64,000 nt of DNA, from contig JACTMO010000035.1 of the NCBI GenBank assembly GCA_014584605.1, positions 1 to 64,000 on the forward strand, in the 5' to 3' direction. The position numbers and the translations under genes are program-made. Of this stretch, positions 1 through 64,000 are shown piece after piece. The notes under the pieces are model-generated. The model was not told the DNA's origin. It did not search any database and was given only the letters and a program-made list of their open reading frames with translations. Source of the DNA: Bacteroidota bacterium (GTDB taxonomy: Bacteria; Bacteroidota; Bacteroidia; Flavobacteriales_F; PHOS-HE28). Within the stretch, counting starts at the first letter, position 1, and every line of letters begins with the position of its first letter.

Positions 1-119
1 CCCCGATTCAAATCCGCCCCACGCTCTTTCTTTCGAGAACCAGCGTCCATGCTCGGTTCAGCTCATGTTCGAGCTTCAGTTAACCGGACAGCAATGAGGT
101 GCCCAGAAGTCTCACCATG

Positions 120-260
120 CTATTTGCGGCGTTCCTTCTCCGTGGTGCGCGGATGCTTCTCCGCATAGCGCTTGGTCACGAACTGACCACTTTCTGAACT
201 CCGGTAGTTGTGTCCATTGCCGGACGACGAACCACCACTTTGCCTGCCTTTGTTGGCCAT
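120..260 (-). CDS. Small basic protein of unknown function (46 aa)
   Basis: A 46-residue protein starting at ATG 260. It has a Gly/Ser-rich N-terminal stretch followed by YRSSESGQFVTKRYAEKHP and a basic tail ending TTEKERRK. From memory, this pattern (aromatic-R-S, G-Q-F-V-T, Y-A-x-K-H-P-x-T-T) recurs in very small bacterial proteins that pipelines often mislabel as multidrug transporters. No membrane segment is visible, so that label would be wrong here. The start is chosen because the conserved part lies just after it; the longer upstream reading looks random. No Shine-Dalgarno sequence is seen. Function is unknown. Confidence 0.6.
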   Translation of the reverse strand: MANKGRQSGGSSSGNGHNYRSSESGQFVTKRYAEKHPRTTEKERRK

Positions 261-699
261 GGCTATCTGGTGGACGCAGGAGATGTTTGCCCGCTGTCCG
301 GGATGTGAAATTACGCGTTGGCTCAGCGGTGGTTCGCGAGAAGATATGCACACAAGTGCGCGTCGCCGTTGAGAATTCCGAGAACCATCCGGTTGGTCGC
401 CATGCTACATTCGCGGATGGAAAGCTGACGTGGTTATTGTCGATCGATGCTCGGCTAATTGGACCACATAACCGCGGTGCGGGCGTGGCTGCTGCCGCTG
501 CTGATGAACGGGCAGGTGATGGTGCGATCAGAAGATCAGCAGATCGGGCGATCGGAGAAGGAGGGCACGGGAATGGCGGCTGTCTCGTCCTGAGCAAAGT
601 GCTTCCGGGTCTGGCCCCCCCCCCATACAAACCTTCCCCAAGATCTTGTAACGCTGCTGCCTGGACGGCTTGGTTGCTTTGTGCCGAGAAACCAGGAAC
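261..699. other. Intergenic stretch without a recognisable gene
   Basis: This stretch separates a minus-strand small gene from a plus-strand lipoprotein gene. Open frames exist on both strands but their translations have no recognisable domain or signal peptide. The only ordered feature seen is four GATC sites at exactly 8-bp spacing (526, 534, 542 and 550). A run of C at 617-625 follows. No tRNA or clear terminator was recognised. Confidence 0.5.
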
Positions 700-1266
700 A
701 TGAAAACCCTTCATCTCCCTTCGCTCGTTCTGGCCGCGCTGCTGCTCGGCGCATGCAGCACCGGAACAAACCACAGCCCGGCCCATGGTGACCATGCAGC
801 ACACGTACACGAGGCGCCGGCTCATACCCAAGCCGCAGCGGATCCCATCGCACCGGTGTTCGAGGCCTACTTCCGCCTGAAGGATGCCTTGGTGGCCGCG
901 GACTCGGTGCAGGCACCCAAGCTGGCGGTGGCGCTGGATGGCACCTTCCACAGCATGGACCGGAACGCGTTGACCGCGGAACTACAGGCCGCTTGGGACG
1001 AGCTGATGGCGACCATCATGGAGCCGCTGCATCCCTTCTACGTCGCCACGGGGCTGGAGGAGCAACGCGCGCTCTTCGCGCAGCTCACGCCCGGCATGCT
1101 GCAGCTGGCCAAGGCCGCACCCACCGCGCAACCGGTCTACCTGGACCATTGCCCCATGTACCACGGCGGCGCGGACTGGCTCAGCCGCGAGCAGGCGATC
1201 AAGAATCCCTTCTACGGGTCCGCGATGCTCAGCTGCGGCAAGGTGAAGGAGACGATCGGCAAGTGA
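700..1266 (+). CDS. DUF3347-type lipoprotein (copper-handling accessory)
   Basis: A 188-residue lipoprotein. Its signal peptide ends in the lipobox LLGAC, so Cys19 would be lipidated and the protein anchored in the cell envelope. A His-rich linker (residues about 24-45, several HxxH patterns) precedes a DUF3347 domain: the YFRLKDALVAAD segment, an LxxxW helix, then CPMYHGGADWLS, NPFYG and a final Cys. In DUF3347 proteins this Cys/Met/His-rich C-terminal part is associated with copper or silver efflux and CusB-type adaptors. Start ATG 700 is preferred over 670 because it places the signal peptide at the N-terminus. Other metal-binding proteins lie nearby (tail at 4322, HMA protein at 20299). 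Copper binding is inferred from the family. Confidence 0.8.
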   Translation: MKTLHLPSLVLAALLLGACSTGTNHSPAHGDHAAHVHEAPAHTQAAADPIAPVFEAYFRLKDALVAADSVQAPKLAVALDGTFHSMDRNALTAELQAAWDELMATIMEPLHPFYVATGLEEQRALFAQLTPGMLQLAKAAPTAQPVYLDHCPMYHGGADWLSREQAIKNPFYGSAMLSCGKVKETIGK

Positions 1267-1363
1267 ACTGAGCCCCGTGCCGGAGAAGCCGCTGGAGCAC
1301 GCCGAGGCGTGAAGCCGAAGCGCAGCGATCGGCAGCGCGGTGACCGCAGCAGCCCCCCTCCCC

Positions 1364-2260
1364 TCACTCCTTCACCAACCGGATGCTCCGGCGTCCTGAG
1401 CCATCGAGCACCACCAGGGCATAGGGGCCCGGGGCCAGGGTGGTCAGGTCCAGTTGCAACGCGGTGGAAGTCGCGTTGCCATGTTGCAACACGCGGCCCT
1501 GGACGTCCATCAACTGCCACTTCGCCGCAGTGGCCAAGCCGAACACCTGCACGCGGCCCGTACCGGGGTTGGGCGTGGCGAAGAGCAGGGCGGATGCCGC
1601 GTGTTCGTCCATGCCGTTGACGATGGCATCCCCGAACACGATCGCCGTGCCGTCGTCCTCGATGTGGCCCAGGGGCTCCACCGGGTTGCTGCGGTAGAAG
1701 TCGATGCTGCCGCTGCTGCTGGTCACCTGCACCACGTTGGCATAGGTGCCTGTGGGCAGCACCACGGTGCCGTAGCCGGAGTAGGTGCGGGTGGTGCTTC
1801 CGGGCGTACCGTTGGAGGTGTGGTTGTCCACGAACGAGTCCTGGTAGGCGAAGGGGAACTGGAGCGGGGTCTTGGGGTCCGTGTACACGTCCGGGTTTGC
1901 ACCGCCCACTTCCTCTGCCAGCATGTCCAGTCCGGCGGAGGTCAGTACGAAGTAATTGTACGTGGTGCCCATGGAGGTGGTCACCATTTGCGCGAGGTTG
2001 GCGGTGGGGTACGAGCCGGCATAGGGTGTGGAGGCGGGGTCCACAAAGGCCGAGGTGCCCGCGTTCAGCTGCAGGGTGATGCCGCTGAAATCCCAGTTGA
2101 CGTTTGCGCCCGTGGCGGTCGGGTCGGCGTTGCCGGGGTCGGTCACCAGGTGCAGGGGGAAGGTCTTGCCGATGAGGTCCACGTTGGCGTACTCGAGCAC
2201 GGGCTGTGCGGTGGTGCAGAGCGCTGACAGGGCCAGACCGAGGGTAATGGTGTTTTTCAT
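1364..2260 (-). CDS. Secreted protein with T9SS C-terminal sorting domain
   Basis: A 298-residue protein. A signal peptide (MKNTITLGLALSALCTTAQ) is followed by a beta-rich body with no family I recognise. The last 80 or so residues form a T9SS type A sorting domain, starting near ATPNPGTGRVQVFG and ending in a strand with VRLVKE-like character, which predicts export across the outer membrane. ATG 2260 is fixed by the signal peptide. It lies directly at the edge of the 224-bp repeat copy A, whose last bases carry a candidate -7 box (CATCTTTG at 2287-2280). The gene therefore seems to use a promoter located inside a duplicated segment. Function is unknown. Confidence 0.8.
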   Translation of the reverse strand: MKNTITLGLALSALCTTAQPVLEYANVDLIGKTFPLHLVTDPGNADPTATGANVNWDFSGITLQLNAGTSAFVDPASTPYAGSYPTANLAQMVTTSMGTTYNYFVLTSAGLDMLAEEVGGANPDVYTDPKTPLQFPFAYQDSFVDNHTSNGTPGSTTRTYSGYGTVVLPTGTYANVVQVTSSSGSIDFYRSNPVEPLGHIEDDGTAIVFGDAIVNGMDEHAASALLFATPNPGTGRVQVFGLATAAKWQLMDVQGRVLQHGNATSTALQLDLTTLAPGPYALVVLDGSGRRSIRLVKE

Positions 2261-2484
2261 GGGGTGTGGATCGGTCCGGCAAAGATGCGGCGCATGGACC
2301 CGGTGCGCAACCACCTGTGCACGGTCCGTGCGAACAACGACCGGTGGGGCGCACCCGGTGCCGGGCGCAACGCCCGCCGGGGTACCTGCGGCGCACCTGC
2401 CGTGCTGCGCTACTTCGCCAGCTCCAGGTCCATCTTGCACTTGCTGCAGCTGCCCGGCTTGTCGGAATTCTCCCCGGGGTGCAT
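2261..2484. repeat. Direct repeat copy A (224 bp; partner at 4173-4396)
   Basis: This segment matches 4173-4396 base for base without indels, with about six mismatches by eye. On the minus strand it carries the last 25 codons of a metal-binding tail (SDKPGSCSKCKMDLELAK and stop), then about 150 bp of non-coding DNA. It ends exactly at the start codon of the gene at 2260. The partner copy lies at the end of the intact gene 4322-5452, so copy A is most simply a duplicated gene end plus its downstream spacer. Confidence 0.9.
2280..2287 (-). promoter_or_regulatory. Candidate -7 element (CATCTTTG) for the gene at 2260
   Basis: CATCTTTG matches the Bacteroidota TAnnTTTG box at all fixed positions but the first. 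It ends 19 nt before ATG 2260. A TTG trinucleotide lies about 20 nt upstream, compatible with the -33 element. The equivalent position in repeat copy B reads CATCTTTA, a weaker match. Confidence 0.45.
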
Positions 2485-2568
2485 CGTAGCGTTGTGCCCT
2501 TCGGCCTGCCCGATGCCCACCAACACGGCGAGGAAGCCGCTGGCGAACTTGGGGTCGGCAGTGGCCAT
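2410..2568 (-). pseudogene. Orphan gene fragment encoding a metal-binding tail
   Basis: A 52-codon reading frame ending in MHPGENSDKPGSCSKCKMD and LELAK, nearly identical to the C-terminus of the barrel protein at 4322-5452. Identity begins only at the HPxENSDKPG part, where the 224-bp repeat starts. The upstream 27 codons are unrelated to the parent, and the CPM motif normally preceding HPE is lost (TMHPGE instead of CPMHPEE). The simplest reading is a copied gene end without its body. Expression as a tiny metal-binding peptide cannot be excluded. Confidence 0.45.
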
Positions 2569-2669
2569 GGTGTGGCGATGCACGGCTTTCCCGGTATGCC
2601 GATGCGGCATGATGAGGCCCGCGTGGAAGACCCTTCGCAGCATGGCCGCCGAAAGGGTCCTGGTCCCAT

Positions 2670-4121
2670 CTACTCCAGCACCACCCGCGCGGTTGTGCGG
2701 AACCCGGCATCGACCACGCTCACCATGTAGAGGCCGGGCGACGACGGAGCACGCAGGCGTTGTGTCCCGAGGACGGGATGGAGTGGTTGCGTGTGCAACA
2801 GGCGACCGGTCGGATCGTAAAGTTCCACCATCGCGGCGTCGGTGTTGTGATGGTCCGTACGCAGCCACACGGAACCGTCCCCGTCGTACCAAACGCGGCA
2901 CCCAGGATCAGCTGTGGCCACCTCCACACCGTTGACCATGCTACCGTGCAAACGCACCAGCTGGTGGTATTGCGTTTCGGTGTCCACTGTTTCGAAGTGG
3001 CCGCCCACGAGGATCTTGCCATCGGGTTGCACGAACACGGTCTGCACAAAGCCGGTGGGGTCGGTGCCCGGCCCAATACCGACGCCGATCATGAAGTCGG
3101 GATCCGCGCTGCCATCGGCCATCAGGCGCACCAGACGTGCCGGACCGGGCTGCATGTTGACGTACTCGTTGCCGGTGAACTCGCCGCCCACCACGATGCG
3201 TCCATCGGGCTGCACCGCCAACGCACGCACCATGGAATACGCATAGAGCGGGGATGTGAAGGACAGGTCATGCGTGCCGTCCATGTTCAATCGCTCCACC
3301 GCGCTGCGCACCACGCCGTTGTGGTACTGGAAATATCCGCCAGCAAGGATCCTGCCGTCCGGTTGTCGGGCCAGGCTGCGTACGATGCCTCCGGTGGCCA
3401 CCAGCCCGGGATCGTTGTCCATGCTGGTATCGAGTGCGCCGTTCGCGGCCAGCAGGGCGATGTGCCCGCTGGGCGTTCCCTGGTATTGCACGAACTGGCC
3501 GCCGACCACCACACGCAGATCGGGCAGTACGAGGATATCGTGGACGTTCCAGTCGAATCCGGTCCCCACCACGAATGTGCTGTCCAAGGAGCCATCCGTG
3601 TTGAACCGGGCGATGTGCGGGCTGCTATGCCCGCCGCAGGTGAAGAACTCGCCGCCGATGAGCACCTTGTTCTCGACGTGCTGGGCGATCGCGAGGACCG
3701 CTCCGTTGATGGAGTTCGGCGGCACATTGAAGCTGGTGTCCAGGCTGCCATCGGCATTCAACCGGGCGACGAAGGAGCTGCTCATGCCGTTGTACGTCAG
3801 GAAGTTGCCGCAGATCAGTATCCGACCATCGTTCATCAGCACCATGTCCGCCACCCCGTTGCCAGGCCCCGGGCCACCAGGATTGAAGGCGGGGTCCAAC
3901 GAGCCATCGGTGTTCAGCCGGACCAGATGATCGAGCCCGCTCCCGGCATAGTTGGTGAACACGCCGCCCACGAGGATCTTGCCGTCGGGCTGCACCAGCA
4001 CGCTGTTGACAAGCACGCTGGGGTCATCCGCCAGGAAACCGTAGTCGATGATGGGCACCTGTGCCTTCAGTGCAGTGGACAGGACAAGGACGCACGCGAT
4101 GATGCTTTGCTTCATGAACAT
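2670..4121 (-). CDS. Delta-60 repeat secreted protein with T9SS sorting domain
   Basis: About 483 residues. A signal peptide (MFMKQSIIACVLVLSTALKAQ) is followed by roughly eight tandem delta-60 repeats of about 50-60 residues. Each repeat is built around QPDGKILVGG-type strands followed by an L-x-x-DGSLDxxF motif, and the fold is expected to be a beta-propeller. The C-terminal 90 residues (from about VWYDGDGSVWLRTD) look like a T9SS sorting domain. ATG 4121 or 4115 are equally possible starts. It lies between the two copies of the 224-bp repeat. Proteins of this type are secreted or surface exposed, with no assigned catalytic role. Two other members lie at 6561-8162 and 41756-43471. Confidence 0.85.
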   Translation of the reverse strand: MFMKQSIIACVLVLSTALKAQVPIIDYGFLADDPSVLVNSVLVQPDGKILVGGVFTNYAGSGLDHLVRLNTDGSLDPAFNPGGPGPGNGVADMVLMNDGRILICGNFLTYNGMSSSFVARLNADGSLDTSFNVPPNSINGAVLAIAQHVENKVLIGGEFFTCGGHSSPHIARFNTDGSLDSTFVVGTGFDWNVHDILVLPDLRVVVGGQFVQYQGTPSGHIALLAANGALDTSMDNDPGLVATGGIVRSLARQPDGRILAGGYFQYHNGVVRSAVERLNMDGTHDLSFTSPLYAYSMVRALAVQPDGRIVVGGEFTGNEYVNMQPGPARLVRLMADGSADPDFMIGVGIGPGTDPTGFVQTVFVQPDGKILVGGHFETVDTETQYHQLVRLHGSMVNGVEVATADPGCRVWYDGDGSVWLRTDHHNTDAAMVELYDPTGRLLHTQPLHPVLGTQRLRAPSSPGLYMVSVVDAGFRTTARVVLE

Positions 4122-4172
4122 GGCGGTTGTATGGGCCTGACGAACTCGGGACCTTGTGGGTTGCCCTTCGAG

Positions 4173-4396
4173 GGGGTGCGGATCGGTCCGGTAAAGATGC
4201 GGCGCATGGGCCCGGTGCGCAACCACCTGTGCACGGTCCGTGCGAACAACGACCGGTGGAGCGCACCCGGTGCCGGGCGCAACGCCCGCCGGGGGACCTG
4301 CGGCGCACCTGCCGTGCTGCGCTACTTCGCCAGCTCCAGGTCCATCTTGCACTTGCTGCAGCTGCCCGGCTTGTCGGAATTCTCCTCGGGGTGCAT
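4173..4396. repeat. Direct repeat copy B (224 bp; partner at 2261-2484)
   Basis: Partner of copy A at a constant offset of 1912 bp. On the minus strand this copy contains the natural 3' end of gene 4322-5452 and the spacer before gene 2670-4121. Because its coding part is continuous with a complete gene, this is the likely source copy. The spacer keeps the same near-identity as the coding part, so similarity is not explained by protein-level selection. That suggests recent duplication or gene conversion. Confidence 0.9.
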
Positions 4397-5452
4397 GGGG
4401 CAGTAGTAGCGGCCCTTCACCGTGGGGAAGGGGAAGGCCGACCGACCGAGGGAGAACCGGTACGAGAGGCCGACGGTGGCGGTGTGCTGGGAGCCCGCCT
4501 GGGTGTAGTGCTCCGCGGAGTTCATGTGCTGGTACAGGGGAACGTCCGCCGAGGCGAAGACGGTGAAGCGGCCCTTGGTCACGCTCACCTGGGGGGTGAG
4601 GAACAGCTTGCGGTAGCCCGTGGCTTCCGGGAAGTAGTTGGAGGGCCTGCCGAACAGCAGCACGCTCTCCAGGATCCGCGTGGGCTTGACGACCTCGTAG
4701 CGCACCTGCAGCGTGACCCCGACGAGCCTGCCGATCGGCCGGGAGCCATAAAGCGCTACGCTCATGAAATCGCCCAGGCGCTCGCCGTTGGGGTTCCAGC
4801 CCTTCAGGATGTACTGGCCGCTCGCGAACAGGTTGAACTTCGAACGGAGGAACCCATGGTGCAGGAAGGCGTGGAAAATGAGGTCGTGCGCCCCGGAGGA
4901 GAGCTGCACATTGGTGGGCTTGGTCACGTAGAAGGTCTCACCCGAGAAGGGCTCGACGTTGCCCGTGGAATCGTTGTAGGAGCCCAGCGGCACCTTGTAC
5001 CCGATGCCGATGGCGATCTCGTTGGACGAGCGGTTGTTCGACCGGCGCAGGACATCGTAGCGCGGAAAGATCACCAGGTCGCCGAACCCTTGGGAACGGT
5101 AGGTCGTTGCCGGGTCCTTGTCCAGCCCGACCTCTTTCTTGAGCAGGTAATACCCGCTCTCCAGGGAGAGCGTGAGGTGCGAGGTGACCCCGTAGGCCAA
5201 CCGCAGGTATCCGTAGTGGCTCTCGAACCGGTCGAAGCTCCGCTCGTCCACGCGCCGGCCCCCCTTGTAGAAGGCTTCGGTGCCGATGTACTGGAAGTTG
5301 GCGTTGACCTCCATCTCCTTCTCCTGGAGCACGCCCTGGGCCGCACCGCCGACGATGCAGCTGCCCCCGCCACCGGCGCAACATTGGGCGCGGACCGGGG
5401 CAGGCCGCAGGAGCGTCGAAAGCACGAGCAGCACTGCGGTCCCCCACGCCAT
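4322..5452 (-). CDS. Outer-membrane beta-barrel protein with C-terminal metal-binding tail
   Basis: A 376-residue protein. A signal peptide (MAWGTAVLLVLSTLLRPAPVRAQ) precedes a Cys/Gly-rich mature N-terminus (CCAGGGGSC). A long region of alternating amphipathic strands follows (GYLRLAYGVTSHLTLSLESGYY and later), typical of an outer-membrane barrel of the phenol-pathway transporter type. The last 25 residues (YYCPMHPEENSDKPG, CSKCKMDLELAK) are a heavy-metal-binding motif like those on P-type ATPases and efflux adaptors. It is probably co-transcribed with the upstream thioredoxin-like gene. An in-frame ATG at 5521 overlaps that gene's stop (TGATG) and would add 23 residues, but 5452 gives a normal signal peptide. 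Substrate unknown; copper is a guess from the tail. Confidence 0.75.
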   Translation of the reverse strand: MAWGTAVLLVLSTLLRPAPVRAQCCAGGGGSCIVGGAAQGVLQEKEMEVNANFQYIGTEAFYKGGRRVDERSFDRFESHYGYLRLAYGVTSHLTLSLESGYYLLKKEVGLDKDPATTYRSQGFGDLVIFPRYDVLRRSNNRSSNEIAIGIGYKVPLGSYNDSTGNVEPFSGETFYVTKPTNVQLSSGAHDLIFHAFLHHGFLRSKFNLFASGQYILKGWNPNGERLGDFMSVALYGSRPIGRLVGVTLQVRYEVVKPTRILESVLLFGRPSNYFPEATGYRKLFLTPQVSVTKGRFTVFASADVPLYQHMNSAEHYTQAGSQHTATVGLSYRFSLGRSAFPFPTVKGRYYCPMHPEENSDKPGSCSKCKMDLELAK

Positions 5453-5520
5453 GTGCCCGCCTGCCGATGCGCGGCGCGCCGACCGTTCACCTCCCTGCGG
5501 TCCGTGCTTGTCCTCCACCA

Positions 5521-6291
5521 TCAACGCACGATGGTCAGGTCCGCAGTACGGCTTCGCTTCCCGTCCGAAAGGCGCACCAGGTAGCTGCCGGCCGCAAGGT
5601 CCTGGGTGGCGATCGCGATGCGGGTCCGGCCTTGCGGCACGTCGCCGTTGTGGAGGTTGCGCAGCAGCCTGCCCATGCGGTCGAACAGGTCGATGCTGAT
5701 CCGTCCCGCACCCGGCATGTCGAAGCCCACCCAGACCTGGTCCGTCGCCGGGTTGGGCAGGACCTCGAGGCCGGAGGCTGTTGCATCCGGGCCGTCGATG
5801 CCCGTGACGGTCAGTGCGTTGTCGATCGCCTGTTGCAGCGCGTTGGCGTTAACCGTGTTGTTCACGTTCAGGAACACTGTGTGGCTGTTGCCGCCCAGCA
5901 CCACGATCTTGGGCATGCCGTTGCTGCCGTAGTGGCTCATGCTGATCGCAGCGTTAGAGAAGGTGGTGATGTTGGTCAGCCCCTGGGCGTTGCACCAGTT
6001 GTTGAGCGCAGCACAGCTCGTGTTCGCATAGTCGTCGCAGACGTACATGACCACCTTGCCCGGGTCCGTTACCTGGTAGCTCTCCACCACGTTGTAGGTG
6101 GTGAGCGTGGGGCCCACGCAGGTATTGCACGGCATCACCCAGGCCAGCACCACCACCTTGCCGGCGTCCAGTTCGGCGAAGAGCTGGTGCGCGGTGCCCG
6201 AGCAATCGGCGCAGTTGAAGTCGGTGGCCGTTTGGGCCGGGGCCAGGGCCGTGCTGAGGCCCAGGGCGGCGGTGAGCAAGTGCTTTTTCAT
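5521..6291 (-). CDS. Secreted thioredoxin-fold protein with T9SS sorting domain
   Basis: A 256-residue protein with a signal peptide (MKKHLLTAALGLSTALAPAQ). Its thioredoxin-like domain starts with a CxxC pair in FNCADCSGT and has a second pair in WVMPCNTCVGPT, where the redox-active CxxC of TlpA-like proteins sits. The MPKIVVLGGNSHTVF segment contains the cis-proline expected for the fold. The last 85 residues (from VLPNPATDQVWVGF) are a T9SS type A sorting domain. Ordinary TlpA-type thioredoxins stay periplasmic, so a T9SS tail implies release or surface attachment. Start ATG 6291 is fixed by the signal peptide. The downstream barrel gene begins about 70 bp after its stop. Confidence 0.8.
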   Translation of the reverse strand: MKKHLLTAALGLSTALAPAQTATDFNCADCSGTAHQLFAELDAGKVVVLAWVMPCNTCVGPTLTTYNVVESYQVTDPGKVVMYVCDDYANTSCAALNNWCNAQGLTNITTFSNAAISMSHYGSNGMPKIVVLGGNSHTVFLNVNNTVNANALQQAIDNALTVTGIDGPDATASGLEVLPNPATDQVWVGFDMPGAGRISIDLFDRMGRLLRNLHNGDVPQGRTRIAIATQDLAAGSYLVRLSDGKRSRTADLTIVR

Positions 6292-6527
6292 CGGTTCGGC
6301 ACGCCCGGCCCGGAAGGGGCTCCGAGGCGCGCTGCGAAATTAGGTCGGCGGCCAGGCAGACGCCGACATACGGGCCGTTCCGTTGGGATCCCAGCGCGGC
6401 TGGCGGTGCGTCGGCCCGGGTGGGGCCGGCGGGCCGACCGGTAGCCGTGGTGGTCCCGCCCGGGCGCGGTGGGTCGGTGACCGGTGCATGCCGGACGGAT
6501 GGCGGGGAAGCCTGCTAATGAGCACAG

Positions 6528-6535
6528 TAACTTTC
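6528..6535 (+). promoter_or_regulatory. Candidate -7 element (TAACTTTC)
   Basis: TAACTTTC lies 25 nt before ATG 6561 and matches TAnnTTTG except at the last base. A similar element on the opposite strand (TAATTTCG near 6336-6343) could serve the divergent gene at 6291. Confidence 0.45.
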
Positions 6536-6560
6536 GGGGTGTCACCAACCGCTTCAACCC

Positions 6561-8162
6561 ATGAGAACCCTACGACATATCCTCGTTTCGGGCGCCATGA
6601 TGTTCGGCATGGGCATTGAAACCCACGCCCAGACCGGCGGGCTGGATCCCCTGTTCGCCAACGGCGGCATCTTCGTGCACGACCTCGGGGCGCCTGACCG
6701 GTTCCAAAAGGTCTTGGTGCAGGAGGCCGATCAGTACCTGGTGGCCACGGGGTACACGATGCCCCCCGGCACCGGCGGCCACCTGATCGTGGTCAGGACC
6801 CTGCCCGACGGCACGCTCGACACGGGGTTCGATGGCGATGGTGTCGTGGAGATCAATGCCTTCAACGGCACCATCGGGTTCGACCTGTTCCAGCAAGATG
6901 ATCAGAAGATCGTGGTCGCCGGGGTGCGGGCCGATGCCAATTCGGATTACGCCATGCTGGTCGTGCGCCTGCTTTCCGACGGCAGCCTCGATCCGTCCTT
7001 CGGTGTCGGTGGGATCAGCGAATTGGTCATCGGTACAGGTAACAGTTACGCCTACGCGGCGTCCCCGCTATCCGGCCATCGGATCCTGCTGGCCGGCGCG
7101 GCAGAGCTCGGATCGACGGATGACGTTCCCGTGGTGGTGCGGGTGGATGAGTACGGCGCGCTCGATCCCACCTTCGGGAACGCCGGCGTGGCCGAGGTTC
7201 CGGTGATCGAGGACGACAGCAGGTTCTGGGACATCGGCCTGCAGAGCGACGGCGGCATCGTGGCCTGCGGCGCGTACGACCAGGGCACGGGCACGGGAGG
7301 CTACCTGGACAGCGATGTGCTCGTGGCGCGGTTCACCGACAGCGGCACCCTTGACCCCGGCTTCGGCAACGGGGGCACCATCATCATGCCCATCTCGGTG
7401 GAGATGTCGGAAAGCGCTCAAGCCATGACCATCGATGCGAACGATAACATCCTGCTCTGCGGCCAATTCGTGCAGACGGACCTGACCTTCGATGCCTTCG
7501 TGATGAAGTTCGATCCGGGGGGACAGGAGGATGGAGGCTTCGGCAACGGTGGCCTGGTGACCTTCCAGAACGCCGTGGTGGACCTGTTCGACGATGTGGC
7601 CGTGATGGCCGATGGAAGGGTGCTGGTCTGCGGCACATCGGGTGGCCCCCTGTCCGATCCGCGCGACCAGGTGCTGGCGCGCTACCTGTCCGACGGCGCG
7701 CCGGACCCGGCGTTCGGCATCAATGGCCGGGTGCTCACCACCGTGATGGGCGGCAGCGATGCGGCCACGTCGATGGCGTTGACGGCCGATGGGAAGATCA
7801 TCGTGGCGGGATACGCGGAAATGACCACCGACCTGGATGCGACGATCTTCCGCCACCTGAACGAGGTGGGTTCGGGTGTTGACGAGCAGGAGGATGTCCC
7901 CGACCTGGTGATCATGCCCAACCCGCTGCGTGCCGGAGGGTCGGCGATGATCGAGGCCCAAGGGGTTGCTGCGTGGGCTGCGACGGCGGAGCTGATCGGA
8001 CCGTACGGCCACACCATGCCGCTGGCGATCGATGGTGGGCGAGGACCGGACCGTTATGTGCTGCACCTGCCGACTTCCCTGGCCGCGGGCATGCACATCC
8101 TGCGGCTCGTCGCGGCTGATGGGGCGGTGATCGGCCGGGCCAGGCTGGTCGTGCTGCGGTAG
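6561..8162 (+). CDS. Delta-60 repeat secreted protein with T9SS sorting domain
   Basis: A 533-residue protein with an N-terminal signal peptide ending near THAQ. It has about seven tandem delta-60 units with the pattern LxDGxLDxxFGxxG followed by a strand-rich segment (for example DGTLDTGFDGDG, DGSLDPSFGVGG and SGTLDPGFGNGG). The C-terminal 90 residues begin with VIMPNPLRAGG, a typical T9SS sorting-domain entry, and end in RLVVLR. It is predicted to be exported and surface-attached or released. Sequence and layout match the proteins at 2670-4121 and 41756-43471. No enzymatic motif is visible. It converges with the LytTR regulator gene. Confidence 0.87.
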   Translation: MRTLRHILVSGAMMFGMGIETHAQTGGLDPLFANGGIFVHDLGAPDRFQKVLVQEADQYLVATGYTMPPGTGGHLIVVRTLPDGTLDTGFDGDGVVEINAFNGTIGFDLFQQDDQKIVVAGVRADANSDYAMLVVRLLSDGSLDPSFGVGGISELVIGTGNSYAYAASPLSGHRILLAGAAELGSTDDVPVVVRVDEYGALDPTFGNAGVAEVPVIEDDSRFWDIGLQSDGGIVACGAYDQGTGTGGYLDSDVLVARFTDSGTLDPGFGNGGTIIMPISVEMSESAQAMTIDANDNILLCGQFVQTDLTFDAFVMKFDPGGQEDGGFGNGGLVTFQNAVVDLFDDVAVMADGRVLVCGTSGGPLSDPRDQVLARYLSDGAPDPAFGINGRVLTTVMGGSDAATSMALTADGKIIVAGYAEMTTDLDATIFRHLNEVGSGVDEQEDVPDLVIMPNPLRAGGSAMIEAQGVAAWAATAELIGPYGHTMPLAIDGGRGPDRYVLHLPTSLAAGMHILRLVAADGAVIGRARLVVLR

Positions 8163-8194
8163 CCCCGGGTGGGGCCTTGGTCCGGCGTTGCCGG

Positions 8195-8926
8195 TCAGAG
8201 GCTCAGCAGCTCCTTGAAGCGCGTGGCCTGCCGGCGGCTCACCTCGATGCTCTCACCGGGGGCCCCGCTCTTGTCGGCCGACTTGAGCTTCACCATCAGC
8301 CCGCCGTTGAACCACGGTTCGATCTTGTCCACCCAGCGCAGGTTGATCATGTGCTTGCGGCTGGCGCGGAAGAAGGTGAGCGGGTCCAGCTTCTCCTCCA
8401 GCTTGTTGAGGCTGCGCAGCACGAGCGGCTTCTGGTCGGCGAAGCGCACGCGCACGTAGTTGCCTTCGCTCTCGAAGACCCGCACGTCCTTCAAGGTCAC
8501 GAACCAGCACTTCTCGCCGTCCTTCAGGAAGATCTGGTCGCTCTCGCGCAGGATGTCGCGCTGGGGCAGGTCCTCGCCGCTGGTGTGCGGCACCTTGGCC
8601 AGTGCCGCGTTGAGGCGCTCCGGGTCGATCGGCTTCAGCACATAATCCAGGGCGCTCACCTGGAAGGCGCGGATGGCGTGCTCGTCGTACGCCGTGACGA
8701 AGATCACGTGCGGCGGACGGTCCAGCGCCGAGAGCAGTTCGAAGCCGTCGCGCCCCGGCATGTTGATGTCCAGGAAGAGGAGGTCCGGCCGTTTCTCGGC
8801 GATCAAGGCCTCGGCCTCGTCGGCGTTGGCCGCTTCGCCCACGATCTCCACATCCTCGTGCTTCTCCAGCAGGGTGACCAGTTCTTTGCGGGCCAGCCTT
8901 TCGTCATCGATGATCAGGGTCTTCAT
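8195..8926 (-). CDS. LytTR-family response regulator
   Basis: A 243-residue two-domain regulator. The receiver domain (1-120) has the acidic pair D7/D8, phospho-acceptor D53 in LFLDINMPG, T78 in FVTAY and K98 in YVLKPI. The LytTR DNA-binding domain follows (about 140-240), with EGNYVRV and the FFRASRKHMINLRWV segment. It regulates transcription on phosphorylation by the partner kinase. Its start lies 100 bp downstream of the kinase gene 9026-10096 on the same strand, so the two form a cognate pair. Targets are not evident from sequence. Confidence 0.93.
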   Translation of the reverse strand: MKTLIIDDERLARKELVTLLEKHEDVEIVGEAANADEAEALIAEKRPDLLFLDINMPGRDGFELLSALDRPPHVIFVTAYDEHAIRAFQVSALDYVLKPIDPERLNAALAKVPHTSGEDLPQRDILRESDQIFLKDGEKCWFVTLKDVRVFESEGNYVRVRFADQKPLVLRSLNKLEEKLDPLTFFRASRKHMINLRWVDKIEPWFNGGLMVKLKSADKSGAPGESIEVSRRQATRFKELLSL

Positions 8927-9025
8927 GGTCGTGGGGTGTTCGGGTGGGGTGCTTCATCTGCTCCGGCGCGCAGGGGCGGTGGCGTCCGGCCGGAGGGGTG
9001 CGGTTCCTTGGTCCATGCGCCGGGC

Positions 9026-10096
9026 TCAGCTTTCGTTCTCCAGCGCCGATGGTTCCACGCGCGGGATCAGCACGTCCGTGACCACCATGCCGTGCTCATT
9101 GCTGATCTGCATGTTGGCCTTCTGGCCGTAGATGAGGTCGAGGCGTTTGCGGGTGTTGCGCAGGCCGATGCCGCTGCCGTTGATGCGGCCGGGCTCGTAG
9201 TGCCCCGTGTTGCGCACCGTGAGGTGCAGCCCGTCCGCCAGCTGTCGCGCCGTGATCTGGATGTCGCCGCCCTGGGTGAGCGTGGCCACGCCGTGGCGGA
9301 CGGCGTTCTCCACCAGGGTCTGCAGCAGCATCGGTGGCACGGGCTCGCGTTCCAGCCCCAGGGGCACGTCGAACTGCACGCGCAGCCGTTCCTCGAAGCG
9401 CATGGCCTCCAGCGCCAGGTAGGCCTTCACGATGTCCACTTCCTCGCCCAGGGGCACGGTGCGGCGCTTCACCGTGCTCATGGCGTTGCGCAGGATGGCG
9501 CTCAGCTGGGTGATGGCACGCTTGGCCTGGGCGGGGTCCTCGTCGATCAACGCCCGGATCCCGTTGAGCGCGTTGAACATGAAGTGCGGGTTGAGCTGGC
9601 TGCGCAGGTTGTTGAGCTGGTTCTCGCGGTCGGCCGTCTGCAGGCGCAGGTTGCGCACCTCCTCCAGCCGGATGCGGGCGAAGTAGTGGTAGGCCAGGTA
9701 AGAGAGGGACCACATCACCAGCAGCACCACCCAGTTGACGAGCTGGCTGAAGAACCGGGCGATGTCGCCCGTGAACAGCGATCCGTACTCCGGCAGCAAC
9801 AGGCTCACCAGCGTGCCCTCGATGGTGGTGGCCGCGAGCCCCAGCAGCAGGCCGACCAGCGCCAGGCGCGGGATCAGGAAGCCCAACGGCCGGTCCAGCC
9901 AGCCGTTGCGCACCATCACCTGCCGCAGCGCATGGCTGGTGCCGATCCCCAGGGCGAACACCAGCACCATCACCAGATAGAGCTCGGGGTCCAGCGAGCC
10001 CTTCAGGTAGTTCCACAGCACGAAGAGCCCCACGTAGCCGCCCCAGGCCAGGAGCTGGGTGGCCCAGTAGAGCAGATGGCGTCGGCGCGGCGTCAT
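9026..10096 (-). CDS. LytS-type sensor histidine kinase
   Basis: A 356-residue membrane kinase. Four hydrophobic segments (about residues 10-150) are followed by a linker helix and the His_kinase domain. That domain has the phospho-accepting His in QLNPHFMFNALN, the N-box in LVENAVRHG and a G-box in GSGIGLRNTRKRL. There is no PAS or large extracellular sensor, so the signal is probably sensed by the membrane bundle. ATG 10096 is chosen because membrane segments begin soon after. A TACCTTCG -7-like element ends only 9 nt upstream, suggesting a very short or absent leader. It is paired with the LytTR regulator downstream. Confidence 0.92.
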   Translation of the reverse strand: MTPRRRHLLYWATQLLAWGGYVGLFVLWNYLKGSLDPELYLVMVLVFALGIGTSHALRQVMVRNGWLDRPLGFLIPRLALVGLLLGLAATTIEGTLVSLLLPEYGSLFTGDIARFFSQLVNWVVLLVMWSLSYLAYHYFARIRLEEVRNLRLQTADRENQLNNLRSQLNPHFMFNALNGIRALIDEDPAQAKRAITQLSAILRNAMSTVKRRTVPLGEEVDIVKAYLALEAMRFEERLRVQFDVPLGLEREPVPPMLLQTLVENAVRHGVATLTQGGDIQITARQLADGLHLTVRNTGHYEPGRINGSGIGLRNTRKRLDLIYGQKANMQISNEHGMVVTDVLIPRVEPSALENES

Positions 10097-10105
10097 GCGG
10101 CAGCA

Positions 10106-10113
10106 CGAAGGTA
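10106..10113 (-). promoter_or_regulatory. Candidate -7 element (TACCTTCG), leaderless type
   Basis: TACCTTCG lies 9 nt upstream of ATG 10096 of the histidine kinase. The same octamer, on the opposite strand, lies at 10178 for the divergent gene. Confidence 0.5.
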
Positions 10114-10177
10114 CCGGGACCGTGCCGCACGTGCATCGGCATTCCATGGGCGGCGCGCCTGCGGGTTGGATGGGCGG

Positions 10178-10185
10178 TACCTTCG
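10178..10185 (+). promoter_or_regulatory. Candidate -7 element (TACCTTCG), leaderless type
   Basis: TACCTTCG ends 9 nt before ATG 10195 of the AcpH-like gene. It is the mirror partner of the element at 10106-10113 in a 98-bp divergent intergenic region. Confidence 0.5.
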
Positions 10186-10194
10186 GGCCCCGCC

Positions 10195-10770
10195 ATGAAC
10201 TTCCTGGGCCATCTGTACCTGAGCGGCGACGACCCCCTGGTGATCACGGGCAACTTCATGGCCGATGCGGTGAAGGGCAGCGACCTTGCACGCTTCCCGG
10301 AGGGACTGCGCAAGGGCATCCGCCTGCACCGCGCCATCGATCAGTACACCGACGGACACCCGCTGGCCCGCGCCGGCCGGGAGCGGGCGCGCGCACATGC
10401 CGGCCGCTATGCACCGGTGGTCATGGACCTCTTCTACGACCACCTGCTGGCGGCCCACTGGAGCGCGCTGCATCCCGAACCGCTGGACCGGTTCGCGGCC
10501 AGGATGTACGCGGTGCTCGGCGCCCATGCCGCATGGATGGAGGGACGGCCCGCGCGCATGCTGCCGCACCTGATCGCCGAGGACTGGCTGGGCGCCTACG
10601 CGCAGCGCGAAGGCCTCGCGGCGGCCCTGCGCGGCATGGCCCGGCGTGCCCCGGAAGGGCAGGTGATGGCGGGCGCCGAGGAGGTGCTCTGGCGGCACTA
10701 CGACAGCTACCGCGCGGAGTTCATCGGCTTCCTCACCGACATCGAGCGTGCCACCACCACACAGCGATGA
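10195..10770 (+). CDS. ACP phosphodiesterase family protein (AcpH-like, DUF479)
   Basis: A 191-residue protein matching the DUF479/AcpH family from its first residues: MNFLGHLYLSGDD, GNFMADAVKGS, and IRLHRAIDQYTDGHP with the conserved His/Asp metal-site residues. A helical C-terminus carries VMDLFYDHLLA. AcpH removes the 4'-phosphopantetheine arm from acyl carrier protein in Escherichia coli; in Bacteroidota the activity is rarely tested. It is cytoplasmic with no signal peptide. Its stop overlaps the start of the next gene (ATGA), so the two are translationally coupled. Confidence 0.88.
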   Translation: MNFLGHLYLSGDDPLVITGNFMADAVKGSDLARFPEGLRKGIRLHRAIDQYTDGHPLARAGRERARAHAGRYAPVVMDLFYDHLLAAHWSALHPEPLDRFAARMYAVLGAHAAWMEGRPARMLPHLIAEDWLGAYAQREGLAAALRGMARRAPEGQVMAGAEEVLWRHYDSYRAEFIGFLTDIERATTTQR

Positions 10771-12143
10771 ACAGCTCCCGACGCATCGCGGTCCTCGGTC
10801 TGCTCGCCCTCGGCCTGCTCGGCCTCTTCATCTGGGCCCGGCGCGATGTACGCACGCCGCGGGCCCCGCAAAGGCCGTGGTCCGTGCCGTTGGTGGACCG
10901 CGACCTCGGGGCCATCGCGGCCGACACCTTGCGGGTGCTGGTGCAGGAGCATCCGCTCACCTGCGAACGCTTTCCCGGCGGGGAGCGCGGGACCGAGGTC
11001 GAGCTGCTGGAGCGTTTCGCCCGGTGGAACAAGGTCCCGCTCCAGGTGCTGCCGGTGCCGCCGGACAGCCTGCTGCCGCTCCTGCAACGCGGTGCGGGTG
11101 ATGTGATCGCCGCCCTGCTCCATCGCGACCGCTTCGGCGATGCGGTGGCCTGCACCGGACCCTGGTGGCACACCACGCCGGTGCTGGTGCACCTGCGCCC
11201 GGACCGGGCCACGGGCACGGACGGGCGTGTGGCCGATTCCGTGCGGGTCCCCGTCCACGGGCCCTGGGCCCGCGACACCGCCATGGCAGGGGTCGCCGAT
11301 GTACGCACGGGCACGGCCCTGCTCGAGGCGGTGGCGGCGGGTGCCGTTCCGGCCGCCCTCGTGACCGACCTGGAGGCGCGCCACCTGGCCGAGGAACTTC
11401 CGCAGCTGGCCTTCGATCCGGTGGACGCCCCGCCGGTGGACCTGGTGTTCGCCGTGCGCCGTAACGCCACCCGGCTGCGCGAGGCACTGGACCGCTGGCT
11501 GCTCCAGCCCGACGAGCAGGAGGCGCGCGGCCTCATCGTGGCCGCCTACGGCCGGCGCCTGCCGGACCGCGGACCCCTGGGTGGCGAACGCATGCGGCCA
11601 CCGGTGGGCGATACGCTCTCCCCCTTCGACGATGTCTTCCGGGCCAAGGCCGGGTTGATGCACTGGGACTGGGAGCTGCTCGCCGCCATCGCCTTCAAGG
11701 AATCGCGCTTCGACACCTCCGCCATCAGCGTCAAAGGCGCGCAGGGCCTCATGCAGATGATGCCGGCCACGGCCGAGCGGCTGGGCATGGACAGCGTGGA
11801 GATGGTGGAAGGGCAGGTGCACGCCGCCGCCGTGTACCTGGCCGTGCTGGACAGCCTGTGGCGTCGGTCGATCCCCGACCCGGACGAGCGCCTGCATTTT
11901 GTCCTCGCCGCCTACAATGCGGGCCCGGGCCACGTCCGCGACGCCCAGCGCCTCGCCGGGGAGCTGGGCCTGGACCGCCACCGGTGGACCGGGAACGTGG
12001 AACGCGCCATCACCCTGCTGGCCTTACCGCGCTTTTACCGGATGCCGGGCATCACCGCAGGGCGTTGCAAGGGCGCCCAGACCTTCCTGTACGTGCGCGA
12101 GGTGCTCGGCCTCTACGGCAGGTTCCGCGCGGCGGGGCGCTGA
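10767..12143 (+). CDS. MltF-like membrane-bound lytic transglycosylase
   Basis: A 458-residue protein. One N-terminal membrane anchor or signal (residues 5-25) precedes a periplasmic solute-binding-protein (SBP_bac_3-like) domain, about 45-270, and then an SLT domain, about 290-440. The catalytic Glu is near residue 312 in AIAFKESRFD, followed by GAQGLMQMMPATA and LAAYNAGPGHV, the hallmark motifs of lytic transglycosylases. MltF-family enzymes cleave peptidoglycan glycan strands to anhydromuropeptides. The start ATG overlaps the upstream AcpH-like stop. The domain order equals that of E. coli MltF. Confidence 0.9.
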   Translation: MNSSRRIAVLGLLALGLLGLFIWARRDVRTPRAPQRPWSVPLVDRDLGAIAADTLRVLVQEHPLTCERFPGGERGTEVELLERFARWNKVPLQVLPVPPDSLLPLLQRGAGDVIAALLHRDRFGDAVACTGPWWHTTPVLVHLRPDRATGTDGRVADSVRVPVHGPWARDTAMAGVADVRTGTALLEAVAAGAVPAALVTDLEARHLAEELPQLAFDPVDAPPVDLVFAVRRNATRLREALDRWLLQPDEQEARGLIVAAYGRRLPDRGPLGGERMRPPVGDTLSPFDDVFRAKAGLMHWDWELLAAIAFKESRFDTSAISVKGAQGLMQMMPATAERLGMDSVEMVEGQVHAAAVYLAVLDSLWRRSIPDPDERLHFVLAAYNAGPGHVRDAQRLAGELGLDRHRWTGNVERAITLLALPRFYRMPGITAGRCKGAQTFLYVREVLGLYGRFRAAGR

Positions 12144-12156
12144 ACGCATCACCTGC

Positions 12157-12164
12157 TACCTTGC
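12157..12164 (+). promoter_or_regulatory. Candidate -7 element (TACCTTGC), leaderless type
   Basis: TACCTTGC ends 5 nt before ATG 12170. With the usual distance of about 7 nt from the box to the transcription start, the transcript would begin at or next to the start codon. The same octamer precedes the paralogous gene at 14537. Confidence 0.5.
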
Positions 12165-12169
12165 GGACC

Positions 12170-14455
12170 ATGTGCTCCGCATCGCCCCTTCGCTCGCGCA
12201 TCGCCCGGCATCTCCCGACCCTCGCCCTCGCCATCCTGCTGCCGTGCATCGCCGGCGCCCAGCAGGGGCTGCCCCATGCGCTGGACCCCTCGGAGCTGCC
12301 CCTGGTCCGCGCCTACCGCGACAGCCGGGCGGTGGCGGGAAGGGGCATCACCAGCCCCCCGCCCTTCGCACCACGCACCATGGCCGAATGGGAGGAGGTG
12401 CAGACCCTGTGCGTGGCCTGGGTGTCCTTCCCCAGCATCCTGAAGCAGATCGTCCGCCATGCCCGCGTGGAATGCGAGGTGTTGATCCTCTGCGGGGCCC
12501 CCGGCACCTCGAACTCGCAGGCCAACATCACCAGCTACCTGCAGGCCAGCAACGCCGGCGGCGCACCCCTGACCGACCTCAACAACATCAGCTTCCTCAG
12601 CACGCCGTACAACAGCATCTGGATCCGGGACTACGGCCCGGAGAGCATGTACCAGAACGAGGTGGACTCGCTGTTCCTGCTGGACTGGATCTACAACCGC
12701 CCGCGGCCCGCGGACGACGCGACCTCCGATGCGATCGGCACCTTCAAGGGCATCGCCGTGTACGGCTCCACCACCGCACCGAACGACCTGGTGCACACCG
12801 GCGGCAACTTCATGTGCGACGGCTTCGGCACGGCCTTCAGCAGCGACCTGGTGGTGGAGGAGAACGGCCCGGGTGGCTCGTACAACCAGACCGACCGGAC
12901 GCCCGCCGGGGTGGACGCCATGATGTCCGCGTGGATGGGCATCGGGACCTACGTGCGCATGCCGGTGCTGCCCTACGACAACATCCACCACATCGACATG
13001 CACATGAAGCTCCTGGACGAGCGGACCCTGCTGGTGGGCCAGTTCCCTCCGGGGGTCAGCGACGGTCCGCAGCTGGAAGCCAACCTGCAGGACATCCAGC
13101 AGGACCAGGTGAGCGTCTTCGGCTCGCCCTACCGGATCATCCGCGTGCCCATGCCGCCCAGCACCGGGGGCGCCTATCCGCCGGGAAGCAGCTACCGCAC
13201 CTACACCAACAGCATCTTCATCAACCGCACCATCCTGGTGCCCACCTACCGGGAACAGTACGACAGCACCGCGCTGCGCATCTACCGCGAGGCGTTGCCC
13301 GGCTACAAGGTGGTGCCCATCGACTGCGACGACGGCAGCGGGAACATCATCGCACAGAGCGGCGCGCTGCACTGCATCACCAAGGGCATCGGCGTGGCCC
13401 GGCCGCTGCTGATCCGCCACGAACCCCTGGACGACCGCAGCAACGACGGGAGCGGATACCCGGTGGAGGCCTACATCCGGCACCGCAGCGGCATCGCCTC
13501 GGCGGAAGTGTACTGGACCACCGACACCACGCAGGGCTACCTGCCCGTGCCGATGACCCACGCCGGTGCCAACGTGTGGGCCGCCACGTTGCCCGAGCAG
13601 CCCGGTGGCGGCACCGTGTACTACTACATCCGGGCGGTGGCCACCGACGGCAAGGTGCAGGTGAGGCCCATCACCGCGCCCCAGGGATGGTGGCGTTTCA
13701 CGGCCGTTCCGGCCCCCGGCCTCGCGCTGGCGGTCCGCGCCTTCCTCGAAGGGGCCTTCGACACCAATGCCGGCCTGATGCGCGATGACCTGCGCGCCCA
13801 GGGCCTGGTCCCGCTCACCGAGCCGTACACCGCGGCGGGCTTCACCGTGGTGAACAACAGCACACCCACCACCACGGCGCCCGTGCTGGCCGTCACCGGC
13901 CCCGATGCCGTCACGGACTGGGTGCTGCTGGAACTGCGTGCGGCGGGCGACCCGGCCCAGGTGTTGGCTTCGCGCACCGCGCTGCTGCAACGCGACGGCG
14001 ACATCGCAAGCGTCGACGGCATTTCGCCGGTGCTGTTCGATCTGCCGCCGGGCAACTACCATGTGGCGGTGCGCCACCGGAACCACCTGGCGGTGATGAC
14101 GGCCGCTCCGCTCGTGCTGGGCGCCGGCCCCACCGCGCTCGACCTGACGGTGGCGGCCACGTCCACCTGGGGCACCGATGCACGCAAGGGTGTGGCCGGG
14201 GTGCAGGCGATGTGGGCCGGCAACGTGCTGGACGACGACCGGCTCAAGTACGCCGGCGCGGCCAACGACCGCGACCCCATCCTGGTGCGCGTCGGGGGTA
14301 CCGTGCCCACGGGCACCGTCGGCGGTTATTTCACGGAGGATGCGAACCTCGACGGACAGGTGAAGTACGCCGGCGCGGCCAACGACCGCGACCCCGTCCT
14401 GGTGAACGTGGGCGGCTCGGTGCCCACCGCCATCCGTATCGAGCAGCTGCCCTGA
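12170..14455 (+). CDS. Secreted agmatine/peptidylarginine deiminase-family protein with dockerin-like C-terminal repeats
   Basis: A 761-residue protein. A signal peptide is followed by a PAD_porph-type deiminase domain (about 50-420). Visible residues of the family active site are W-I-R-D (Asp near 154), the HTGGNFMCDG loop, H-I-D (near 274-276), an Asn in TNSIFIN, and the nucleophile Cys near 402 in ALHCITKG. A beta-sandwich segment follows. The C-terminus is two copies of KYAGAANDRDPxLVxVGGxVPT, the second preceded by EDANLDGQV. It has no ordinary T9SS tail of the PNP type. Family members hydrolyse guanidino groups (agmatine, or protein arginine in the Porphyromonas enzyme). Substrate here is unknown. 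It is followed by a paralogue. Confidence 0.85.
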   Translation: MCSASPLRSRIARHLPTLALAILLPCIAGAQQGLPHALDPSELPLVRAYRDSRAVAGRGITSPPPFAPRTMAEWEEVQTLCVAWVSFPSILKQIVRHARVECEVLILCGAPGTSNSQANITSYLQASNAGGAPLTDLNNISFLSTPYNSIWIRDYGPESMYQNEVDSLFLLDWIYNRPRPADDATSDAIGTFKGIAVYGSTTAPNDLVHTGGNFMCDGFGTAFSSDLVVEENGPGGSYNQTDRTPAGVDAMMSAWMGIGTYVRMPVLPYDNIHHIDMHMKLLDERTLLVGQFPPGVSDGPQLEANLQDIQQDQVSVFGSPYRIIRVPMPPSTGGAYPPGSSYRTYTNSIFINRTILVPTYREQYDSTALRIYREALPGYKVVPIDCDDGSGNIIAQSGALHCITKGIGVARPLLIRHEPLDDRSNDGSGYPVEAYIRHRSGIASAEVYWTTDTTQGYLPVPMTHAGANVWAATLPEQPGGGTVYYYIRAVATDGKVQVRPITAPQGWWRFTAVPAPGLALAVRAFLEGAFDTNAGLMRDDLRAQGLVPLTEPYTAAGFTVVNNSTPTTTAPVLAVTGPDAVTDWVLLELRAAGDPAQVLASRTALLQRDGDIASVDGISPVLFDLPPGNYHVAVRHRNHLAVMTAAPLVLGAGPTALDLTVAATSTWGTDARKGVAGVQAMWAGNVLDDDRLKYAGAANDRDPILVRVGGTVPTGTVGGYFTEDANLDGQVKYAGAANDRDPVLVNVGGSVPTAIRIEQLP

Positions 14456-14510
14456 CACGGCCTTCCAAGGCCGGCGGGCAACGCGTTGCGCAGCGCGCGG
14501 GACCGCATGC

Positions 14511-14518
14511 TACCTTGC
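14511..14518 (+). promoter_or_regulatory. Candidate promoter: TTG at 14486 and TACCTTGC
   Basis: TACCTTGC lies 18 nt before ATG 14537. A TTG at 14486-14488, 22 nt upstream of the box, fits the Bacteroidota -33 element. This gives the paralogue at 14537 its own promoter rather than read-through from 12170-14455. Confidence 0.5.
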
Positions 14519-14536
14519 CCGCACAACCCTGTTCGC

Positions 14537-16321
14537 ATGCTGCGCCGCCTCGTCCTTCCGACCGCTCTGCTGGCACCGGCCCTGGCGCTGGTCGCCCAGA
14601 AGCAGGCCCCGCTGCCGCACACCATGGCCCCGCACGAGCACGCCCTCGTCCGCGACTACCGCGACAGCCGCGCCGTGGACGGGCGTGGCATCACCACCCC
14701 GCCTCCAGGGCCCGTGCGCACCATGGCCGAGTGGGAGGAGATCCAGAGCCTGGTGGTCTGCTGGGCCCAGTACGAAGGCATCCTCAAGCAGATCGTCCGC
14801 CACGCCAAGGAGGAGTGCGAGGTCATCATCGTGTGCGACGATGCCTCCGACGTCACCAGCTACCTGAACAACGCCCAGTACGGCGGCCCGCTGGACAACC
14901 TCAACAACATCACGCTGCTGGAGGGACCCTACAACAGCATCTGGTCCCGGGATTATTTCGCCGAGAGCATCTACCTGAACGAGGTGGACTCGCTGCTCCT
15001 GCTGGACTGGATCTACAACCGGCCCCGGCCCTTGGACGACGTCATGTCCGACCTGGTCGGCGGCGCCAAAGGCATCCCCGTGTACGGCACCACCGCCGCA
15101 CCGAACGACCTGGTGCACACCGGAGGCAACTTCATGTGCGACGGCTTCGGCACGGCCTTCAGCAGCTGGCTGGTGATGGACGAGAACGGTCCCAACGGCC
15201 AGTTCAACCAGACCGTGAAGAACGAGGCGCAGGTGGACGCCCTCATGAACACCTGGATGGGCATCCAGCCGGGGCGATACATCAAGATGCCCACGCTGCC
15301 CTACGACAACATCCACCACATCGACATGCACATGAAGCTGCTCGACGAGGAGCACCTGCTGGTGGGGGAGTTCCCCCTGGGGCTCAGCGACGGGCCGCAG
15401 ATGGAAGCGAACCTGGACGATGTGACCGCCACGTACAACAGCGTGTTCGGCACACCGTACGAGGTGATCCGCGTGCCGATGCCGCCGAGCACCGGGGGCG
15501 ACTATCCGCCCAATGCCAGCTACCGCACCTACGCCAACAACGTGTTCATCAACGGAACGGTGCTGGTGCCCACCTACCGCACGGCCTACGACACGGTGGG
15601 CCTGCGGATCCTGGGCGAGAGCCTGCCCGGTTACAAGGTGATGGGCATCGACTGCGACGACCAGGGCATGAACATCATCAGCGCCAGCGGGGCCATCCAC
15701 TGCATCACCAAGGGCATCGGCGTCAGCGATCCGCTGTTGATCCGCCATCAGCGGCTGGACGACACCTACGATGACGTGAACCCGTATCCGGTGGAGGCGT
15801 ACATCCGCCATCGCACGGGGATCGCCACGGCCCAGTTGTACTGGTCCGTGGACACCGCCGCCGGCTTCGCCGCACTGCCCATGACCGACCAGGGGGGCAA
15901 CGTGTGGGCCGGCGCCATCCCTGCACAGCCCGCCGGCACCCGCATCTTCTACTACATCGAGGCCACGGCCAACAGCGGCAAGGTGCAGGTGCGGCCCTTG
16001 GTGGCGCCCGAGGGCTGGTGGAGCTTCCGCGTGCTGGACGCCAATACGGCGGTGGTGCCGGTGGAGCCCCCCTCTTTCGCCGCGCTCTACCCCAACCCGG
16101 CCAGCTCCATCGTGGTGGTGGGCGTGGAGGCGGGCCGCAACGAACGTGTGGAGCTGCGCCTGCTGGACGCCACCGGTCGCCTGGTGCACACGATCTTCAA
16201 CGGCATCACCCCGGCCGATGGGCGGCTCTTCGTGGACGTCAGCACGCTGCCCGCGGGGGTGTACCAGCTGGAGCTGCGCGGTGCGGCGGGGCCGAGCACC
16301 CGTGCGCTCCTCAAGCAGTGA
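14537..16321 (+). CDS. Secreted agmatine/peptidylarginine deiminase-family protein with T9SS sorting domain
   Basis: A 594-residue paralogue of the preceding protein, very similar through the deiminase domain (about 30-405). It shares the HTGGNFMCDGFGTAFSS loop, H-I-D motif and nucleophile Cys near 389 in IHCITKG. The active-site Asp context reads W-S-R-D-Y-F instead of W-I-R-D-Y-G. A beta-rich module about 420-510 (VEAYIRHRTGIATAQLYW) follows. The last 85 residues are a classical T9SS type A sorting domain (ALYPNPASSIVVVG). The Porphyromonas gingivalis peptidylarginine deiminase is also a T9SS cargo, which makes extracellular deimination plausible. The protein substrate is not deducible. Confidence 0.87.
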   Translation: MLRRLVLPTALLAPALALVAQKQAPLPHTMAPHEHALVRDYRDSRAVDGRGITTPPPGPVRTMAEWEEIQSLVVCWAQYEGILKQIVRHAKEECEVIIVCDDASDVTSYLNNAQYGGPLDNLNNITLLEGPYNSIWSRDYFAESIYLNEVDSLLLLDWIYNRPRPLDDVMSDLVGGAKGIPVYGTTAAPNDLVHTGGNFMCDGFGTAFSSWLVMDENGPNGQFNQTVKNEAQVDALMNTWMGIQPGRYIKMPTLPYDNIHHIDMHMKLLDEEHLLVGEFPLGLSDGPQMEANLDDVTATYNSVFGTPYEVIRVPMPPSTGGDYPPNASYRTYANNVFINGTVLVPTYRTAYDTVGLRILGESLPGYKVMGIDCDDQGMNIISASGAIHCITKGIGVSDPLLIRHQRLDDTYDDVNPYPVEAYIRHRTGIATAQLYWSVDTAAGFAALPMTDQGGNVWAGAIPAQPAGTRIFYYIEATANSGKVQVRPLVAPEGWWSFRVLDANTAVVPVEPPSFAALYPNPASSIVVVGVEAGRNERVELRLLDATGRLVHTIFNGITPADGRLFVDVSTLPAGVYQLELRGAAGPSTRALLKQ

Positions 16322-16361
16322 GGCGCACGGATCGGCACGGCCTTCGCGTTCAACCCGGGTG

Positions 16362-16904
16362 ATGCTCCTCCCGATCCCCTCTTTTCCGGCCGTCGCCATG
16401 TGCTTCGCGGGCACCCTGTCCGCAACGTCGTTGCAGGCCCAGCCGCAGGTCCCATGGAGGGCCGACCGTCCGCTCACCTGGGCCGATTTCCAGGGCGCAC
16501 CGCCCCGCGGCAACGACCGCGATGCCTACACCTACTATGGCATCTCCGCGAGCTCCGAACGCGATGAACGGGGACGCATCACCGCCGAGGTGAGCTGCGT
16601 GTTCATGCCTGAGAAGAGCTGGGTGCGGCCCCCGGCAAAGGCCAGCGCACAGCTGCTGGCGCATGAACAGCTCCATTTCGACCTCGCCGAGCTGCACGCC
16701 CGACGTTTCGCACGGGAGCTGCCGGCACAACTGAAGGGAGCGGACCCGGAGGCCGCCTTCCAAAGGGCGCACGACCGCATGATGGTCCGCCTGCGCGAGG
16801 AGCAGGAGCGCTACGACCGCGAGACCGACCATGGTCGCGATGCCGCCGCGCAGGCGCGCTGGGCCGCCGAGGTGCAGCGCCGCCTGTCCGAAGGGGCGCG
16901 ATGA
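16362..16904 (+). CDS. DUF922-type secreted zinc protease-like protein
   Basis: A 180-residue protein with a signal peptide ending near LQAQ, followed by a DUF922-like domain. WRADRPLTWADFQGAPP is the typical entry, YYGISASSE and VSCVFMPEKSWV form the middle, and HEQLHFDLAELHAR supplies the HExxH zinc-binding motif. The C-terminal helix is Arg/Glu-rich (REEQERYDRETDHGRD), which is usual for this family. DUF922 proteins are considered putative Zn-dependent proteases. It starts 40 bp after the deiminase paralogue and may be co-transcribed with it. It converges, touching end to end, with the gene at 16905. Confidence 0.8.
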   Translation: MLLPIPSFPAVAMCFAGTLSATSLQAQPQVPWRADRPLTWADFQGAPPRGNDRDAYTYYGISASSERDERGRITAEVSCVFMPEKSWVRPPAKASAQLLAHEQLHFDLAELHARRFARELPAQLKGADPEAAFQRAHDRMMVRLREEQERYDRETDHGRDAAAQARWAAEVQRRLSEGAR

Positions 16905-18794
16905 TCAGCGGGCCACCGCGATGCGCACGGACCCGTGGGCACCTGCGTCCAGGAACAACAGATAGGTGCCGTTCGCCAGGTCGTGCAGGGGAAGGTCCAC
17001 CATGCCGCCCTGTGCGCGGAGGGTCATGGCACGCACGGTGCGGCCCTGCAGGTCGTGCACCGTCGCCTGCCGTGCGGTGGCGGGCACCCCCACGAGGTGC
17101 AGCACATCGCGCAGCGGCATGGGGAAGGCCACCAGGGCGGGGGCCTCCGCTTCGGCCATCGCCGTGGTCGTCGCGGCCTGGTCGCAAAGGGTGAAGGTGC
17201 CCGCATCGGCGCCGCCGCCGTTCCACACGCGCACCAGCAGGTCGGTGTTCAGCGGCAGGCCGTCCAGCGTCACGGGCGCATCCACCCCGGTGAAGCAATC
17301 GATGTAGGCGGGCGTTGCACAATCGGTGTACACCGCCATGTTCCAGGGGGCGGCGTTCTGGCTCTCCAACGTCAGCACATGGGTGCCCGTGTCGCCGGTG
17401 TTGAACCCGAACCATACGTCGGCGATGTTGGCCCATGGGTCGCAGGGCGGATTGGGCAGCGGCGATCCATAGGCGCACACGTTGGTGCCCGGGGTGGGCG
17501 AGCTGCAGGGGCCCAGGGGCAGGGTGGGCAGAGGTGTGGCTCCGGTGCAGGCATCGTTCGCGGGCACGGTGCCGCACGGCGGCGCACAGCTCATGGTGAG
17601 CAGGAAGCTGCCCGTGGCGCCGTTATAGCCATGGACCAGCACCAGGTACTCCGTACCGTTCCCGGCAGGGAAGGTGAGGCTGCTGGTGTTCCCGGCGCAG
17701 TTCACCCCATCGTCGTTGCCGGCAACGCAGACCAGCGCGCCGCAGCTGCCCTCGAACACGCTGATGCGGGTGTCGTACGAGGCCTGGCCACAGGTGGTGA
17801 GCGTGACGTCCTCGCCTCCGCCGATCAGCAGATACCAGAGCCCGGCGGCGCTCACCGCGGCACTGGCACAGGTGGGCGCCGGGGCATAGAGGCCCACCTC
17901 GGTGTTGCCCGCCAGCGTATCGCCGCAGTTGATGGCGGCGGCCTGGTTGCAGAACGCGTTCGGCGCCACCGGGTCCAGCAGGGTGGTGAAGGCGATGGGC
18001 CCCACCCGCGCGCTCACCGCACCGCCGCCGCAGTCCTCCTGCACGTACACCTCCATGTCGGTGCCCGGCATCAGGCCGTTCAGCGTCACCGGCGGCCCGT
18101 TGAGGCCGAGGGTGCCGTTCACCACCGTTCCCGTGCCCGGGGTGAAGCCCGCCGGTCCGTGCTCCACCGTGAAGGTGCCGCTGGCGTTGGCGCTGGTCCA
18201 GTACACGATGGCCTCCGTGTTGCCAGGGCTGGCCACCACGTCCTGCGGCGGTACACAGCTGTTGCAGCTCATCGCCAGGGTGAACTCGCCGGTCTGCCCG
18301 TTGTAGCCCTGTACCAGGACGTAGTAGGTCACACCCGCATCGGTCAGCACGGTGAGCTCCGAGGTGTAGCCCGTGCAGGACGGGCTATCGTCGTTGCCAC
18401 CCACGCACACCAGGTTCCCGCAGCTGCCGCTGTACACGTTGATGCGTGTGTCGTAGTTGGCCGTGTTGCAGGTGCTCAAGGTGGTGCTGCCCTGCGATCC
18501 GATGAAGCTGTACCAGATGCCCGGTGCCTCGATGCCTGTTCCGCAGCCCGCCACGGCATCGGCCAGCGCATCGGTGGTGGAGCCCTGGACGGTGTCGCCA
18601 CAGGCGATCGGCAGTGCGCCGCTGCAGTCGTCGTTCGGCACCGGGGGGAGCGCGGCGTCGGGGAAGGCGGCGGGGGAAGGGCCGGACACCGTGCGCATGC
18701 CAGGTGCGAAGGCCATGGTGCTGGCGCCGAGGTCGCCGGAGACGTGGATCAGGAAGGCGGACAGCGCGAGGGCAAGGGTCGGCAGGTGGTGCAT
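16905..18794 (-). CDS. Large secreted multidomain protein with CUB-like repeats, Fn3-like module and T9SS tail
   Basis: A 629-residue protein. After a signal peptide there are two copies of a module starting NDDCSGALPIACGDTV or NQAAAINCGDTLAG and containing YDTRINVYSGSCG-type strands. These are separated by a fibronectin-III-like segment (about 210-300, VASPGNTEAIVYW). A third related module follows at about 410-510. The last 75 residues (from LVAFPMPLRDVLHLVG) form a T9SS sorting domain ending SVRIAVAR. Paired Cys residues suggest disulfide-stabilised extracellular modules. Such architecture is typical of Bacteroidota adhesins or gliding-associated proteins. No catalytic motif is seen. Confidence 0.82.
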   Translation of the reverse strand: MHHLPTLALALSAFLIHVSGDLGASTMAFAPGMRTVSGPSPAAFPDAALPPVPNDDCSGALPIACGDTVQGSTTDALADAVAGCGTGIEAPGIWYSFIGSQGSTTLSTCNTANYDTRINVYSGSCGNLVCVGGNDDSPSCTGYTSELTVLTDAGVTYYVLVQGYNGQTGEFTLAMSCNSCVPPQDVVASPGNTEAIVYWTSANASGTFTVEHGPAGFTPGTGTVVNGTLGLNGPPVTLNGLMPGTDMEVYVQEDCGGGAVSARVGPIAFTTLLDPVAPNAFCNQAAAINCGDTLAGNTEVGLYAPAPTCASAAVSAAGLWYLLIGGGEDVTLTTCGQASYDTRISVFEGSCGALVCVAGNDDGVNCAGNTSSLTFPAGNGTEYLVLVHGYNGATGSFLLTMSCAPPCGTVPANDACTGATPLPTLPLGPCSSPTPGTNVCAYGSPLPNPPCDPWANIADVWFGFNTGDTGTHVLTLESQNAAPWNMAVYTDCATPAYIDCFTGVDAPVTLDGLPLNTDLLVRVWNGGGADAGTFTLCDQAATTTAMAEAEAPALVAFPMPLRDVLHLVGVPATARQATVHDLQGRTVRAMTLRAQGGMVDLPLHDLANGTYLLFLDAGAHGSVRIAVAR

Positions 18795-18811
18795 GGTGCA
18801 GGGCTGGGTGG

Positions 18812-18819
18812 GAAAGATA
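18812..18819 (-). promoter_or_regulatory. Candidate -7 element (TATCTTTC)
   Basis: TATCTTTC ends 17 nt before ATG 18794 and matches TAnnTTTG except at the last base. Confidence 0.45.
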
Positions 18820-18949
18820 TCCGGTCGGAGGATCCCCGATGCCCTCCGAGGGCGGTCACCGGGGTCGAGCAGCGCATGGCGGCCGCCCGATCCCCATGCG
18901 ATGCGGGATCCGTCCATACTATGGTGGGTCCCCGATCCGTTCAAGGTAC

Positions 18950-19576
18950 ATGCGGTTCCTGACAGCCACGTTCGCCCTGCTCGTTGCCACAAGTGGATGG
19001 GCCCAGCCGCTGCGGCAGGTGGGGCGCGGTCCGGGCGGCACCGTCTCGCTCGGTGTGCGGTCCTCCTTCAGCTTCTTCAGCAGCGGCACCCAGGGCGTGC
19101 CGGGCACCGGTGCCGGCGGCCAGATGCGCGTGCGCATCAGCGACCGGGTGAACACCGATTGGTTCTACGACTATTTCACCGGCTCGGCGGGCCGTCTGGC
19201 GCACCGGCAGGACCAGCACATCGGATGGAGCGTGATGTTCTACCCGCTCAAGCCCAGGCCGGAGCGCCGTCTGCTCCAACCGTACGTGCTCGCAGGCCAT
19301 TGCTTCGACCACACCTTCCAGCAGGCCATCAACGACGACTCCAACTTCGCCGAACGCTGGAGCAGCGCCGTGCAGGCCGGACTGGGCACACACTTCAACA
19401 TCACCGACCGCGCCGACTTCTCCCTGGTGTGCCAGTACATGATCCACCTCGGCACCGATGTGCATGCCGAAGAGCACGAGGGTGCGGTGGAGTTCCACGA
19501 GGAGCAGGGCGCCGACCTCGAGGGCCATCTGCTGTTGCACCTCAGCTTCAACTACAAGATCGCCGACCTATGGTGA
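18950..19576 (+). CDS. Outer-membrane beta-barrel protein (unknown function)
   Basis: A 208-residue protein with a signal peptide (MRFLTATFALLVATSGWAQ). Strand-like segments of alternating polarity (GTVSLGVRSSFSFF, IGWSVMFYPL, HFNITDRADFSLVCQYMIHL) end in LLLHLSFNYKIADLW, a C-terminal beta-signal-like strand. This is typical of small outer-membrane barrels of about eight strands. An HAEEHEGAVEFHEEQ acidic/His loop near residue 170 could bind cations. The next gene starts 7 bp before its stop and encodes a similar-sized barrel, so the two likely act together. Function unknown. Confidence 0.75.
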   Translation: MRFLTATFALLVATSGWAQPLRQVGRGPGGTVSLGVRSSFSFFSSGTQGVPGTGAGGQMRVRISDRVNTDWFYDYFTGSAGRLAHRQDQHIGWSVMFYPLKPRPERRLLQPYVLAGHCFDHTFQQAINDDSNFAERWSSAVQAGLGTHFNITDRADFSLVCQYMIHLGTDVHAEEHEGAVEFHEEQGADLEGHLLLHLSFNYKIADLW

Positions 19577-20157
19577 TCAGGACCCTCCTTGCGATGGCCG
19601 TGCTGCTCCAGGGGCCGGTGCTGCGGGCCCAGGACGAGGTGCCGGTGGCGGAGCCGTTGTTGCTGCGGGGTTCCGTGGCCATCAGCCCGGGTTTCATGCT
19701 CCGGCAGCCGGTCACCAACATCTATGTGGCGGGCAAACTGGAGCTCTTCGCGGACGATCGCATCAGCCTGCGGGGCGAAGGGCTGTGGTACATCGGTGAC
19801 CAGGGCGATGTGGGCCTGTTGGAACAGAACAGCCAGATCGCCTTCGGTCCCTTCGTCCACCTCACCCATGGTCGGCTGGACGTCGCCCTGGGCGTGGAAC
19901 CGGGCGTGACCCTGACCCGGCCAACGCGGGACAGCCTGCATGTGGAGGCGGCACCGCTGCGCGTCATGCCCAGCATGGCGCTCTGTGCGGGCCTCACCTT
20001 CGTGGTGTGGGACTACTTCCAGTTCTTCGTCGATGCGCGATACACCCATGCCCGCTACACCGGTCCGTACAGCGCCGCCATTCCCTTGGATGAAGTGGTC
20101 CTGGGGGCCGGCCTGGGCTGGCAGCTCCCGGTGAAGCGGCTGGGTCGGAGGAAGTAG
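19570..20157 (+). CDS. Outer-membrane beta-barrel protein (unknown function)
   Basis: A 195-residue protein. A signal peptide (MVIRTLLAMAVLLQGPVLRAQ) is followed by alternating beta strands such as YVAGKLELFADDRISLRGEG, FVHLTHGRLDVALGVEPG and FFVDARYTHARYTG. The end GLGWQLPVKRLGRRK is more basic than the usual aromatic C-terminal barrel strand. The start overlaps the previous barrel gene by 7 bp, indicating coupled translation. Low similarity to any named family is visible by eye. Confidence 0.72.
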   Translation: MVIRTLLAMAVLLQGPVLRAQDEVPVAEPLLLRGSVAISPGFMLRQPVTNIYVAGKLELFADDRISLRGEGLWYIGDQGDVGLLEQNSQIAFGPFVHLTHGRLDVALGVEPGVTLTRPTRDSLHVEAAPLRVMPSMALCAGLTFVVWDYFQFFVDARYTHARYTGPYSAAIPLDEVVLGAGLGWQLPVKRLGRRK

Positions 20158-20298
20158 GTCTCAGCGTTCCTGTGACCTGCGGCGAAGCTGAGGTGCTGCG
20201 GGCTTTTCTCACGTATTCACCATTCGCACCCCTTCCCCCCCTTTCACTTCTCTCACCACCTTCACCTCCTTTCGGTCAGCTTGGGTCATCATCACGGC
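20158..20298. other. Short intergenic region with a polypyrimidine tract
   Basis: Between convergent genes. Positions about 20222-20276 are almost purely C and T, with TTTCACTTCTCTCACC in the middle. Its complement resembles the GTGAGAGA repeats at 63554. No gene seen. It may act in transcription termination, but there is no clear hairpin. Confidence 0.4.
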
Positions 20299-20544
20299 TC
20301 AGGCGTTGGCAGGGATCGACCCGTAACCAGCGGGCTTGAGGGTGGTGGCCAGCTCCTCTGGCGCGGTGGCACCACGCTCCACTTCCACTTCGGCTGTTTG
20401 AGCGGCCACATCCACCTGCACGTGTACCACACCAGGCAACCGGCCCAGGAGGATGCGCACGCTGTTGGCACAGCCGCCGCAGGTGATGCCGGTGGTGGTG
20501 AAACGGAAGCGTTGGGTGGCGGGGAATTGTCCTTGGGTGTTCAT
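20299..20544 (-). CDS. HMA-domain heavy-metal-binding protein (copper chaperone-like)
   Basis: An 81-residue single-domain protein. The ferredoxin-like HMA fold is recognised by TTTGITCGGCANSVRILL, with the metal-ligating C-x-x-C pair, and by the GVVHVQVDVAAQTAEVEV strand pair. Such proteins carry Cu(I) or other soft metals in the cytoplasm, or form the N-terminal domain of P-type ATPases. Start ATG 20544 is chosen because earlier in-frame codons add 42 residues without family similarity. An AraC-type regulator with its own N-terminal Cys motif lies on the same strand at 21234. No ATPase gene is adjacent. Confidence 0.82.
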   Translation of the reverse strand: MNTQGQFPATQRFRFTTTGITCGGCANSVRILLGRLPGVVHVQVDVAAQTAEVEVERGATAPEELATTLKPAGYGSIPANA

Positions 20545-20692
20545 GGTGCTCGGGATCAACGGCACAATGGTCTGGCGGCCATGCTGCAGGGGTGTTACAT
20601 CCAAATGGGTAAGGTTTGCATCGGAGGGCGAGAAGAGCCGGTAGTGACCGGCCTCAGTTCCACGGATCATGGGATGTGCCTCCTCCTTGCAG

Positions 20693-20700
20693 TAACTTCA
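20693..20700 (+). promoter_or_regulatory. Candidate -7 element (TAACTTCA), leaderless type
   Basis: TAACTTCA ends 4 nt before ATG 20705 of the antitoxin gene, so the mRNA would start at or inside the start codon if this box is used. Confidence 0.45.
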
Positions 20701-20704
20701 GACC

Positions 20705-20923
20705 ATGTTCACGAAACTGGACCTGATCGAACGGATCATTGCCACCACGGATGAGAAGATCCTGGAGCAAGTAGGCAAGGTGCTTGATCGCGGAACCGGG
20801 GCAACGGCCTTTACCAAGGAGCATCTGGCGTTGCTCGAGGAGCGGCGGGCTCGCAGGCGGGCCGGTGAAGGCAAGGGCTACTCGCTACCCGAGGTGAAGC
20901 GCATGCTGGCCAAAAAGAAATGA
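20705..20923 (+). CDS. Antitoxin of a RelBE/ParDE-type toxin-antitoxin pair
   Basis: A 72-residue charged helical protein. The N-terminus FTKLDLIERIIATTDEKILEQV and the C-terminus EGKGYSLPEVKRMLAKKK (the toxin-binding tail of addiction-module proteins) match small antitoxins that precede RelE/ParE toxins. The stop codon overlaps the toxin start (ATGA at 20920), the usual arrangement. The antitoxin frame is intact while the toxin frame is interrupted, so it may be an orphan antitoxin. Autoregulation would be expected for the family but no operator is obvious. Confidence 0.75.
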   Translation: MFTKLDLIERIIATTDEKILEQVGKVLDRGTGATAFTKEHLALLEERRARRRAGEGKGYSLPEVKRMLAKKK

Positions 20924-21213
20924 AGGCCTTGCCATTGGAGCTTCGCGATGAAGCATGGCTGGAATGGCAGGACGCTTCATTGTGGTATGATCCGGAGCAG
21001 CAAGGCTTGGGTGATCGGTTCGATTAAGCGGTCCTCGCCACACTGGAACATCTCAGCACCGTCGCTGCCCATTACCAGGTTCGCGTGAATGGCTTCCGGC
21101 ATGCGCCTGTTGAGCGGTTCCCTTTCCTGATCATCTTCGAGATCGACAACGGGACGATCGTCGTGTACAACGTGTTCCATACGAGCAGGAGGCCGATCAA
21201 GGAAAAGAAGTGA
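20920..21213 (+). pseudogene. RelE/ParE-family toxin gene with an internal stop codon
   Basis: The reading frame starts at ATG 20920 and encodes MKALPLELRDEAWLEWQDAS, then WYDPEQQGLGDRFD, and meets TAA at 21025-21027. The same frame continues open for 61 more codons: AVLATLEHLSTVAAHYQVRV, then VERFPFLIIFEID, VYNVFHTSRRP and a TGA at 21211. Both halves match ParE/RelE toxins (helical start, GLGDRF motif, then the PFLIIFEI and VFHTSRRP strands). A single substitution at codon 36 explains the break. The 97-residue toxin is therefore inactivated unless the stop is suppressed. Confidence 0.82.
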
Positions 21214-21233
21214 TCCCAGAGGACGATCCCGCC

Positions 21234-21797
21234 TCACCCCACCTTGTCCAGCTCCTTCCTCCCCTGTCCCATCTGCTTGAAGGCAGAAGGTGTCATGCCG
21301 GTGAGCTTCTTGAACTGCGTGCTCAGGTGGGCCACGCTGCTGAAGCCGGTGCGGAAGGCGATCTCGCTCAGGTTGAGCTCGCCGTACTTGATCAGCTCCT
21401 TCACGCGCTCCAGACGCTGCAGCAGGAAGTAGTGTTCGATGGTGATGCCCTCCACCTGGGAGAAGAGCGCGCTGAGCGTGGAGTAGTCCTTGTGCAGCGC
21501 GGCGGCCACATGCTCGGCCAGTTTCACGCGTTCGTTGGTGTCGCCGCTGTGGTGTACAAGCTTCACCACCACGGCCTTGATGCGGGCGATCAGCGCGGCA
21601 TCGCGGTCGTCCACCAGCTCGAAGCCCTCGGCGCGCAAGGCCCGGTTCAACGCATGGAGGTCATCCAGCGTGGGTTGGCCGCCCAGCTCCACCTCGCCCA
21701 GGTCCAAATGCCGCACGGTGAGGCCCTGTGCGGTGAGCACGCGCCAAACAGCTGCCTTGCAGCGGTCGCAGACCATGTTGCGGATGGTAAGCAGCAT
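21234..21797 (-). CDS. AraC-family regulator with N-terminal HMA-like Cys motif
   Basis: A 187-residue regulator. Residues 1-75 resemble a truncated HMA fold with MVCDRCKAAVW (C-x-x-C) and an LGEVEL strand. Residues about 85-187 form the AraC helix-turn-helix pair with YSTLSALFSQVEG, LSEIAFRTGFSSVAHLSTQF and KKLTGMTPSAFKQ. This family is common in Bacteroidota near metal-handling genes and probably senses a thiophilic metal, although ligands beyond the CxxC are unclear. ATG 21797 is preceded at 4 nt by TACCTTCG, implying a leaderless mRNA. The HMA protein 20299-20544 is a natural target or partner. Confidence 0.85.
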   Translation of the reverse strand: MLLTIRNMVCDRCKAAVWRVLTAQGLTVRHLDLGEVELGGQPTLDDLHALNRALRAEGFELVDDRDAALIARIKAVVVKLVHHSGDTNERVKLAEHVAAALHKDYSTLSALFSQVEGITIEHYFLLQRLERVKELIKYGELNLSEIAFRTGFSSVAHLSTQFKKLTGMTPSAFKQMGQGRKELDKVG

Positions 21798-21801
21798 GAT
21801 A

Positions 21802-21809
21802 CGAAGGTA
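21802..21809 (-). promoter_or_regulatory. Candidate -7 element (TACCTTCG), leaderless type
   Basis: TACCTTCG ends 4 nt upstream of ATG 21797 of the AraC-type regulator. Confidence 0.5.
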
Positions 21810-21867
21810 GTGCCATGCCCAACGGAACGGTGCCGCAGGCGTGTATCCGGGCCGGGGCTTGGGCCGA

Positions 21868-22383
21868 TCACATCTTGCGGTAGTCGGCGGGGACCAGCTC
21901 GCCGCGTTCCGTGCGGATGTAGGTCTCCGCGCCGGGCACGATGTCCGTGTTCTGGGCCGAGACGCACAGCCAGCCTTCCCCGGTCCTGTGCACCACGAAG
22001 CTGAAGACCGTCTGCCGCAACCCGGCTTTTTCGGCCAGGGCCGTTTGGCCACTGAGCCGCATGCGCACATGCACCACGGCCACGTCGTCCGTCAGGTGCC
22101 GCACCTTGAGCCGTCCCATCTTCAAGGTGGAGTCCTTGAAGATCACCTTCAGGCCGTAGTCGTGCGCCGCGAAGATGTCCTGGCGGTTCTCCCACCACAG
22201 ACCCACCACGTTCACGAAGTCGGCATCCTCGGCGAAGAGCGCTGCCATGCGGTCCGCGCGCCGGGCGTTCCAGTACGCCACGAAGAGCCGGGGCACATCC
22301 TCGGGTCGTTCGGCGGTGATCATGCTGTGCTTGCCCATGTCGTTTCTCGCCAATCCGTTCGGACGAGCGATGGATGGATCCAT
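21868..22383 (-). CDS. SnoaL-like / SgcJ-EcaC family protein
   Basis: About 171 residues. The core ITAERPEDVPRLFVAYWNAR, FAEDADFVNVVGLWWENRQD, then HVRMRLSGQ and FSFVVHRTGEGWLCVSAQNTD is the NTF2-like fold annotated as SgcJ/EcaC family oxidoreductase. Members usually bind small ligands; catalytic roles are mostly unproven. ATG 22383 is preceded by TACCTTCG at 6 nt. A start at 22338 (MGKHSMITAE) would also fit and would give a leader of about 45 nt, so the first 15 residues are uncertain. No clear operon partner. Confidence 0.78.
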   Translation of the reverse strand: MDPSIARPNGLARNDMGKHSMITAERPEDVPRLFVAYWNARRADRMAALFAEDADFVNVVGLWWENRQDIFAAHDYGLKVIFKDSTLKMGRLKVRHLTDDVAVVHVRMRLSGQTALAEKAGLRQTVFSFVVHRTGEGWLCVSAQNTDIVPGAETYIRTERGELVPADYRKM

Positions 22384-22795
22384 GACGAACGAAGGTATTG
22401 TCCTTCGGAAGGACCGGTGCCTCTGTCCCACCGTAAGGGATCAAGCGGAGATCAACGGGATCCCAGAGGCGCACTTTCGCCCGATCCCCCACCTGGTGTG
22501 GCGGCTGGAGCGGCTGAGCGGCGAGGTGCCGGTGACCCATGGCGACGCGTTCTTCGTGATCTCCCGCTCGAGCCTTGCATCGGGCCACAACCGGGTGCTC
22601 ACCTGCTTCGGACGGGACAGCCTGGAACGACGATGGTCGGCAGAATTGCCTCAAGGGCCAGAGGTGTCGTCGCGCTACCGGGCGGAACCGCTGTTCCATT
22701 TGGACGGCGACACGCTGCAAATGCTTGCCGGAACCTCGCTCAGCTTTTGCGATGCGAACTCTGGCCGGGTGCTCGTGCGTATACCCTTGCCCTGA
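22382..22795 (+). CDS. Hypothetical protein
   Basis: A possible 137-residue protein from ATG 22382. The segment from about residue 40 (HLVWRLERLSG, GDAFFVISRSSLASGHNR, LQMLAGTSLSFCDANSGRV) has the rhythm of a real beta-rich, propeller-blade-like protein. The N-terminus is doubtful because it would overlap the divergent start at 22383, and no promoter is seen. A downstream non-ATG start is possible. No family is recognised. Confidence 0.4.
   Translation: MTNEGIVLRKDRCLCPTVRDQAEINGIPEAHFRPIPHLVWRLERLSGEVPVTHGDAFFVISRSSLASGHNRVLTCFGRDSLERRWSAELPQGPEVSSRYRAEPLFHLDGDTLQMLAGTSLSFCDANSGRVLVRIPLP
22390..22397 (-). promoter_or_regulatory. Candidate -7 element (TACCTTCG)
   Basis: TACCTTCG ends 6 nt upstream of the possible start ATG 22383 of the SnoaL-like gene. 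Confidence 0.45.
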
Positions 22796-22964
22796 GCAGG
22801 TCTTGACCGGTGAGCGCCACACGGCTGGCGCTGACGAACGAGCGCGACATCCGACCGCATCCGCATGGTGCGCACCACGTTGGGCGTAACGGCGACGATG
22901 CTGTGTGGCTTCATCCGCCTGTCCGGTGCGCCGGGCCCCTCCGAGGAATGTCCACCCTGTTCCC

Positions 22965-22972
22965 TACCTTCG
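22965..22972 (+). promoter_or_regulatory. Candidate -7 element (TACCTTCG)
   Basis: TACCTTCG ends 22 nt before ATG 22995. No TTG is seen at the expected -33 position. Confidence 0.4.
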
Positions 22973-22994
22973 ATGTACTCAAAAACCAAGCAAC

Positions 22995-23423
22995 ATGGAT
23001 ACGCGTACGCTTCTGGCCGCCCTGGTGGGTGGTGTCGTCGCTTTCTTGCTGGGCTGGCTGCTCTTCGGCATCCTGCTCTCGGGCTACATGCAGGCCCACA
23101 TGGTGAGCTACCCCGGCCTGATGAAGCCGGAAGGGGAAATGAACCTGGCATTGCTTTTCCTGAGCAACCTGAGCATGTCGTTGTTGCTCGCCTGGGCCTT
23201 CCAGCGGATGGGTGTACGCGCCTTGCAGAGCGGGCTGATGACCGGTGCCGTCATCGGCTTTCTCTTCTACCTCAGCATCGACCTGGCCTTCCTGTCCATG
23301 ATGAACTTCTACGACGGCCCGATGGCCGCCGTGGTGGACGTGCTGTCCAACACGGTCTGGACCGCCTGTATCGGTGGCGCCGTCGGCCTGATGCTGGGCC
23401 GGGGTACGGCGAAGGCGGCCTGA
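22995..23423 (+). CDS. Small four-helix membrane protein
   Basis: A 142-residue integral membrane protein with four hydrophobic helices (about 5-25, 52-72, 78-100 and 112-135). The N-terminus TRTLLAALVGGVVAFLLGWL and the mid segment SMSLLLAWAFQRMG are all I can describe; it resembles DUF1761-type small membrane proteins without certain assignment. Start ATG 22995 follows directly after AACAAGCAAC-like leader sequence. It lies alone between a hypothetical gene and a PLP-dependent enzyme. Confidence 0.72.
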   Translation: MDTRTLLAALVGGVVAFLLGWLLFGILLSGYMQAHMVSYPGLMKPEGEMNLALLFLSNLSMSLLLAWAFQRMGVRALQSGLMTGAVIGFLFYLSIDLAFLSMMNFYDGPMAAVVDVLSNTVWTACIGGAVGLMLGRGTAKAA

Positions 23424-23444
23424 CCGGGGTGGGCGCCGAGGAAC

Positions 23445-23465
23445 GGGTGCATCGGTGGTGCACCC
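23445..23465. terminator. Perfect hairpin GGGTGCA-N7-TGCACCC, possible terminator
   Basis: Seven-bp arms with a seven-nt loop lie 22 nt after the stop of the membrane protein gene and about 93 nt before the next start. There is no T tract after it, so intrinsic termination is uncertain. A palindromic operator is the alternative. Confidence 0.3.
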
Positions 23466-23557
23466 CGGGAGGGCTCGTGCCCTGTGCAAGGATCTTGGCT
23501 TGTGCCGTCGGCAGCCTGCGGAAAGCGGACCTTTGCAACAACCCGCAACCACCCGCC

Positions 23558-24811
23558 ATGGACCGACCGCACCGCTTCCGACCGGAGAGCCTGATGATGT
23601 CCTACGGCTACAAGCCGACGCTCTCCGAGGGGGCCATCAAGTCCCCGATCTTCCTCACCAGCACCTTCGTGTTCAAGAGCGCCGAGGAGGGCAAGGCCTT
23701 CTTCGAAGTGGCCTATGGGCTGCGCGAACGCGGGCCCCACGAGGAGCAGGGCCTCATCTACAGCCGCATCAACAACCCGGACCTGGAGATCCTGGAGGAC
23801 CGGCTGACGCTGTGGGACGGCAGCGAGGACTGCGCCGTGTTCGAGAGCGGCATGAGCGCCATCACCACCGTGCTGCTGGAGTTCCTGGCGCCCGGCGACC
23901 TGCTGGTGCACAGCACGCCGCTGTATGGCGGCACGGACCACTTCATCCACCACTTCCTGAAGAAGATCGGCGTGCATACGCTGGCCTTCACCCCCGGGCA
24001 GGAGCGCGGCGACCTGGAGGCCATGGTCCGCGCCAGCGGCATGGGCGACCGCCTGCGCATGATCTATGCGGAGACGCCGGCCAACCCCACCAACGACCTG
24101 ATCGACATCGCGGCCTGCCGGCGGGTGGCCGATGCCTTCGCCACGTCCGACGCTCCGGTGCGCGTGGCCGTGGACAACACCTACATGGGGCCGCTGTGGC
24201 AGCACCCCCTGGCGCACGGCGCCGACTTCTCCATCTATTCGGCCACCAAGTACATCGGCGGACACAGCGACCTGATCGCCGGCGCCGTGTGCGGAAGCAG
24301 GGAGACCATCGGCCGCGTGAAGACCCTGCGCACCTTTCTGGGCAACATGGCCTCGCCCCATACCGGCTGGTTGCTGATGCGCAGCCTGGAGACCCTCAAG
24401 CTGCGCATGGACCAGCAGGCCATCAACGCACGCCACGTGGCGGAGTTCCTCGCGGAGCACCCGAAGGTGGAAAAGGTGTACTACCCGGGCTTCATCCCCG
24501 AAGGCACGCCGGACCACGACACGTTCAAGCGGCAATGCAGCTCGGCCGGCGCCATGCTCTCCTTCGATGTGAAGGGCGGCGAACCGGCGGCCTTCCGCCT
24601 GCTCAACGCGCTGCGCATGGTGAAGCTGGCCGTGAGCCTGGGCGGCACCGAATCGCTGGCCCAGCACCCCGCCACCATGACGCACGTGGGCGTGGACCCC
24701 GCGCACCGCGAGGCCATGTCCATCACCGGCAGGATGGTGCGCCTGTCGGTGGGCGTGGAGCACCATGCCGACATCATCTGGGACCTGGGCCAGGCCCTGG
24801 AGCAGGTGTAG
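23558..24811 (+). CDS. PLP-dependent trans-sulfuration family enzyme (methionine gamma-lyase / cystathionine gamma-synthase-like)
   Basis: A 417-residue Cys/Met-metabolism PLP enzyme. Visible landmarks are the YSRINNPDLEILEDRL substrate-loop segment, ESGMSAITTVLL, HSTPLYGGTDHFI, ETPANPTNDLIDI, VAVDNTYMGP and the Schiff-base lysine in SIYSATKYIGGH. Near the C-terminus, KLAVSLGGTESLAQHPATMTH supplies the carboxylate-binding region. Family members catalyse gamma- or beta-elimination/replacement on sulfur amino acids. The exact reaction cannot be fixed from these motifs. It is cytoplasmic. Start ATG 23558 is 22 nt after GACCTTTG, a near-consensus -7 box. Confidence 0.88.
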   Translation: MDRPHRFRPESLMMSYGYKPTLSEGAIKSPIFLTSTFVFKSAEEGKAFFEVAYGLRERGPHEEQGLIYSRINNPDLEILEDRLTLWDGSEDCAVFESGMSAITTVLLEFLAPGDLLVHSTPLYGGTDHFIHHFLKKIGVHTLAFTPGQERGDLEAMVRASGMGDRLRMIYAETPANPTNDLIDIAACRRVADAFATSDAPVRVAVDNTYMGPLWQHPLAHGADFSIYSATKYIGGHSDLIAGAVCGSRETIGRVKTLRTFLGNMASPHTGWLLMRSLETLKLRMDQQAINARHVAEFLAEHPKVEKVYYPGFIPEGTPDHDTFKRQCSSAGAMLSFDVKGGEPAAFRLLNALRMVKLAVSLGGTESLAQHPATMTHVGVDPAHREAMSITGRMVRLSVGVEHHADIIWDLGQALEQV

Positions 24812-24815
24812 CGCC

Positions 24816-25199
24816 TTATGGGGGCGACCCGACGAGCCGGTCGTTGCGGTACACGAGCGTGCGCAGCACCTTGTTGCCGGGGCCGTACTCCACGTAGGGA
24901 CCGTTGAGCCGGTCGTCGGCGTACGCGGCCTTGGTGAGCGTGTCGCCCTCGGTGGAGAAGGTGAGCCAGGTGCCCTCGCGCTCGCCCTTGTCGAACCGCC
25001 CTTCCATCTGCTTGCGCCCGTTCTCGTGGTACCAGGTCCACAGCCCCTGGTTGAGGTCGTTCACCTGTCCGCCGCTGCGTTTCACCTGCCCGTTGGCGTA
25101 GTGGTCCTGGACCGGTCCGCGCAGGAAGAAGTGCCAGGCGGCCCACACCATGATGGCGATGCCGATGATGATCTTATGGCGGCTGTCGTAAGCGAACAT
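24816..25199 (-). CDS. MORN/YwqK-like repeat protein with N-terminal membrane anchor
   Basis: A 127-residue protein. An N-terminal hydrophobic helix (HKIIIGIAIMVWAAWHFFL) is followed by three MORN-like units: DHYANGQVKRSG, WTWYHENGRKQMEGRFDKG and EGTWLTFSTEGDTLTKA. These are of the YwqK/toxin-antitoxin-associated repeat type common in Bacteroidota. It is likely membrane-tethered with the repeats outside the cytoplasm. Function is unknown. It ends 4 bp from the convergent PLP-enzyme stop and starts 10 bp after the moaCB stop, so it may be the last gene of the moa operon. Confidence 0.75.
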   Translation of the reverse strand: MFAYDSRHKIIIGIAIMVWAAWHFFLRGPVQDHYANGQVKRSGGQVNDLNQGLWTWYHENGRKQMEGRFDKGEREGTWLTFSTEGDTLTKAAYADDRLNGPYVEYGPGNKVLRTLVYRNDRLVGSPP

Positions 25200-25209
25200 G
25201 GCCGTACGG

Positions 25210-26121
25210 TCAATCGTGGCGCCTTCCCCCCATGATCAGGAAGGCATGGAGCAACGCGGGGAACACGGCGTCCATGGATTCCACGGCCCCTCGTGTGGAG
25301 CCGGGCAGCGCCAGCACGATGGTGCGTCCCACCACGCCGGCCACGCCGCGTGAGAGCATGGAATAGGGTGTGCGCTGCTGGCCGTGGGCCCGCACCGCCT
25401 CGGCCACGCCGGGGATCTCGCGGTCGAAGAGCGGCAGCAGCGCCTCGGGGGTGACGTCACGCGCCGACAGGCCCGTACCCCCGGTGAACAGCACAAGGTC
25501 CATCCCGGCATCCACCGCACGCATCACCTGATCCTGGATCCGGTCCTTCTCATCGGGGATCACCACCTCGTCGGCCACGGTGACACCGGCCGCCCGCAAG
25601 CGCTCGGCGATGGCCTTGCCGGCCTTGTCCTCCTTCCTGCCGGCCGCGATGGTGTCCGAGCAGATGACCACCAGCGCACGCAACCCCTCGCGATGGCGGT
25701 CCGTGAACGAGCTCTTGCCCCCTTTCTTCTCCAGCAGCTTGATGTGCAGCACCTCGATGCCCTTGTCGATGGGCTTGAGCATGTCGTACAGGGTAAGGGC
25801 CACGACCGAGGCGCCGTGCATGGCCTCCACCTCCACGCCGGTGCGGTAGATGGTGCGCACGGTCATCTCGATGACGATGTCCAGCCCCTCGGTGCGGTAC
25901 GCCACCCGGGCATGCTCGATGGGGATGGGATGGCAGTCGGGCAGCAGGTCGGGCGTGCGCTTCACCCCGAGCAGTCCGGCGGCGCGTCCCATCTCGAACA
26001 CGTCGCCCTTGGGCACGGTGCGCTGTAACACGGCGTCCATGGTGGCCTGGGCGCTCACGCGCACAATGGCCTGGGCCGTGGCCTCGCGCAGGGTGGTGGG
26101 CTTGTGGGTGATGTCGATCAC
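25210..26121 (-). CDS. moaCB: Bifunctional molybdenum cofactor protein MoaC-MoaB
   Basis: A 303-residue fusion. Residues 1-150 are MoaC (cyclic pyranopterin monophosphate synthase): IDITHKPTTLREA, LLPDCHPIPIEHA, and MTVRTIYRTGVEVEAMHGA with the substrate-binding residues. Residues about 155-303 are a MoaB/MogA-type domain: VVICSDTIAAGRKEDKAG, LFTGGTGLSARDVTPEAL and LALPGSTRGAVES, which bind and adenylylate molybdopterin. It acts in the cytoplasm. No ATG fits; GTG 26121 places the start exactly at the conserved IDITHK. An upstream GTG (26172) would add 17 residues with no similarity. It follows moaE by 85 bp. Confidence 0.9.
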   Translation of the reverse strand: MIDITHKPTTLREATAQAIVRVSAQATMDAVLQRTVPKGDVFEMGRAAGLLGVKRTPDLLPDCHPIPIEHARVAYRTEGLDIVIEMTVRTIYRTGVEVEAMHGASVVALTLYDMLKPIDKGIEVLHIKLLEKKGGKSSFTDRHREGLRALVVICSDTIAAGRKEDKAGKAIAERLRAAGVTVADEVVIPDEKDRIQDQVMRAVDAGMDLVLFTGGTGLSARDVTPEALLPLFDREIPGVAEAVRAHGQQRTPYSMLSRGVAGVVGRTIVLALPGSTRGAVESMDAVFPALLHAFLIMGGRRHD

Positions 26122-26206
26122 GGGAGGTTCGGGATGGGGATCGTGGCTGGAGAAGAAGCGGTCGTCGGTCACAAAGTTGGGGCCGTTGCGGCCAGGGTCC
26201 CCCGGT

Positions 26207-26665
26207 TCACCGGTTGGTCTTCCACTGATGGCCATGGTCCTCGAAGAGCTCCCGGCCGAACACGGGCAGGTGGGCCTTGATGCCCTCCACCACATGGCGG
26301 CAGGCGTCGAAGGCCACCTGGCGATGGGCCGCGCTCACGAACACGAACAGGCAGATGCTCCCGGCCTCCACACGCCCCAGGCTGTGGTACACGTGCATGC
26401 AGCTGAGGTCCCATCGGGCGAAGGTCTCCTCGCGGATGCGGTGCATGGCCTCCTCGGCCATGGGCACATAGGCGCTGTACTCGATGGCGGCCACCCGTCG
26501 CCCGTCCACCGCATCGGCCCGCACCTGGCCCAGGAAGATGTCGTGCGCCCCGATGCCGGTCCTGCTGCTGTGCGCCGCGATGGATGCGGCGATGCGCTCG
26601 GGCCGGATGGGGCCGTCCACGAAGATGCTCTTGACCTTGCTCTTGTCCGAAGTGGTGGTGCTCAT
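26207..26665 (-). CDS. moaE: Molybdopterin synthase catalytic subunit MoaE
   Basis: A 152-residue MoaE. DIFLGQVRADAVDGRRVAAIEYSAY contains the conserved F-x-G-x-V-R entry, HVYHSLGRVEAGSICLFVFVSAAHR is the core, and GIKAHLPVFGRELFEDHGHQWK carries the conserved lysine of the P-x-x-x-x-E segment. With thiocarboxylated MoaD it inserts the dithiolene sulfurs into precursor Z to give molybdopterin. Its start codon overlaps the moeB stop (ATGA), so translation is coupled. The moaD gene lies upstream in the same operon. Confidence 0.93.
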   Translation of the reverse strand: MSTTTSDKSKVKSIFVDGPIRPERIAASIAAHSSRTGIGAHDIFLGQVRADAVDGRRVAAIEYSAYVPMAEEAMHRIREETFARWDLSCMHVYHSLGRVEAGSICLFVFVSAAHRQVAFDACRHVVEGIKAHLPVFGRELFEDHGHQWKTNR

Positions 26666-27774
26666 GATCGGGATCGTTCCGGTTGAAGGGGTCGGTGATC
26701 GGCCACGGGCCATGCCCGCACGCCGCCGCGCAGCGAGCGCACGGTGCGGAAGCCGAGGCGCAACAGGATGTTGGCGGCTGTGCGGGAGCGCACGCCCGAG
26801 GCGCAATACAGGAGGACGGGCCGTTCGCGGTCCAGTTCCCCGGCGCGGGCCTCCAGCTCGTGCAACGGGATGCGATGCATGGTCAGCCCGGCGAGCTGCG
26901 GGGTCTCCTCCGGTCCGCGCACGTCCACCGTCTGCCAGGGCTCACCGCGTGCCATCCGCTCCAGCAGGTCACCGGCCTCAAGCTCGATGGCCTCCTCCCC
27001 TGCGGAACAGGCGGTGGCAGCCCGCCCCTCCCGTTCGATGTCGCGGGCCTGCGCCCGGGCCACCTGCGCGGGATCGCGCTGCAGGCCCAGCCGTTGGTGC
27101 CGGTGGGTCAGCAGGTCCACGAGCAGGATGCCATCGTTCAGCAGACCGCCGATGCCGAGCAGCAGCTTCAGCACTTCGGCGGCCTGCAGGGTGCCGACCA
27201 CACCGGGCAGCACGCCCAGCACGCCGGCATCGGCGCAATCGGGCACCTCTCCGGCTCCCGGCTCCCGGGGGAAGGCACAGCGGTAGGTGGGTCCGTTGCC
27301 GTGGTTGAACACGGCCACCTGTCCGCTGAACCGATGGAGGCTGCCGTGCACGAAGGGTTTGCCGTCCTGCACGCAGGCGTCGTTGATCAGGTAGCGCGTG
27401 AAGAGGTCGTCGGTGCAATCCACCACCACATCGTGGGAGCTCACCAGAGCGCGCGCGTTGTGCGGCCCGAGATGTGCGGCAACGGCCTCCACCCGGGCCT
27501 CAAAGCCCTGCTCCCGCAAGCGGCGCGCGGCGGTGCCCGCCTTGCCGGCTCCGACGTCGTCCACCGCGTAAAGCAGCTGGCGGTGCAGGTTGCCCAGGTC
27601 CACGGTGTCGCCGTCCGCCACGGTGATCTGGCCCACGCCCGCCGCCGCCAGGTAGTGCAGCACCGGGCAGCCCAGCCCGCCGGCACCCACCACCAGCACG
27701 CGTGCGGTGGCCAGGCGGGCCTGGCCCGCCGGGCCCACCTGGGGAAGGACGATCTGCCGGGCGTAGCGGTCCAT
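26662..27774 (-). CDS. moeB: Molybdopterin-synthase adenylyltransferase with rhodanese domain (MoeB/MoeZ type)
   Basis: A 370-residue protein. A ThiF/MoeB E1-like domain (about 1-240) has the nucleotide-binding VLVVGAGGLGCPVL, then DLGNLHRQLLY and VDCTDDLFTRYLIND. CADAGVLGVLPGVVG corresponds to the active-site Cys region. A rhodanese domain (about 275-370) has the sulfur-carrying Cys in LLYCASGVRS. It adenylylates the MoaD C-terminus and, through the rhodanese, can supply the sulfur. Only single Cys residues (TYRCAFP and the active site) appear where zinc-type MoeB has CxxC pairs, so a structural zinc is unlikely. Start ATG 27774 follows moaD by 11 bp. Confidence 0.92.
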   Translation of the reverse strand: MDRYARQIVLPQVGPAGQARLATARVLVVGAGGLGCPVLHYLAAAGVGQITVADGDTVDLGNLHRQLLYAVDDVGAGKAGTAARRLREQGFEARVEAVAAHLGPHNARALVSSHDVVVDCTDDLFTRYLINDACVQDGKPFVHGSLHRFSGQVAVFNHGNGPTYRCAFPREPGAGEVPDCADAGVLGVLPGVVGTLQAAEVLKLLLGIGGLLNDGILLVDLLTHRHQRLGLQRDPAQVARAQARDIEREGRAATACSAGEEAIELEAGDLLERMARGEPWQTVDVRGPEETPQLAGLTMHRIPLHELEARAGELDRERPVLLYCASGVRSRTAANILLRLGFRTVRSLRGGVRAWPVADHRPLQPERSRS

Positions 27775-27785
27775 GGCAGCGGGCT

Positions 27786-28019
27786 TTAACCGCCCGCGAA
27801 GGGCGGCAGCAGCGCCACCTCGGCGTCCGGAGGCAGCGCGGCGGTTTCATCGACCAGCTGGCGGTCCACGGCGATGCGGAAGCTGAGGCCCTGCAACGCC
27901 GGATGCCGGCGCAGCAGTTCCGCCCGCAGCCCGGCCACCGTGGCGGGTGAGGCCTCGAGGCGTTCCTCGGTGGTGCCGGTGGTCTCGGCGAGCAGGCCGA
28001 AGTAGAGGATGCGGTTCAT
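27786..28019 (-). CDS. moaD: Molybdopterin synthase sulfur-carrier subunit MoaD
   Basis: A 77-residue ubiquitin-like protein: NRILYFGLLAETTGT at the start, a VDETAALPPDAEVALLPPFAGG end. The C-terminal Gly-Gly is the site of adenylylation by MoeB and thiocarboxylate formation. Start ATG 28019 places the first strand at the N-terminus. It lies 29 bp downstream of modE and directly upstream of moeB on the same strand, so the operon order is modE-moaD-moeB-moaE-moaCB. Confidence 0.92.
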   Translation of the reverse strand: MNRILYFGLLAETTGTTEERLEASPATVAGLRAELLRRHPALQGLSFRIAVDRQLVDETAALPPDAEVALLPPFAGG

Positions 28020-28048
28020 GGCGGGGATGCCGGGGCGTGCAAGTTCGG

Positions 28049-28399
28049 TCAAAGACGGGCCTGTTCCATCAGTTCATCCACGCGATCGCGGCATTGCTGT
28101 TCCATCTGGCGGAACACCTTCACGGCCCGGCGGCCATAGGCGGTGAGCCTGGTGCCGCCACCGCCCTTTCCACCGCTGTCGCGTTCCACCATCGGCTCCT
28201 CGGCCGTGCGCTCCATGGCCTCCACCATGCCCCAGGCCTTGCGGTACGAAATGCCCAGTTCCCGCGCCGCCTGGCTGATCGAGCCCGTGGAGGCGATGCA
28301 CTCCAACAGGGCCACGCGGCCGCCACCAAGGAAGGCCCGGCCGTCGCGGTCGATCCAGATCCTGCTGCGCACCTGCAGGCTTTCGGAGCCTTTCGTCAT
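28049..28399 (-). CDS. modE: ModE-like molybdate-responsive regulator (DNA-binding domain only)
   Basis: A 116-residue winged-helix protein of the ModE N-terminal type. GGGRVALLECIASTGSISQAARELGISYRKAWGMVEAM is the LysR-like helix-turn-helix, and VERDSGGKGGGGTRLTAYGRR is the wing with its Gly-rich hairpin. It lacks the C-terminal molbindin domains that bind molybdate in E. coli ModE, a form common in many bacteria. It is first in the Moco operon. Upstream lie TACCTTGG (28427-28420) and, 32 bp further, the palindrome at 28449-28462, predicting control by a Crp/Fnr-type regulator. Confidence 0.88.
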   Translation of the reverse strand: MTKGSESLQVRSRIWIDRDGRAFLGGGRVALLECIASTGSISQAARELGISYRKAWGMVEAMERTAEEPMVERDSGGKGGGGTRLTAYGRRAVKVFRQMEQQCRDRVDELMEQARL

Positions 28400-28419
28400 G
28401 TCATTCCGGGAACAACGGT

Positions 28420-28462
28420 CCAAGGTAGCGGGCCGGGGACCCGTGGAAATGATATCGATCAT
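28420..28462 (-). promoter_or_regulatory. Box 1: Crp/Fnr-type palindrome plus -7 element for modE-moa
   Basis: The palindrome ATGATATCGATCAT is at 28449-28462 (TGA-N6-TCA spacing). The -7 box TACCTTGG is at 28427-28420 on the minus strand. The distance between centres is 32 bp, which would put the palindrome about 39-40 bp upstream of the transcription start, the position of class II Fnr activators. It shares the divergent region 28400-28701 with box 2. Confidence 0.65.
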
Positions 28463-28622
28463 GCCTCCCGGAACTTCTCGATCGGCCGTACATAGCCCGC
28501 CCCGCACGGGCCAGCGCCCATCGACTTTTCCTTCAAGGCACGCGCATTACGCTGCAGAGCCCGCCACATGCGGGTTCCATGACGATCCACCGGGGAGGCA
28601 TCCCCTGATCGCAGTACCTATT

Positions 28623-28666
28623 ATGACATATATCATACCTGATGAACGCGCATCCCCCGATCCTTG
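28623..28666 (+). promoter_or_regulatory. Box 2: Crp/Fnr-type palindrome plus -7 element for narC-GHJI
   Basis: ATGACATATATCAT at 28623-28636 (arms extend to TATGA/TCATA) is followed by a weak -7 candidate GATCCTTG at 28659-28666. The centre distance is 33 bp. The predicted transcription start near 28669 lies upstream of ATG 28702, supporting that start for the cytochrome. Nothing else is seen in 28400-28701. Confidence 0.65.
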
Positions 28667-28701
28667 TCACGCTTCCACGATCACCAGCCACGACCCAAGC
28701 G

Positions 28702-29559
28702 ATGACCACCATGCCCCACCCCGGCCAACTCCTGCGGATGTCCATCGTGCTGCTCGGTCTGCTCCCGGCATCGGCCGGTGCGCAGGACGGCGAGACCCTC
28801 TTCAAGCAGAACTGCGGCGCCTGCCACGTGATCGGCAGGCGGCTCGTGGGCCCCGACCTCACGGGGATCACGGAGAAGCGGAGCAAGGAATGGCTGCACA
28901 AGTTCATCCGCAGCTCGCAGACGCTGATCAAGAGCGGCGATCCGGATGCGGTGGCGGTGTTCAAGGAGAACAACGAGCTGGTGATGACCGACATCAACCT
29001 GGACGAAGCGCAGATCGACCAGGTGCTGGCCTACGTGGGCACCTTCAGCAAGCCGGCCGCCACGGCGACCGCGGCCGCCGACACCACTCCGGAGGCCCCC
29101 ATCACCTACACGGACGCCGACCGTGCCGCAGGCCGCGACCTGTTCGACGGCACCCGTGCACTGTCCGCCCGGGGCCCGGCCTGCATCAGCTGCCACAACG
29201 TGAACAACGCCTCGTTGATGGTCGGCGGCACCCTGGCCAAGGACCTCACCGAGGTGCACGCGCGCATGGGCCATGCCGGGATCACCGGCATCCTGGGTGC
29301 ACCGCCCTTCCCGGCCATGGCCAACAGCTACGCCAACGCGCCCATCACCGCAGAGGAGGCCCATCAACTTGCGGCCTTCCTGGAGAAGGCCAACGCCGAA
29401 CGCGCCGAAGCGCCCACCCGCTCGGCCGCGGTCACCTACGGCATGTTCGGCGGTGGCGGCCTGCTGCTGATCCTGCTGCTGATCGGTCTGCACTGGCGCC
29501 ACCGGCTCCGCGGATCCGTGAAGCAGGACATCCTGGACAGGCAACTGCGCTCCATCTGA
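28702..29559 (+). CDS. narC: Membrane-anchored di-heme c-type cytochrome of the nitrate reductase operon (NarC-like)
   Basis: A 285-residue protein. A signal peptide (to about SAGAQ) is followed by two cytochrome c domains with CxxCH motifs, [16 protein letters not shown] near residue 35 and CISCHNVNN near residue 160. A C-terminal membrane helix ([17 protein letters not shown]) has a cytoplasmic basic tail. It would face the periplasm and pass electrons to the NarGHI complex. A di-heme c cytochrome as first gene of a nar operon is the arrangement described for Thermus (narCGHJI). ATG 28702 is preferred to 28642 because it gives a normal signal peptide and lies after the predicted transcription start. 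Confidence 0.85.
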
Positions 29560-29584
29560 CCACCCATCCTTCAAACGAAAGACC

Positions 29585-32500
29585 ATGAGCTGGATCGAGG
29601 ACATCATTTCGCCGAAGACGCGGCAATGGGAGGAGTTCTACCGCAACCGCTGGCAGTACGACAAGGTGGTGCGCAGCACGCACGGGAGATGCAGGCCCTG
29701 GACTACCCGCTGCTGCAGGAGGGCCTGCCGCCCTATGAGCCCCGCGGCTGCCAGCGCGGCATCAGCTACAGCTGGTACCTCTACAGCCCCATCCGGGTGA
29801 AGTACCCGCTGATGCGCGGCGCCCTGCTCGACCTGTTCAAGGCGGAGAAGGAAAGGACCAAGGGCGACACCGTGCAGGCCTGGGCCAACCTGCAGGAGGA
29901 CCCCGAGAAACGCAGGCGCTACCAGCGTGCCCGGGGCAAGGGCGGCTTCCGCCGCGTGCATTGGGACGAAGTGCTGGAGCTGATCGCCTCGGCCAACATC
30001 TACACCATCCGGAAATACGGGCCCGACCGCATCATCGGCTTCTCGCCCATCCCGGCCATGAGCATGCTGAGCTATGCCGCCGGTGCCCGCTATCTGCAGC
30101 TGATGGGCGGCGTGAACCTGAGCTTCTACGACTGGTACTGCGACCTGCCCTGCGCCTATCCGGAGATCTGGGGCGAGCAGACCGACGTGTGCGAGAGCGC
30201 CGACTGGTACAACAGCAAGTTCTGCGTGAGCATGGGCGCCAACCTGGGCATGACCCGCACGCCGGACATCCACTTCTTCAGCGAGGCGCGCCACAACGGC
30301 ACCAAGACCGTGGTGATGTCGCCCGACTTCAGCATGGTGGCCAAGCACGCCGACCAGTGGATCCCCTGCCACGCTGGCAGCGATGGTGCCTTCTGGATGG
30401 CCGTCACCCACGTGATCCTCAAGGAATGGCATGTGGACAAGCGCACGCCCTACTTCCACGAGTACGTGAAGCGCTACACCGACAGCCCCTTCCTGGTGGA
30501 GCTGCAACAGGACGGCGACCGCTGGCGCCCCGGACAGATGCTGCGCGCCAACCGCATCGACCGCTTCAAGGACATCAGCAACGGCGACTGGAAGTTCCTG
30601 TGCTTCGACAGCACCAGCGGCCAGCCGGTGACCCCCAAGGGCACCATGGGTTACCGCTGGGATGAGAAGAAGGGCAACTGGAACCTCAAGTACGAGAACG
30701 GCACGGACGACCGTCCCTACGACCCCGAGCTCAGCCTGATCGACAAGAACGACGGGACCCTCCCGGTGGAGTTCACCGAGTTCGGCCTGCGCAAGAAGGC
30801 GGTGCGCCACGTACCGGTGCGCCACATCACCACCCACGACGGCAAGCGCGTGGCCGTGGCCACCATCTACGACCTGACGATGGGTCAGTACGGCGTGGGC
30901 CGCGGTCTTCCGGGCGAATATCCCAGCACCTACGACGACAAGGAACAGGCCTACACCCCGGCCTGGCAGGAGATCTTCACCGGCGTGGGCCGCAAGACCG
31001 TGATCAAGTTCGCCCGCGAATGGGCCAGCACCGCCGAGGCCACCGAAGGCAAGTGCATGGTGATCGTGGGGGCCGCCATCAACCACTGGTTCCACGGCAA
31101 CCTGATGTACCGCGCCAGCATCATGGCCCAGATGCTCACCGGATGCAACGGCCGCAACGGCGGCGGCATGAACCACTACGTCGGCCAGGAGAAGCTGGCG
31201 CCCGTGGACAGCTGGGGCACCATCATGGCCGCCAAGGACTGGCAGGCCGCCAACCGCCTGCAGCAGGCCCCCATCTGGCACTACATCAACAGCGACCAGT
31301 GGCGCTACGACAACAACCAGGCCGACTACAACAGCATCCCCGACGAGGCCAACCCCATGGCCCGCATGCACACCGCCGACTGGGTGGTGAAGAGCGTGCG
31401 CAACGGCTGGATGCCCTTCTACCCGCAGTTCAACAAGAGCAACCTGGACATCGTGAAGGAGGCCCGCGCCGCCGGTGCCTCCAACGATGACGAAGTGCGC
31501 AAGCACGTGGTGGAACAGCTCAAGGGCGGCAAGCTGCAGCACAGCGTGGTGGACCCGGACGATCCGGTGAACTTCCCGCGCAACTGGTTCATCTGGCGCG
31601 GCAACGCCCTGATGAGCTCCGCCAAGGGCCACGAGTACATGCTGAACCACTACCTGGGCACCCACCACAACGACATCGCCGACGAGGTGGCCGGGAGCAT
31701 GGTGGAGGACATCATCTACCGCGAGAAGGCCCCCAGCGGCAAGATGGACCTGGTGGTGGACATCAACTTCCGCATGGACACCTCGGCGCTGTACTCGGAC
31801 ATCGTGCTGCCCACCGCCAGCTGGTACGAGAAGGCCGACCTCAACAGCACCGACCTGCACTCCTTCATCCATCCGCTGAGCGAGGCCGTGGCGCCCGTGT
31901 GGGAGGCCAAGACCGACTGGCAGATCTTCCAGGCGATCGCCCGCAAGGTGAGCGAGCTGGCGAAGCACTACCTGCCGCAACCCGTCACCGACCTGGTGAA
32001 CGTGCCCCTGCAGCACGACAGCGCCGACGAGATCACCCAACCCACCATACAGGACTGGGCCAAGGGCGAATGCGAGCCCATCCCCGGCAAGACCATGCAC
32101 AAGATGGTGCTGGTGGAACGCGACTACACCAGGATCCACGACAAGTACATCGCGCTCGGCGAGCGCCTGCTCAACAGCACCCTGGGCGCGCACGGCAACA
32201 GCTACATGGCCGACGACGTGTACAAGGAGATGCAGGCCGACAAGCGCCACGTGCAACGTTTCAACGGCACGGACCTGCCCAGCGTCCGCGAGGACGTGGA
32301 GGCCTGCAACGCCGTGCTGCGCCTCAGCACCCTCACCAACGGCAAGCTCAACTACCGCGCCTACAAGAACATGGAGGTGAAGAGCGGCCTGGTGCTGGCC
32401 GACCTGGGCGAGGGCAGCCAGGACGTGGCCATCGATTACAAGGACCTGCAGGCCCAGCCCCGTCGCTACAACACCTCGCCCCTGTGGAGCGGCCTGATGA

Positions 32501-33150
32501 ACAACGGCCGTGCCTACGCCGCCTACACCTACAACGTGGACCGGCTGATCCCCTGGCGCACCCTCACCGGCCGCCAGCACTTCTACCTGGACCACGAAGG
32601 CTACATCATGTTCGGCGAGCACCTGGCCACCTACAAGCCCTCCCCCACCCCGCAGGTGTACGGCGACCTGCGCAAAACGGTGAACGACGGCAAGGCCCGC
32701 ATGCTCAACTGCCTCACGCCCCACGGCAAGTGGCACATCCACAGCACCTACGGCGACACCCTGCGCATGCTCACCCTGAGCCGCGGCATGGAGCCCTGCT
32801 GGATGAGCGAGAAGGACGCCGAGGCCCTGGGCATCAAGGACAACGACTGGGTGGAGGTGTACAACGACCACGGCGTGTACTGCACCCGCGCCTGCGTGAG
32901 CGCCCGCATCCCCCGCGGGGTGTGCATCGTGTACCACAGCCCCGAGCGCACCTACACCGTGCCCAAGAGCCAGGTGCGCGGTGGCCGACGCGCCGGAGGC
33001 CACAACAGCTTCACCCGCGTGCACCTCAAGCCCAACCTGCTCGTGGGCGGATACGGCCAGTTCAGCTACCACTTCAACTACTGGGGCCCGGTGGGCTCCA
33101 ACCGCGATACCCACGTGCTGGTGCGCAAAATGGACAAGGTCGAGTTCTGA
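29585..33150 (+). CDS. narG: Respiratory nitrate reductase alpha subunit NarG, 5' frameshift/deletion
   Basis: The molybdenum-bis-MGD catalytic subunit of cytoplasmic-type nitrate reductase. Frame 1 from ATG 29585 reads [19 protein letters not shown] to RSTHG (29681-29685). The sequence then continues in another frame at [20 protein letters not shown] (from 29686), open to 33150. What is missing is the conserved stretch following H-G, which in NarG reads roughly V-N-C-T-G-S-C and about 13 more residues and holds the FS0 [4Fe-4S] Cys ligands; about 61 bp are lost. The rest is complete, including [12 protein letters not shown] with the molybdenum Asp ligand. If real, the enzyme should be inactive; an assembly or sequencing error is possible. 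It is followed by narH after 22 bp. Confidence 0.88.
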
Positions 33151-33172
33151 TCAACCTCAAGCAGCCAAGACG

Positions 33173-34666
33173 ATGAACATCCGTTCACAGATCTCCATGG
33201 TGTTCCACCTCGACAAATGCATCGGGTGCCACACCTGCTCCATCGCCTGCAAGAACATCTGGACCGACCGGCGCGGGGCCGAATACATGTGGTGGAACAA
33301 CGTGGAGACCAAGCCCGGCACGGGCTACCCGACCAAGTGGGAGGACCAGGACATCTACCAAGGCGGCTGGAAGAAGGACGGCAACAGCGTGTCGCTCCGC
33401 GGCGCCGGCAAGCTCAAGGGCCTGAAGAACCTCTTCCACAACCCGGCCCTGCCCGTGCTCGAGGACTACTACGAGCCCTGGACCTACAAGTACAGCGACC
33501 TGTTCACCGCGCCCGAGGGCGACGACCAGCCCACCGCCCGTCCCGTGTCGCTGGTGACCGGCGAGCCCATCGACGTGAAGGCCGGCCCGAACTGGGACGA
33601 CGACCTCAGCGGATCGCCGGACTACGCCCGCCAGGACGTGAACTTCAAGGACCTGAGCCCGGCCGAGCAGGAGAGCCTGTTCCAGCTGGAGCGCATGACC
33701 TTCCACTACCTGCCGCGCATCTGCAACCACTGCCTCAACCCAGCCTGCGTGGGCAGCTGCCCCAGCGGTGCCCTGTACAAGCGCGGCGAGGACGGCGTGG
33801 TGCTGATCAACCAGGAGCGCTGCCGGGCCTGGCGCATGTGCGTCACCGCCTGCCCGTACAAGAAGAGCTACTACAACTGGCACACCGGCAAGAGCGAGAA
33901 GTGCATCCTCTGCTACCCGCGTCTGGAAAGCGGCCAGGCACCCGCCTGCATGCACAGCTGCGTGGGCCGCATCCGCTACCTGGGCGTGCTGCTCTACGAC
34001 GCAGATCGCATCCATGAAGTGGCCAGTGCCGACGAGAAGGACCTGGTGGACGCCCAGCTCGGCATCTACCTGGATCCCTTCGACGAGAACGTGATCGCCG
34101 CAGCCAAGGCCAACGGCATCGCCGACAGCACCATCCGCGCCGCACAGCTCTCACCGGTGTACAAGTTCGTGAAGCAGTGGGGCATCGCCCTGCCGCTGCA
34201 CCCCGAGTTCCGCACGCTGCCCAACCTCTTCTACGTGCCGCCCATGCTGCCCGCCATGGCCAGCGTGGACGCCGACGGCGTGTACGACAGCACCACCAAG
34301 AGCCTCTGGGGCGGGGTGGAGACGGCCCGCCTGCCCATGAAGTACCTCGCCAGCCTGTTCACCGCAGGCGATGAGGAGAAGGTGCGCAACGTGCTGCGCA
34401 AGCTGCTGGCCGTGAAGATCCACCGCCGCGACGCCACCGTGGGCGACCTGCCCAAGGAGGAGGTGGAGGAGGCCCTGCGCATCGGCCGCACCAGCGCCTC
34501 GGAGGCCGACAACATCTTCCGCCTCACCAGCCTGGCCACCTTCAACGAACGCTTCGTGATCCCGCCCGCGCACCGCGAGGAGAGCATCGAGATGATGGAG
34601 GCCACCGCCGACACCAAGGGCGAGACCGGCTTCGGCTTCAAGATGCGGCCCGCGCGCGGCCTCTGA
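33173..34666 (+). CDS. narH: Respiratory nitrate reductase beta subunit NarH
   Basis: A 497-residue electron-transfer subunit with four Fe-S cluster ligand groups: CIGCHTCSIACKNIW, CNHCLNPACVGSCPSGALYK, CRAWRMCVTACPYKK and CILCYPRLESGQAPACMHSC. The Trp in CRAWRMC replaces a Cys, as in NarH proteins where that cluster is [3Fe-4S]. It carries electrons from the NarI hemes to NarG on the cytoplasmic side. The sequence is complete, in contrast to narG. It lies 22 bp after narG and 3 bp before narJ. Confidence 0.96.
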   Translation: MNIRSQISMVFHLDKCIGCHTCSIACKNIWTDRRGAEYMWWNNVETKPGTGYPTKWEDQDIYQGGWKKDGNSVSLRGAGKLKGLKNLFHNPALPVLEDYYEPWTYKYSDLFTAPEGDDQPTARPVSLVTGEPIDVKAGPNWDDDLSGSPDYARQDVNFKDLSPAEQESLFQLERMTFHYLPRICNHCLNPACVGSCPSGALYKRGEDGVVLINQERCRAWRMCVTACPYKKSYYNWHTGKSEKCILCYPRLESGQAPACMHSCVGRIRYLGVLLYDADRIHEVASADEKDLVDAQLGIYLDPFDENVIAAAKANGIADSTIRAAQLSPVYKFVKQWGIALPLHPEFRTLPNLFYVPPMLPAMASVDADGVYDSTTKSLWGGVETARLPMKYLASLFTAGDEEKVRNVLRKLLAVKIHRRDATVGDLPKEEVEEALRIGRTSASEADNIFRLTSLATFNERFVIPPAHREESIEMMEATADTKGETGFGFKMRPARGL

Positions 34667-34669
34667 GCC

Positions 34670-35356
34670 ATGAACGACCCCGCGAAATACAGGCTGTTCA
34701 CCCCGCTGGTGGCCTACCCCGATGCCGGGCTGCCCGCCGCTTTGGGGCGATGCCTGGACATGCTGGAGCTGCACTGCCCGGAAGCCGTGGCGACGCTGGC
34801 CCCCTTCGCCCAATGGCTCGTGAACACCCCGTTGCACGACCAGGAGGAGGTGTACGCACGCACCTTCCACATCCAGGCCATCTGCTACCTCGACCTGGGC
34901 TTCGTGCTCTTCGGCGAGGACTACAAGCGCGGCGAGTTCCTGGTGAACATGAAGCGCGAGCAGGCCCTGGCCGGCAACGATTGCGGCGACGAACTGCCGG
35001 ACAACCTGGCCAACGTGCTGAACCTGCTGCCGCTGCTGAAGGACCAAGACCTGGTGACCGATCTCGGCAGCCGCGTGATGATCCCCGCGCTGCGCAAGAT
35101 GCTCGAGGAGTTCGAGAGCGCCCGCATGGCGATGCGCGACCGCATGCTGAAGCGCAAGCACAACGCCATCCTGTTGGAGGGCCGCAGCGACCAGAACATC
35201 TACGTCCACGTGCTGCAGGCCCTGTTGCAGCTGCTACGCACCGATTTCGAGGAGCGCACCGTGCCCCGCGCCCCCGCCTCACAAGCCTTCATCACCGGTG
35301 CCTCCTCCTGCGGGACCTGCACCAGCCATCCGACCCCAAAGCCCCAAACCACCTGA
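34670..35356 (+). CDS. narJ: Nitrate reductase assembly chaperone NarJ
   Basis: A 228-residue TorD/NarJ-family chaperone. The helical core has LVNTPLHDQEEVYARTFHI and LGFVLFGEDYKRGEFLVNMK, then a NLLPLLKDQDLVTDL segment, matching NarJ. NarJ binds the NarG N-terminus and guides cofactor insertion in the cytoplasm. The C-terminal tail (SSCGTCTSHPTPKPQTT) is Cys/Pro-rich and likely disordered. Only 3 bp separate it from narH and narI on either side. Confidence 0.92.
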   Translation: MNDPAKYRLFTPLVAYPDAGLPAALGRCLDMLELHCPEAVATLAPFAQWLVNTPLHDQEEVYARTFHIQAICYLDLGFVLFGEDYKRGEFLVNMKREQALAGNDCGDELPDNLANVLNLLPLLKDQDLVTDLGSRVMIPALRKMLEEFESARMAMRDRMLKRKHNAILLEGRSDQNIYVHVLQALLQLLRTDFEERTVPRAPASQAFITGASSCGTCTSHPTPKPQTT

Positions 35357-35359
35357 ACC

Positions 35360-36322
35360 ATGCGCTTCCTTCTAACGGCCCCTGCGAACGAGACCATCGC
35401 CGTGATCGTCATCGCGACGGTACTGGTGCTCCTGCTCTTCGCCCTGCCCACCATCCTGCGGGCCCGCCGCATGGCCGTCGAGCTCGGCCCCATGGTGCGT
35501 CCCCAGCCCGTCAGCTACCCCATGGTGTTCCTGGTGATGCTGGTCGCCGCAGGCGCGGTCACCTACGGCCTCAAGCTGGGCTGGGATGAGAACATCCCCA
35601 TCCTGAACACCTTCAGCTTCCTGGTGCTGCCCTATCTGGCGCTGGCCATCTTCCTGATCGGCTCCATCTACCGCTACATGAACCGCGGCTTCCAGGTGTC
35701 CTCCCTCTCCAGCAACTTCCTGGAGCGGAAAAAGCTCTTCTGGGGCAGCCAGCCCTTCCACTACGGCCTGCTCTTCCTGTTCTTCGGCCACCTCATCGCC
35801 TTCCTCTTCCCCGCCTCGGTGATCGCCTGGAACCACATGCCCGTCCGCCTGCTCATCCTGGAGATGACCGCCTTCGCCTTCGGCCTGGCCACCCTGCTGG
35901 GCCTGCTGCTGCTGATCCGCCGCCGCCTCACCAACCGGCGCGTGCTGATGGTGACCAACCGCATGGACATGCTGGTGTACGTGGTGCTGATCACCCAGAT
36001 CGTGAGCGGCCTGATCGTGGCCTACGCCAACCGCTGGGGCAGTTCGTGGTTCGCCTCCACCCTCACCCCCTACCTGCGTTCGGTGTTCGCCTTCAATCCC
36101 GATGTGGCCGCGGTGAGTGCGATGCCCTGGACCGTGAAGCTGCACATCTTCTCGGCCTACTTCATCGTGGCCATCATCCCCTTCACCCGGTTCATGCACT
36201 TCCTGGTGGCGCCCGTGGACTACCTCTGGCGCGGCTACCAACTGGTGATCTGGAACTGGAACCGCCGCATGATCCGCCAGGGCAAGGCCTGGCACATGGG
36301 ACACCGCGCACGCAACCACTGA
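35360..36322 (+). CDS. narI: Respiratory nitrate reductase gamma subunit NarI, N-terminally extended
   Basis: A 320-residue heme b membrane subunit. The C-terminal 220 residues are the usual NarI five-helix core with heme-ligand histidines in QPFHYGLLFLFFGHLIAF and in KLHIFSAYF and FTRFMHF. About 100 extra N-terminal residues add one or two membrane helices (AVIVIATVLVLLLFALPTI and YPMVFLVMLVAAGAVTYGL). E. coli NarI has about 225 residues; longer forms occur elsewhere. It takes electrons from quinol, or here perhaps also from the NarC-like cytochrome, and passes them to NarH. It is the last gene of the nar operon. Confidence 0.94.
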   Translation: MRFLLTAPANETIAVIVIATVLVLLLFALPTILRARRMAVELGPMVRPQPVSYPMVFLVMLVAAGAVTYGLKLGWDENIPILNTFSFLVLPYLALAIFLIGSIYRYMNRGFQVSSLSSNFLERKKLFWGSQPFHYGLLFLFFGHLIAFLFPASVIAWNHMPVRLLILEMTAFAFGLATLLGLLLLIRRRLTNRRVLMVTNRMDMLVYVVLITQIVSGLIVAYANRWGSSWFASTLTPYLRSVFAFNPDVAAVSAMPWTVKLHIFSAYFIVAIIPFTRFMHFLVAPVDYLWRGYQLVIWNWNRRMIRQGKAWHMGHRARNH

Positions 36323-36331
36323 GCGCCGCCG

Positions 36332-36364
36332 CCGACCGGCATCGACGCAGGCCCTTCCGGTCGG
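36332..36364. terminator. Hairpin CCGACCGG-N17-CCGGTCGG after narI
   Basis: Eight-bp perfect arms begin 10 bp downstream of the narI stop, in the 100-bp gap between convergent genes. No T tract follows, so it is a candidate terminator by position only. Confidence 0.4.
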
Positions 36365-36422
36365 TGAACGCGGACAACCAGCCGGGACCGCTCTGCGGTA
36401 CGGCGACCGGGCCGGGCCCGTA

Positions 36423-36920
36423 TCAGGGCAGTTCGAAGCGTGTGCTCCACTCCTCCCCCGTCGCCGTGCGCCGGGCATGCACCTCCAGGAAGGCGTCCTT
36501 GCCCTCGCGGTGCAGCCTTCGCCCCGTGACCACGCTGTCGGCCTGCCCACCGGCTCCGCCCTTCACGATGGGGTCGCCCGGACGGGGCAGGAAGGGGTAG
36601 AGGATGGTGAGCCGTTCCTCCTCGTCCGTGGCCAGCTCTGAACCGCACTGGAACAGTAGCTCCTCCAGCTTCTCGCCCACCATCGTGTCGTTCACCGCAT
36701 GGCGCGCCTCCTCGCCCAGAGCGCTCAGCCAGGCGTGGAACCTGTCGGCCGTGCGCTCCCGCAACCGTTCGTGCCAGGCCGCAGGAAAGGGCGAACGCAG
36801 GTGCGCGCTGCCCGTGAACCAGAATCCGATCGTGGCGGTGAACAGTTCGCTCTGAACGATCTGCTCCCTGGAGGGAATACCGGTATCGGGCTTGTCCGTG
36901 ACCATGGCTTCGGGGTTCAT
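36423..36920 (-). CDS. Hypothetical protein next to the nar operon
   Basis: A 165-residue soluble protein without signal peptide or membrane segments. Segments such as REQIVQSELFTATIGFWFTG, WHERLRERTADRFHAWLSAL, MVGEKLEELLFQCGSEL and the final EVHARRTATGEEWSTRFELP suggest a mixed alpha/beta fold, but I do not recognise a family. It faces the nar operon convergently. Its start ATG 36920 has a -7-like GAACTTGG 6 nt upstream and a Crp/Fnr-type box 33 bp further, so it probably belongs to the same regulon and may serve nitrate or nitric oxide metabolism. Confidence 0.7.
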   Translation of the reverse strand: MNPEAMVTDKPDTGIPSREQIVQSELFTATIGFWFTGSAHLRSPFPAAWHERLRERTADRFHAWLSALGEEARHAVNDTMVGEKLEELLFQCGSELATDEEERLTILYPFLPRPGDPIVKGGAGGQADSVVTGRRLHREGKDAFLEVHARRTATGEEWSTRFELP

Positions 36921-36926
36921 GGAAGA

Positions 36927-36970
36927 CCAAGTTCGGCATCGCTGAACGGTTGCCGCATGATGAACGTCAC
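36927..36970 (-). promoter_or_regulatory. Box 3: Crp/Fnr-type palindrome plus -7 element for the gene at 36920
   Basis: ATGATGAACGTCAC at 36957-36970 keeps TGA-N6-TCA with one imperfect outer base. The -7 candidate GAACTTGG is at 36934-36927. Centres are 33 bp apart. The predicted transcription start is within about 4 nt of ATG 36920. Confidence 0.55.
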
Positions 36971-37017
36971 CTCAGCCTCCAACGGGGGGGCGTGCGTGAG
37001 CAAGATCATCACGCAGT

Positions 37018-37061
37018 ATGACATTGCCCATGTCCGCACAGCACACAGCACCATACTCTTG
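37018..37061 (+). promoter_or_regulatory. Box 4: Crp/Fnr-type palindrome plus -7 element upstream of narK
   Basis: ATGACATTGCCCAT at 37018-37031 (one mismatch, CCA for TCA) is followed by TACTCTTG at 37054-37061, centres 33 bp apart. The predicted start is about 37064, which leaves a leader of about 375 nt before narK. The rest of 36921-37439 holds no recognisable gene and is less GC-rich than its surroundings. Confidence 0.5.
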
Positions 37062-37439
37062 TTCCTGTTCTCAACGGCCTTGATCACGACCCGATGAAAC
37101 CATTGCGCGCAATTGATCAACGGACCGGATGGAAGGCTTGCACGGCATGAGGTCTGTCCGAATGGCACAACATAGCTACAGGACCAACGATGGTGCAGGG
37201 ACGCCCCACGTCCCCGAATTGAGCGGGATCAAGCATCCGTTCCCCATTTCGCTGGTAATGGACGGGGCGTCGACGGTGCTCTCTGCCCTGCGGGCCTGGT
37301 CCCTGGCGGGCAGATCGCGCTTCGCGCTGCGGCTCTTCCCGACCAGCGCATCGTCTTGCACCGCCACGTGCGTGCGTTCCCTCCCACTCACGATCGTGAA
37401 TGGGCCGATGCTGCGGTCTCACGGATCACCACCGAGATC

Positions 37440-38945
37440 ATGAACGACGAAGTGCCTGTCACCGGCCGCTCGCACCGGATGTTGTTCCTCAACACGCTGG
37501 CGTTCACCGTGTGCTTCGGGGCGTGGATGCTCAACGGGGTGCTGGTCACCTTCCTGGTGGACCGTTCGGTGTTCGATTGGACCCCTGTACAGGTGGGCTG
37601 GCTTCTCGGTATTCCCGTGCTCACCGGATCGGTCTTCCGCCTGCCCATGGGCATCCTCACCGACCGGTTCGGAGGCAAATGGGTCTTCACCCTGCTGCTG
37701 CTGGCCGCATCCGTACCGATGTACCTGCTTTCCGAAATGGACTCCTATGCAGGCTTCGCGCTGATGAGCTTCGGGTTCGGCATCGTGGGATCGGGCTTCG
37801 CGGTGGGTATCGCGAACACCTCGGTGTGGTATCCCAAGCGCCTGCAAGGCGTGGCCCTTGGGGTCTTCGGTGCGGGCAATGCGGGCGCGGCGCTCACCAC
37901 CGTCTTCGCCCCGAGCCTGCTGTTGCAGCTCACGAACGACGGTGCCGATCCGGAGGGCTGGCGGCAGCTGCCGCGCATCTATGCCGCGGTGCTCGCCGCC
38001 ATGGCCGTGTTCTTCGCCCTGTTCAGCTTCAACCGGCTACCGGACCAAGGAAGGCGCACCATGGCCGACCTGTTGAAACCCTTGGGCAGCGTGCGCGTGT
38101 GGCGCTTCGGTTTCTACTACTTCCTGGTCTTCGGCTGCTTCGTGGCCTTCGCACAATGGCTGGTGCCCTACTACGTGAACGTCTATGGCGCCTCCCTGGT
38201 ACTGGCCGGCCTGCTGACCTCCTTTTTCAGCTTTCCCTCCGGTGTGATCCGCGCCCTGGGGGGATGGTTGAGCGACCGCTGGGGCGCGCGGCGGGTCATG
38301 TACTGGATCCTGGGCTCCTCGCTGGTGATCAGCTGCATGCTGATGGTGCCGCGGATGGAGGTGCTCTCCCCCGGACGCGGCGTGATGGCGCAGCGCAAGG
38401 GGAACGTGGAACTGGTGAGCGACAGCCTGATCCGCGTGTCCGGGACCGAATATCCGCTGCAGAACAAGAAGCGCGACCTGGAGGTGATCGGGAATGAGCA
38501 ACTGATCATGCCCACCAAGGATGCCTGGCATCAGCCTGTGGTGAAGGAGGGCGAAGCGGTCCAGAAACGCCAGCTGCTGGCAAGAGGTATCACGCGGATC
38601 TACTTCCAGGCGAACATCTGGGTGTTCACCGTTCTGGTCATCATCATCGGCATCGTCTGGGGCATCGGCAAGGCGGCGGTGTACAAGCACATCCCCGAGT
38701 ACTTCCCCAAGGAGGTCGGCGTGGTCGGCGGCATGGTGGGAGTGATCGGCGGCCTGGGCGGCTTCTTCTGCCCCATCCTCTTCGGCTACCTGCTGGACAC
38801 CACCGGTCTCTGGACAAGTTCCTGGATGCTGATGCTCGTATTGTCGGGGGTGAGCCTCTGGTGGATGCACCTGGTGGTGAGCCGCATCCAGCGGGGCATC
38901 AAGCATCCTGATGCGAACCGTTTCGAAAAGCATCATACACACTAA
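37440..38945 (+). CDS. narK1: Nitrate/nitrite transporter NarK (NarK1-like) with large loop insertion
   Basis: A 501-residue major-facilitator protein of the NarK/NasA family. Twelve hydrophobic helices are recognisable, with FRLPMGILTDRFGG, FGFGIVGSGFAVGIANTSVW (nitrate signature 1 region) and GGMVGVIGGLGGFFCPILFG (signature 2 region). It imports nitrate or exchanges it for nitrite. About residues 305-390 are an inserted soluble loop containing TEYPLQNKKRDLEV and HQPVVKEGEAVQKRQLLARG. Start ATG 37440 is followed by a normal short N-terminus. It is paired with a second NarK 12 bp downstream; many denitrifiers have fused NarK1-NarK2. Confidence 0.92.
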   Translation: MNDEVPVTGRSHRMLFLNTLAFTVCFGAWMLNGVLVTFLVDRSVFDWTPVQVGWLLGIPVLTGSVFRLPMGILTDRFGGKWVFTLLLLAASVPMYLLSEMDSYAGFALMSFGFGIVGSGFAVGIANTSVWYPKRLQGVALGVFGAGNAGAALTTVFAPSLLLQLTNDGADPEGWRQLPRIYAAVLAAMAVFFALFSFNRLPDQGRRTMADLLKPLGSVRVWRFGFYYFLVFGCFVAFAQWLVPYYVNVYGASLVLAGLLTSFFSFPSGVIRALGGWLSDRWGARRVMYWILGSSLVISCMLMVPRMEVLSPGRGVMAQRKGNVELVSDSLIRVSGTEYPLQNKKRDLEVIGNEQLIMPTKDAWHQPVVKEGEAVQKRQLLARGITRIYFQANIWVFTVLVIIIGIVWGIGKAAVYKHIPEYFPKEVGVVGGMVGVIGGLGGFFCPILFGYLLDTTGLWTSSWMLMLVLSGVSLWWMHLVVSRIQRGIKHPDANRFEKHHTH

Positions 38946-38957
38946 AAAGCTGTTCCG

Positions 38958-40298
38958 ATGGCTACCTGGCTGACCTCATGGGACCCCGAGAACAAGACGC
39001 AGTGGGAGGAGAGCGGTGAACGCCTGGCCTGGCGCACGCTCATCATCACCACCATCGCGCTGACCCTCTCCTTCGCCACCTGGTTCATGATGAGCGCCAT
39101 CGTGACCAAGCTGCCGGGCATCGGGTTCAAGTTCACCACGGACCAGCTGTTCTGGCTGGCCGCCATGCCCGGTCTGGCCGGCGGCACCTTGCGCATCGTC
39201 CACACCTTCCTGATCCCCATCTACGGCACACGCCACACGGTCACCTACTCCACCCTCATCAAGCTCATTCCGTGCATAGGCATAGGTCTGGCCGTGATGG
39301 ACCCCACCACGCCGTTCTGGGTGTTCATGGTACTGGCGCTCACCGCCGGTTTCGGAGCGGGCGACTTCAGCAGCTACATGCCCAGCACGAACCTGTTCTT
39401 CCCCAAACGGCTGAAGGGTGCGGCCCTGGGCATCCAGGCCGGCATCGGCAACTTCGGCGTGAGCCTGGCCCAGTTCATGACACCCGCCCTGCTCGGCGTC
39501 GCCCTCTTCGGAACACCCCAGGAATGGATCACGCCCGGTGGCAGCAGCGGCACGTCCGGCACCACATGGATCTACCTGCAGAGCGCGGCGCTCTGGTACG
39601 TGCCGCTGCTGCTCATCATGACCGGTGTGTGCTGGTGGGGTCTCCGAAGCGTGCCGATCAAGGCCAGCTTCCGGGAGCAGCTCGACATCTTCAAGGAGCG
39701 GCATACCTGGTACTGCACCATCACCTACGTGATGACCTTCGGCACCTTCGCCGGGCTGTCCGCCGCCTTCCCGCTGATGATGAAGGCGCTCTACGGCAAC
39801 TTCCCCGACGCCCCGGACCCGCTCAAGTACGCCTTCTACGGCCCGCTGATCGGCTCGGCCAGCCGCGTGCTCTTCGGCTTCGTGGCCGACCGCACCGGTG
39901 GCGGCGTGCTCACCACCGTCACCGGCCTGGGCCTGCTCGCCGGATGTGCCGTCATGCTGTTCAGCGGCTCGCTGGCCCCCACGTCCATGGAGCAATTCCC
40001 CGTGTTCGTGGCCGGCATGCTGGGCATGTTCCTGTTCGCGGGCATCGGCAACGCCGCCACCTTCCGGCAGTTCCCCATCATCTTCGGGCACAACCCGCGG
40101 CAGGCGGCCGGCGTGATCGGATGGACGGCGGCCGTGGCGGCCTACGGTCCCTTCATCTTCTCCATGCTCATCGGTGCCGTGATCGGCGCCACGGGCAATG
40201 CCAACGGGTTCTTCGTGGGCCTGCTCGTCTTCCTGCTGATCGCCACCTGGGTCAACTGGAACTTCTACCACCGCAAGGGATGCGCAAGGCCCTGCTGA
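38958..40298 (+). CDS. narK2: Nitrate/nitrite transporter NarK (NarK2-like)
   Basis: A 446-residue major-facilitator transporter without the loop insertion of its neighbour. LAAMPGLAGGTLRIVHTFLI, GFGAGDFSSYMPSTNLFFPK and GIQAGIGNFGVSLAQFMTPA carry the nitrate-signature glycines, and RVLFGFVADRTGGG is the MFS loop. NarK2-type proteins are nitrate/nitrite antiporters, so together with the first NarK this gives nitrate uptake for startup and nitrite export in steady state. Twelve bp after the first narK, clearly one operon. Confidence 0.92.
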   Translation: MATWLTSWDPENKTQWEESGERLAWRTLIITTIALTLSFATWFMMSAIVTKLPGIGFKFTTDQLFWLAAMPGLAGGTLRIVHTFLIPIYGTRHTVTYSTLIKLIPCIGIGLAVMDPTTPFWVFMVLALTAGFGAGDFSSYMPSTNLFFPKRLKGAALGIQAGIGNFGVSLAQFMTPALLGVALFGTPQEWITPGGSSGTSGTTWIYLQSAALWYVPLLLIMTGVCWWGLRSVPIKASFREQLDIFKERHTWYCTITYVMTFGTFAGLSAAFPLMMKALYGNFPDAPDPLKYAFYGPLIGSASRVLFGFVADRTGGGVLTTVTGLGLLAGCAVMLFSGSLAPTSMEQFPVFVAGMLGMFLFAGIGNAATFRQFPIIFGHNPRQAAGVIGWTAAVAAYGPFIFSMLIGAVIGATGNANGFFVGLLVFLLIATWVNWNFYHRKGCARPC

Positions 40299-40388
40299 AC
40301 GTGCGACGCCCCCGAACGCACGGACCTGAACATGCCACGGAAGAGCGACCTGTCACCGGCCATGGATGATCGAAAAAGCACGCTCCGC

Positions 40389-41735
40389 ATGTGGTGGCAC
40401 CATGAACCACCGATCACCCTGTACCTGCGCCGCACCGTTCCGCTCGCCCTCCTGCTCCTCGTTCTGCCCGCAGGGCTGCACGCCCAGTTCTCCGTGGGCG
40501 GCCAGCTGATGCAGCGCAGCGAGTACCGAAGTGGCTACGGGAAGCTGATCGCGCGGACGGCCGACCCCGCGGTCTTCATCGGCCACCGGGCGCGCATCCA
40601 TGCGCGGTACGACCATGAGAAGGTGCGCTTCCTCGTGAGCATCCAGGATGCGCGCCCGTGGGGTGCACCCGACCAGCCTAATGCCGGCGACCCCTACTTC
40701 TCCGTGCATGAGGCCTGGGCGGAACTGCCGCTGAACCCCAGCTGGAGCCTGAAGCTCGGGCGGCAGGAGCTGACCTACGACGAAGCCCGTTTTCTCGGGA
40801 ACGGGGACTGGACCTTGCGGGCGGCCACCCACGACCTCGCGTTGCTGCGCTTCGAGAAGAAGGGTACCAAGGTGCACGCGGGCGGGGGGTACAACGTCGT
40901 CGGCGAGAGCCTGACGGAACAGCATTACACCGTGAACAACCGCTACAAGGCCGCACAGTTCGTGCGCGTCGAACAGCGCCTGGGCGGTTTCACGGGGAGC
41001 GCCATGCTCTGGGCCAATGGGCTGCAACAGCACCATACCGACAGCGTCGGCAATGTCACCGGTCACACCATGCGGTACACGTACACGTTCGGCCTGCCCA
41101 CGTTGCGCTATGTGCGGGGTCGACTCACGACAGCGGCCTTCCTCTATCTGCAACTTGGGCAGGACCGCAAGGGCCGCAACGTCCAGGGCCACGATGCAGG
41201 CGCCTGGATCACCTACGCCCTGCCCCTGGACACCGCGCGTGGTTCGGGCTTCCGCTTCACGGTGGGTGCGGAACTGCTCTCCGGCACCGCACAGGACGCC
41301 ACCGATGCGATCAACCGGTCCTACGACCCCATCCACAGCACCAAGCACGCCTGGAACGGATACATGGACCACTTCTATGCGGGCGGCCGCTGGGCCGATG
41401 GCGTGGGCCTGATCGATGCCCATGTGCGCCTGCGCTACGACGTGGGCCGCCGGACCTTCCTCTCCCTCAACGCCCACGAGTTCCACGCTGCGGCCACGGT
41501 GATGCGCAACGGTGAACGGATGGACGATCGATTGGGTACGGAGCTCGACTTCACCGTGGGTCACCTGTTGAACAAGGTCGTATCCCTGCAACTGGGCTAT
41601 TCGCACCTGCTGCAGACCGGCACGCTCGAGCACTTGGAAGGCGTGGCCGATCCGGCGGCGGTGCAGAATTGGGGCTACATCGCCATCCTGTACCGCCCGG
41701 GCATGAAGGACCGCTTCACCGGGCTGCGGTTCTGA
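40389..41735 (+). CDS. Alginate-export-type outer-membrane porin
   Basis: About 448 residues. A signal peptide (LYLRRTVPLALLLLVLPAGL, cleaved near HAQ) is followed by a barrel of the alginate-export/porin type: MQRSEYRSGYG, FIGHRARIHARYDHEKVRFLV, SWSLKLGRQELTYDEARF and a final strand before YRPGMKDRFTGLRF. It is likely to conduct small anions across the outer membrane; nitrate is a reasonable guess from its place 90 bp after narK2. In-frame ATGs at 40332 and 40362 are alternative starts; 40389 puts the hydrophobic core closest to the N-terminus. Confidence 0.8.
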   Translation: MWWHHEPPITLYLRRTVPLALLLLVLPAGLHAQFSVGGQLMQRSEYRSGYGKLIARTADPAVFIGHRARIHARYDHEKVRFLVSIQDARPWGAPDQPNAGDPYFSVHEAWAELPLNPSWSLKLGRQELTYDEARFLGNGDWTLRAATHDLALLRFEKKGTKVHAGGGYNVVGESLTEQHYTVNNRYKAAQFVRVEQRLGGFTGSAMLWANGLQQHHTDSVGNVTGHTMRYTYTFGLPTLRYVRGRLTTAAFLYLQLGQDRKGRNVQGHDAGAWITYALPLDTARGSGFRFTVGAELLSGTAQDATDAINRSYDPIHSTKHAWNGYMDHFYAGGRWADGVGLIDAHVRLRYDVGRRTFLSLNAHEFHAAATVMRNGERMDDRLGTELDFTVGHLLNKVVSLQLGYSHLLQTGTLEHLEGVADPAAVQNWGYIAILYRPGMKDRFTGLRF

Positions 41736-41755
41736 ACGGCAAGCGCCCTTTAGCG

Positions 41756-43471
41756 CTATTCCACCATCACCCGCCCGGTCCGCACACGGGTCCCGTCGGT
41801 CAGGTGCACGATGTAAAGGCCCGCTGGCAACAGGGTGGCATCGATCGAGGTGGCACCGCCGGAGCTGCGTTGTTCCAGGACCGCTTCGCCCATCGCGTTG
41901 AACAGCACAAGGGACGCGTCCTTCAAGTGCGGATGGGCCACGGTGAAGCGCGTCGATGCCGGGTTCGGATGCACGCGCAGCACGCTTTCGCCGCCATCCA
42001 CCTCTCCGATGCCGATGCCGGTGATGTTGAACACGTCCGACATGTACGTGCAGCCCAGGTCATCGGTCACCTGCACGCTGTAGTCGCCGTTGCCGGATGG
42101 CACCAGCACGGTGTCCGTCTCCCCGGCGAGCGGCACGCCGTCCAGATACCACTGGAAGCTGATGCCGCCCGTGGTGTGCAGCAAGGCCGCATCACCCGTG
42201 ATGTGCGGCACGTTCAATGCCGTGCCGTAGCGTTGCATCCACAGGCCGTTGTTGCTTCCACCGAACAGCAGGCGGTCGTTCGGCAGTTCCACCACATCGT
42301 GAACATTGTCGCTGCCGCTGGCCAGGTCGACGGACAGGTAGCCCGCATTGCCGAACGATGCGTCCGTGCTCCCATCCGCCAGCAGGCGTATCGCGAAGCC
42401 GAAGCCGGTGCCAAGGTCTTTGCCGATGACGAGATAGCCGCCACCCGCCATCCGCTTCAGGCCCATGCAGTACATGGAGGAACCGGTGATGGTCACATGC
42501 CCGTTGGTGCCGAAGGTGTTGTCGGGCGTTCCGGAAGGGGTGAGCCGGACCAGCTCGATCCCATCCGCTTCCGGAAGGCGTGTACAGGCCATCACCAGGT
42601 GCTCATCCGCGTCCATCACCATGTAGTTCTCCACGGACATATCGTTGAGGGGCACCGTATCGATGAAAACGCCGGCATTGCCGAAGGTGGTGTCCAACAC
42701 CCCGGTGGAGTCGAAGCCCACGACGACGAAATACCCGATGTTCCCGTTGCCCAGGATACGTCCGCCCACCACGACATCGCCGTCCTGGAAGGTGCGCGCA
42801 TGGAATTGCATTGCGAAGCTGATGCTCCCGCTCATATCGTACTGCACGATGCCGTCCCCGCCGAAACTGCTGTCCAGGGAGCCATCGGACAGGAAGCGCA
42901 TGGCACCGGGACCCCTGCCGTTGAACGTGTATCTGCCGCCGCAAAGGATGCGGCCATCCGGCATCACCTCGATGCTGCGGAAATAGCCAGCCGCACCGGG
43001 CGCAAAGCGCACCGCATGGGTCCCCGTGTCGGCGAACGCGGTATCCGGCGTACCGTCGGCCAGGTAGCGCGCCACGAACGGGATCTGCGCGGAACTGCTG
43101 TTGCTCGATGCCTGCACCCCGGCCGCGAGGATCTTGCCATCGGGCTGCCGCACATAGGTGTATCCGAAATTGCGCTGGTCGAAATGATGATGCACCATGC
43201 CATCGGTCCCGAAGGTGCTATCAATGCGGCCGCACGGGTCGAACCGCACCATGATGTTGTACTCCCCGGTGCCGCCGGCGCCGTACTCCCATCCTCCGGC
43301 CACGATCTTCCCATCGGGTTGCAGCACGAAGTTGGAGAAGGTCTCGGAGCCGCCCGTGTTCACGTACAGCCGGGAGTTCGTGCCGAAGAGGGAATCCGGC
43401 AGGTAGGTCTGTGCCATCACCGATGTCGCGAGGAGCGGGATGAGCAGAAAGGGGGTCCGCGTCGTTCTCAT
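41756..43471 (-). CDS. Delta-60 repeat secreted protein with T9SS sorting domain
   Basis: A 571-residue protein with a signal peptide (LIPLLATSVMAQ). About seven delta-60 units (FVLQPDGKIVAGGWEYG, DSTFGTDG, YVRQPDGKILAAG and so on) are followed by an Ig/PKD-like segment (about 405-475, GGISFQWYLDGVPLAG). The terminal T9SS sorting domain begins RVHPNPASTRFTVAHPH. It is a third member of the delta-60 family in the window. It separates the nar/porin block from the hemerythrin-moaA operon and is not obviously related to them. Confidence 0.87.
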   Translation of the reverse strand: MRTTRTPFLLIPLLATSVMAQTYLPDSLFGTNSRLYVNTGGSETFSNFVLQPDGKIVAGGWEYGAGGTGEYNIMVRFDPCGRIDSTFGTDGMVHHHFDQRNFGYTYVRQPDGKILAAGVQASSNSSSAQIPFVARYLADGTPDTAFADTGTHAVRFAPGAAGYFRSIEVMPDGRILCGGRYTFNGRGPGAMRFLSDGSLDSSFGGDGIVQYDMSGSISFAMQFHARTFQDGDVVVGGRILGNGNIGYFVVVGFDSTGVLDTTFGNAGVFIDTVPLNDMSVENYMVMDADEHLVMACTRLPEADGIELVRLTPSGTPDNTFGTNGHVTITGSSMYCMGLKRMAGGGYLVIGKDLGTGFGFAIRLLADGSTDASFGNAGYLSVDLASGSDNVHDVVELPNDRLLFGGSNNGLWMQRYGTALNVPHITGDAALLHTTGGISFQWYLDGVPLAGETDTVLVPSGNGDYSVQVTDDLGCTYMSDVFNITGIGIGEVDGGESVLRVHPNPASTRFTVAHPHLKDASLVLFNAMGEAVLEQRSSGGATSIDATLLPAGLYIVHLTDGTRVRTGRVMVE

Positions 43472-43626
43472 GGCTGCAGGTTCAGGTCCATTGTTCTCGC
43501 ACAGGTGCTATCGACACGTATGGTCCCTTCTCCGCTTCACCCCAAAACCCACCGCACACCCCCCTCCGCCTTCCACGGACCGTACAGCTAAAACGCGAAG
43601 CTGGGATCATGGCAGCAAGCCAAACA

Positions 43627-43670
43627 ATGACCGGTGTCAGTCGGGAAGCCCCCAGGGACGGGTAACTTGC
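43627..43670 (+). promoter_or_regulatory. Box 5: Crp/Fnr-type palindrome plus -7 element for hemerythrin-moaA
   Basis: ATGACCGGTGTCAG at 43627-43640 (TGA-N6-TCA) is followed by TAACTTGC at 43663-43670, centres 33 bp apart. The predicted transcription start is about 43674, giving a leader of about 100 nt with the palindrome of 43752 inside it. Nothing else is seen in 43472-43773. Confidence 0.6.
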
Positions 43671-43751
43671 CCACCATCCATCCCGGGCGACCGCCGTGTG
43701 CCCTTTGCGCAGCCGCCTGTGTTCCAGGAAGGAAGTACTTTCACCACCGCC

Positions 43752-43767
43752 ATGACATTTCGGTCAT
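43752..43767. promoter_or_regulatory. Palindrome ATGAC-N6-GTCAT in the hemerythrin leader
   Basis: A perfect five-bp inverted repeat spans 43752-43767 and ends 6 nt before ATG 43774. The spacing is TGA-N8-TCA, so it is not the same class as the Crp/Fnr boxes. It lies downstream of both candidate -7 elements (43663 and TACTTTCA at 43736), a position typical of a repressor site. A nitric-oxide-responsive repressor is one possibility, not demonstrated. Confidence 0.45.
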
Positions 43768-43773
43768 AACGCC

Positions 43774-44481
43774 ATGAAGATCATCGACCCCGCCACCGGT
43801 AAACGCGTCGACGGCCGTGCCGCGAGCGAGCTGGACCTGAAGAAGCTGAAGAAGACCGACCCCTTGCAACGCGAGGTGGAGAAGGAGATCAACGCCTCGG
43901 AGCATTCGCCCATGGACCCGCCGGACGCCTACGGCGGCCAGGTGATCGATGCGGTGGCCTACGAGGACATGCCCGCGCTGCTGCAGCGCTACATGGACGA
44001 GCACCGCAAGGCCGAGGCGCAGATCCACGAGTTCGAGGAGGCCATGGCGCGCTTCAAGGATTCGCGTTACAAGCTGGACGCCTCCATCAACGAGGTGTTC
44101 CGCGCGTTCTTCACCTTCTTCGACGACAAGGTGCTGGACCACAACCGGCGCGAGGAGCGCGAGCTTTTCCCCCTGCTGCACCGCCGCCTGGTGGAGAGCG
44201 GGGAGCGCAGCACCGGGCCGCAGCCCACCACGGCCGTGGACCTGATGGAAGATGACCACGTGAAGTTCATCCAGCTCGGCGCCCTGGCCTTCAACCTGCT
44301 GGGCCTGGCCGCCCGCCTGCCCGACGACCGCTCGGCGCTGTTCACCTACGATGCCGCCTTCGACGCCGCGCGCGAGCTCTCCGAAGCGCTGCGCCTGCAC
44401 ATCCACCGCGAGGACAACATCCTCTTCCCCCTGGCCTGCAAGCTGATCGGCCGCGAGGAGTTGGACCGCCTCGCCTCCTGA
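43774..44481 (+). CDS. Hemerythrin-domain (HHE) protein
   Basis: A 235-residue protein. A charged N-terminus (about 1-70) is followed by a four-helix HHE domain (about 75-235). Visible ligand segments are MDEHRKAEAQIHEFEEAM, KVLDHNRREERELFPLLH, MEDDHVKFIQLG and HIHREDNILFPLACKLI, giving the His/Glu set for a di-iron site. Such proteins bind oxygen or nitric oxide, or repair iron-sulfur clusters (RIC/YtfE-like). It lies 10 bp upstream of moaA and under box 5, consistent with a role during nitrate or nitrite respiration. Confidence 0.85.
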   Translation: MKIIDPATGKRVDGRAASELDLKKLKKTDPLQREVEKEINASEHSPMDPPDAYGGQVIDAVAYEDMPALLQRYMDEHRKAEAQIHEFEEAMARFKDSRYKLDASINEVFRAFFTFFDDKVLDHNRREERELFPLLHRRLVESGERSTGPQPTTAVDLMEDDHVKFIQLGALAFNLLGLAARLPDDRSALFTYDAAFDAARELSEALRLHIHREDNILFPLACKLIGREELDRLAS

Positions 44482-44491
44482 TCCACGCCGC

Positions 44492-45499
44492 ATGGACCTC
44501 CCCACCGGCATGCTGACGGACCGCTTCGGGAGGAGGCACGACTACCTGCGCATCTCCCTGACCGAGCGCTGCAACATGCGCTGCACCTATTGCATGCCGG
44601 AAGAGGGCATCCCCCTGCGGCCCCGCGAGCAGTTCATGCGGCAGCAGGAGGTGCTGGCCCTCGCGGAAGTGTTCACCGGCCTGGGCGTGCGCAAGGTGCG
44701 GCTCACCGGCGGCGAACCCCTGGTGCGCAACGATGCGGATGCCATCATCCGGGGGCTGGCGCTGCTTCCCCTGGAACTGGCCATCACCACCAACGGCGTG
44801 CTGGTGGACCGCTTCGTTCCCACCTTCCACGCGGCGGGCCTGCGCAAGGTGAACGTGAGCCTGGACAGCCTGCGGCCGGAACGCGTGGCCGCCATCACGC
44901 GCCGCGACCATTTCCGCCAGGTGATGGGCAACATCGAACTGCTGCGGCGCGAGGGCTTCGACCTGAAGGTGAACGTGGTGCTGCTGCGCGGCATGAACGA
45001 CGACGAGATCGGCGACTTCGTGCAATGGGGCGCGGACCAGGGTATCCCGGTGCGCTTCATCGAGTTCATGCCCTTCGACGGCAACCGCTGGAACATGGAA
45101 CGCACCGTGCCCCAGGAGGAAGTGCTGCGCAAGCTGCACGAACGCTTCGGAGAGCACGCCCTGGAAGCGGTTCCCGGGGAGGCCCACGATACCGCCCGGC
45201 TCTACCGCCTGCAGGGCGCCGCGACCGCCTTCGGCATCATCGCCTCGGTGAGCAATCCGTTCTGCGACACCTGCAACCGCCTGCGCCTCACCGCCGACGG
45301 CAAGCTGAAGAACTGCCTCTTCGCCGGTGCCGAGACGGACCTGCTCAGCGCCCACCGCCGCGGTGAGGACCTCGCCCCTTTGATCGTGCGCAGCGTGCTG
45401 CACAAGGCCCGCAGCCGCGGGGGCATGGAGGACCTGGAGCAGCTGAGCGACCCCGTGCTGCACAGCGCCAACCGTGCCATGGTGGCCATCGGCGGGTGA
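44492..45499 (+). CDS. moaA: GTP 3',8-cyclase MoaA
   Basis: A 335-residue radical-SAM enzyme. The N-terminal [4Fe-4S] motif CNMRCTYC is in TERCNMRCTYCMPEEG. KVRLTGGEPLVR is the SAM-binding segment, and the C-terminal cluster ligands are CDTCNRLRLTADGKLKNC. The terminal Gly-Gly (MVAIGG) required by MoaA is present. It converts GTP to 3',8-cyclo-GTP, the first step of molybdenum cofactor synthesis; moaCB, moaD, moeB and moaE lie at 25-28 kb. moeA is not in the window. Ten bp after the hemerythrin gene. Confidence 0.96.
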   Translation: MDLPTGMLTDRFGRRHDYLRISLTERCNMRCTYCMPEEGIPLRPREQFMRQQEVLALAEVFTGLGVRKVRLTGGEPLVRNDADAIIRGLALLPLELAITTNGVLVDRFVPTFHAAGLRKVNVSLDSLRPERVAAITRRDHFRQVMGNIELLRREGFDLKVNVVLLRGMNDDEIGDFVQWGADQGIPVRFIEFMPFDGNRWNMERTVPQEEVLRKLHERFGEHALEAVPGEAHDTARLYRLQGAATAFGIIASVSNPFCDTCNRLRLTADGKLKNCLFAGAETDLLSAHRRGEDLAPLIVRSVLHKARSRGGMEDLEQLSDPVLHSANRAMVAIGG

Positions 45500-45631
45500 G
45501 GCGGGTGATGGCAGGTCCCGCAGCCACGGTCCTTGTGGCGCCGTTCGGTGCCGCGGCTTGCATCTCCGGGGCTCCACACCACCCACAAGGCTCCTGCGCG
45601 ACCGGGCCAGCGATCCCCTTCCGCCCCTGCC

Positions 45632-47110
45632 TCAATGCACGGGCTGCGCGCCCGACCCCGTGGCGGCCGCCCTGGCCAGGAGCTCCAGCTGCTCAAGCAG
45701 AACATCCACCTGCTCCCGGTGGGTGCGAAAGGACAGCGCCGCGAAACGCAGCGTGAACCGGCCATCGAGGAGCGTGGTGGAGATGAACACGCGGCCATCC
45801 TTCACCACGGCGCGTGCGATGTCGCGGTTGATGACCTCAGGGTCCGCCTCAGGTGTTTCCAGCCGGAAGTGGACCACCGACAGGTCGGGTTCGGGTCCGG
45901 TCGCAAAACCGATGGCCGCCACCCGATGGCGGAAGTATCGCGCGAGCCAGAGCTTTTCCTCCAGACAGGCGCGGAACGGCGCAACGCCGTGCAGTTTCAA
46001 GGGGAGCCACATGCGCAGCCCCCTGAAGTGCTTGCTGAGCTCCGGCGACAGTTCGGCAGGCGAGGGTTCGAACGCCCGTTCACGCGTATCCTGCATGTAG
46101 TGGGCCTGGTAGCCATGGGCCGCCATCAGATGCCGGATGTCCTTGAGCAGCACGATCCCCGTGCCGTAGGGCAGGAAAAGCCCCTTGTGAGGGTCCATCA
46201 CCAGCGAATCGGCGCGGTGAATGCCGACCATCACCGACCGGCCATGGTCGGTGAGCAGGAAGTAGCCCCCATAGGCCGCGTCCACGTGGTACCAGACCCC
46301 ATGCTTGGCCGCCACGGAGGCCAGTTCGTCCAGCGGGTCCACGGCCCCCACATCGGTGGAGCCCGCATTGGCGATCAGCAGGAACGGTCGCAGCCCGTCC
46401 CGCTCGTCGGCTCCGATCATGTCGCGCAGGGCATCGGCCCTCATCCGGTACCGATGGTCCATGGGCACGTACCGCACGATGCACTCCCCCAGGCCGGTGA
46501 TGCGCAAGGCCTTGTGCAAGCTGTGGTGCGCGTGGTGGGTGAGATACACCACGGCGCGCTCCAGGTCCCTTCCCTTAAGTCCCATGGCGGACCGTGCCGT
46601 GGCGACGGCCGTAAGGTTGGCCATGCTGCCCCCCGAGAGCAGGCAGCCGCCGGCGTTCTCCGGGTAACCGACCAGGCGGGCGCTCCAACGCACCATCGCG
46701 TTCTCCATCCGTACGGCACCGGGCGACGAGTAGAAGACCCCCGCATAGCGGTTGGTGATGGCCGCAAGCAGGTCTCCCCACGCCGCTGCCGGCACTCCAC
46801 CGCCGGGGATGTAGCCGAGATGTCCACCCGAGGCGGGGTTCAGCCCGGGTCCGTCCACGCGCAGCGCGAGATGGTCCAGGAGCCTGTCCAGGTCACCTCC
46901 CTCTTCCTGCGGTTCGAACATGCCATCGGCCTCGCATTTTTCATGCCCATCGGTCTCATAGGCCTTGAGCGAACCGATCCGGTCAAGGAAACGATCGGCG
47001 TATCCCTGGACCTTGGCGAAGAGCGCTTGGCGCTGCGTGCCGGGCGGCTCCAAGGCACGGCCGAGGTCGCCGTACTTCTCCACCTGCCGAACGATGTGGT
47101 CAAGGTCCAT
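45632..47110 (-). CDS. Group II PLP-dependent decarboxylase (aromatic-L-amino-acid decarboxylase-like)
   Basis: About 492 residues. PLP-fold signature: GYIPGGGVPAAAWGDLL, CLLSGGSMANLTAVATARSA, VDAAYGGYFLLTDHG, and SLVMDPHKGLFLPYGTG with the Schiff-base Lys. Family members decarboxylate glutamate, histidine or aromatic amino acids; the substrate is not fixed by these motifs. ATG 47110 or 47116 both fit. TACCTTGG at 47175-47168 gives it a separate promoter, so it may not be part of the had-oah-dch operon although it directly follows it. It could supply aromatic intermediates, but this is inference. Confidence 0.85.
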   Translation of the reverse strand: MDLDHIVRQVEKYGDLGRALEPPGTQRQALFAKVQGYADRFLDRIGSLKAYETDGHEKCEADGMFEPQEEGGDLDRLLDHLALRVDGPGLNPASGGHLGYIPGGGVPAAAWGDLLAAITNRYAGVFYSSPGAVRMENAMVRWSARLVGYPENAGGCLLSGGSMANLTAVATARSAMGLKGRDLERAVVYLTHHAHHSLHKALRITGLGECIVRYVPMDHRYRMRADALRDMIGADERDGLRPFLLIANAGSTDVGAVDPLDELASVAAKHGVWYHVDAAYGGYFLLTDHGRSVMVGIHRADSLVMDPHKGLFLPYGTGIVLLKDIRHLMAAHGYQAHYMQDTRERAFEPSPAELSPELSKHFRGLRMWLPLKLHGVAPFRACLEEKLWLARYFRHRVAAIGFATGPEPDLSVVHFRLETPEADPEVINRDIARAVVKDGRVFISTTLLDGRFTLRFAALSFRTHREQVDVLLEQLELLARAAATGSGAQPVH

Positions 47111-47167
47111 GTCCATCCGTCGCCTCCCAACCCGCCCGGCGGCCAGTGTCACCGCAAGTCGAGGGCG

Positions 47168-47175
47168 CCAAGGTA
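47168..47175 (-). promoter_or_regulatory. Candidate -7 element (TACCTTGG)
   Basis: TACCTTGG lies about 52-58 nt upstream of the decarboxylase start. No Crp/Fnr-type box is found 33 bp upstream, unlike the elements with the same octamer at 28420 and 61398. Confidence 0.4.
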
Positions 47176-47225
47176 GCCTCCCGTCCGGACGGAGCCCGAT
47201 CGTCCACCCGTTCCCGCAGCCCCTC

Positions 47226-48047
47226 CTATCGGTTCTCCCAGCGCGGGGGACGCTTCTCCAGGAAGGCGGCGATGCCTTCGTTGGCATCGGCCGTGGCCAT
47301 CAGTTGGTCCACGTACAGCTTCTCCAACTGGGGCAGGAAGTTGGACAGTACATGGTTGAACTTCACGCGGGCGGCACGCACGGCGAAGCGCAACGAGGAG
47401 GCGCTCTTGGGCAGGATGTTCTTTACGGCCCACTCGCCCACCGCCGCATCCAGCGCGGCGCGGTCGGCGTGCACGGCATGCACCAGACCGATCTGCAGGG
47501 CCTCTTGTGCTTCGATGCTGCGCCCGGTGAGCAGCAGCTCCTCGGCGCGCGCCAGGCCGATCTTCTCGGGCAGGATGATGGAGGCCGGCGGAGGGAACAC
47601 GCCCAGCACCACCTCGGGCTGCCCCAGCTTGCCGTCGGCGGTGGCGAAGAGCACGTCGCACATCAGGGCCAGCTCCAGGCCGCCGCCCAGGCACTGGCCG
47701 CCGATCTTCGCCACGGTGGGGATGGCCAGGTCGCGCAGGGTGAGGAACAGGCCGTGGAAGGCGCGGAGCATGGCGGGTGCCGCGTCGCGCCGATGCTCCT
47801 CCACGCTGGCGCCGAAGCTGAAGTGCCGGCCCGCACCCTCGAAGGTGATCAGCTTCAATGAGCTCGTCGTGGCGAATCCATCGAGCAGTTCCTGCAGCTG
47901 CTCCATCATCCGATGGTCCAGCACATTGCCCTTGCCGTCGTCCAGGGTGATGCGGGCCACCTGCCCGCCGTGCAGCCAGGCCAGTTTCACCTTGCCCAGG
48001 TCGCGGTCCTGCTGTGCGGCCGCTGCGGCGGATGCCGTGGTGCTCAT
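47226..48047 (-). CDS. dch: Cyclohexa-1,5-diene-1-carbonyl-CoA hydratase (enoyl-CoA hydratase family)
   Basis: A 273-residue crotonase-fold protein. HFSFGASVEEH, IPTVAKIGGQCLGGGLELALMC and KLGQPEVVLGVFPPPASIILPE are the oxyanion-hole and active-site segments. The ASVEEH and FPP motifs are those I associate with the dienoyl-CoA hydratase of class I benzoyl-CoA degraders (Thauera Dch). It hydrates the cyclic dienoyl-CoA product of benzoyl-CoA reductase. It is the third gene of an operon with had and oah; its ATG overlaps the oah stop (ATGA). Assignment rests on motif plus context. Confidence 0.85.
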   Translation of the reverse strand: MSTTASAAAAAQQDRDLGKVKLAWLHGGQVARITLDDGKGNVLDHRMMEQLQELLDGFATTSSLKLITFEGAGRHFSFGASVEEHRRDAAPAMLRAFHGLFLTLRDLAIPTVAKIGGQCLGGGLELALMCDVLFATADGKLGQPEVVLGVFPPPASIILPEKIGLARAEELLLTGRSIEAQEALQIGLVHAVHADRAALDAAVGEWAVKNILPKSASSLRFAVRAARVKFNHVLSNFLPQLEKLYVDQLMATADANEGIAAFLEKRPPRWENR

Positions 48048-49147
48048 GCTTGCTCGGTTCGGTATTGGGGACTGATGGCGCGCAGCAGGTCGTCGTTCCA
48101 CGGATGGCCTTCGGCCAGCAATTGCCGCAGTTTCACGAAGTCCACCTCGCGGCGGTCCTTGGGCCCTTCATTGAAGGCCCTGAAGCCTGCACGCGCCTCG
48201 GTCATCATGTTCAGGGCGAGCCATTCGCGGCTGCTCTCCTTGTTGCGGTCCCAGTGCTCCAGTTTCTTCTTTCGGATCTCGCTGAGCGATTTGGCGGTGC
48301 AGTTGGGGAAGGTGTGCAGCAGCTTGGCGACCAGTTGGTCCACGGCGCGGTCCAGTTCGCTCAGGTCCACCGTGCCCTGCTTCAGCAGTTGCTTGCCGCG
48401 CTCGGCGTCGGCACCGGTGCGCCACTGGCCGTACACGATGTTACCCATGTCGTCCACGAAGCGGTCGGTGACCACCAACGGGTTGGGGATGAACCGACCA
48501 TCGACCTTCAGGACGGGCACGACCTCCGTGACCAGTCCGATGAACTTCGCGTAATGCGCGCTCCAGTGCTCGCAAAGGGTCAGCGATCGGGTGGCCTTGT
48601 CGTAACCCACGTAGAGGTGCAGGAAATCGGTGGAACCGCCGATGGCCGCGCTGCCGTGCTTGGGCCCGGCCTGCCCGAAGCGGGCCAGGTCGCTGGCCAC
48701 GGTGAAGTCGCAGGCCATGCCGATCTCCTGGCCGCCGGCGATGCGCATGCCGTTCACACGGTTGATCACCGGCTTGTCGCATTTCAGGATGCCGCTCACC
48801 ATATCGTTGAAGAGCCGCATGTACTGCGCGTACTCCTGCGGGTTGCCCGCGTAGTACTCGGCGTACTCCTTGGTGTTGCCTCCGGTGCAGAAGGCCTTGT
48901 CGCCAACGGCGGTGAAGACCACGGCCACCACGCTGCGGTCGTTACCGGCCTCGGCGAAGGCGGCGATCAGCTCCTTGACGGCCCCGGTGGTGTAGCTGTT
49001 GAACTGCGCGGGGTTGTTCAGGAAGATCCAGGTGGTGTAAAGGTCTTCCACGGCCGTGCCGTCCAGGTCGCGGCACGGGCGCTTCTCGAACAGGATCTCC
49101 TTGTAGTCCGTACGTGCGAGGTTGTGGTCCTTCAGTTCCGTTGCCAT
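48044..49147 (-). CDS. oah: 6-oxocyclohex-1-ene-1-carbonyl-CoA hydrolase
   Basis: A 367-residue crotonase-superfamily enzyme, longer than ordinary enoyl-CoA hydratases as expected for Oah/BamA. WIFLNNPAQFNSYTTGAVKE, DKAFCTGGNTKEYAEYYAG and RVNGMRIAGGQEIGMACDFT, with a C-terminal GHPWNDDLLRAISPQYRTEQA tail, match this family. It opens the ring by hydrolytic cleavage of a cyclic 6-oxo-enoyl-CoA to 3-hydroxypimelyl-CoA, and BamA-type genes serve as markers for anaerobic aromatic degradation. It lies 9 bp after had and overlaps dch by 4 bp. Confidence 0.92.
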   Translation of the reverse strand: MATELKDHNLARTDYKEILFEKRPCRDLDGTAVEDLYTTWIFLNNPAQFNSYTTGAVKELIAAFAEAGNDRSVVAVVFTAVGDKAFCTGGNTKEYAEYYAGNPQEYAQYMRLFNDMVSGILKCDKPVINRVNGMRIAGGQEIGMACDFTVASDLARFGQAGPKHGSAAIGGSTDFLHLYVGYDKATRSLTLCEHWSAHYAKFIGLVTEVVPVLKVDGRFIPNPLVVTDRFVDDMGNIVYGQWRTGADAERGKQLLKQGTVDLSELDRAVDQLVAKLLHTFPNCTAKSLSEIRKKKLEHWDRNKESSREWLALNMMTEARAGFRAFNEGPKDRREVDFVKLRQLLAEGHPWNDDLLRAISPQYRTEQA

Positions 49148-49156
49148 GGTTCGGGT

Positions 49157-50218
49157 TCAATCCAGGCCGGGCACGAGCACGGACCTTTTGTTGTACTTGT
49201 GCTGGAGGGTTCCTTGGAACACCTCGTTGATGTGCGAAAGGGGGAAGGTCTCCACGAAGTCACCGATGCGCAGCTTGCCGCCGGCGATCAGGTCCAGCAC
49301 CTCGGGATAGAGCTCGGCACGGCAGCCCCAGGTGCCGATGAGCTTGGCGTCGAAGGCCATCAGGTTGCTCAGACGCACCTCCACCTTGTCCATGGTGAAG
49401 CCCACGATGCTCAGGGTGCTGGCGTAGGTGATGAGGCTGAAGGCCAGGTCCTGCCCGGCGCGGGTGCCGCTGATCTCGAAGATCTTCCAGCCCAGCTTGG
49501 GTGCGCCGATCTCGCCGGCGAGCACCTTCACGCGTTCCTTCACGGCCTTCGGGTCCATGCCCCGGGTGTTGAGCGTGGCCTCCACGCCCTGGGACCTGGC
49601 GATGCCCAGTTTCTCGTCGTTGATGTCAAGCGCGATGACCTTCGCACCGAGGATGCGTGCGATGAGCGCCCCGTAGATGCCCACGCCGCCCACGCCGATC
49701 ACGATGGCCAGGTCGCCGGGCACGAGCTCCGAGCGCTTCACCACTTGATAGGGCGTGCTGATGGCATCGGCGATGACGGCCAGCTGCTCCAACGGATAGC
49801 GCGCCAGCACGGCCTCGGGCACCTCGCAGAGGAAGCGGTCCGGCACCAGGACATGCGTGGCGAAGCCCCCGTGCATGTCGTTGCCCGGCATCACCTGCCT
49901 GCGGCAGATGTTGCTGCGCCCCTTGAGGCAGAGCGTGCACTCGCCGCAGGGGAGCACGGCCGGCACGATGACGGGCCTGCCCATCCAGCGCGCATCGCCG
50001 GCCACCACCGTGCCGCTGATCTCGTGGCCCAGGGTGAGGGGCAGCGCGTGCTTGGTCTGCACACCGCTGTGCCAGAAGCTGAGGTCGGTGTGGCATACGC
50101 CGCAGCCCGCCACGCGGACCAGGGCCTCTCCGGGGCCGGGCGTGGGCAGGGGCAGCTCGTGGCGCACGAAGGGCCGGTCCGTGGCCTCCATCCTCCATTG
50201 CTGCATCGTTCCGCTCAT
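49157..50218 (-). CDS. had: 6-hydroxycyclohex-1-ene-1-carbonyl-CoA dehydrogenase
   Basis: A 353-residue zinc-dependent alcohol dehydrogenase. GCGVCHTD and GHEISGTV carry catalytic-zinc ligands, CGECTLCLKGRSNIC is the structural-zinc lobe, and IGVGGVGIYGALIARILGA is the NAD-binding loop. Position in an operon with oah and dch, in the reaction order dch-had-oah, supports the Had assignment over a generic dehydrogenase. It oxidises the hydroxy group made by Dch. The upstream region 50219-50281 holds a -7-like box and the Crp/Fnr-type palindrome at 50272-50285. Confidence 0.9.
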   Translation of the reverse strand: MSGTMQQWRMEATDRPFVRHELPLPTPGPGEALVRVAGCGVCHTDLSFWHSGVQTKHALPLTLGHEISGTVVAGDARWMGRPVIVPAVLPCGECTLCLKGRSNICRRQVMPGNDMHGGFATHVLVPDRFLCEVPEAVLARYPLEQLAVIADAISTPYQVVKRSELVPGDLAIVIGVGGVGIYGALIARILGAKVIALDINDEKLGIARSQGVEATLNTRGMDPKAVKERVKVLAGEIGAPKLGWKIFEISGTRAGQDLAFSLITYASTLSIVGFTMDKVEVRLSNLMAFDAKLIGTWGCRAELYPEVLDLIAGGKLRIGDFVETFPLSHINEVFQGTLQHKYNKRSVLVPGLD

Positions 50219-50241
50219 GGTGCTGCTGCTTGTCGTGCCTG

Positions 50242-50285
50242 CGATCTTATCGCGGTGGCTGTTCAGGGATCATGATGTGCGTCAT
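50242..50285 (-). promoter_or_regulatory. Box 6: Crp/Fnr-type palindrome plus -7 element for had-oah-dch
   Basis: ATGATGTGCGTCAT at 50272-50285 (arms extend one bp each side) has a weak -7 candidate TAAGATCG at 50249-50242, centres 33 bp apart. The palindrome overlaps the stop codon of the preceding fusion gene (50282-50284). The -7 match is the poorest of the series. Confidence 0.55.
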
Positions 50286-52177
50286 GGAACCGTGCCGGGT
50301 GCTCCGGCCGCTCCTTCCGGACTGCCTGCGGTGACGACATCCGGACGGGCCGCTGCGCGCCGGTGATGGTCGCGTGCGATGAGGGCCGCACCGAAGGACA
50401 CGACGTATTGCGGGGCCTCCAGCACGTGCAGCTCCACCCCCAGCTTCGCCTGGAGCAGCTCGCGCAGGTAGGGGTGGTGGGCCACGACCCCTCCGATCAT
50501 CACCGTGGGGACGCCAGGCGCAAGGCGCAGCTTGGCCACCTTGCCGGCGATGCTGAGATAGATGCCACGTGCGATGTCCTCGGGCTTCATGCCGTCGAAG
50601 ATCCAGTTCATGATCTCCGTCTTGGCGAACACGGTGCAGAAACTGTTCAGCTCCTTGTCATGTGTGCTCAGGGCGGCCATCCTGCTCATCTCGCCGATCT
50701 CGATCCGGGCGCGTTCGGCGATCTCACTCAGGAAGGCACCCGTGCCGGCGGCGCACTTGTCGTTCATGTGGAAGTTCTCCACATCGCCCCGGGCATCGCA
50801 ACGGATCACCTTGATGTCCTCCCCGCCGATGTCGATGATGTTCAGCTCGCCCTGCACATGGTGCTGTACGCCGGCGGCGGCGCAGTTGATCTCGGTCTTC
50901 ACCAGGTCCGTGGCACCGAAGTGCTTGCGCCCGTATCCCGTGGCGCAGCTGTGCACGATCCGGAAGTGGGTGCTGACGGCCTTCATCACGTTGCTCACGG
51001 CCTGACGATCGGCGCCGAGGGTGGGCAGGCCGTAGCGGAAGAGCACGCGTCCGTCGCCGTCGATCACGGTGAACTTGGTGAAGGCCGAGCCCAGGTCCAC
51101 CCCCAGGAAGCAGGGCACGTCGCGGTACGCGGCCGGACCCGCGCCTTTCTCCATGAAGCCCTTGTCGAGGATCCGGCGGAAGACATCGCCCACCGGACCG
51201 GGCACGCGGGAGACGATGTTCTTGTTGGTCATGGCCTTCACCATGTTGGTGAAGGTGAGGTTGAGCGAGGTGCGCACGTAGTGCTTGCGGCCGTACTCGA
51301 CGATCTTGCCATTGAAGTGGTCGATCTCCGTGGGCCTGCCGTTGATCAGGTCCACCGCGAGGCTGGGAAAGTGGTCGCCGCCGCGCCGCAGGTAGCGCAT
51401 GCAACGGCGCGTGAAATCGTCCGGGAAGCGGATCTTCTCATGCTCGGCCACGGCCACCGCTTCGCTGATGACCTGCTCGATGAGCTCGCGCGAATCGGGG
51501 TCGTCCATCGCCTCGGCCATGGTGAGGCGGCCCACCCCGCACAGGGCGCTGAGCGAGGAGTTCAGGATGGTCTTCTCCCAGCTGCGCCGCAGCAGCTCGA
51601 AACTGTCCACCGCCTCGGTGCGCAGGCCCGCCCGGGTGAGCAGCTCGGCCAGCTCGCGCGAACGGACGCTCTGGCTGTCGTCGATGCTGCCCAGGTAATT
51701 GGGCGGCTGGTTGAAGTTGACCCGCAGGCTGTTGGGACCCGTGATGCTTCCGGCGAAGTTCACCACCATGCGCAGGGTCCGGTCGCTGCCGAAGGCCGAG
51801 GCCAGCAGCTGCTCGGTGTCGATCCCGTTCTGGGCGGAGACCACCAGGAGCCCGGGTGCGTTGAGCACCTGCGCCTCCTCGGCGGCCTCGACGGTCTGAT
51901 AGGTCTTGGTGGCGAAGAACAACACCTGGGGGCGGAAGTCCCGCAGCCCGGCGATGTCCGTCGCCACGGCGATGCCGGTGGCATGCCCTTCCACGGCGTT
52001 CTCCAGCACCAGACCGGCCTCGCTGATGCGCCGGGCGCGTGTGCCGTTGCGCACCGCCACGGCCACCTCACAGCCCGCCTCCCGGAGCTTGGTGGCCAGC
52101 ACCATGCCCACCGGCCCCAGACCGATGACACCGATCCGCGGCGCTCCTTTCAGGCTGTTGTCCGTTGTTCCCATCAT
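50282..52177 (-). CDS. Fusion of a ketopantoate-reductase-like dehydrogenase and a BcrA/D-HgdC-type ATPase
   Basis: A 631-residue protein joining two complete domains. Residues 5-330 form a 2-dehydropantoate 2-reductase (ApbA/PanE-like) domain: RIGVIGLGPVGMVLATKL for the nucleotide, SAQNGID, WEKTILNSSLSALCGV with the expected Lys, and GRPTEIDHFNGKIVEYG. Residues about 350-610 form a BadF/BcrA-type ATPase: FLGVDLGSAFTKFTVIDGDG, NIIDIGGEDIKVIR, the cluster cysteines in NDKCAAGTG (about 475) and FCTVFAKTE (about 514). All motifs for ATP-driven electron injection are present. It lies 41 bp after the lone BcrB/HgdB-type gene, so the pair may be a separate reductase. Substrate unknown. ATG 52177 or 52174 start. 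Confidence 0.88.
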   Translation of the reverse strand: MMGTTDNSLKGAPRIGVIGLGPVGMVLATKLREAGCEVAVAVRNGTRARRISEAGLVLENAVEGHATGIAVATDIAGLRDFRPQVLFFATKTYQTVEAAEEAQVLNAPGLLVVSAQNGIDTEQLLASAFGSDRTLRMVVNFAGSITGPNSLRVNFNQPPNYLGSIDDSQSVRSRELAELLTRAGLRTEAVDSFELLRRSWEKTILNSSLSALCGVGRLTMAEAMDDPDSRELIEQVISEAVAVAEHEKIRFPDDFTRRCMRYLRRGGDHFPSLAVDLINGRPTEIDHFNGKIVEYGRKHYVRTSLNLTFTNMVKAMTNKNIVSRVPGPVGDVFRRILDKGFMEKGAGPAAYRDVPCFLGVDLGSAFTKFTVIDGDGRVLFRYGLPTLGADRQAVSNVMKAVSTHFRIVHSCATGYGRKHFGATDLVKTEINCAAAGVQHHVQGELNIIDIGGEDIKVIRCDARGDVENFHMNDKCAAGTGAFLSEIAERARIEIGEMSRMAALSTHDKELNSFCTVFAKTEIMNWIFDGMKPEDIARGIYLSIAGKVAKLRLAPGVPTVMIGGVVAHHPYLRELLQAKLGVELHVLEAPQYVVSFGAALIARDHHRRAAARPDVVTAGSPEGAAGAPGTVP

Positions 52178-52218
52178 CTCCGCTCCTTGTTCCCCCGGTC
52201 CCCGCGCGCTTCCCTGTT

Positions 52219-53448
52219 TCACCGCACGGGCTCCCGTTCCGCCAGCTGCTCCAGGAAGGTCTCGATGCGCGTGGTGCTCTGGCCATCGCTGAAGAAGCGC
52301 ATGTCGCACAGGTCCCCTTCGACCACCAGGGCCGGCACGCCCGAGCGTGCCTTCAGGCGCTGGGGCATGCCGAACTTGGCGTTGCTGTTGTTGAAGCAGG
52401 TCTTCGAGTCGTGGTACACGATGCCGTCGATGCGGTACTCCTCGAACCATTGCCTGAGCATGGCCATCTTGGCCTTCTCGCTCCGGTTGATGAAGATCTC
52501 GGTGTAGGCACGCGCGGTGCTCTCCCAGGGTGCCCGCTCGTCGAAACGGTCGAAGACCCAGCTGCTGCAGTAGGTGCTGGCCACCACGGCCGCATCGTTG
52601 GAGGCGAAGAGGTCGCTGAGCATGCGCAGGCGACCCCAGATGGGCATGCCCTCCCAGAAGATGCGGCTGCGCACACGGGGAAGGAAGCCGGTGCCGTTGC
52701 GCACGTTGGTCTGCAGCTCCTCCAGGAGCCCCGCGTAGTAGTCGCGTGCCTCCTGCGTGCCGCGCAGCACCACGATGGGGCCCATGTGGATGGTGCCGTC
52801 GAAGAAGCTCAGCGGCGGCGTGTCGGCGGCGCTGGTCCTGAGCACCTGCTGCCACAGGAGCGTGGCCTCCTTGCTCAGGCGCACGGTCTCGCGGAAGCGC
52901 TCCTCGTCGAAGCGCCGCCCGCTCACCTGTTCGCACACCGGCACCATGCGCTTGAACTGCGTCACCACCAGCTGCACCTCGTCGTCGCTCACCTCGTCCA
53001 GGTGGCGCGGCGGGTGGATGCCCACGATGGGGCACTTGAAGGCGTCGGCGAAGAAGCTGAACCAGTCCTCCACCTCGCGGCACTGGTTGGTGTTGTACAC
53101 GATCAGGTCGGGCCGGGGGATGCCTTCGAGCCCGTAGTGCTGGCGCAGCGGGGTCTCGTTGCGCAGGTACGCACCGATGTCGCTGGTGGTGTAGGAGCAA
53201 ACGTGGCCGCTGTAGCCGCACTTCACCGCCTCGGGGATGTGGTCCATGGCGGTGCGCGTGGCGCCGAGCAGGGCCCCGTGGTTCTCGGGGAAGTACACCT
53301 CGAAGCCGAAGGCGCGCAGCAGCTCGGCCGGCCCCACGCTGGTGCACCAGGCCACCTTGTGCGCACCGGAGCCCAGGCGCCGGAAATAGGCGCCCATCAG
53401 CTCCTTGAGCCGGGCGGTGCTGCGGATGCTGTACCCCTGCGCGGTCAT
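52219..53448 (-). CDS. Lone 2-hydroxyacyl-CoA dehydratase / benzoyl-CoA reductase-type subunit
   Basis: A 409-residue HgdB/BcrB-family protein. Candidate Fe-S cysteines occur in VAWCTSVGPAEL, KCGYSGHVCSYTTSDIG, NTNQCREVEDWF, STYCSSWVFDRF and SKTCFNNSNAKFG. It is related to BcrB/BcrC but is a single gene next to a single ATPase, unlike the BcrB-BcrC heterodimer encoded upstream. This one-subunit-one-ATPase arrangement resembles the double-cubane cluster protein and its reductase (YjiM/YjiL type), which are homodimers. The start overlaps the ligase stop by 4 bp (ATGA). It is predicted to be a low-potential reductase or dehydratase of unknown substrate. Confidence 0.82.
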   Translation of the reverse strand: MTAQGYSIRSTARLKELMGAYFRRLGSGAHKVAWCTSVGPAELLRAFGFEVYFPENHGALLGATRTAMDHIPEAVKCGYSGHVCSYTTSDIGAYLRNETPLRQHYGLEGIPRPDLIVYNTNQCREVEDWFSFFADAFKCPIVGIHPPRHLDEVSDDEVQLVVTQFKRMVPVCEQVSGRRFDEERFRETVRLSKEATLLWQQVLRTSAADTPPLSFFDGTIHMGPIVVLRGTQEARDYYAGLLEELQTNVRNGTGFLPRVRSRIFWEGMPIWGRLRMLSDLFASNDAAVVASTYCSSWVFDRFDERAPWESTARAYTEIFINRSEKAKMAMLRQWFEEYRIDGIVYHDSKTCFNNSNAKFGMPQRLKARSGVPALVVEGDLCDMRFFSDGQSTTRIETFLEQLAEREPVR

Positions 53449-55202
53449 GCCTTCCCGGTGTTGGTGACTGCGGCCTGATCGTCGAGCAGGATCACATAGG
53501 CGTCCTCCGGGGGCATCCCGGTCTCGTCGTACAGGTGGTCCAGGTGCTCGCGATAGGTCTCCAGCACCTTCACGGGCGCCACCTTCATGGAGGGCGTCAG
53601 CGTGCTCTTCTCCAGGCTGAGCTCGTCGTCGATGATCACCGCCTTGCGCACCTTGCTGAACTTCTGGCCGATGCTGCAGTTGGCGTTCTTCAGGCAGCCG
53701 CGCAGGCACTGCTGAAGCTCCTCCAGCGTGCGCGGGCAAAGGCAGCCGTCCAGCGGGGTCACGGCGTAGTCGGGGTTGTCCAGCTGGCGCCTGTTGGGAA
53801 AGAGCAGGGCCACCGGGTAGTCCTGTCCGTGGCCGCTCACCACGGCGAAGGAGACGTAGTGGCAGCTGCCCTCGATGGCGCGTTCCAGGTCGGTGGGGAT
53901 CACCTTCTCCCCGTTGCTCAGCTTGAAGATCCGGTCCTTGCGGGTGACGATGCGCAGCCCTGTGGGCCCCATCTCGCCGACATCCCCGGTGCGGAACCAG
54001 CCATCCTCGGTGAAGATGCCCGCGTTGGCCTGGTCGTTCCGGTAGTAGCCGCACATCACGTTGGGGCCCTTCACCAGCACCTCGCCGTCGGCATCGATGC
54101 GCAGTTGCACGCCGGGGATGGGCTTGCCGACCACCCCGATGGCGCGTTTCACGGCGGGGTCGGTGAGCGTGCAGCAGGGCGAGGTCTCGGTGAGGCCCCA
54201 GCCTTCGATCACGGGGATGCCGCGCCGCTCGAACTCGTCGCTGAGGCGCTGGGGCAGTGCCGCAGCGGCGGTGAAGATGAACTTCAGCCCGCCGTGGAAG
54301 AAGAGCGCACCGGTCTCCGGGCTTTCATGGCTCAGGTCCACCAGGGCCTGATACACCTTGGGCACGCTGAAGAACACCGTGGGACGCACCGCCTTCCAGT
54401 TGGCCATGATCGCGGCCGCATCACGCCCGTAGGACGACTCGAGGTACATGCACGCACCGTTGTACAGCACGCTCAACAGCTCGAATATGCCGCCGAAGCT
54501 GTGGTGCCAAGGCAGATAGGACAGGAAGCGGTCGTGCTCATCGAGCTTCCACCAGTGGGTGGCGGCGAGGGCGTCCTGCTGGGAGAGGATGTTGCGATGG
54601 CTGAGCTGCACGCACTTGGGCACGCCCATGGTGCCCGAGGTGTACATGTTGAGGCACAAGCTGTCGGGGTCCAGCGCGGTGTCCACGGCCGCACCGCCGT
54701 CCTCCGGGTGTGCGAGCAGCTCGCTGAAAGGCACGATGTCCGGGATCGGGGAGGCCCCGGCCTCCACCGGGTCGAGGGATACCACCAGCCGCAGGTCCAG
54801 GTCCGGGCCGAGCCGCTGCAACTGGGCCGCACCGGCAACGGTGAGGTGCCGGGCATCGCTGTGCCGGATCAGCAGTTCGGCCGTCTCGCGCTTGAAGTGG
54901 GCGAAGATGGGCACGGCGATGCCCCCGGTGGCCATCACGGCCAGTTCCATGCGCAGCATGTCGAGCCGGTTGGGCGAGAAGAGCAGCATCTTGTCGCCGG
55001 GAGCAAAGCCGCGGGCGCGAAGGGCCGCCGCCACGCGGGCCACGTCGGCGCCCAGCCGCCCCCACGTGGTGCTGTGCCAGGCACCTTCGGTGTCCTTCTC
55101 CGCGAACACGGGCCGGTCGGCGAAGCGCGTGGCGTTCGTGCGCAGCAGTTCGGCCACATTGCGGAAGCGCAGGGTCGGCACGGGGGCGGAAGGTGCGTTC
55201 AT
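53445..55202 (-). CDS. AMP-dependent acyl-CoA ligase (long-chain acyl-CoA synthetase type)
   Basis: A 585-residue ANL-superfamily ligase. Nucleotide loop YTSGTMGVPKCVQLSH, the adenylate motif GWGLTETSPCC, DGWFRTGDVGEMGPTGLRIV with the hinge segment, and the C-terminal Lys in KSTLTPSMKV are present. The architecture is that of long-chain acyl-CoA synthetases rather than the shorter benzoate-CoA ligases. It activates a carboxylic acid to its CoA thioester; the substrate may be an aromatic or alicyclic acid given the operon, but this is unproven. It is coupled by ATGA to the following gene and lies 12 bp after bcrD. Confidence 0.85.
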   Translation of the reverse strand: MNAPSAPVPTLRFRNVAELLRTNATRFADRPVFAEKDTEGAWHSTTWGRLGADVARVAAALRARGFAPGDKMLLFSPNRLDMLRMELAVMATGGIAVPIFAHFKRETAELLIRHSDARHLTVAGAAQLQRLGPDLDLRLVVSLDPVEAGASPIPDIVPFSELLAHPEDGGAAVDTALDPDSLCLNMYTSGTMGVPKCVQLSHRNILSQQDALAATHWWKLDEHDRFLSYLPWHHSFGGIFELLSVLYNGACMYLESSYGRDAAAIMANWKAVRPTVFFSVPKVYQALVDLSHESPETGALFFHGGLKFIFTAAAALPQRLSDEFERRGIPVIEGWGLTETSPCCTLTDPAVKRAIGVVGKPIPGVQLRIDADGEVLVKGPNVMCGYYRNDQANAGIFTEDGWFRTGDVGEMGPTGLRIVTRKDRIFKLSNGEKVIPTDLERAIEGSCHYVSFAVVSGHGQDYPVALLFPNRRQLDNPDYAVTPLDGCLCPRTLEELQQCLRGCLKNANCSIGQKFSKVRKAVIIDDELSLEKSTLTPSMKVAPVKVLETYREHLDHLYDETGMPPEDAYVILLDDQAAVTNTGKA

Positions 55203-55214
55203 GCAGCTGCGGTT

Positions 55215-56072
55215 TCAGGCCAGCACGGCCGCGGCCTTCTCCTTGATACGATGGTGGCGGAAGCCGCCCCAGAGCGCCGCACCGATGGCGCCGCTGTGGA
55301 TGGCATCGGGATGCGTCACCATCCGCAGGGGCTTCTTGCCTTCCTTGCCCAGTTCCTCCATGGCGTCCACCATGCCGATGTTCATGGCGATGCCGCCCAT
55401 CAGGGCCACGGGTTCCTGGGCCTTCAGGGAGCTGAGCAGACGGATGGATCGGTTGGCGATGGACAGGTGGATGCCCTTGATGATGTTGGGGGTGGACACC
55501 CCGCGCGACACGCTGTTGATCACGTCGGTCTCGGCCAGCACCGCGCAGATGCCCGAAGGCAGTTCGGGCTTGTCGCTCTTGAGGCTGATGGGGCCCACCT
55601 CATCGATGGAGAGGCCCAGGTAGCGCGAGATGTTCTCGATGAACTGGCCCGAACCGCTGGCGCACTGGCCGGTCATCTTGTAGTCCAGCACCCGGCCCCG
55701 CTCGTCGATGCTGATGGCCCGAACGTACAGGGCGCCCATGTCCACCACGGTGCGTGCGCCGGGGCAGAGGAAGAGGCCGCCGCGGGCATGCGTGGTCATG
55801 CTGTAGAAGTGTCCCGTCTTGCGCTCCACCAGTTCGCCCTCGCCGGTGCTGGCCAGGTAGGCGATGTCGCGGTCGTAGTCCAGCGCATTGCGTTCCAGGA
55901 CCATGGCCACGGCGTCCACCACCACGTCCTTGGGGTTGCGCTTGCGGATCTTCTCCACCTGCTTGTCGAGCAACTTGTGGTCGCCGGCGGCGTGGTCATA
56001 GCGCATCAGCACGACCTTGACGTAGCTGCCGCCGACGTCCACGCCCATGGTGAGTATGCCGTTGTCCTTCAT
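55215..56072 (-). CDS. bcrD: Benzoyl-CoA reductase ATPase subunit BcrD
   Basis: A 285-residue BadG/BcrD-type ATPase: MGVDVGGSYVKVVLM phosphate loop, YLASTGEGELV, VDMGALYVRAI, TGQCASGSGQF and SGICAVLAETDVI with the two bridging cluster cysteines, then LMGGIAMNIG. With BcrA it forms the ATP-hydrolysing activator that injects electrons at very low potential into BcrBC. Its size agrees with the short ATPase subunit of class I enzymes. Its ATG overlaps the stop of the saccharopine-dehydrogenase-like gene, which is interposed between bcrA and bcrD. Confidence 0.92.
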   Translation of the reverse strand: MKDNGILTMGVDVGGSYVKVVLMRYDHAAGDHKLLDKQVEKIRKRNPKDVVVDAVAMVLERNALDYDRDIAYLASTGEGELVERKTGHFYSMTTHARGGLFLCPGARTVVDMGALYVRAISIDERGRVLDYKMTGQCASGSGQFIENISRYLGLSIDEVGPISLKSDKPELPSGICAVLAETDVINSVSRGVSTPNIIKGIHLSIANRSIRLLSSLKAQEPVALMGGIAMNIGMVDAMEELGKEGKKPLRMVTHPDAIHSGAIGAALWGGFRHHRIKEKAAAVLA

Positions 56073-57205
56073 GTCCGTTCGATCTTATTGGTGGTGGTGC
56101 GTTGCAAACCGATGCCCTGGGTGCCCAGGTGTGCCAGCACGGCCTGGTGGCATGCCGGATCGGCGCCCAGGTGCTCGGGGGCGTTGATGCCGGAGCGGCG
56201 GAAGCGGCCTTCGGCCACCAGCAGCGCGGCCGCCATGCAGGTGTGCCCGGTGGTGCGTGCCATGGACGTGGTGCCCTGGGCATCCATGCGGTCCAGCAGG
56301 TGGTACACGTGGCGCTCGCGGTCGTCCTCCACGGTCACGCGCATCACCGTGAGGTCCTCCTCCCCCGGCCCCATCTCCCATTGTGCGAAGAGCAGGCGTG
56401 CGGTGAGCTCACGCGGCACCACCCGTGCGCCCTTCACCTCCACGGGCTCCGTGCCGAACAGGCCGGTGTGCCGCAGGGTGCGCATGCGCTCGGCATGGCC
56501 GGGGTAGCGCAGGGTCTTCTCCCGCATGAAGGGCACGTGGGGCATGGTGTCCAGCAGGGTGCGCAGGCCGTCGGTGTTGAAGGCCTCCAGCGTGCCCAGG
56601 CCGTCGAAGTCCACCGGCTCCACCTCGCTGAGGGCCTCGCGCGTCACCGCGCTGCCATGCTCCACGATCCGCGCAGGCCGCGTGTACTCCTCGATGACGT
56701 CCGCAGGACTGAAGACGGCCTTGTACTCCCAGGGCAGGTGGCGCGCGCGGGGCAGGCCGCCCACCAGGCATTCGTAGCGCAGCAGCGGCCTTTGCGCATC
56801 GTGATGCCCGGCGATGATGTTGCACAGGCCCGGCGCGACGCCGCAATCCACCACGGCGGTCACGTTCATACGGCGGGCCAGGTCATCGAGCGTGAAGGGA
56901 TCCTCGGGGAAGAAACTGATGTCCACCACATGCCGGCCCGCGCGGATGACGGTCTCGAGCGTGCGGTAGCCCAGGTGGCCGGGCACGGCGCCGATCACCA
57001 GGTCGAAGGATCCGACCAGTTGTCGCAGCGCATCGGCATCGCTCACGTCCACCTGGACGGTGCCAACGCGCGGATCGCGCGCAACGCGCTCCAGGGCCGC
57101 AGGGTCCCGGTCGGCACAGGTCACCGCGCCGCGGCCCGCAAGCCCCTGGGCGATGGTGCGACCGATGAGGCCGGCGCCCAGGACGATGACGCGCCTACCG
57201 CTCAT
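56069..57205 (-). CDS. Saccharopine-dehydrogenase-family oxidoreductase
   Basis: A 378-residue NAD(P)-dependent protein. The N-terminal Rossmann fold begins VIVLGAGLIGRTIAQGLAGRG. The DLVIGAVPGHLGYRTLETVIRAGRHVVDISFF, VVDCGVAPGLCNIIAGH and RTTGHTCMAAALLVAEGRF segments are typical of the Sacchrp_dh_NADP family. Members act on imino or amino acids; the substrate here is unknown. It is coupled by 4-bp overlaps to bcrA on one side and bcrD on the other, so its protein product is tied stoichiometrically to the reductase. This gene is not part of the standard bcrCBAD set, as far as I know. Confidence 0.82.
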   Translation of the reverse strand: MSGRRVIVLGAGLIGRTIAQGLAGRGAVTCADRDPAALERVARDPRVGTVQVDVSDADALRQLVGSFDLVIGAVPGHLGYRTLETVIRAGRHVVDISFFPEDPFTLDDLARRMNVTAVVDCGVAPGLCNIIAGHHDAQRPLLRYECLVGGLPRARHLPWEYKAVFSPADVIEEYTRPARIVEHGSAVTREALSEVEPVDFDGLGTLEAFNTDGLRTLLDTMPHVPFMREKTLRYPGHAERMRTLRHTGLFGTEPVEVKGARVVPRELTARLLFAQWEMGPGEEDLTVMRVTVEDDRERHVYHLLDRMDAQGTTSMARTTGHTCMAAALLVAEGRFRRSGINAPEHLGADPACHQAVLAHLGTQGIGLQRTTTNKIERT

Positions 57206-58602
57206 GCCATGCCTTCGTTCTCCTCGGCTCCCGCCTTGGCGCCCTTGGCGGCGGCGGGCAGGTCGGCCTTGATGTTGCGGCGGGCGAACATGGCACCGCC
57301 GAGGGCCCCCATGAAGATGGAGTCGGTGTGGACGTTGATGGTGAGGTCCTGTCCGTAGTTCCGGCGCACCATGTCGCTCACATAGTGCAGCACGGCATCG
57401 TTGCGGGCCACCCCGCCGGTGAAGGTGAACTCGTTCTTCACCCCGCCGCTGCGGGCCAGCAGCGAGAGCGCGCGCATGACGATGGCCTTGTGCAGGCCGG
57501 CCAGGATGTCCTCCCGCTTCTCGCCCACGTTGAGCAGCTCGCGTAGCTCGGCCCCGGCGAACACCGTGCAGGTGCTGCAGATGGTCACCTCCTTCTCGGC
57601 TTTCATGGCCATGGGCCCCAGCTCGTTCAGGGAGATGTTGAGCTCGTCGGCGATGTAGCCCAGGTAGCGCCCGCAGCCCGCGGCGCACCGGTCGTTCATG
57701 TGGAAGCTGGTCACCAGGCCGTGGCTGTCCACCTGGATGGCCTTGGTGTCCTGTCCGCCGATGTCGAGCACGGTGCGCGTCTTGGGGAACACGGCGTGCG
57801 CGCCGAAGGCGTGGCAGAGGATCTCGCTGCGGATGCAGTCCTCGGGGAAGGGCAGCAGCGCGCGACCGTAGCCGGTGCCCACCATGCGGGCGATGTGCAG
57901 TTCCTCATCGGCCACGCGCTCGATGACGGCGCTGAAGGCGCCTGCGGCCTCCTGGAGCGCGGCGGCCTCGGCGGCGGGGAGCGTCGCCGTATGGTGCTTC
58001 GCCAGCATGGCCTGCGTCTGTTGCACCAGCTCGCGGAAGTCGGGCGCCATCATCTCGTTCTCCACCGGGGTGATGCTCTTGTCGAAGAGCAGCATCAGGG
58101 GCTCGAACAGCTCCTTGGACCGGGTCTCCACGGCCTTGGCGTAAGCTTCGCCCACGATGTCGCGGAAGAACTGGCCCTTGCCGCCCAGGTCCTCGTCCAT
58201 GTACCGCCGCCGTACGGTGGACAGGATGCCGTCCACGATCTCCTGCACATGCTTCACCAGCTCGGTGGCCGGCACGCGCGTCTCGACCGCCAGCGCGGTC
58301 CGTGACAGCTCGTCCCGCAGACGCTCCAGCCGGCTCTCGAATTGCACGAACTGGAAGGCGGCGTCGAGGTCGGCGGCGTAGCGCGCGTAGGCAGGCCGGT
58401 TCGCGATCGCCTCGGCGAGCGACTGCTTCAGCAGGTGGAAACGTGCGTTGTACAGCGCCTGCACCTTGGCGATCTCGGCGGCCACCTCGTAGTTGGCGCG
58501 CGTGTTGGTGATGCCCTTGCCGACCACTTCATCGCGTTCGTTGATGATGATGGCCTTGCTGGTGGTGGAACCCAGGTCGATGCCGAGGAAGTATTCTGCC
58601 AT
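57202..58602 (-). CDS. bcrA: Benzoyl-CoA reductase ATPase subunit BcrA
   Basis: A 466-residue BadF/BcrA-type ATPase: FLGIDLGSTTSKAIIINER phosphate loop, a helical insertion (about 35-210), VGTGYGRALLPFPEDC, TVLDIGGQDTKAIQV, the cysteine pair in NDRCAAGCGRYLGYI and ICSTCTVFAGAEL, and FTGGVARNDAV. It is longer than BcrD because of the insertion, as in the class I family. It pairs with BcrD. The C-terminus (KGAKAGAEENEGMA) is flexible. bcrB lies 25 bp upstream. The gene order here is C-B-A-(saccharopine-type)-D. Confidence 0.93.
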   Translation of the reverse strand: MAEYFLGIDLGSTTSKAIIINERDEVVGKGITNTRANYEVAAEIAKVQALYNARFHLLKQSLAEAIANRPAYARYAADLDAAFQFVQFESRLERLRDELSRTALAVETRVPATELVKHVQEIVDGILSTVRRRYMDEDLGGKGQFFRDIVGEAYAKAVETRSKELFEPLMLLFDKSITPVENEMMAPDFRELVQQTQAMLAKHHTATLPAAEAAALQEAAGAFSAVIERVADEELHIARMVGTGYGRALLPFPEDCIRSEILCHAFGAHAVFPKTRTVLDIGGQDTKAIQVDSHGLVTSFHMNDRCAAGCGRYLGYIADELNISLNELGPMAMKAEKEVTICSTCTVFAGAELRELLNVGEKREDILAGLHKAIVMRALSLLARSGGVKNEFTFTGGVARNDAVLHYVSDMVRRNYGQDLTINVHTDSIFMGALGGAMFARRNIKADLPAAAKGAKAGAEENEGMA

Positions 58603-58627
58603 GTTGCGTGCGGTTACAGCTTCCGGT

Positions 58628-59917
58628 TCAGACGCTGGCGAGCACCTTGCGCTGGGCCAGCATCTGGAAGAAGGAATCCAGGCGGTTCTTGATGTTGGAG
58701 TACGAGAAGTAGCGCGGGTCCACCAGATCGCTCTCGATGAAGCCCACGGGGATCTCCAGCTTGTCCTCCAGGTCGCGCATGATCATGAGCTGGCCCGCGC
58801 TGAAGCTGTTGCAGCTTTTGATCGAGTTGATCAGGAACCCGTCGGCCTGGTACTCGGTGATGCACTTGCCCAGCAGGTCGATACGCTGGGGCAGGTTCAT
58901 ATTGGTGTAGCAGTTCATGCAGTACTCGGCCAGGGTCTCCAGCGGCCGTGCGGGATCATGCCGGAAGCCCAGGTCGTACACGCCGCCCACCTTGGTGTAG
59001 CTGCTGGCCACGATCACGGCGCCCTGATCGTGGAACAGCTTCCAGAACTCCCGGAAGCTGGTCCAGTTGGGCGGGCCTTCCACCACCAGGCGGTACTTCT
59101 CCTCCTTGATCTCGCCCTCGGGGGTCACCGGCCCCTTGCCTTCGGCCGCACGCTGCTTGATCTCCTTGAGCAGCTCCTCGTAGTAGGTGACGGCCTCCGC
59201 CGTGCCGCGGAAGCCGATGTTGATGGGCCCGATGTAGTACACCCCGGCGAAGTAGGCGTCGATGGGCGAGGGGCGCTGCTTGCTCTGCGCGAAGATCTCG
59301 GTGATCAGGTCGTCGGTGCGCTTGCTGTTCGCCAGGATGGCCGCCAGGCGGGCCTCATCGAACTTCTTCCCGGAGACCTTCTCGAACTTGGGGATCACCT
59401 CCTCGCGCAGCTGCTTCACCATGTACTGCCGCATCTCGTCGGTGATGCGCCCACCCTCCTGGTAGGGGGTGTGCAGCATGGCGATCTCGGCATTGGGGTA
59501 GAGCCGTTCCAGGTTCTCGAACCACTTCATGAAGGTGAAGCAGCCCGTGTAGCTCAACAGCAGCAGGTCGGGCTCGGGCAGCTTCTGTCCCGTGGGCCCC
59601 ACGTTGCCGTTGAGCATCATGCCGATGTCGCACTTCACGTAGGTGCATACGTCCTCGCTGTGGCCCCATTTCTCCGCATCGCGGATGAAGGCCGCGCTCT
59701 TCTTGCGCATGCCGCTCTGCAGGGCGTTGATCTCCGGGTACACCGGCAGCATGTCGAAGGCGCGGATCAGCTCCGAGAGGTTGCCGGGCACGAAGGTGTA
59801 CACCACCTTGCGGCCCTTCTCGCGCGCGGTGGCGAGCTCCTCGAAGAGGCCCTCGACCATCTGCTTCTGCATGATCATGCTGCGCTCCTTCTCTACGGGG
59901 GCTGCTTGCTTTGCCAT
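58628..59917 (-). CDS. bcrB: Benzoyl-CoA reductase catalytic subunit BcrB
   Basis: A 429-residue 2-hydroxyacyl-CoA dehydratase-family protein. FVPGNLSELIRAFDMLPVYPE, HSEDVCTYVKCDIG and SYTGCFTFMKWF provide likely cluster and substrate residues; AEYCMNCYTNMNLPQ and SIKSCNSFSAGQL are further Cys-containing segments. BcrB and BcrC form the heterodimer that reduces the aromatic ring of benzoyl-CoA to a cyclic diene-CoA using electrons from BcrAD. It begins 33 bp after bcrC and precedes bcrA by 25 bp. Length is in the range of class I BcrB proteins. Confidence 0.93.
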   Translation of the reverse strand: MAKQAAPVEKERSMIMQKQMVEGLFEELATAREKGRKVVYTFVPGNLSELIRAFDMLPVYPEINALQSGMRKKSAAFIRDAEKWGHSEDVCTYVKCDIGMMLNGNVGPTGQKLPEPDLLLLSYTGCFTFMKWFENLERLYPNAEIAMLHTPYQEGGRITDEMRQYMVKQLREEVIPKFEKVSGKKFDEARLAAILANSKRTDDLITEIFAQSKQRPSPIDAYFAGVYYIGPINIGFRGTAEAVTYYEELLKEIKQRAAEGKGPVTPEGEIKEEKYRLVVEGPPNWTSFREFWKLFHDQGAVIVASSYTKVGGVYDLGFRHDPARPLETLAEYCMNCYTNMNLPQRIDLLGKCITEYQADGFLINSIKSCNSFSAGQLMIMRDLEDKLEIPVGFIESDLVDPRYFSYSNIKNRLDSFFQMLAQRKVLASV

Positions 59918-59950
59918 GGTTCTTCTGTTCTTCGGGTCCTACGGGTCCTG

Positions 59951-61132
59951 TCAGGCGGTGGCGGTCTCGCCCTCCCACAGCTTGATGCTGTCGGCGAAGG
60001 CACCCACCTGCTCCTTGATCACTTTGAACTGTCCGGTGTTCTCGTTGTACTGGAACTGCACGTAGCGCACGCCGTCCTTCTCACACTGGTGGAAATAGAG
60101 GGGCTGGTCCAGCAGGGCCGGATCGCAGAAGCTGGGCGCGGCGAACAGCAGACCATCGGCGCCACGGCGCCGTGCCAGGTCCAGCAGGCGTTTCTCCTTG
60201 GGCCGGCCCACGTCGTACACCACGCTGCTCTGCACGCTGCGGGTGAGGTAGGCGTCCGCGATGGCCGCCAGGGGGTCGCCGCTCCCCGCCCCAACCGCAC
60301 CATCGATCCAGCGTGAACCCAACAGGAAGTCGTCGTCCACCACATAGCAGCCGGCCCCCTCGATGGTCTTGATGAGGCCCAGCGGCGGTTGCTCGCAGAA
60401 GGCGCCGGCCACCACCACCTTGATGCGGTCCTCCGGCACGCCCCGCTCCCGCCCGATGGCCTCCAGCACCTGCTCCAGCATGAGGTTGTGCTCCTCGACG
60501 GGCATCGCCAGCCCGGCGCGCATGATGCAGTACAGGTCCTCGTACGCCAGGCGCCACGGATGTTCCTGCCGGATGTCGTAGATGGCCGCCAGCATCGCGC
60601 GGTTCCGGTCGTACAGCGCGATGGAGCGGTCCAGCATCTCCGCGGTGACCTTCACCCCGTTGATGGCTTCGATGCGCTGGAGCACGTCCTCCATCTCCGC
60701 CTTGTAGAACGAACCGCCGATCTCCCGGCGGAAGTTCTGCGGGAAGTCCATGTACTTGGCGAAACGGCCCTTGCCCATCAGCTGGAACATGCCGCTCAGG
60801 TTCCGCATCACGTCGCAGATGCTGGGGAACACGAAGCCGTCGAACCCGTCCAGGTTCCCGTCCAGCGCCATCTCCACGATGCCGCGCGGCATGTGGCAGA
60901 TGTAGGACTGGTAGTACGCGTCGCCCTTGATGATGGGCTTGCGGTCGCCCGCACCAAGAATGCCCACGGCCAGGCCCTTGGCCGCATGCACCACCTCCCG
61001 TGGAAAGTAGATGGGGGTGAACCCGACCAGCACGCGCTGCGGGTCCGCCGCCTTCCACTCCTTCGCCCGGTTGAAGTTCAGGTCGAAGGCCAACTGGCGG
61101 CAGGTGCTGATGATCTCGTCGATGGGCGTCAT
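59951..61132 (-). CDS. bcrC: Benzoyl-CoA reductase catalytic subunit BcrC
   Basis: A 393-residue 2-hydroxyacyl-CoA dehydratase-family subunit. TPIYFPREVVHAAKGLAVG, SYICHMPRGIVEMAL, DGFVFPSICDVMRNLSG and VVAGAFCEQPPLGLI are conserved, with Cys ligands in the last three. It pairs with BcrB as the catalytic half. It is the first gene of an eight-gene minus-strand operon reaching 50282. Start ATG 61132 is preceded by the FNR-type palindrome and -7 box in 61199-61242. The downstream order bcrC-B-A-D matches that known from Thauera, apart from the insertion. Confidence 0.93.
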   Translation of the reverse strand: MTPIDEIISTCRQLAFDLNFNRAKEWKAADPQRVLVGFTPIYFPREVVHAAKGLAVGILGAGDRKPIIKGDAYYQSYICHMPRGIVEMALDGNLDGFDGFVFPSICDVMRNLSGMFQLMGKGRFAKYMDFPQNFRREIGGSFYKAEMEDVLQRIEAINGVKVTAEMLDRSIALYDRNRAMLAAIYDIRQEHPWRLAYEDLYCIMRAGLAMPVEEHNLMLEQVLEAIGRERGVPEDRIKVVVAGAFCEQPPLGLIKTIEGAGCYVVDDDFLLGSRWIDGAVGAGSGDPLAAIADAYLTRSVQSSVVYDVGRPKEKRLLDLARRRGADGLLFAAPSFCDPALLDQPLYFHQCEKDGVRYVQFQYNENTGQFKVIKEQVGAFADSIKLWEGETATA

Positions 61133-61198
61133 GGTCGGTCCGGTCGCTTCTGCCTTCCTGTGCCAGGCACGATGCCGTTGCACGGCCGGAGGGCTGCG

Positions 61199-61245
61199 CC
61201 AAAGTAAGAGCGCTCCCGACCTTGTAATATGATTTGCGTCATATT
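61199..61245 (-). promoter_or_regulatory. Box 7: Crp/Fnr-type palindrome plus -7 element for the bcr operon
   Basis: AATATGATTTGCGTCATATT at 61226-61245 is a perfect palindrome with seven-bp arms and a six-bp centre. The -7 box TACTTTGG is at 61206-61199 on the minus strand. Centres are 33 bp apart, so the palindrome replaces the -33 element. This is the strongest box of the series. It shares the 297-bp divergent region 61133-61429 with box 8. Confidence 0.72.
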
Positions 61246-61362
61246 GTTTACCTGAAAGTCCGCTCCCTGAATGAAGGCGCTTCCACCGCCATCCGGCGCC
61301 CGACGGCCCATACACCCGTATCCCCTCCCCAAGACACCTGGACCTCGTCCAAGACCACCCAC

Positions 61363-61405
61363 ATGACCTCCATCATATTTCCATCCGCTCACCACGGTAC
61401 CTTGG
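61363..61405 (+). promoter_or_regulatory. Box 8: Crp/Fnr-type palindrome plus -7 element for mocA-xdhC
   Basis: ATGACCTCCATCAT at 61363-61376, with ATATTT following, is followed by TACCTTGG at 61398-61405, centres 32 bp apart. Predicted start is near 61409, about 20 nt before ATG 61430. Confidence 0.62.
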
Positions 61406-61429
61406 CGCGAAAGGAAGGCGCGACACGGC

Positions 61430-62032
61430 ATGTACGCTGCACCCACCCCGGCCTGTGTGATCCTCGCAGGGGGAACATCCACCCGGATGGGCCGCCCCAA
61501 GGCGCTGCTGGAGGCCGGTGATGGAAGGACCTTTCTGGAGCGCATCGTCGCCACCTACCGTCAGGCGGGCATCCACAGGATCATCGTGGTGTTGAACGGT
61601 GCACTGCTCGAAGGCATGGCCGGCCGGCTCGCACGATCGCCCGGCTTGCAGGTGCTGCCCAACCTTGAGCCGGATCTGGGCAAGTGGCACAGCCTGCGCC
61701 TGGGCATGGCCGCCGTACGCGATGCGGACCACTGCTTCCTTCAGCACATCGACCAACCCGATGTGGATCCGGCGACGCTCCACGCCCTTCGCGAAGCGGC
61801 CACCCCTGACGGCTACGCCGTACCCGTGCAGGTCGGCCGCGCAGGGCATCCCGTCCTGCTCCCGAACCGCATCATCCGGCGACTGGCCGCCTTGCGGACC
61901 GACACCCACCTGCGCGAGCTGCTGCGGGACCATCCGCGCACGGAGGTACCGGTGGACGATCCCCGATGCCTGAATAACATCAACACCCCGGAGGAATACG
62001 CCGCCTACCGGGCAACGGCCGTCGCGCCATGA
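61430..62032 (+). CDS. mocA: MocA/MobA-like molybdenum cofactor nucleotidyltransferase
   Basis: A 200-residue NTP transferase: VILAGGTSTRMGRPKALLEAG is the nucleotide-binding signature, HIDQPDVDPATLHALRE contains the metal-binding Asp, and GRAGHPVLLPNRIIRRL and NNINTPEEYA match the MobA/MocA fold. In loci with xdhC, members usually make molybdopterin cytosine dinucleotide for xanthine-oxidase-family enzymes. A guanylyltransferase role cannot be excluded from these motifs. It is first in an operon with xdhC (3 bp apart), an SDR and a [2Fe-2S] subunit. Confidence 0.85.
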   Translation: MYAAPTPACVILAGGTSTRMGRPKALLEAGDGRTFLERIVATYRQAGIHRIIVVLNGALLEGMAGRLARSPGLQVLPNLEPDLGKWHSLRLGMAAVRDADHCFLQHIDQPDVDPATLHALREAATPDGYAVPVQVGRAGHPVLLPNRIIRRLAALRTDTHLRELLRDHPRTEVPVDDPRCLNNINTPEEYAAYRATAVAP

Positions 62033-62035
62033 ACC

Positions 62036-62824
62036 ATGGACCAGCTGTACCGCACGATCGGCAGGGCCATGGACGCCGGGAGGATCGCGGCCGTGTGTAC
62101 CGTGGTGGACACGCGGGGCTCCACCCCGCGCAAGACGGGCAGCAAGATGCTGGTGCACGAGGACGGCCGCATCGTGGGTTCCATCGGCGGAGGTGCATTG
62201 GAGAAGCGGGTGATCGCCGATGCCCTGGCGGTGATCGCCAGCCGCACGCCGCAACTGTTCAAGCACGACCTGTTGCACCAGCACGGCATGTGTTGCGGCG
62301 GCAGCGTCCACATCTTCATTGAGCCCGTGGGACACCAGCCGCGCCTGTTCATCTTCGGCGCCGGGCACACCGGCCGCGCCCTGGCGCGCTACGCGCTGGA
62401 TGCCGGGTTCGAACCCTACGTGATCGACGACCGGAGGGAGCACCTGGCCCTGCTGGACGACGAGCGGGTGCAGCGCATGCCCCTCGGTCACCGCCAGGCC
62501 CTGCAGGCCGTCCGCTTCGACGACCGGTCCTACATCGCCATCATGACCTACGACCACGCCATCGACCGCGAGGTGCTGGCGCATTGCATCACGCGCCCCT
62601 TCGCCTATCTGGGCATGATGGGCAGCCGCCGCAAGGTGGAGCTCACCCGCAAGCACTTCCTCGAAGGCGGCATCGCCACGGCGGAGGAGCTGGAGCGCGT
62701 GGACATGCCCATCGGCGTGGAGATCGCCGCGCACACCCCCGAGGAGATCGCCATCAGCATCGTGGCACGCCTGATCCAGGTGAAGAACACCCGCAACCTG
62801 AGCACCGCATGCATCCCCGCATAG
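62036..62824 (+). CDS. xdhC: XdhC-family molybdoenzyme maturation protein
   Basis: A 262-residue protein. The N-terminal XdhC_CoxI domain has VCTVVDTRGSTPRKTGSKM, GGGALEKRVI and MCCGGSVHIFIEP. The C-terminal Rossmann-like domain begins LFIFGAGHTGRALARYAL and ends FAYLGMMGSRRKVELTRK and GVEIAAHTPEEIAISI. XdhC inserts or sulfurates the molybdenum cofactor of xanthine-dehydrogenase-family enzymes. It overlaps the SDR gene by 16 bp and lies 3 bp after mocA, so both serve the molybdo-hydroxylase whose [2Fe-2S] subunit begins at 63716. Confidence 0.9.
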   Translation: MDQLYRTIGRAMDAGRIAAVCTVVDTRGSTPRKTGSKMLVHEDGRIVGSIGGGALEKRVIADALAVIASRTPQLFKHDLLHQHGMCCGGSVHIFIEPVGHQPRLFIFGAGHTGRALARYALDAGFEPYVIDDRREHLALLDDERVQRMPLGHRQALQAVRFDDRSYIAIMTYDHAIDREVLAHCITRPFAYLGMMGSRRKVELTRKHFLEGGIATAEELERVDMPIGVEIAAHTPEEIAISIVARLIQVKNTRNLSTACIPA

Positions 62825-63543
62825 CCCTGATCACCGGTGCGGCCCGGGGCATCGGCCGCGCCATCGCCGAGCGCCTCGCGGCCGACGGGTGTCGCGTGGT
62901 GCTCAGCGACATGGACGGGAGCGCGGGCCTGGCCACCGCCACGGCCATCGGCAGCGCTGCGGAGTTCCACCCCTGCGATGTGGCCGACGAGGCCCAGGTG
63001 CGCGCCCTGTTCCACACCGTGCAGCAACGCCACGGCCGCATCGACGTGCTGGTGAACAACGCGGGCATCACCCGGGACGCGATGATCTGGAAGATGAGCA
63101 GCGCCGACTTCGACCAGGTGATCGCCGTGAACCTGAAGGGCGCCTGGCTCATGTGCCGCGAGGCGGCACCCATCATGCGCGCGCAGCGCAGCGGCCGCAT
63201 CATCAACATCGCCTCGCGGGGCTGGCTGGGCAACGCGGGGCAGAGCAACTACGGTCCCAGCAAGGGCGGCATCGTCAGCCTCACCCGCGTGCTGGCCCTC
63301 GAACTGGGCCGCAGCGAGGTGCTGGTGAACGCCGTGGCCCCCGGGGCCATCGACACGCCGATGCTGCAGGCCATGGAGCCGCAGGCCAGCGAACGCCTGC
63401 GCGAGGCACAGCCCACCAGGAGCTTCGGCGCGGCGGAGGACGTGGCCCAGGCCGTGTCCTTCCTGGCCGACCCGCGCACGCGCTTCATCACCGGGCAGAC
63501 GATCTACGTGGACGGTGGGAAGAGCATTGGGGCCGGGGTGTGA
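62809..63543 (+). CDS. Short-chain dehydrogenase/reductase (FabG-like)
   Basis: A 244-residue classical SDR: ALITGAARGIGRAIAERLAA, NNAGITRDAMIWKMS, INIASRGWLGNAGQSNYGPS (Ser, Tyr and Lys of the catalytic set, with Lys following at GPSKGG), and FITGQTIYVDGGKSIG. It resembles FabG/3-oxoacyl or 3-hydroxyacyl-CoA dehydrogenases. In this locus it could oxidise a beta-oxidation intermediate such as 3-hydroxypimelyl-CoA after ring cleavage, but substrate cannot be told from motifs. Its start overlaps xdhC by 16 bp, so it is translationally linked. Confidence 0.9.
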   Translation: MHPRIALITGAARGIGRAIAERLAADGCRVVLSDMDGSAGLATATAIGSAAEFHPCDVADEAQVRALFHTVQQRHGRIDVLVNNAGITRDAMIWKMSSADFDQVIAVNLKGAWLMCREAAPIMRAQRSGRIINIASRGWLGNAGQSNYGPSKGGIVSLTRVLALELGRSEVLVNAVAPGAIDTPMLQAMEPQASERLREAQPTRSFGAAEDVAQAVSFLADPRTRFITGQTIYVDGGKSIGAGV

Positions 63544-63553
63544 TGGGGGGCAA

Positions 63554-63590
63554 GTGAGAAAGTGAGAGAGTGAGAGAGTGAGAGAGTGAA
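63554..63590. repeat. Short tandem repeat (GTGAGAGA)n in a purine-rich tract
   Basis: One GTGAGAAA unit is followed by three exact GTGAGAGA octamers (63562-63585) and a degenerate fifth unit, starting 11 bp after the SDR stop. The surrounding 63540-63650 is almost entirely purine on the plus strand. Such repeats can slip; this one lies 126 bp upstream of the molybdo-hydroxylase subunit start. Confidence 0.85.
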
Positions 63591-63715
63591 AATGGGGAGA
63601 ATGAAGAAAAGGATGCAAAGAGGGAGAACGATAACAGGGGCAAGGTGATGTCATCGACCGCACGACCGCGCGGGGCGTATGGCCCTGCTGTCCGCAACGC
63701 ATGGAGCGAATGCAC

Positions 63716-64000
63716 ATGAGACCGCTTGAACTCACCGTGAACGGGCGCCGTGTGGAGGTGCTGGTGAACCAGAACGAGACGCTCGCACGGGTGCTCCGCG
63801 AGCGCCTGCAGCTCACGGGCACCAAGCAGGGTTGCGAACAGGGCGCCTGCGGGGCGTGCACCGTGTGGGTCCAGCAGCCCGGGGAGGACGAGGCACCGCG
63901 GACGCTCCTGAGCTGCATCGCCCCCGCCGTGCGCCACCACGGCGCGCACATCACCACCATCGAAGGCATCGCCGACAAGGGCCGGCTTCATCCGCTGCAG
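63716..64000 (+). CDS. [2Fe-2S] subunit of a xanthine-oxidase-family molybdoenzyme, truncated by the window edge
   Basis: Ninety-five codons run from ATG 63716 off the end of the window without a stop. The N-terminal ferredoxin domain has the plant-type cluster CEQGACGACTV (C-x4-C-x2-C) with the fourth ligand in LLSCIAPAV, then the start of the second, four-helix domain at TTIEGIADKGRLHPLQ. This is the small subunit of enzymes such as CO dehydrogenase, xanthine dehydrogenase or 4-hydroxybenzoyl-CoA reductase (HcrC). The neighbouring benzoyl-CoA pathway makes the last plausible, since it removes the phenolic hydroxyl to give benzoyl-CoA; the large subunits outside the window would decide. Confidence 0.82.
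   Translation, partial: MRPLELTVNGRRVEVLVNQNETLARVLRERLQLTGTKQGCEQGACGACTVWVQQPGEDEAPRTLLSCIAPAVRHHGAHITTIEGIADKGRLHPLQ

Follow-up and report, generated by a model that had tools for sequence, protein, structure and literature searches.

Why would an oxidoreductase of the ketopantoate reductase type and an ATP-dependent activase be encoded as one protein? The question is raised by a minus-strand gene of the window, as we call the whole 64,000-nucleotide stretch of a Bacteroidota contig analysed here. A previous sequence-only reading had described this gene as one uninterrupted frame for a full dehydrogenase followed by a full BadF/HgdC-type ATPase, a combination thought to be new and to suggest a direct link between the two activities.

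Domains and predicted structure of the fusion protein

The frame starts with ATG at 52177, with AAGGAG just 5′ of it, and ends with the stop codon at 50284–50282; there are zero internal stops, and the coordinates given by the earlier reading were exact. The gene and its parts are:

50282..52177, minus strand: ApbA–activase fusion gene, 631 aa, single frame
51692..52138, minus strand: ApbA N-terminal Rossmann domain, aa 14–162, GLGPVG dinucleotide motif (Pfam ApbA)
51230..51592, minus strand: ApbA C-terminal domain, aa 196–316, with K202, N206, S272 and E284 (Pfam ApbA_C)
51119..51226, minus strand: linker, aa 318–353, partly of low confidence in the structure model
50375..51106, minus strand: BcrAD_BadFG activase domain, aa 358–601, DLGS, GGED and GGV motifs, cluster cysteines C475 and C514

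Pfam matches were obtained for ApbA (aa 15–162, 4e-20), ApbA_C (4.5e-30) and BcrAD_BadFG (7.9e-35), and the protein passed the NCBIfam models apbA_panE (170.5 bits, cutoff 141) and TIGR00241 for acyl-CoA dehydratase activases (164 bits, cutoff 125). The ApbA half carries a GxGxxG motif and exceeds the cutoff of both Pfam domains, as is the case for 2-oxoacid reductases of the ApbA/PanE type. Its catalytic Lys, Asn, Ser and Glu are present in alignment with PDB relatives and include the active-site lysine (K202) and the GRPTEID motif (with E284) named earlier. The two cluster cysteines claimed for the ATPase were likewise found: C475 and C514 align with the cysteines of HgdC and HadI that hold the bridging [4Fe-4S] cluster. 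Among 39 aligned fusion sequences N117, K202, N206, S272, E284, C475 and C514 are invariant. The phosphate motif (aa 451–454, window 50816–50827) reads GGED in all fused and separate-gene activases aligned, in contrast to GGQD in HgdC, HadI, MbdQ and DCCP-R. These sequence features confirm the predicted combination of a complete ketopantoate-reductase-type (ApbA) oxidoreductase with a complete 2-hydroxyacyl-CoA dehydratase activase.

An AlphaFold2 model of the protein had a mean pLDDT of 83 and a pTM of 0.52 with a low-confidence stretch at residues 318–326; each domain is therefore credible, while the model does not fix their mutual orientation. Foldseek placed the C-terminal half next to MbdQ, HadI and HgdC, and the closest PDB sequence match of this domain was MbdQ of 3-methylbenzoyl-CoA reductase. 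Neighbours of the N-terminal half were ketopantoate reductases and D-mandelate dehydrogenases. Fold and catalytic residues are shared with such enzymes (3wfi, 3hwr), but identity amounts to just 20–25%, and the N-terminal half is fused to an activase and unlinked to pan genes.

Occurrence of fused and separate genes

The whole fusion was found in an open frame through the domain junction in 8 further related genomes (92–48% identity); in the fragmented genome G015 it lies in pieces at contig ends. Contigs of GTDB contained 224 stretches encoding relatives, and all of the best 80 of these 224 loci showed the fused architecture (80/80, 93–51% identity). As the junction is open in both sets, a frameshift artefact or a chimeric assembly was ruled out, in accordance with the earlier claim. 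The best 80 loci belong mostly to Bacteroidota MAGs; a few are labelled Ignavibacteriae, Calditrichota, Chlorobiota, Acidobacteriota or Competibacteraceae. The locus is also present in L067 and L079, MAGs labelled Competibacteraceae and Thermoanaerobaculia, which are nested among Bacteroidota in the tree of the neighbouring dehydratase subunit HgdB3 (see below); either misbinning or transfer would account for this placement.

The fusion is common inside its clade, with at least 80 genomes. No description was found in the open-access papers searched, and none of the NCBIfam models and PDB entries spans both halves. It is a real and conserved domain fusion that has apparently not been described. 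Among 294 genomes of one class, strong HGD-D proteins occurred in 23, of which 17 contained parts of the cassette. Within one genus the fusion locus is confined to a minority of genomes, and the copy of its member G013 is only 48% identical to that of the window genome, which points to horizontal transfer.

ApbA and activase are encoded by separate genes in 8 related genomes, adjacent in two. In these two, G493 and G505, ApbA and the adjoining activase are divided by a stop codon and roughly 60 bases of spacer; the frames differ, and the operon order is that of the fused loci. Gene order is ApbA, HgdB3, activase in G457, and in G348 ApbA and activase are separated by a two-gene 4-hydroxybenzoyl-CoA-reductase-like unit. 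A single contig of G577 encodes, in this order, an ADP-forming synthetase, HgdB3, ApbA, a HisC-like aminotransferase, a second ApbA, Mo-cofactor genes, an oxoacid oxidoreductase, 4-hydroxybenzoyl-CoA-reductase-like genes, the activase and Had. The same gene set is spread over two contigs in G602; the positions of ApbA, activase and Mo enzyme in G569 match those in G577, and in G214 the pieces of the cassette lie on separate contigs. In the HgdB3 tree all separate-gene rows are found on the same side of a single branch (support 84/73). This is consistent with one putative fusion event, although a tree whose root is unsure because of long outgroup branches does not prove whether the fused or the separate state is ancestral.

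As separate genes for both proteins are found in loci of this type (G348, G493, G505, G577, G602, G457), the proposed link of dehydrogenase and activase is supported at the pathway level. Direct electron coupling, substrate channelling or nucleotide sensing, as suggested earlier, found no such support: the model leaves the domain orientation undefined, and the gene arrangements agree better with two steps in one pathway than with a single coupled reaction. The two fused enzymes probably work in the same pathway.

The benzoyl-CoA locus and the HadB-type neighbour

The fusion gene lies within a predicted class I benzoyl-CoA reductase (BCR) locus, in which the minus-strand genes are ordered bcrC, bcrB, bcrA, saccharopine-dehydrogenase-like gene, bcrD, ligase, HgdB3, fusion, had, oah, dch:

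61430..64000, plus strand: divergent MobA-like, XdhC and SDR genes, then a 4-hydroxybenzoyl-CoA-reductase-like Mo subunit (profile matches) extending past the window end (contig C71 64262–66493)
59951..61117, minus strand: BcrC, TIGR02263 above cutoff, start inferred
58628..59917, minus strand: BcrB, TIGR02260 above cutoff
57202..58602, minus strand: BcrA, TIGR02259 441 bits, under its cutoff of 578
56069..57205, minus strand: saccharopine-dehydrogenase-like gene between bcrA and bcrD, absent from most loci
55215..56072, minus strand: BcrD, TIGR02261 above cutoff
53445..55202, minus strand: AMP-forming acyl-CoA ligase (domain and NCBIfam profiles)
52219..53448, minus strand: HgdB3, HadB-type 2-hydroxyacyl-CoA dehydratase alpha-like subunit (profile and PDB matches, residues)
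49157..50218, minus strand: Had, 6-hydroxycyclohex-1-ene-1-carbonyl-CoA dehydrogenase, TIGR03201 above cutoff
48044..49147, minus strand: Oah-type ring hydrolase, conserved neighbour, named from sequence and position
47226..48047, minus strand: Dch-type dienoyl-CoA hydratase, conserved neighbour, named from sequence and position, start inferred
45632–47287: PLP-dependent decarboxylase (PF00282) at the end of the gene row, adjoining the locus solely in this genome and its nearest relative G024

Directly upstream of the fusion, HgdB3 or a ligase C-terminal domain is encoded in 76 of the best 80 GTDB loci. Among the 48 loci longer than 20 kb, 47 contain HgdB3 and BcrD and 45 contain BcrA, BcrB and BcrC. 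Frequent further neighbours in about 86 loci are thiolase (58), hydratase/dehydrogenase proteins (30 and 14), XdhC/MobA (26), ADP-forming acyl-CoA synthetase (25) and Mo-hydroxylase (14). A TIGR03194-like (4-hydroxybenzoyl-CoA-reductase-like) gene was present in all 20 cassette genomes tested, scoring 784–968 bits against a curated cutoff of 994 bits that no match reached; 10 congeners lacking the cassette scored 0–290 bits and did not have it. About 24 loci have an ADP-forming synthetase in place of the ligase; in these, a small separate protein encoded between HgdB3 and the fusion corresponds to the ligase C-terminal domain only (AMP-binding_C_3; e.g. L078 9409–9903, L112 9416–9916). The fusion occurs in many uncultured Bacteroidota predicted to degrade aromatic rings anaerobically.

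The best profile of HgdB3 was the alpha subunit HadB of (R)-2-hydroxyisocaproyl-CoA dehydratase (1.6e-59), with PDB match 3o3m. Residues equivalent to S37, E55, C84, C117, H341 and C346 of HadB are kept in all those of 86 HgdB3 sequences that cover the sites, whereas BcrB of the window is without the equivalents of S37 and H341. HgdB3 hence shows the three cluster cysteines, Ser37 and Glu55 of the HadBC alpha subunit; we take S37 and E55 of HadB to have a catalytic meaning. The three-cysteine pattern is the known active-site cluster pattern of the dehydratase family (PMC11971306).

A candidate partner was sought among the HGD-D proteins of this genome and most relatives. Only BcrB, BcrC and HgdB3 were found, and no HadC-type beta subunit encoded elsewhere. 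HgdB3 may act as a homodimer, although to our knowledge the known 2-hydroxyacyl-CoA dehydratases are heterodimers. The double-cubane cluster protein and its reductase (DCCP, DCCP-R; 7yyl matched), a dehydratase-type protein of one gene served by one activase, are a precedent for the absence of a second subunit; HgdB3 differs in reaching only 65 bits on the double-cubane model (cutoff 350) and in its three-cysteine HadB pattern.

Class I benzoyl-CoA reductases (BcrCBAD, BzdNOPQ, MbdONPQ) have the superfamily and the locus in common with the proteins described here. We judge it unlikely that HgdB3 and the fused activase form an extra aromatic-ring reductase with BcrC for substituted benzoyl-CoAs, with ApbA as accessory or NAD(P)H sensor. 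The constant vicinity of Bcr, the lack of another encoded partner and the top match of the activase to MbdQ would suit such a function, but the active-site residues of HgdB3 are of the HadB and not the BcrB type. Moreover, G577 and G569 have a resident BCR of the bzd type, whose BzdN shares just 24% identity with BcrC, and their HgdB3 is nevertheless 63% identical to that of the window and unchanged in type, which makes a dedicated HgdB3–BcrC pairing unlikely. An extra BcrA or BcrD copy was ruled out by scores of the fusion far below the equivalog cutoffs for BcrA, BcrD and BzdQ (TIGR02259, 98 of 578 bits; TIGR02261, 66 of 313; TIGR03192, 85 of 380). With BcrA and BcrD encoded by separate genes, the fused activase is a third activase beside its own HadB-type gene and not that of the BCR. 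Membership in the reductase should accordingly not be assumed for BcrA-like ‘third’ genes beside a Bcr cluster. An excerpted account of the Geobacter benzoate island (PMC1924859) includes an orphan activase and no ApbA–activase cassette.

A candidate route from aromatic oxoacids to benzoyl-CoA

Judged by sequence and gene context, the fusion is best understood as a putative variant of the module that activates 2-hydroxyacyl-CoA dehydratases, and its most likely role would be in feeding phenylalanine- or tyrosine-type oxoacids to benzoyl-CoA breakdown. We lean slightly towards a bifunctional protein of a module that converts aromatic 2-oxoacids to enoyl-CoA compounds for this breakdown. The ApbA domain would reduce phenylpyruvate or 4-hydroxyphenylpyruvate, derived from Phe or Tyr, to the aryllactate with NAD(P)H, and the neighbouring ligase (the ADP-forming synthetase in other lineages) would yield aryllactyl-CoA. 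The fused activase would hydrolyse ATP and pass one electron to HgdB3, which would eliminate water to give cinnamoyl- or 4-coumaroyl-CoA. Subsequently, the chain could be shortened to (4-hydroxy)benzoyl-CoA by hydratase/dehydrogenase and thiolase (beta-oxidation), the hydroxyl be removed by the 4-hydroxybenzoyl-CoA-reductase-like Mo enzyme and the ring be opened by Bcr, Dch, Had and Oah. Substrate, direction and step order are all inferred, the aryl oxoacid from the constant benzoyl-CoA context, the aminotransferase of G577 and the 4-hydroxybenzoyl-CoA-reductase-like gene. Conversion of phenylpyruvate to benzoyl-CoA via dehydration of phenyllactyl-CoA is proposed chemistry in another organism (PMC13416013). 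Expression of benzoyl-CoA genes together with peptidases and peptide uptake is reported for a Flavobacteriales MAG, described as a peptide user (PMC8099898).

Like roles are combined in ldhA-hadA-hadI-hadBC of Clostridioides difficile leucine fermentation, which comprises a 2-hydroxyacid dehydrogenase, CoA attachment, an activator and a HadB-type subunit; ldhA and hadA presumably complete the clostridial hadI-hadBC set. HadB and HadI ranked first or close to first among the PDB sequence matches of HgdB3 and the activase, respectively. In contrast to the clostridial system, the dehydrogenase here belongs to the ApbA family and is fused to the activator, a ligase takes the place of the CoA-transferase, HadC is missing and the locus is one of benzoyl-CoA degradation. 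The phenyllactate dehydratase of Clostridium sporogenes (FldABC, FldI), cited in PMC13416013, resembles the proposed module in chemistry, aryllactyl-CoA to cinnamoyl-CoA. FldABC is a heterotrimer of a CoA-transferase and two dehydratase subunits acting in fermentation, whereas a ligase and one subunit would act in catabolism here.

Several observations speak against an aryl-oxoacid module. A HadC-type beta subunit beside HgdB3 is lacking in most cassette genomes, no arylpyruvate-specific gene was found within the window, the aminotransferase linkage is confined to the lineage of G214, G577 and G602, and the TIGR03194 matches stay under the curated score. Products of the pimelyl type, too, require hydratase and thiolase genes. 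In L053 (9941–13091) and L054 a thiolase follows the fusion, and the flanks examined contain neither HgdB3 nor Bcr genes. Finally, the reaction of the ApbA domain could run towards oxidation. The domain would then oxidise an aromatic 2-hydroxyacid of the mandelate type to a 2-oxoacid, from which an oxoacid:ferredoxin oxidoreductase would form the aroyl-CoA, and activase and HgdB3 would serve another reductive step. This sequence of reactions is in line with the D-mandelate dehydrogenases among the fold neighbours of ApbA and with oxoacid:ferredoxin oxidoreductase genes in at least 11 of the about 86 loci. We nevertheless regard it as improbable: the constant ligase and the HadB-type dehydratase would have no obvious function in it, dehydration of mandelyl-CoA would require a beta-hydrogen that this compound lacks, and the aminotransferase linkage in G577 suggests oxoacids derived from amino acids.

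Tentatively, and with rather little confidence, one can extend the oxoacid-to-enoyl-CoA module to a two-step catalyst in which aryllactate made by the reductase, or the redox state of the reductase, directly controls the firing of the activase toward a homodimeric dehydratase; this would constitute a one-subunit 2-hydroxyacyl-CoA dehydratase branch supplying the benzoyl-CoA pathway of Bacteroidota from aromatic amino acids. Very unlikely is a mere gating of the activase by the ApbA domain, with NAD(P)H or oxoacid binding signalling redox state or substrate supply: the fusion itself and the flexible linker would agree with it, but the catalytic residues are invariant in all 39 sequences, which is unusual in a pure sensor, and separate-gene versions occur. 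That the ApbA domain serves this organism as the ketopantoate reductase for pantothenate synthesis, fused by chance, is extremely improbable and contradicted by the congeners. In its favour, the fusion is the sole ApbA_C protein of this genome, in which panB is present. Against it, ApbA_C occurs in only 6 of 39 genus members, all six at the fusion locus, and five congeners have the fusion as their only ApbA; 33 of 39 are without ApbA_C, yet panB is found in 36 of 39. Nor did the loci show a conserved association with pan genes.

In the open-access papers found, Bacteroidota are little discussed as users of benzoyl-CoA reductase. If the oxoacid-to-enoyl-CoA module is correct, they would possess a route from Phe and Tyr to anaerobic benzoyl-CoA breakdown via aryllactyl-CoA and cinnamoyl-CoA, with a dehydratase lacking an evident second subunit. 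For MAGs of anoxic water and bioreactors that live on peptides, it would also yield a prediction at the level of genes, and the fusion would be a marker gene for the pathway.

Elsewhere in the window (29626–33150 and 43774–45499), a nitrate-respiring host is suggested by a large molybdopterin oxidoreductase that resembles nitrate reductases by eye, by a hemerythrin-domain protein and by a gene that appears MoaA-like by eye.
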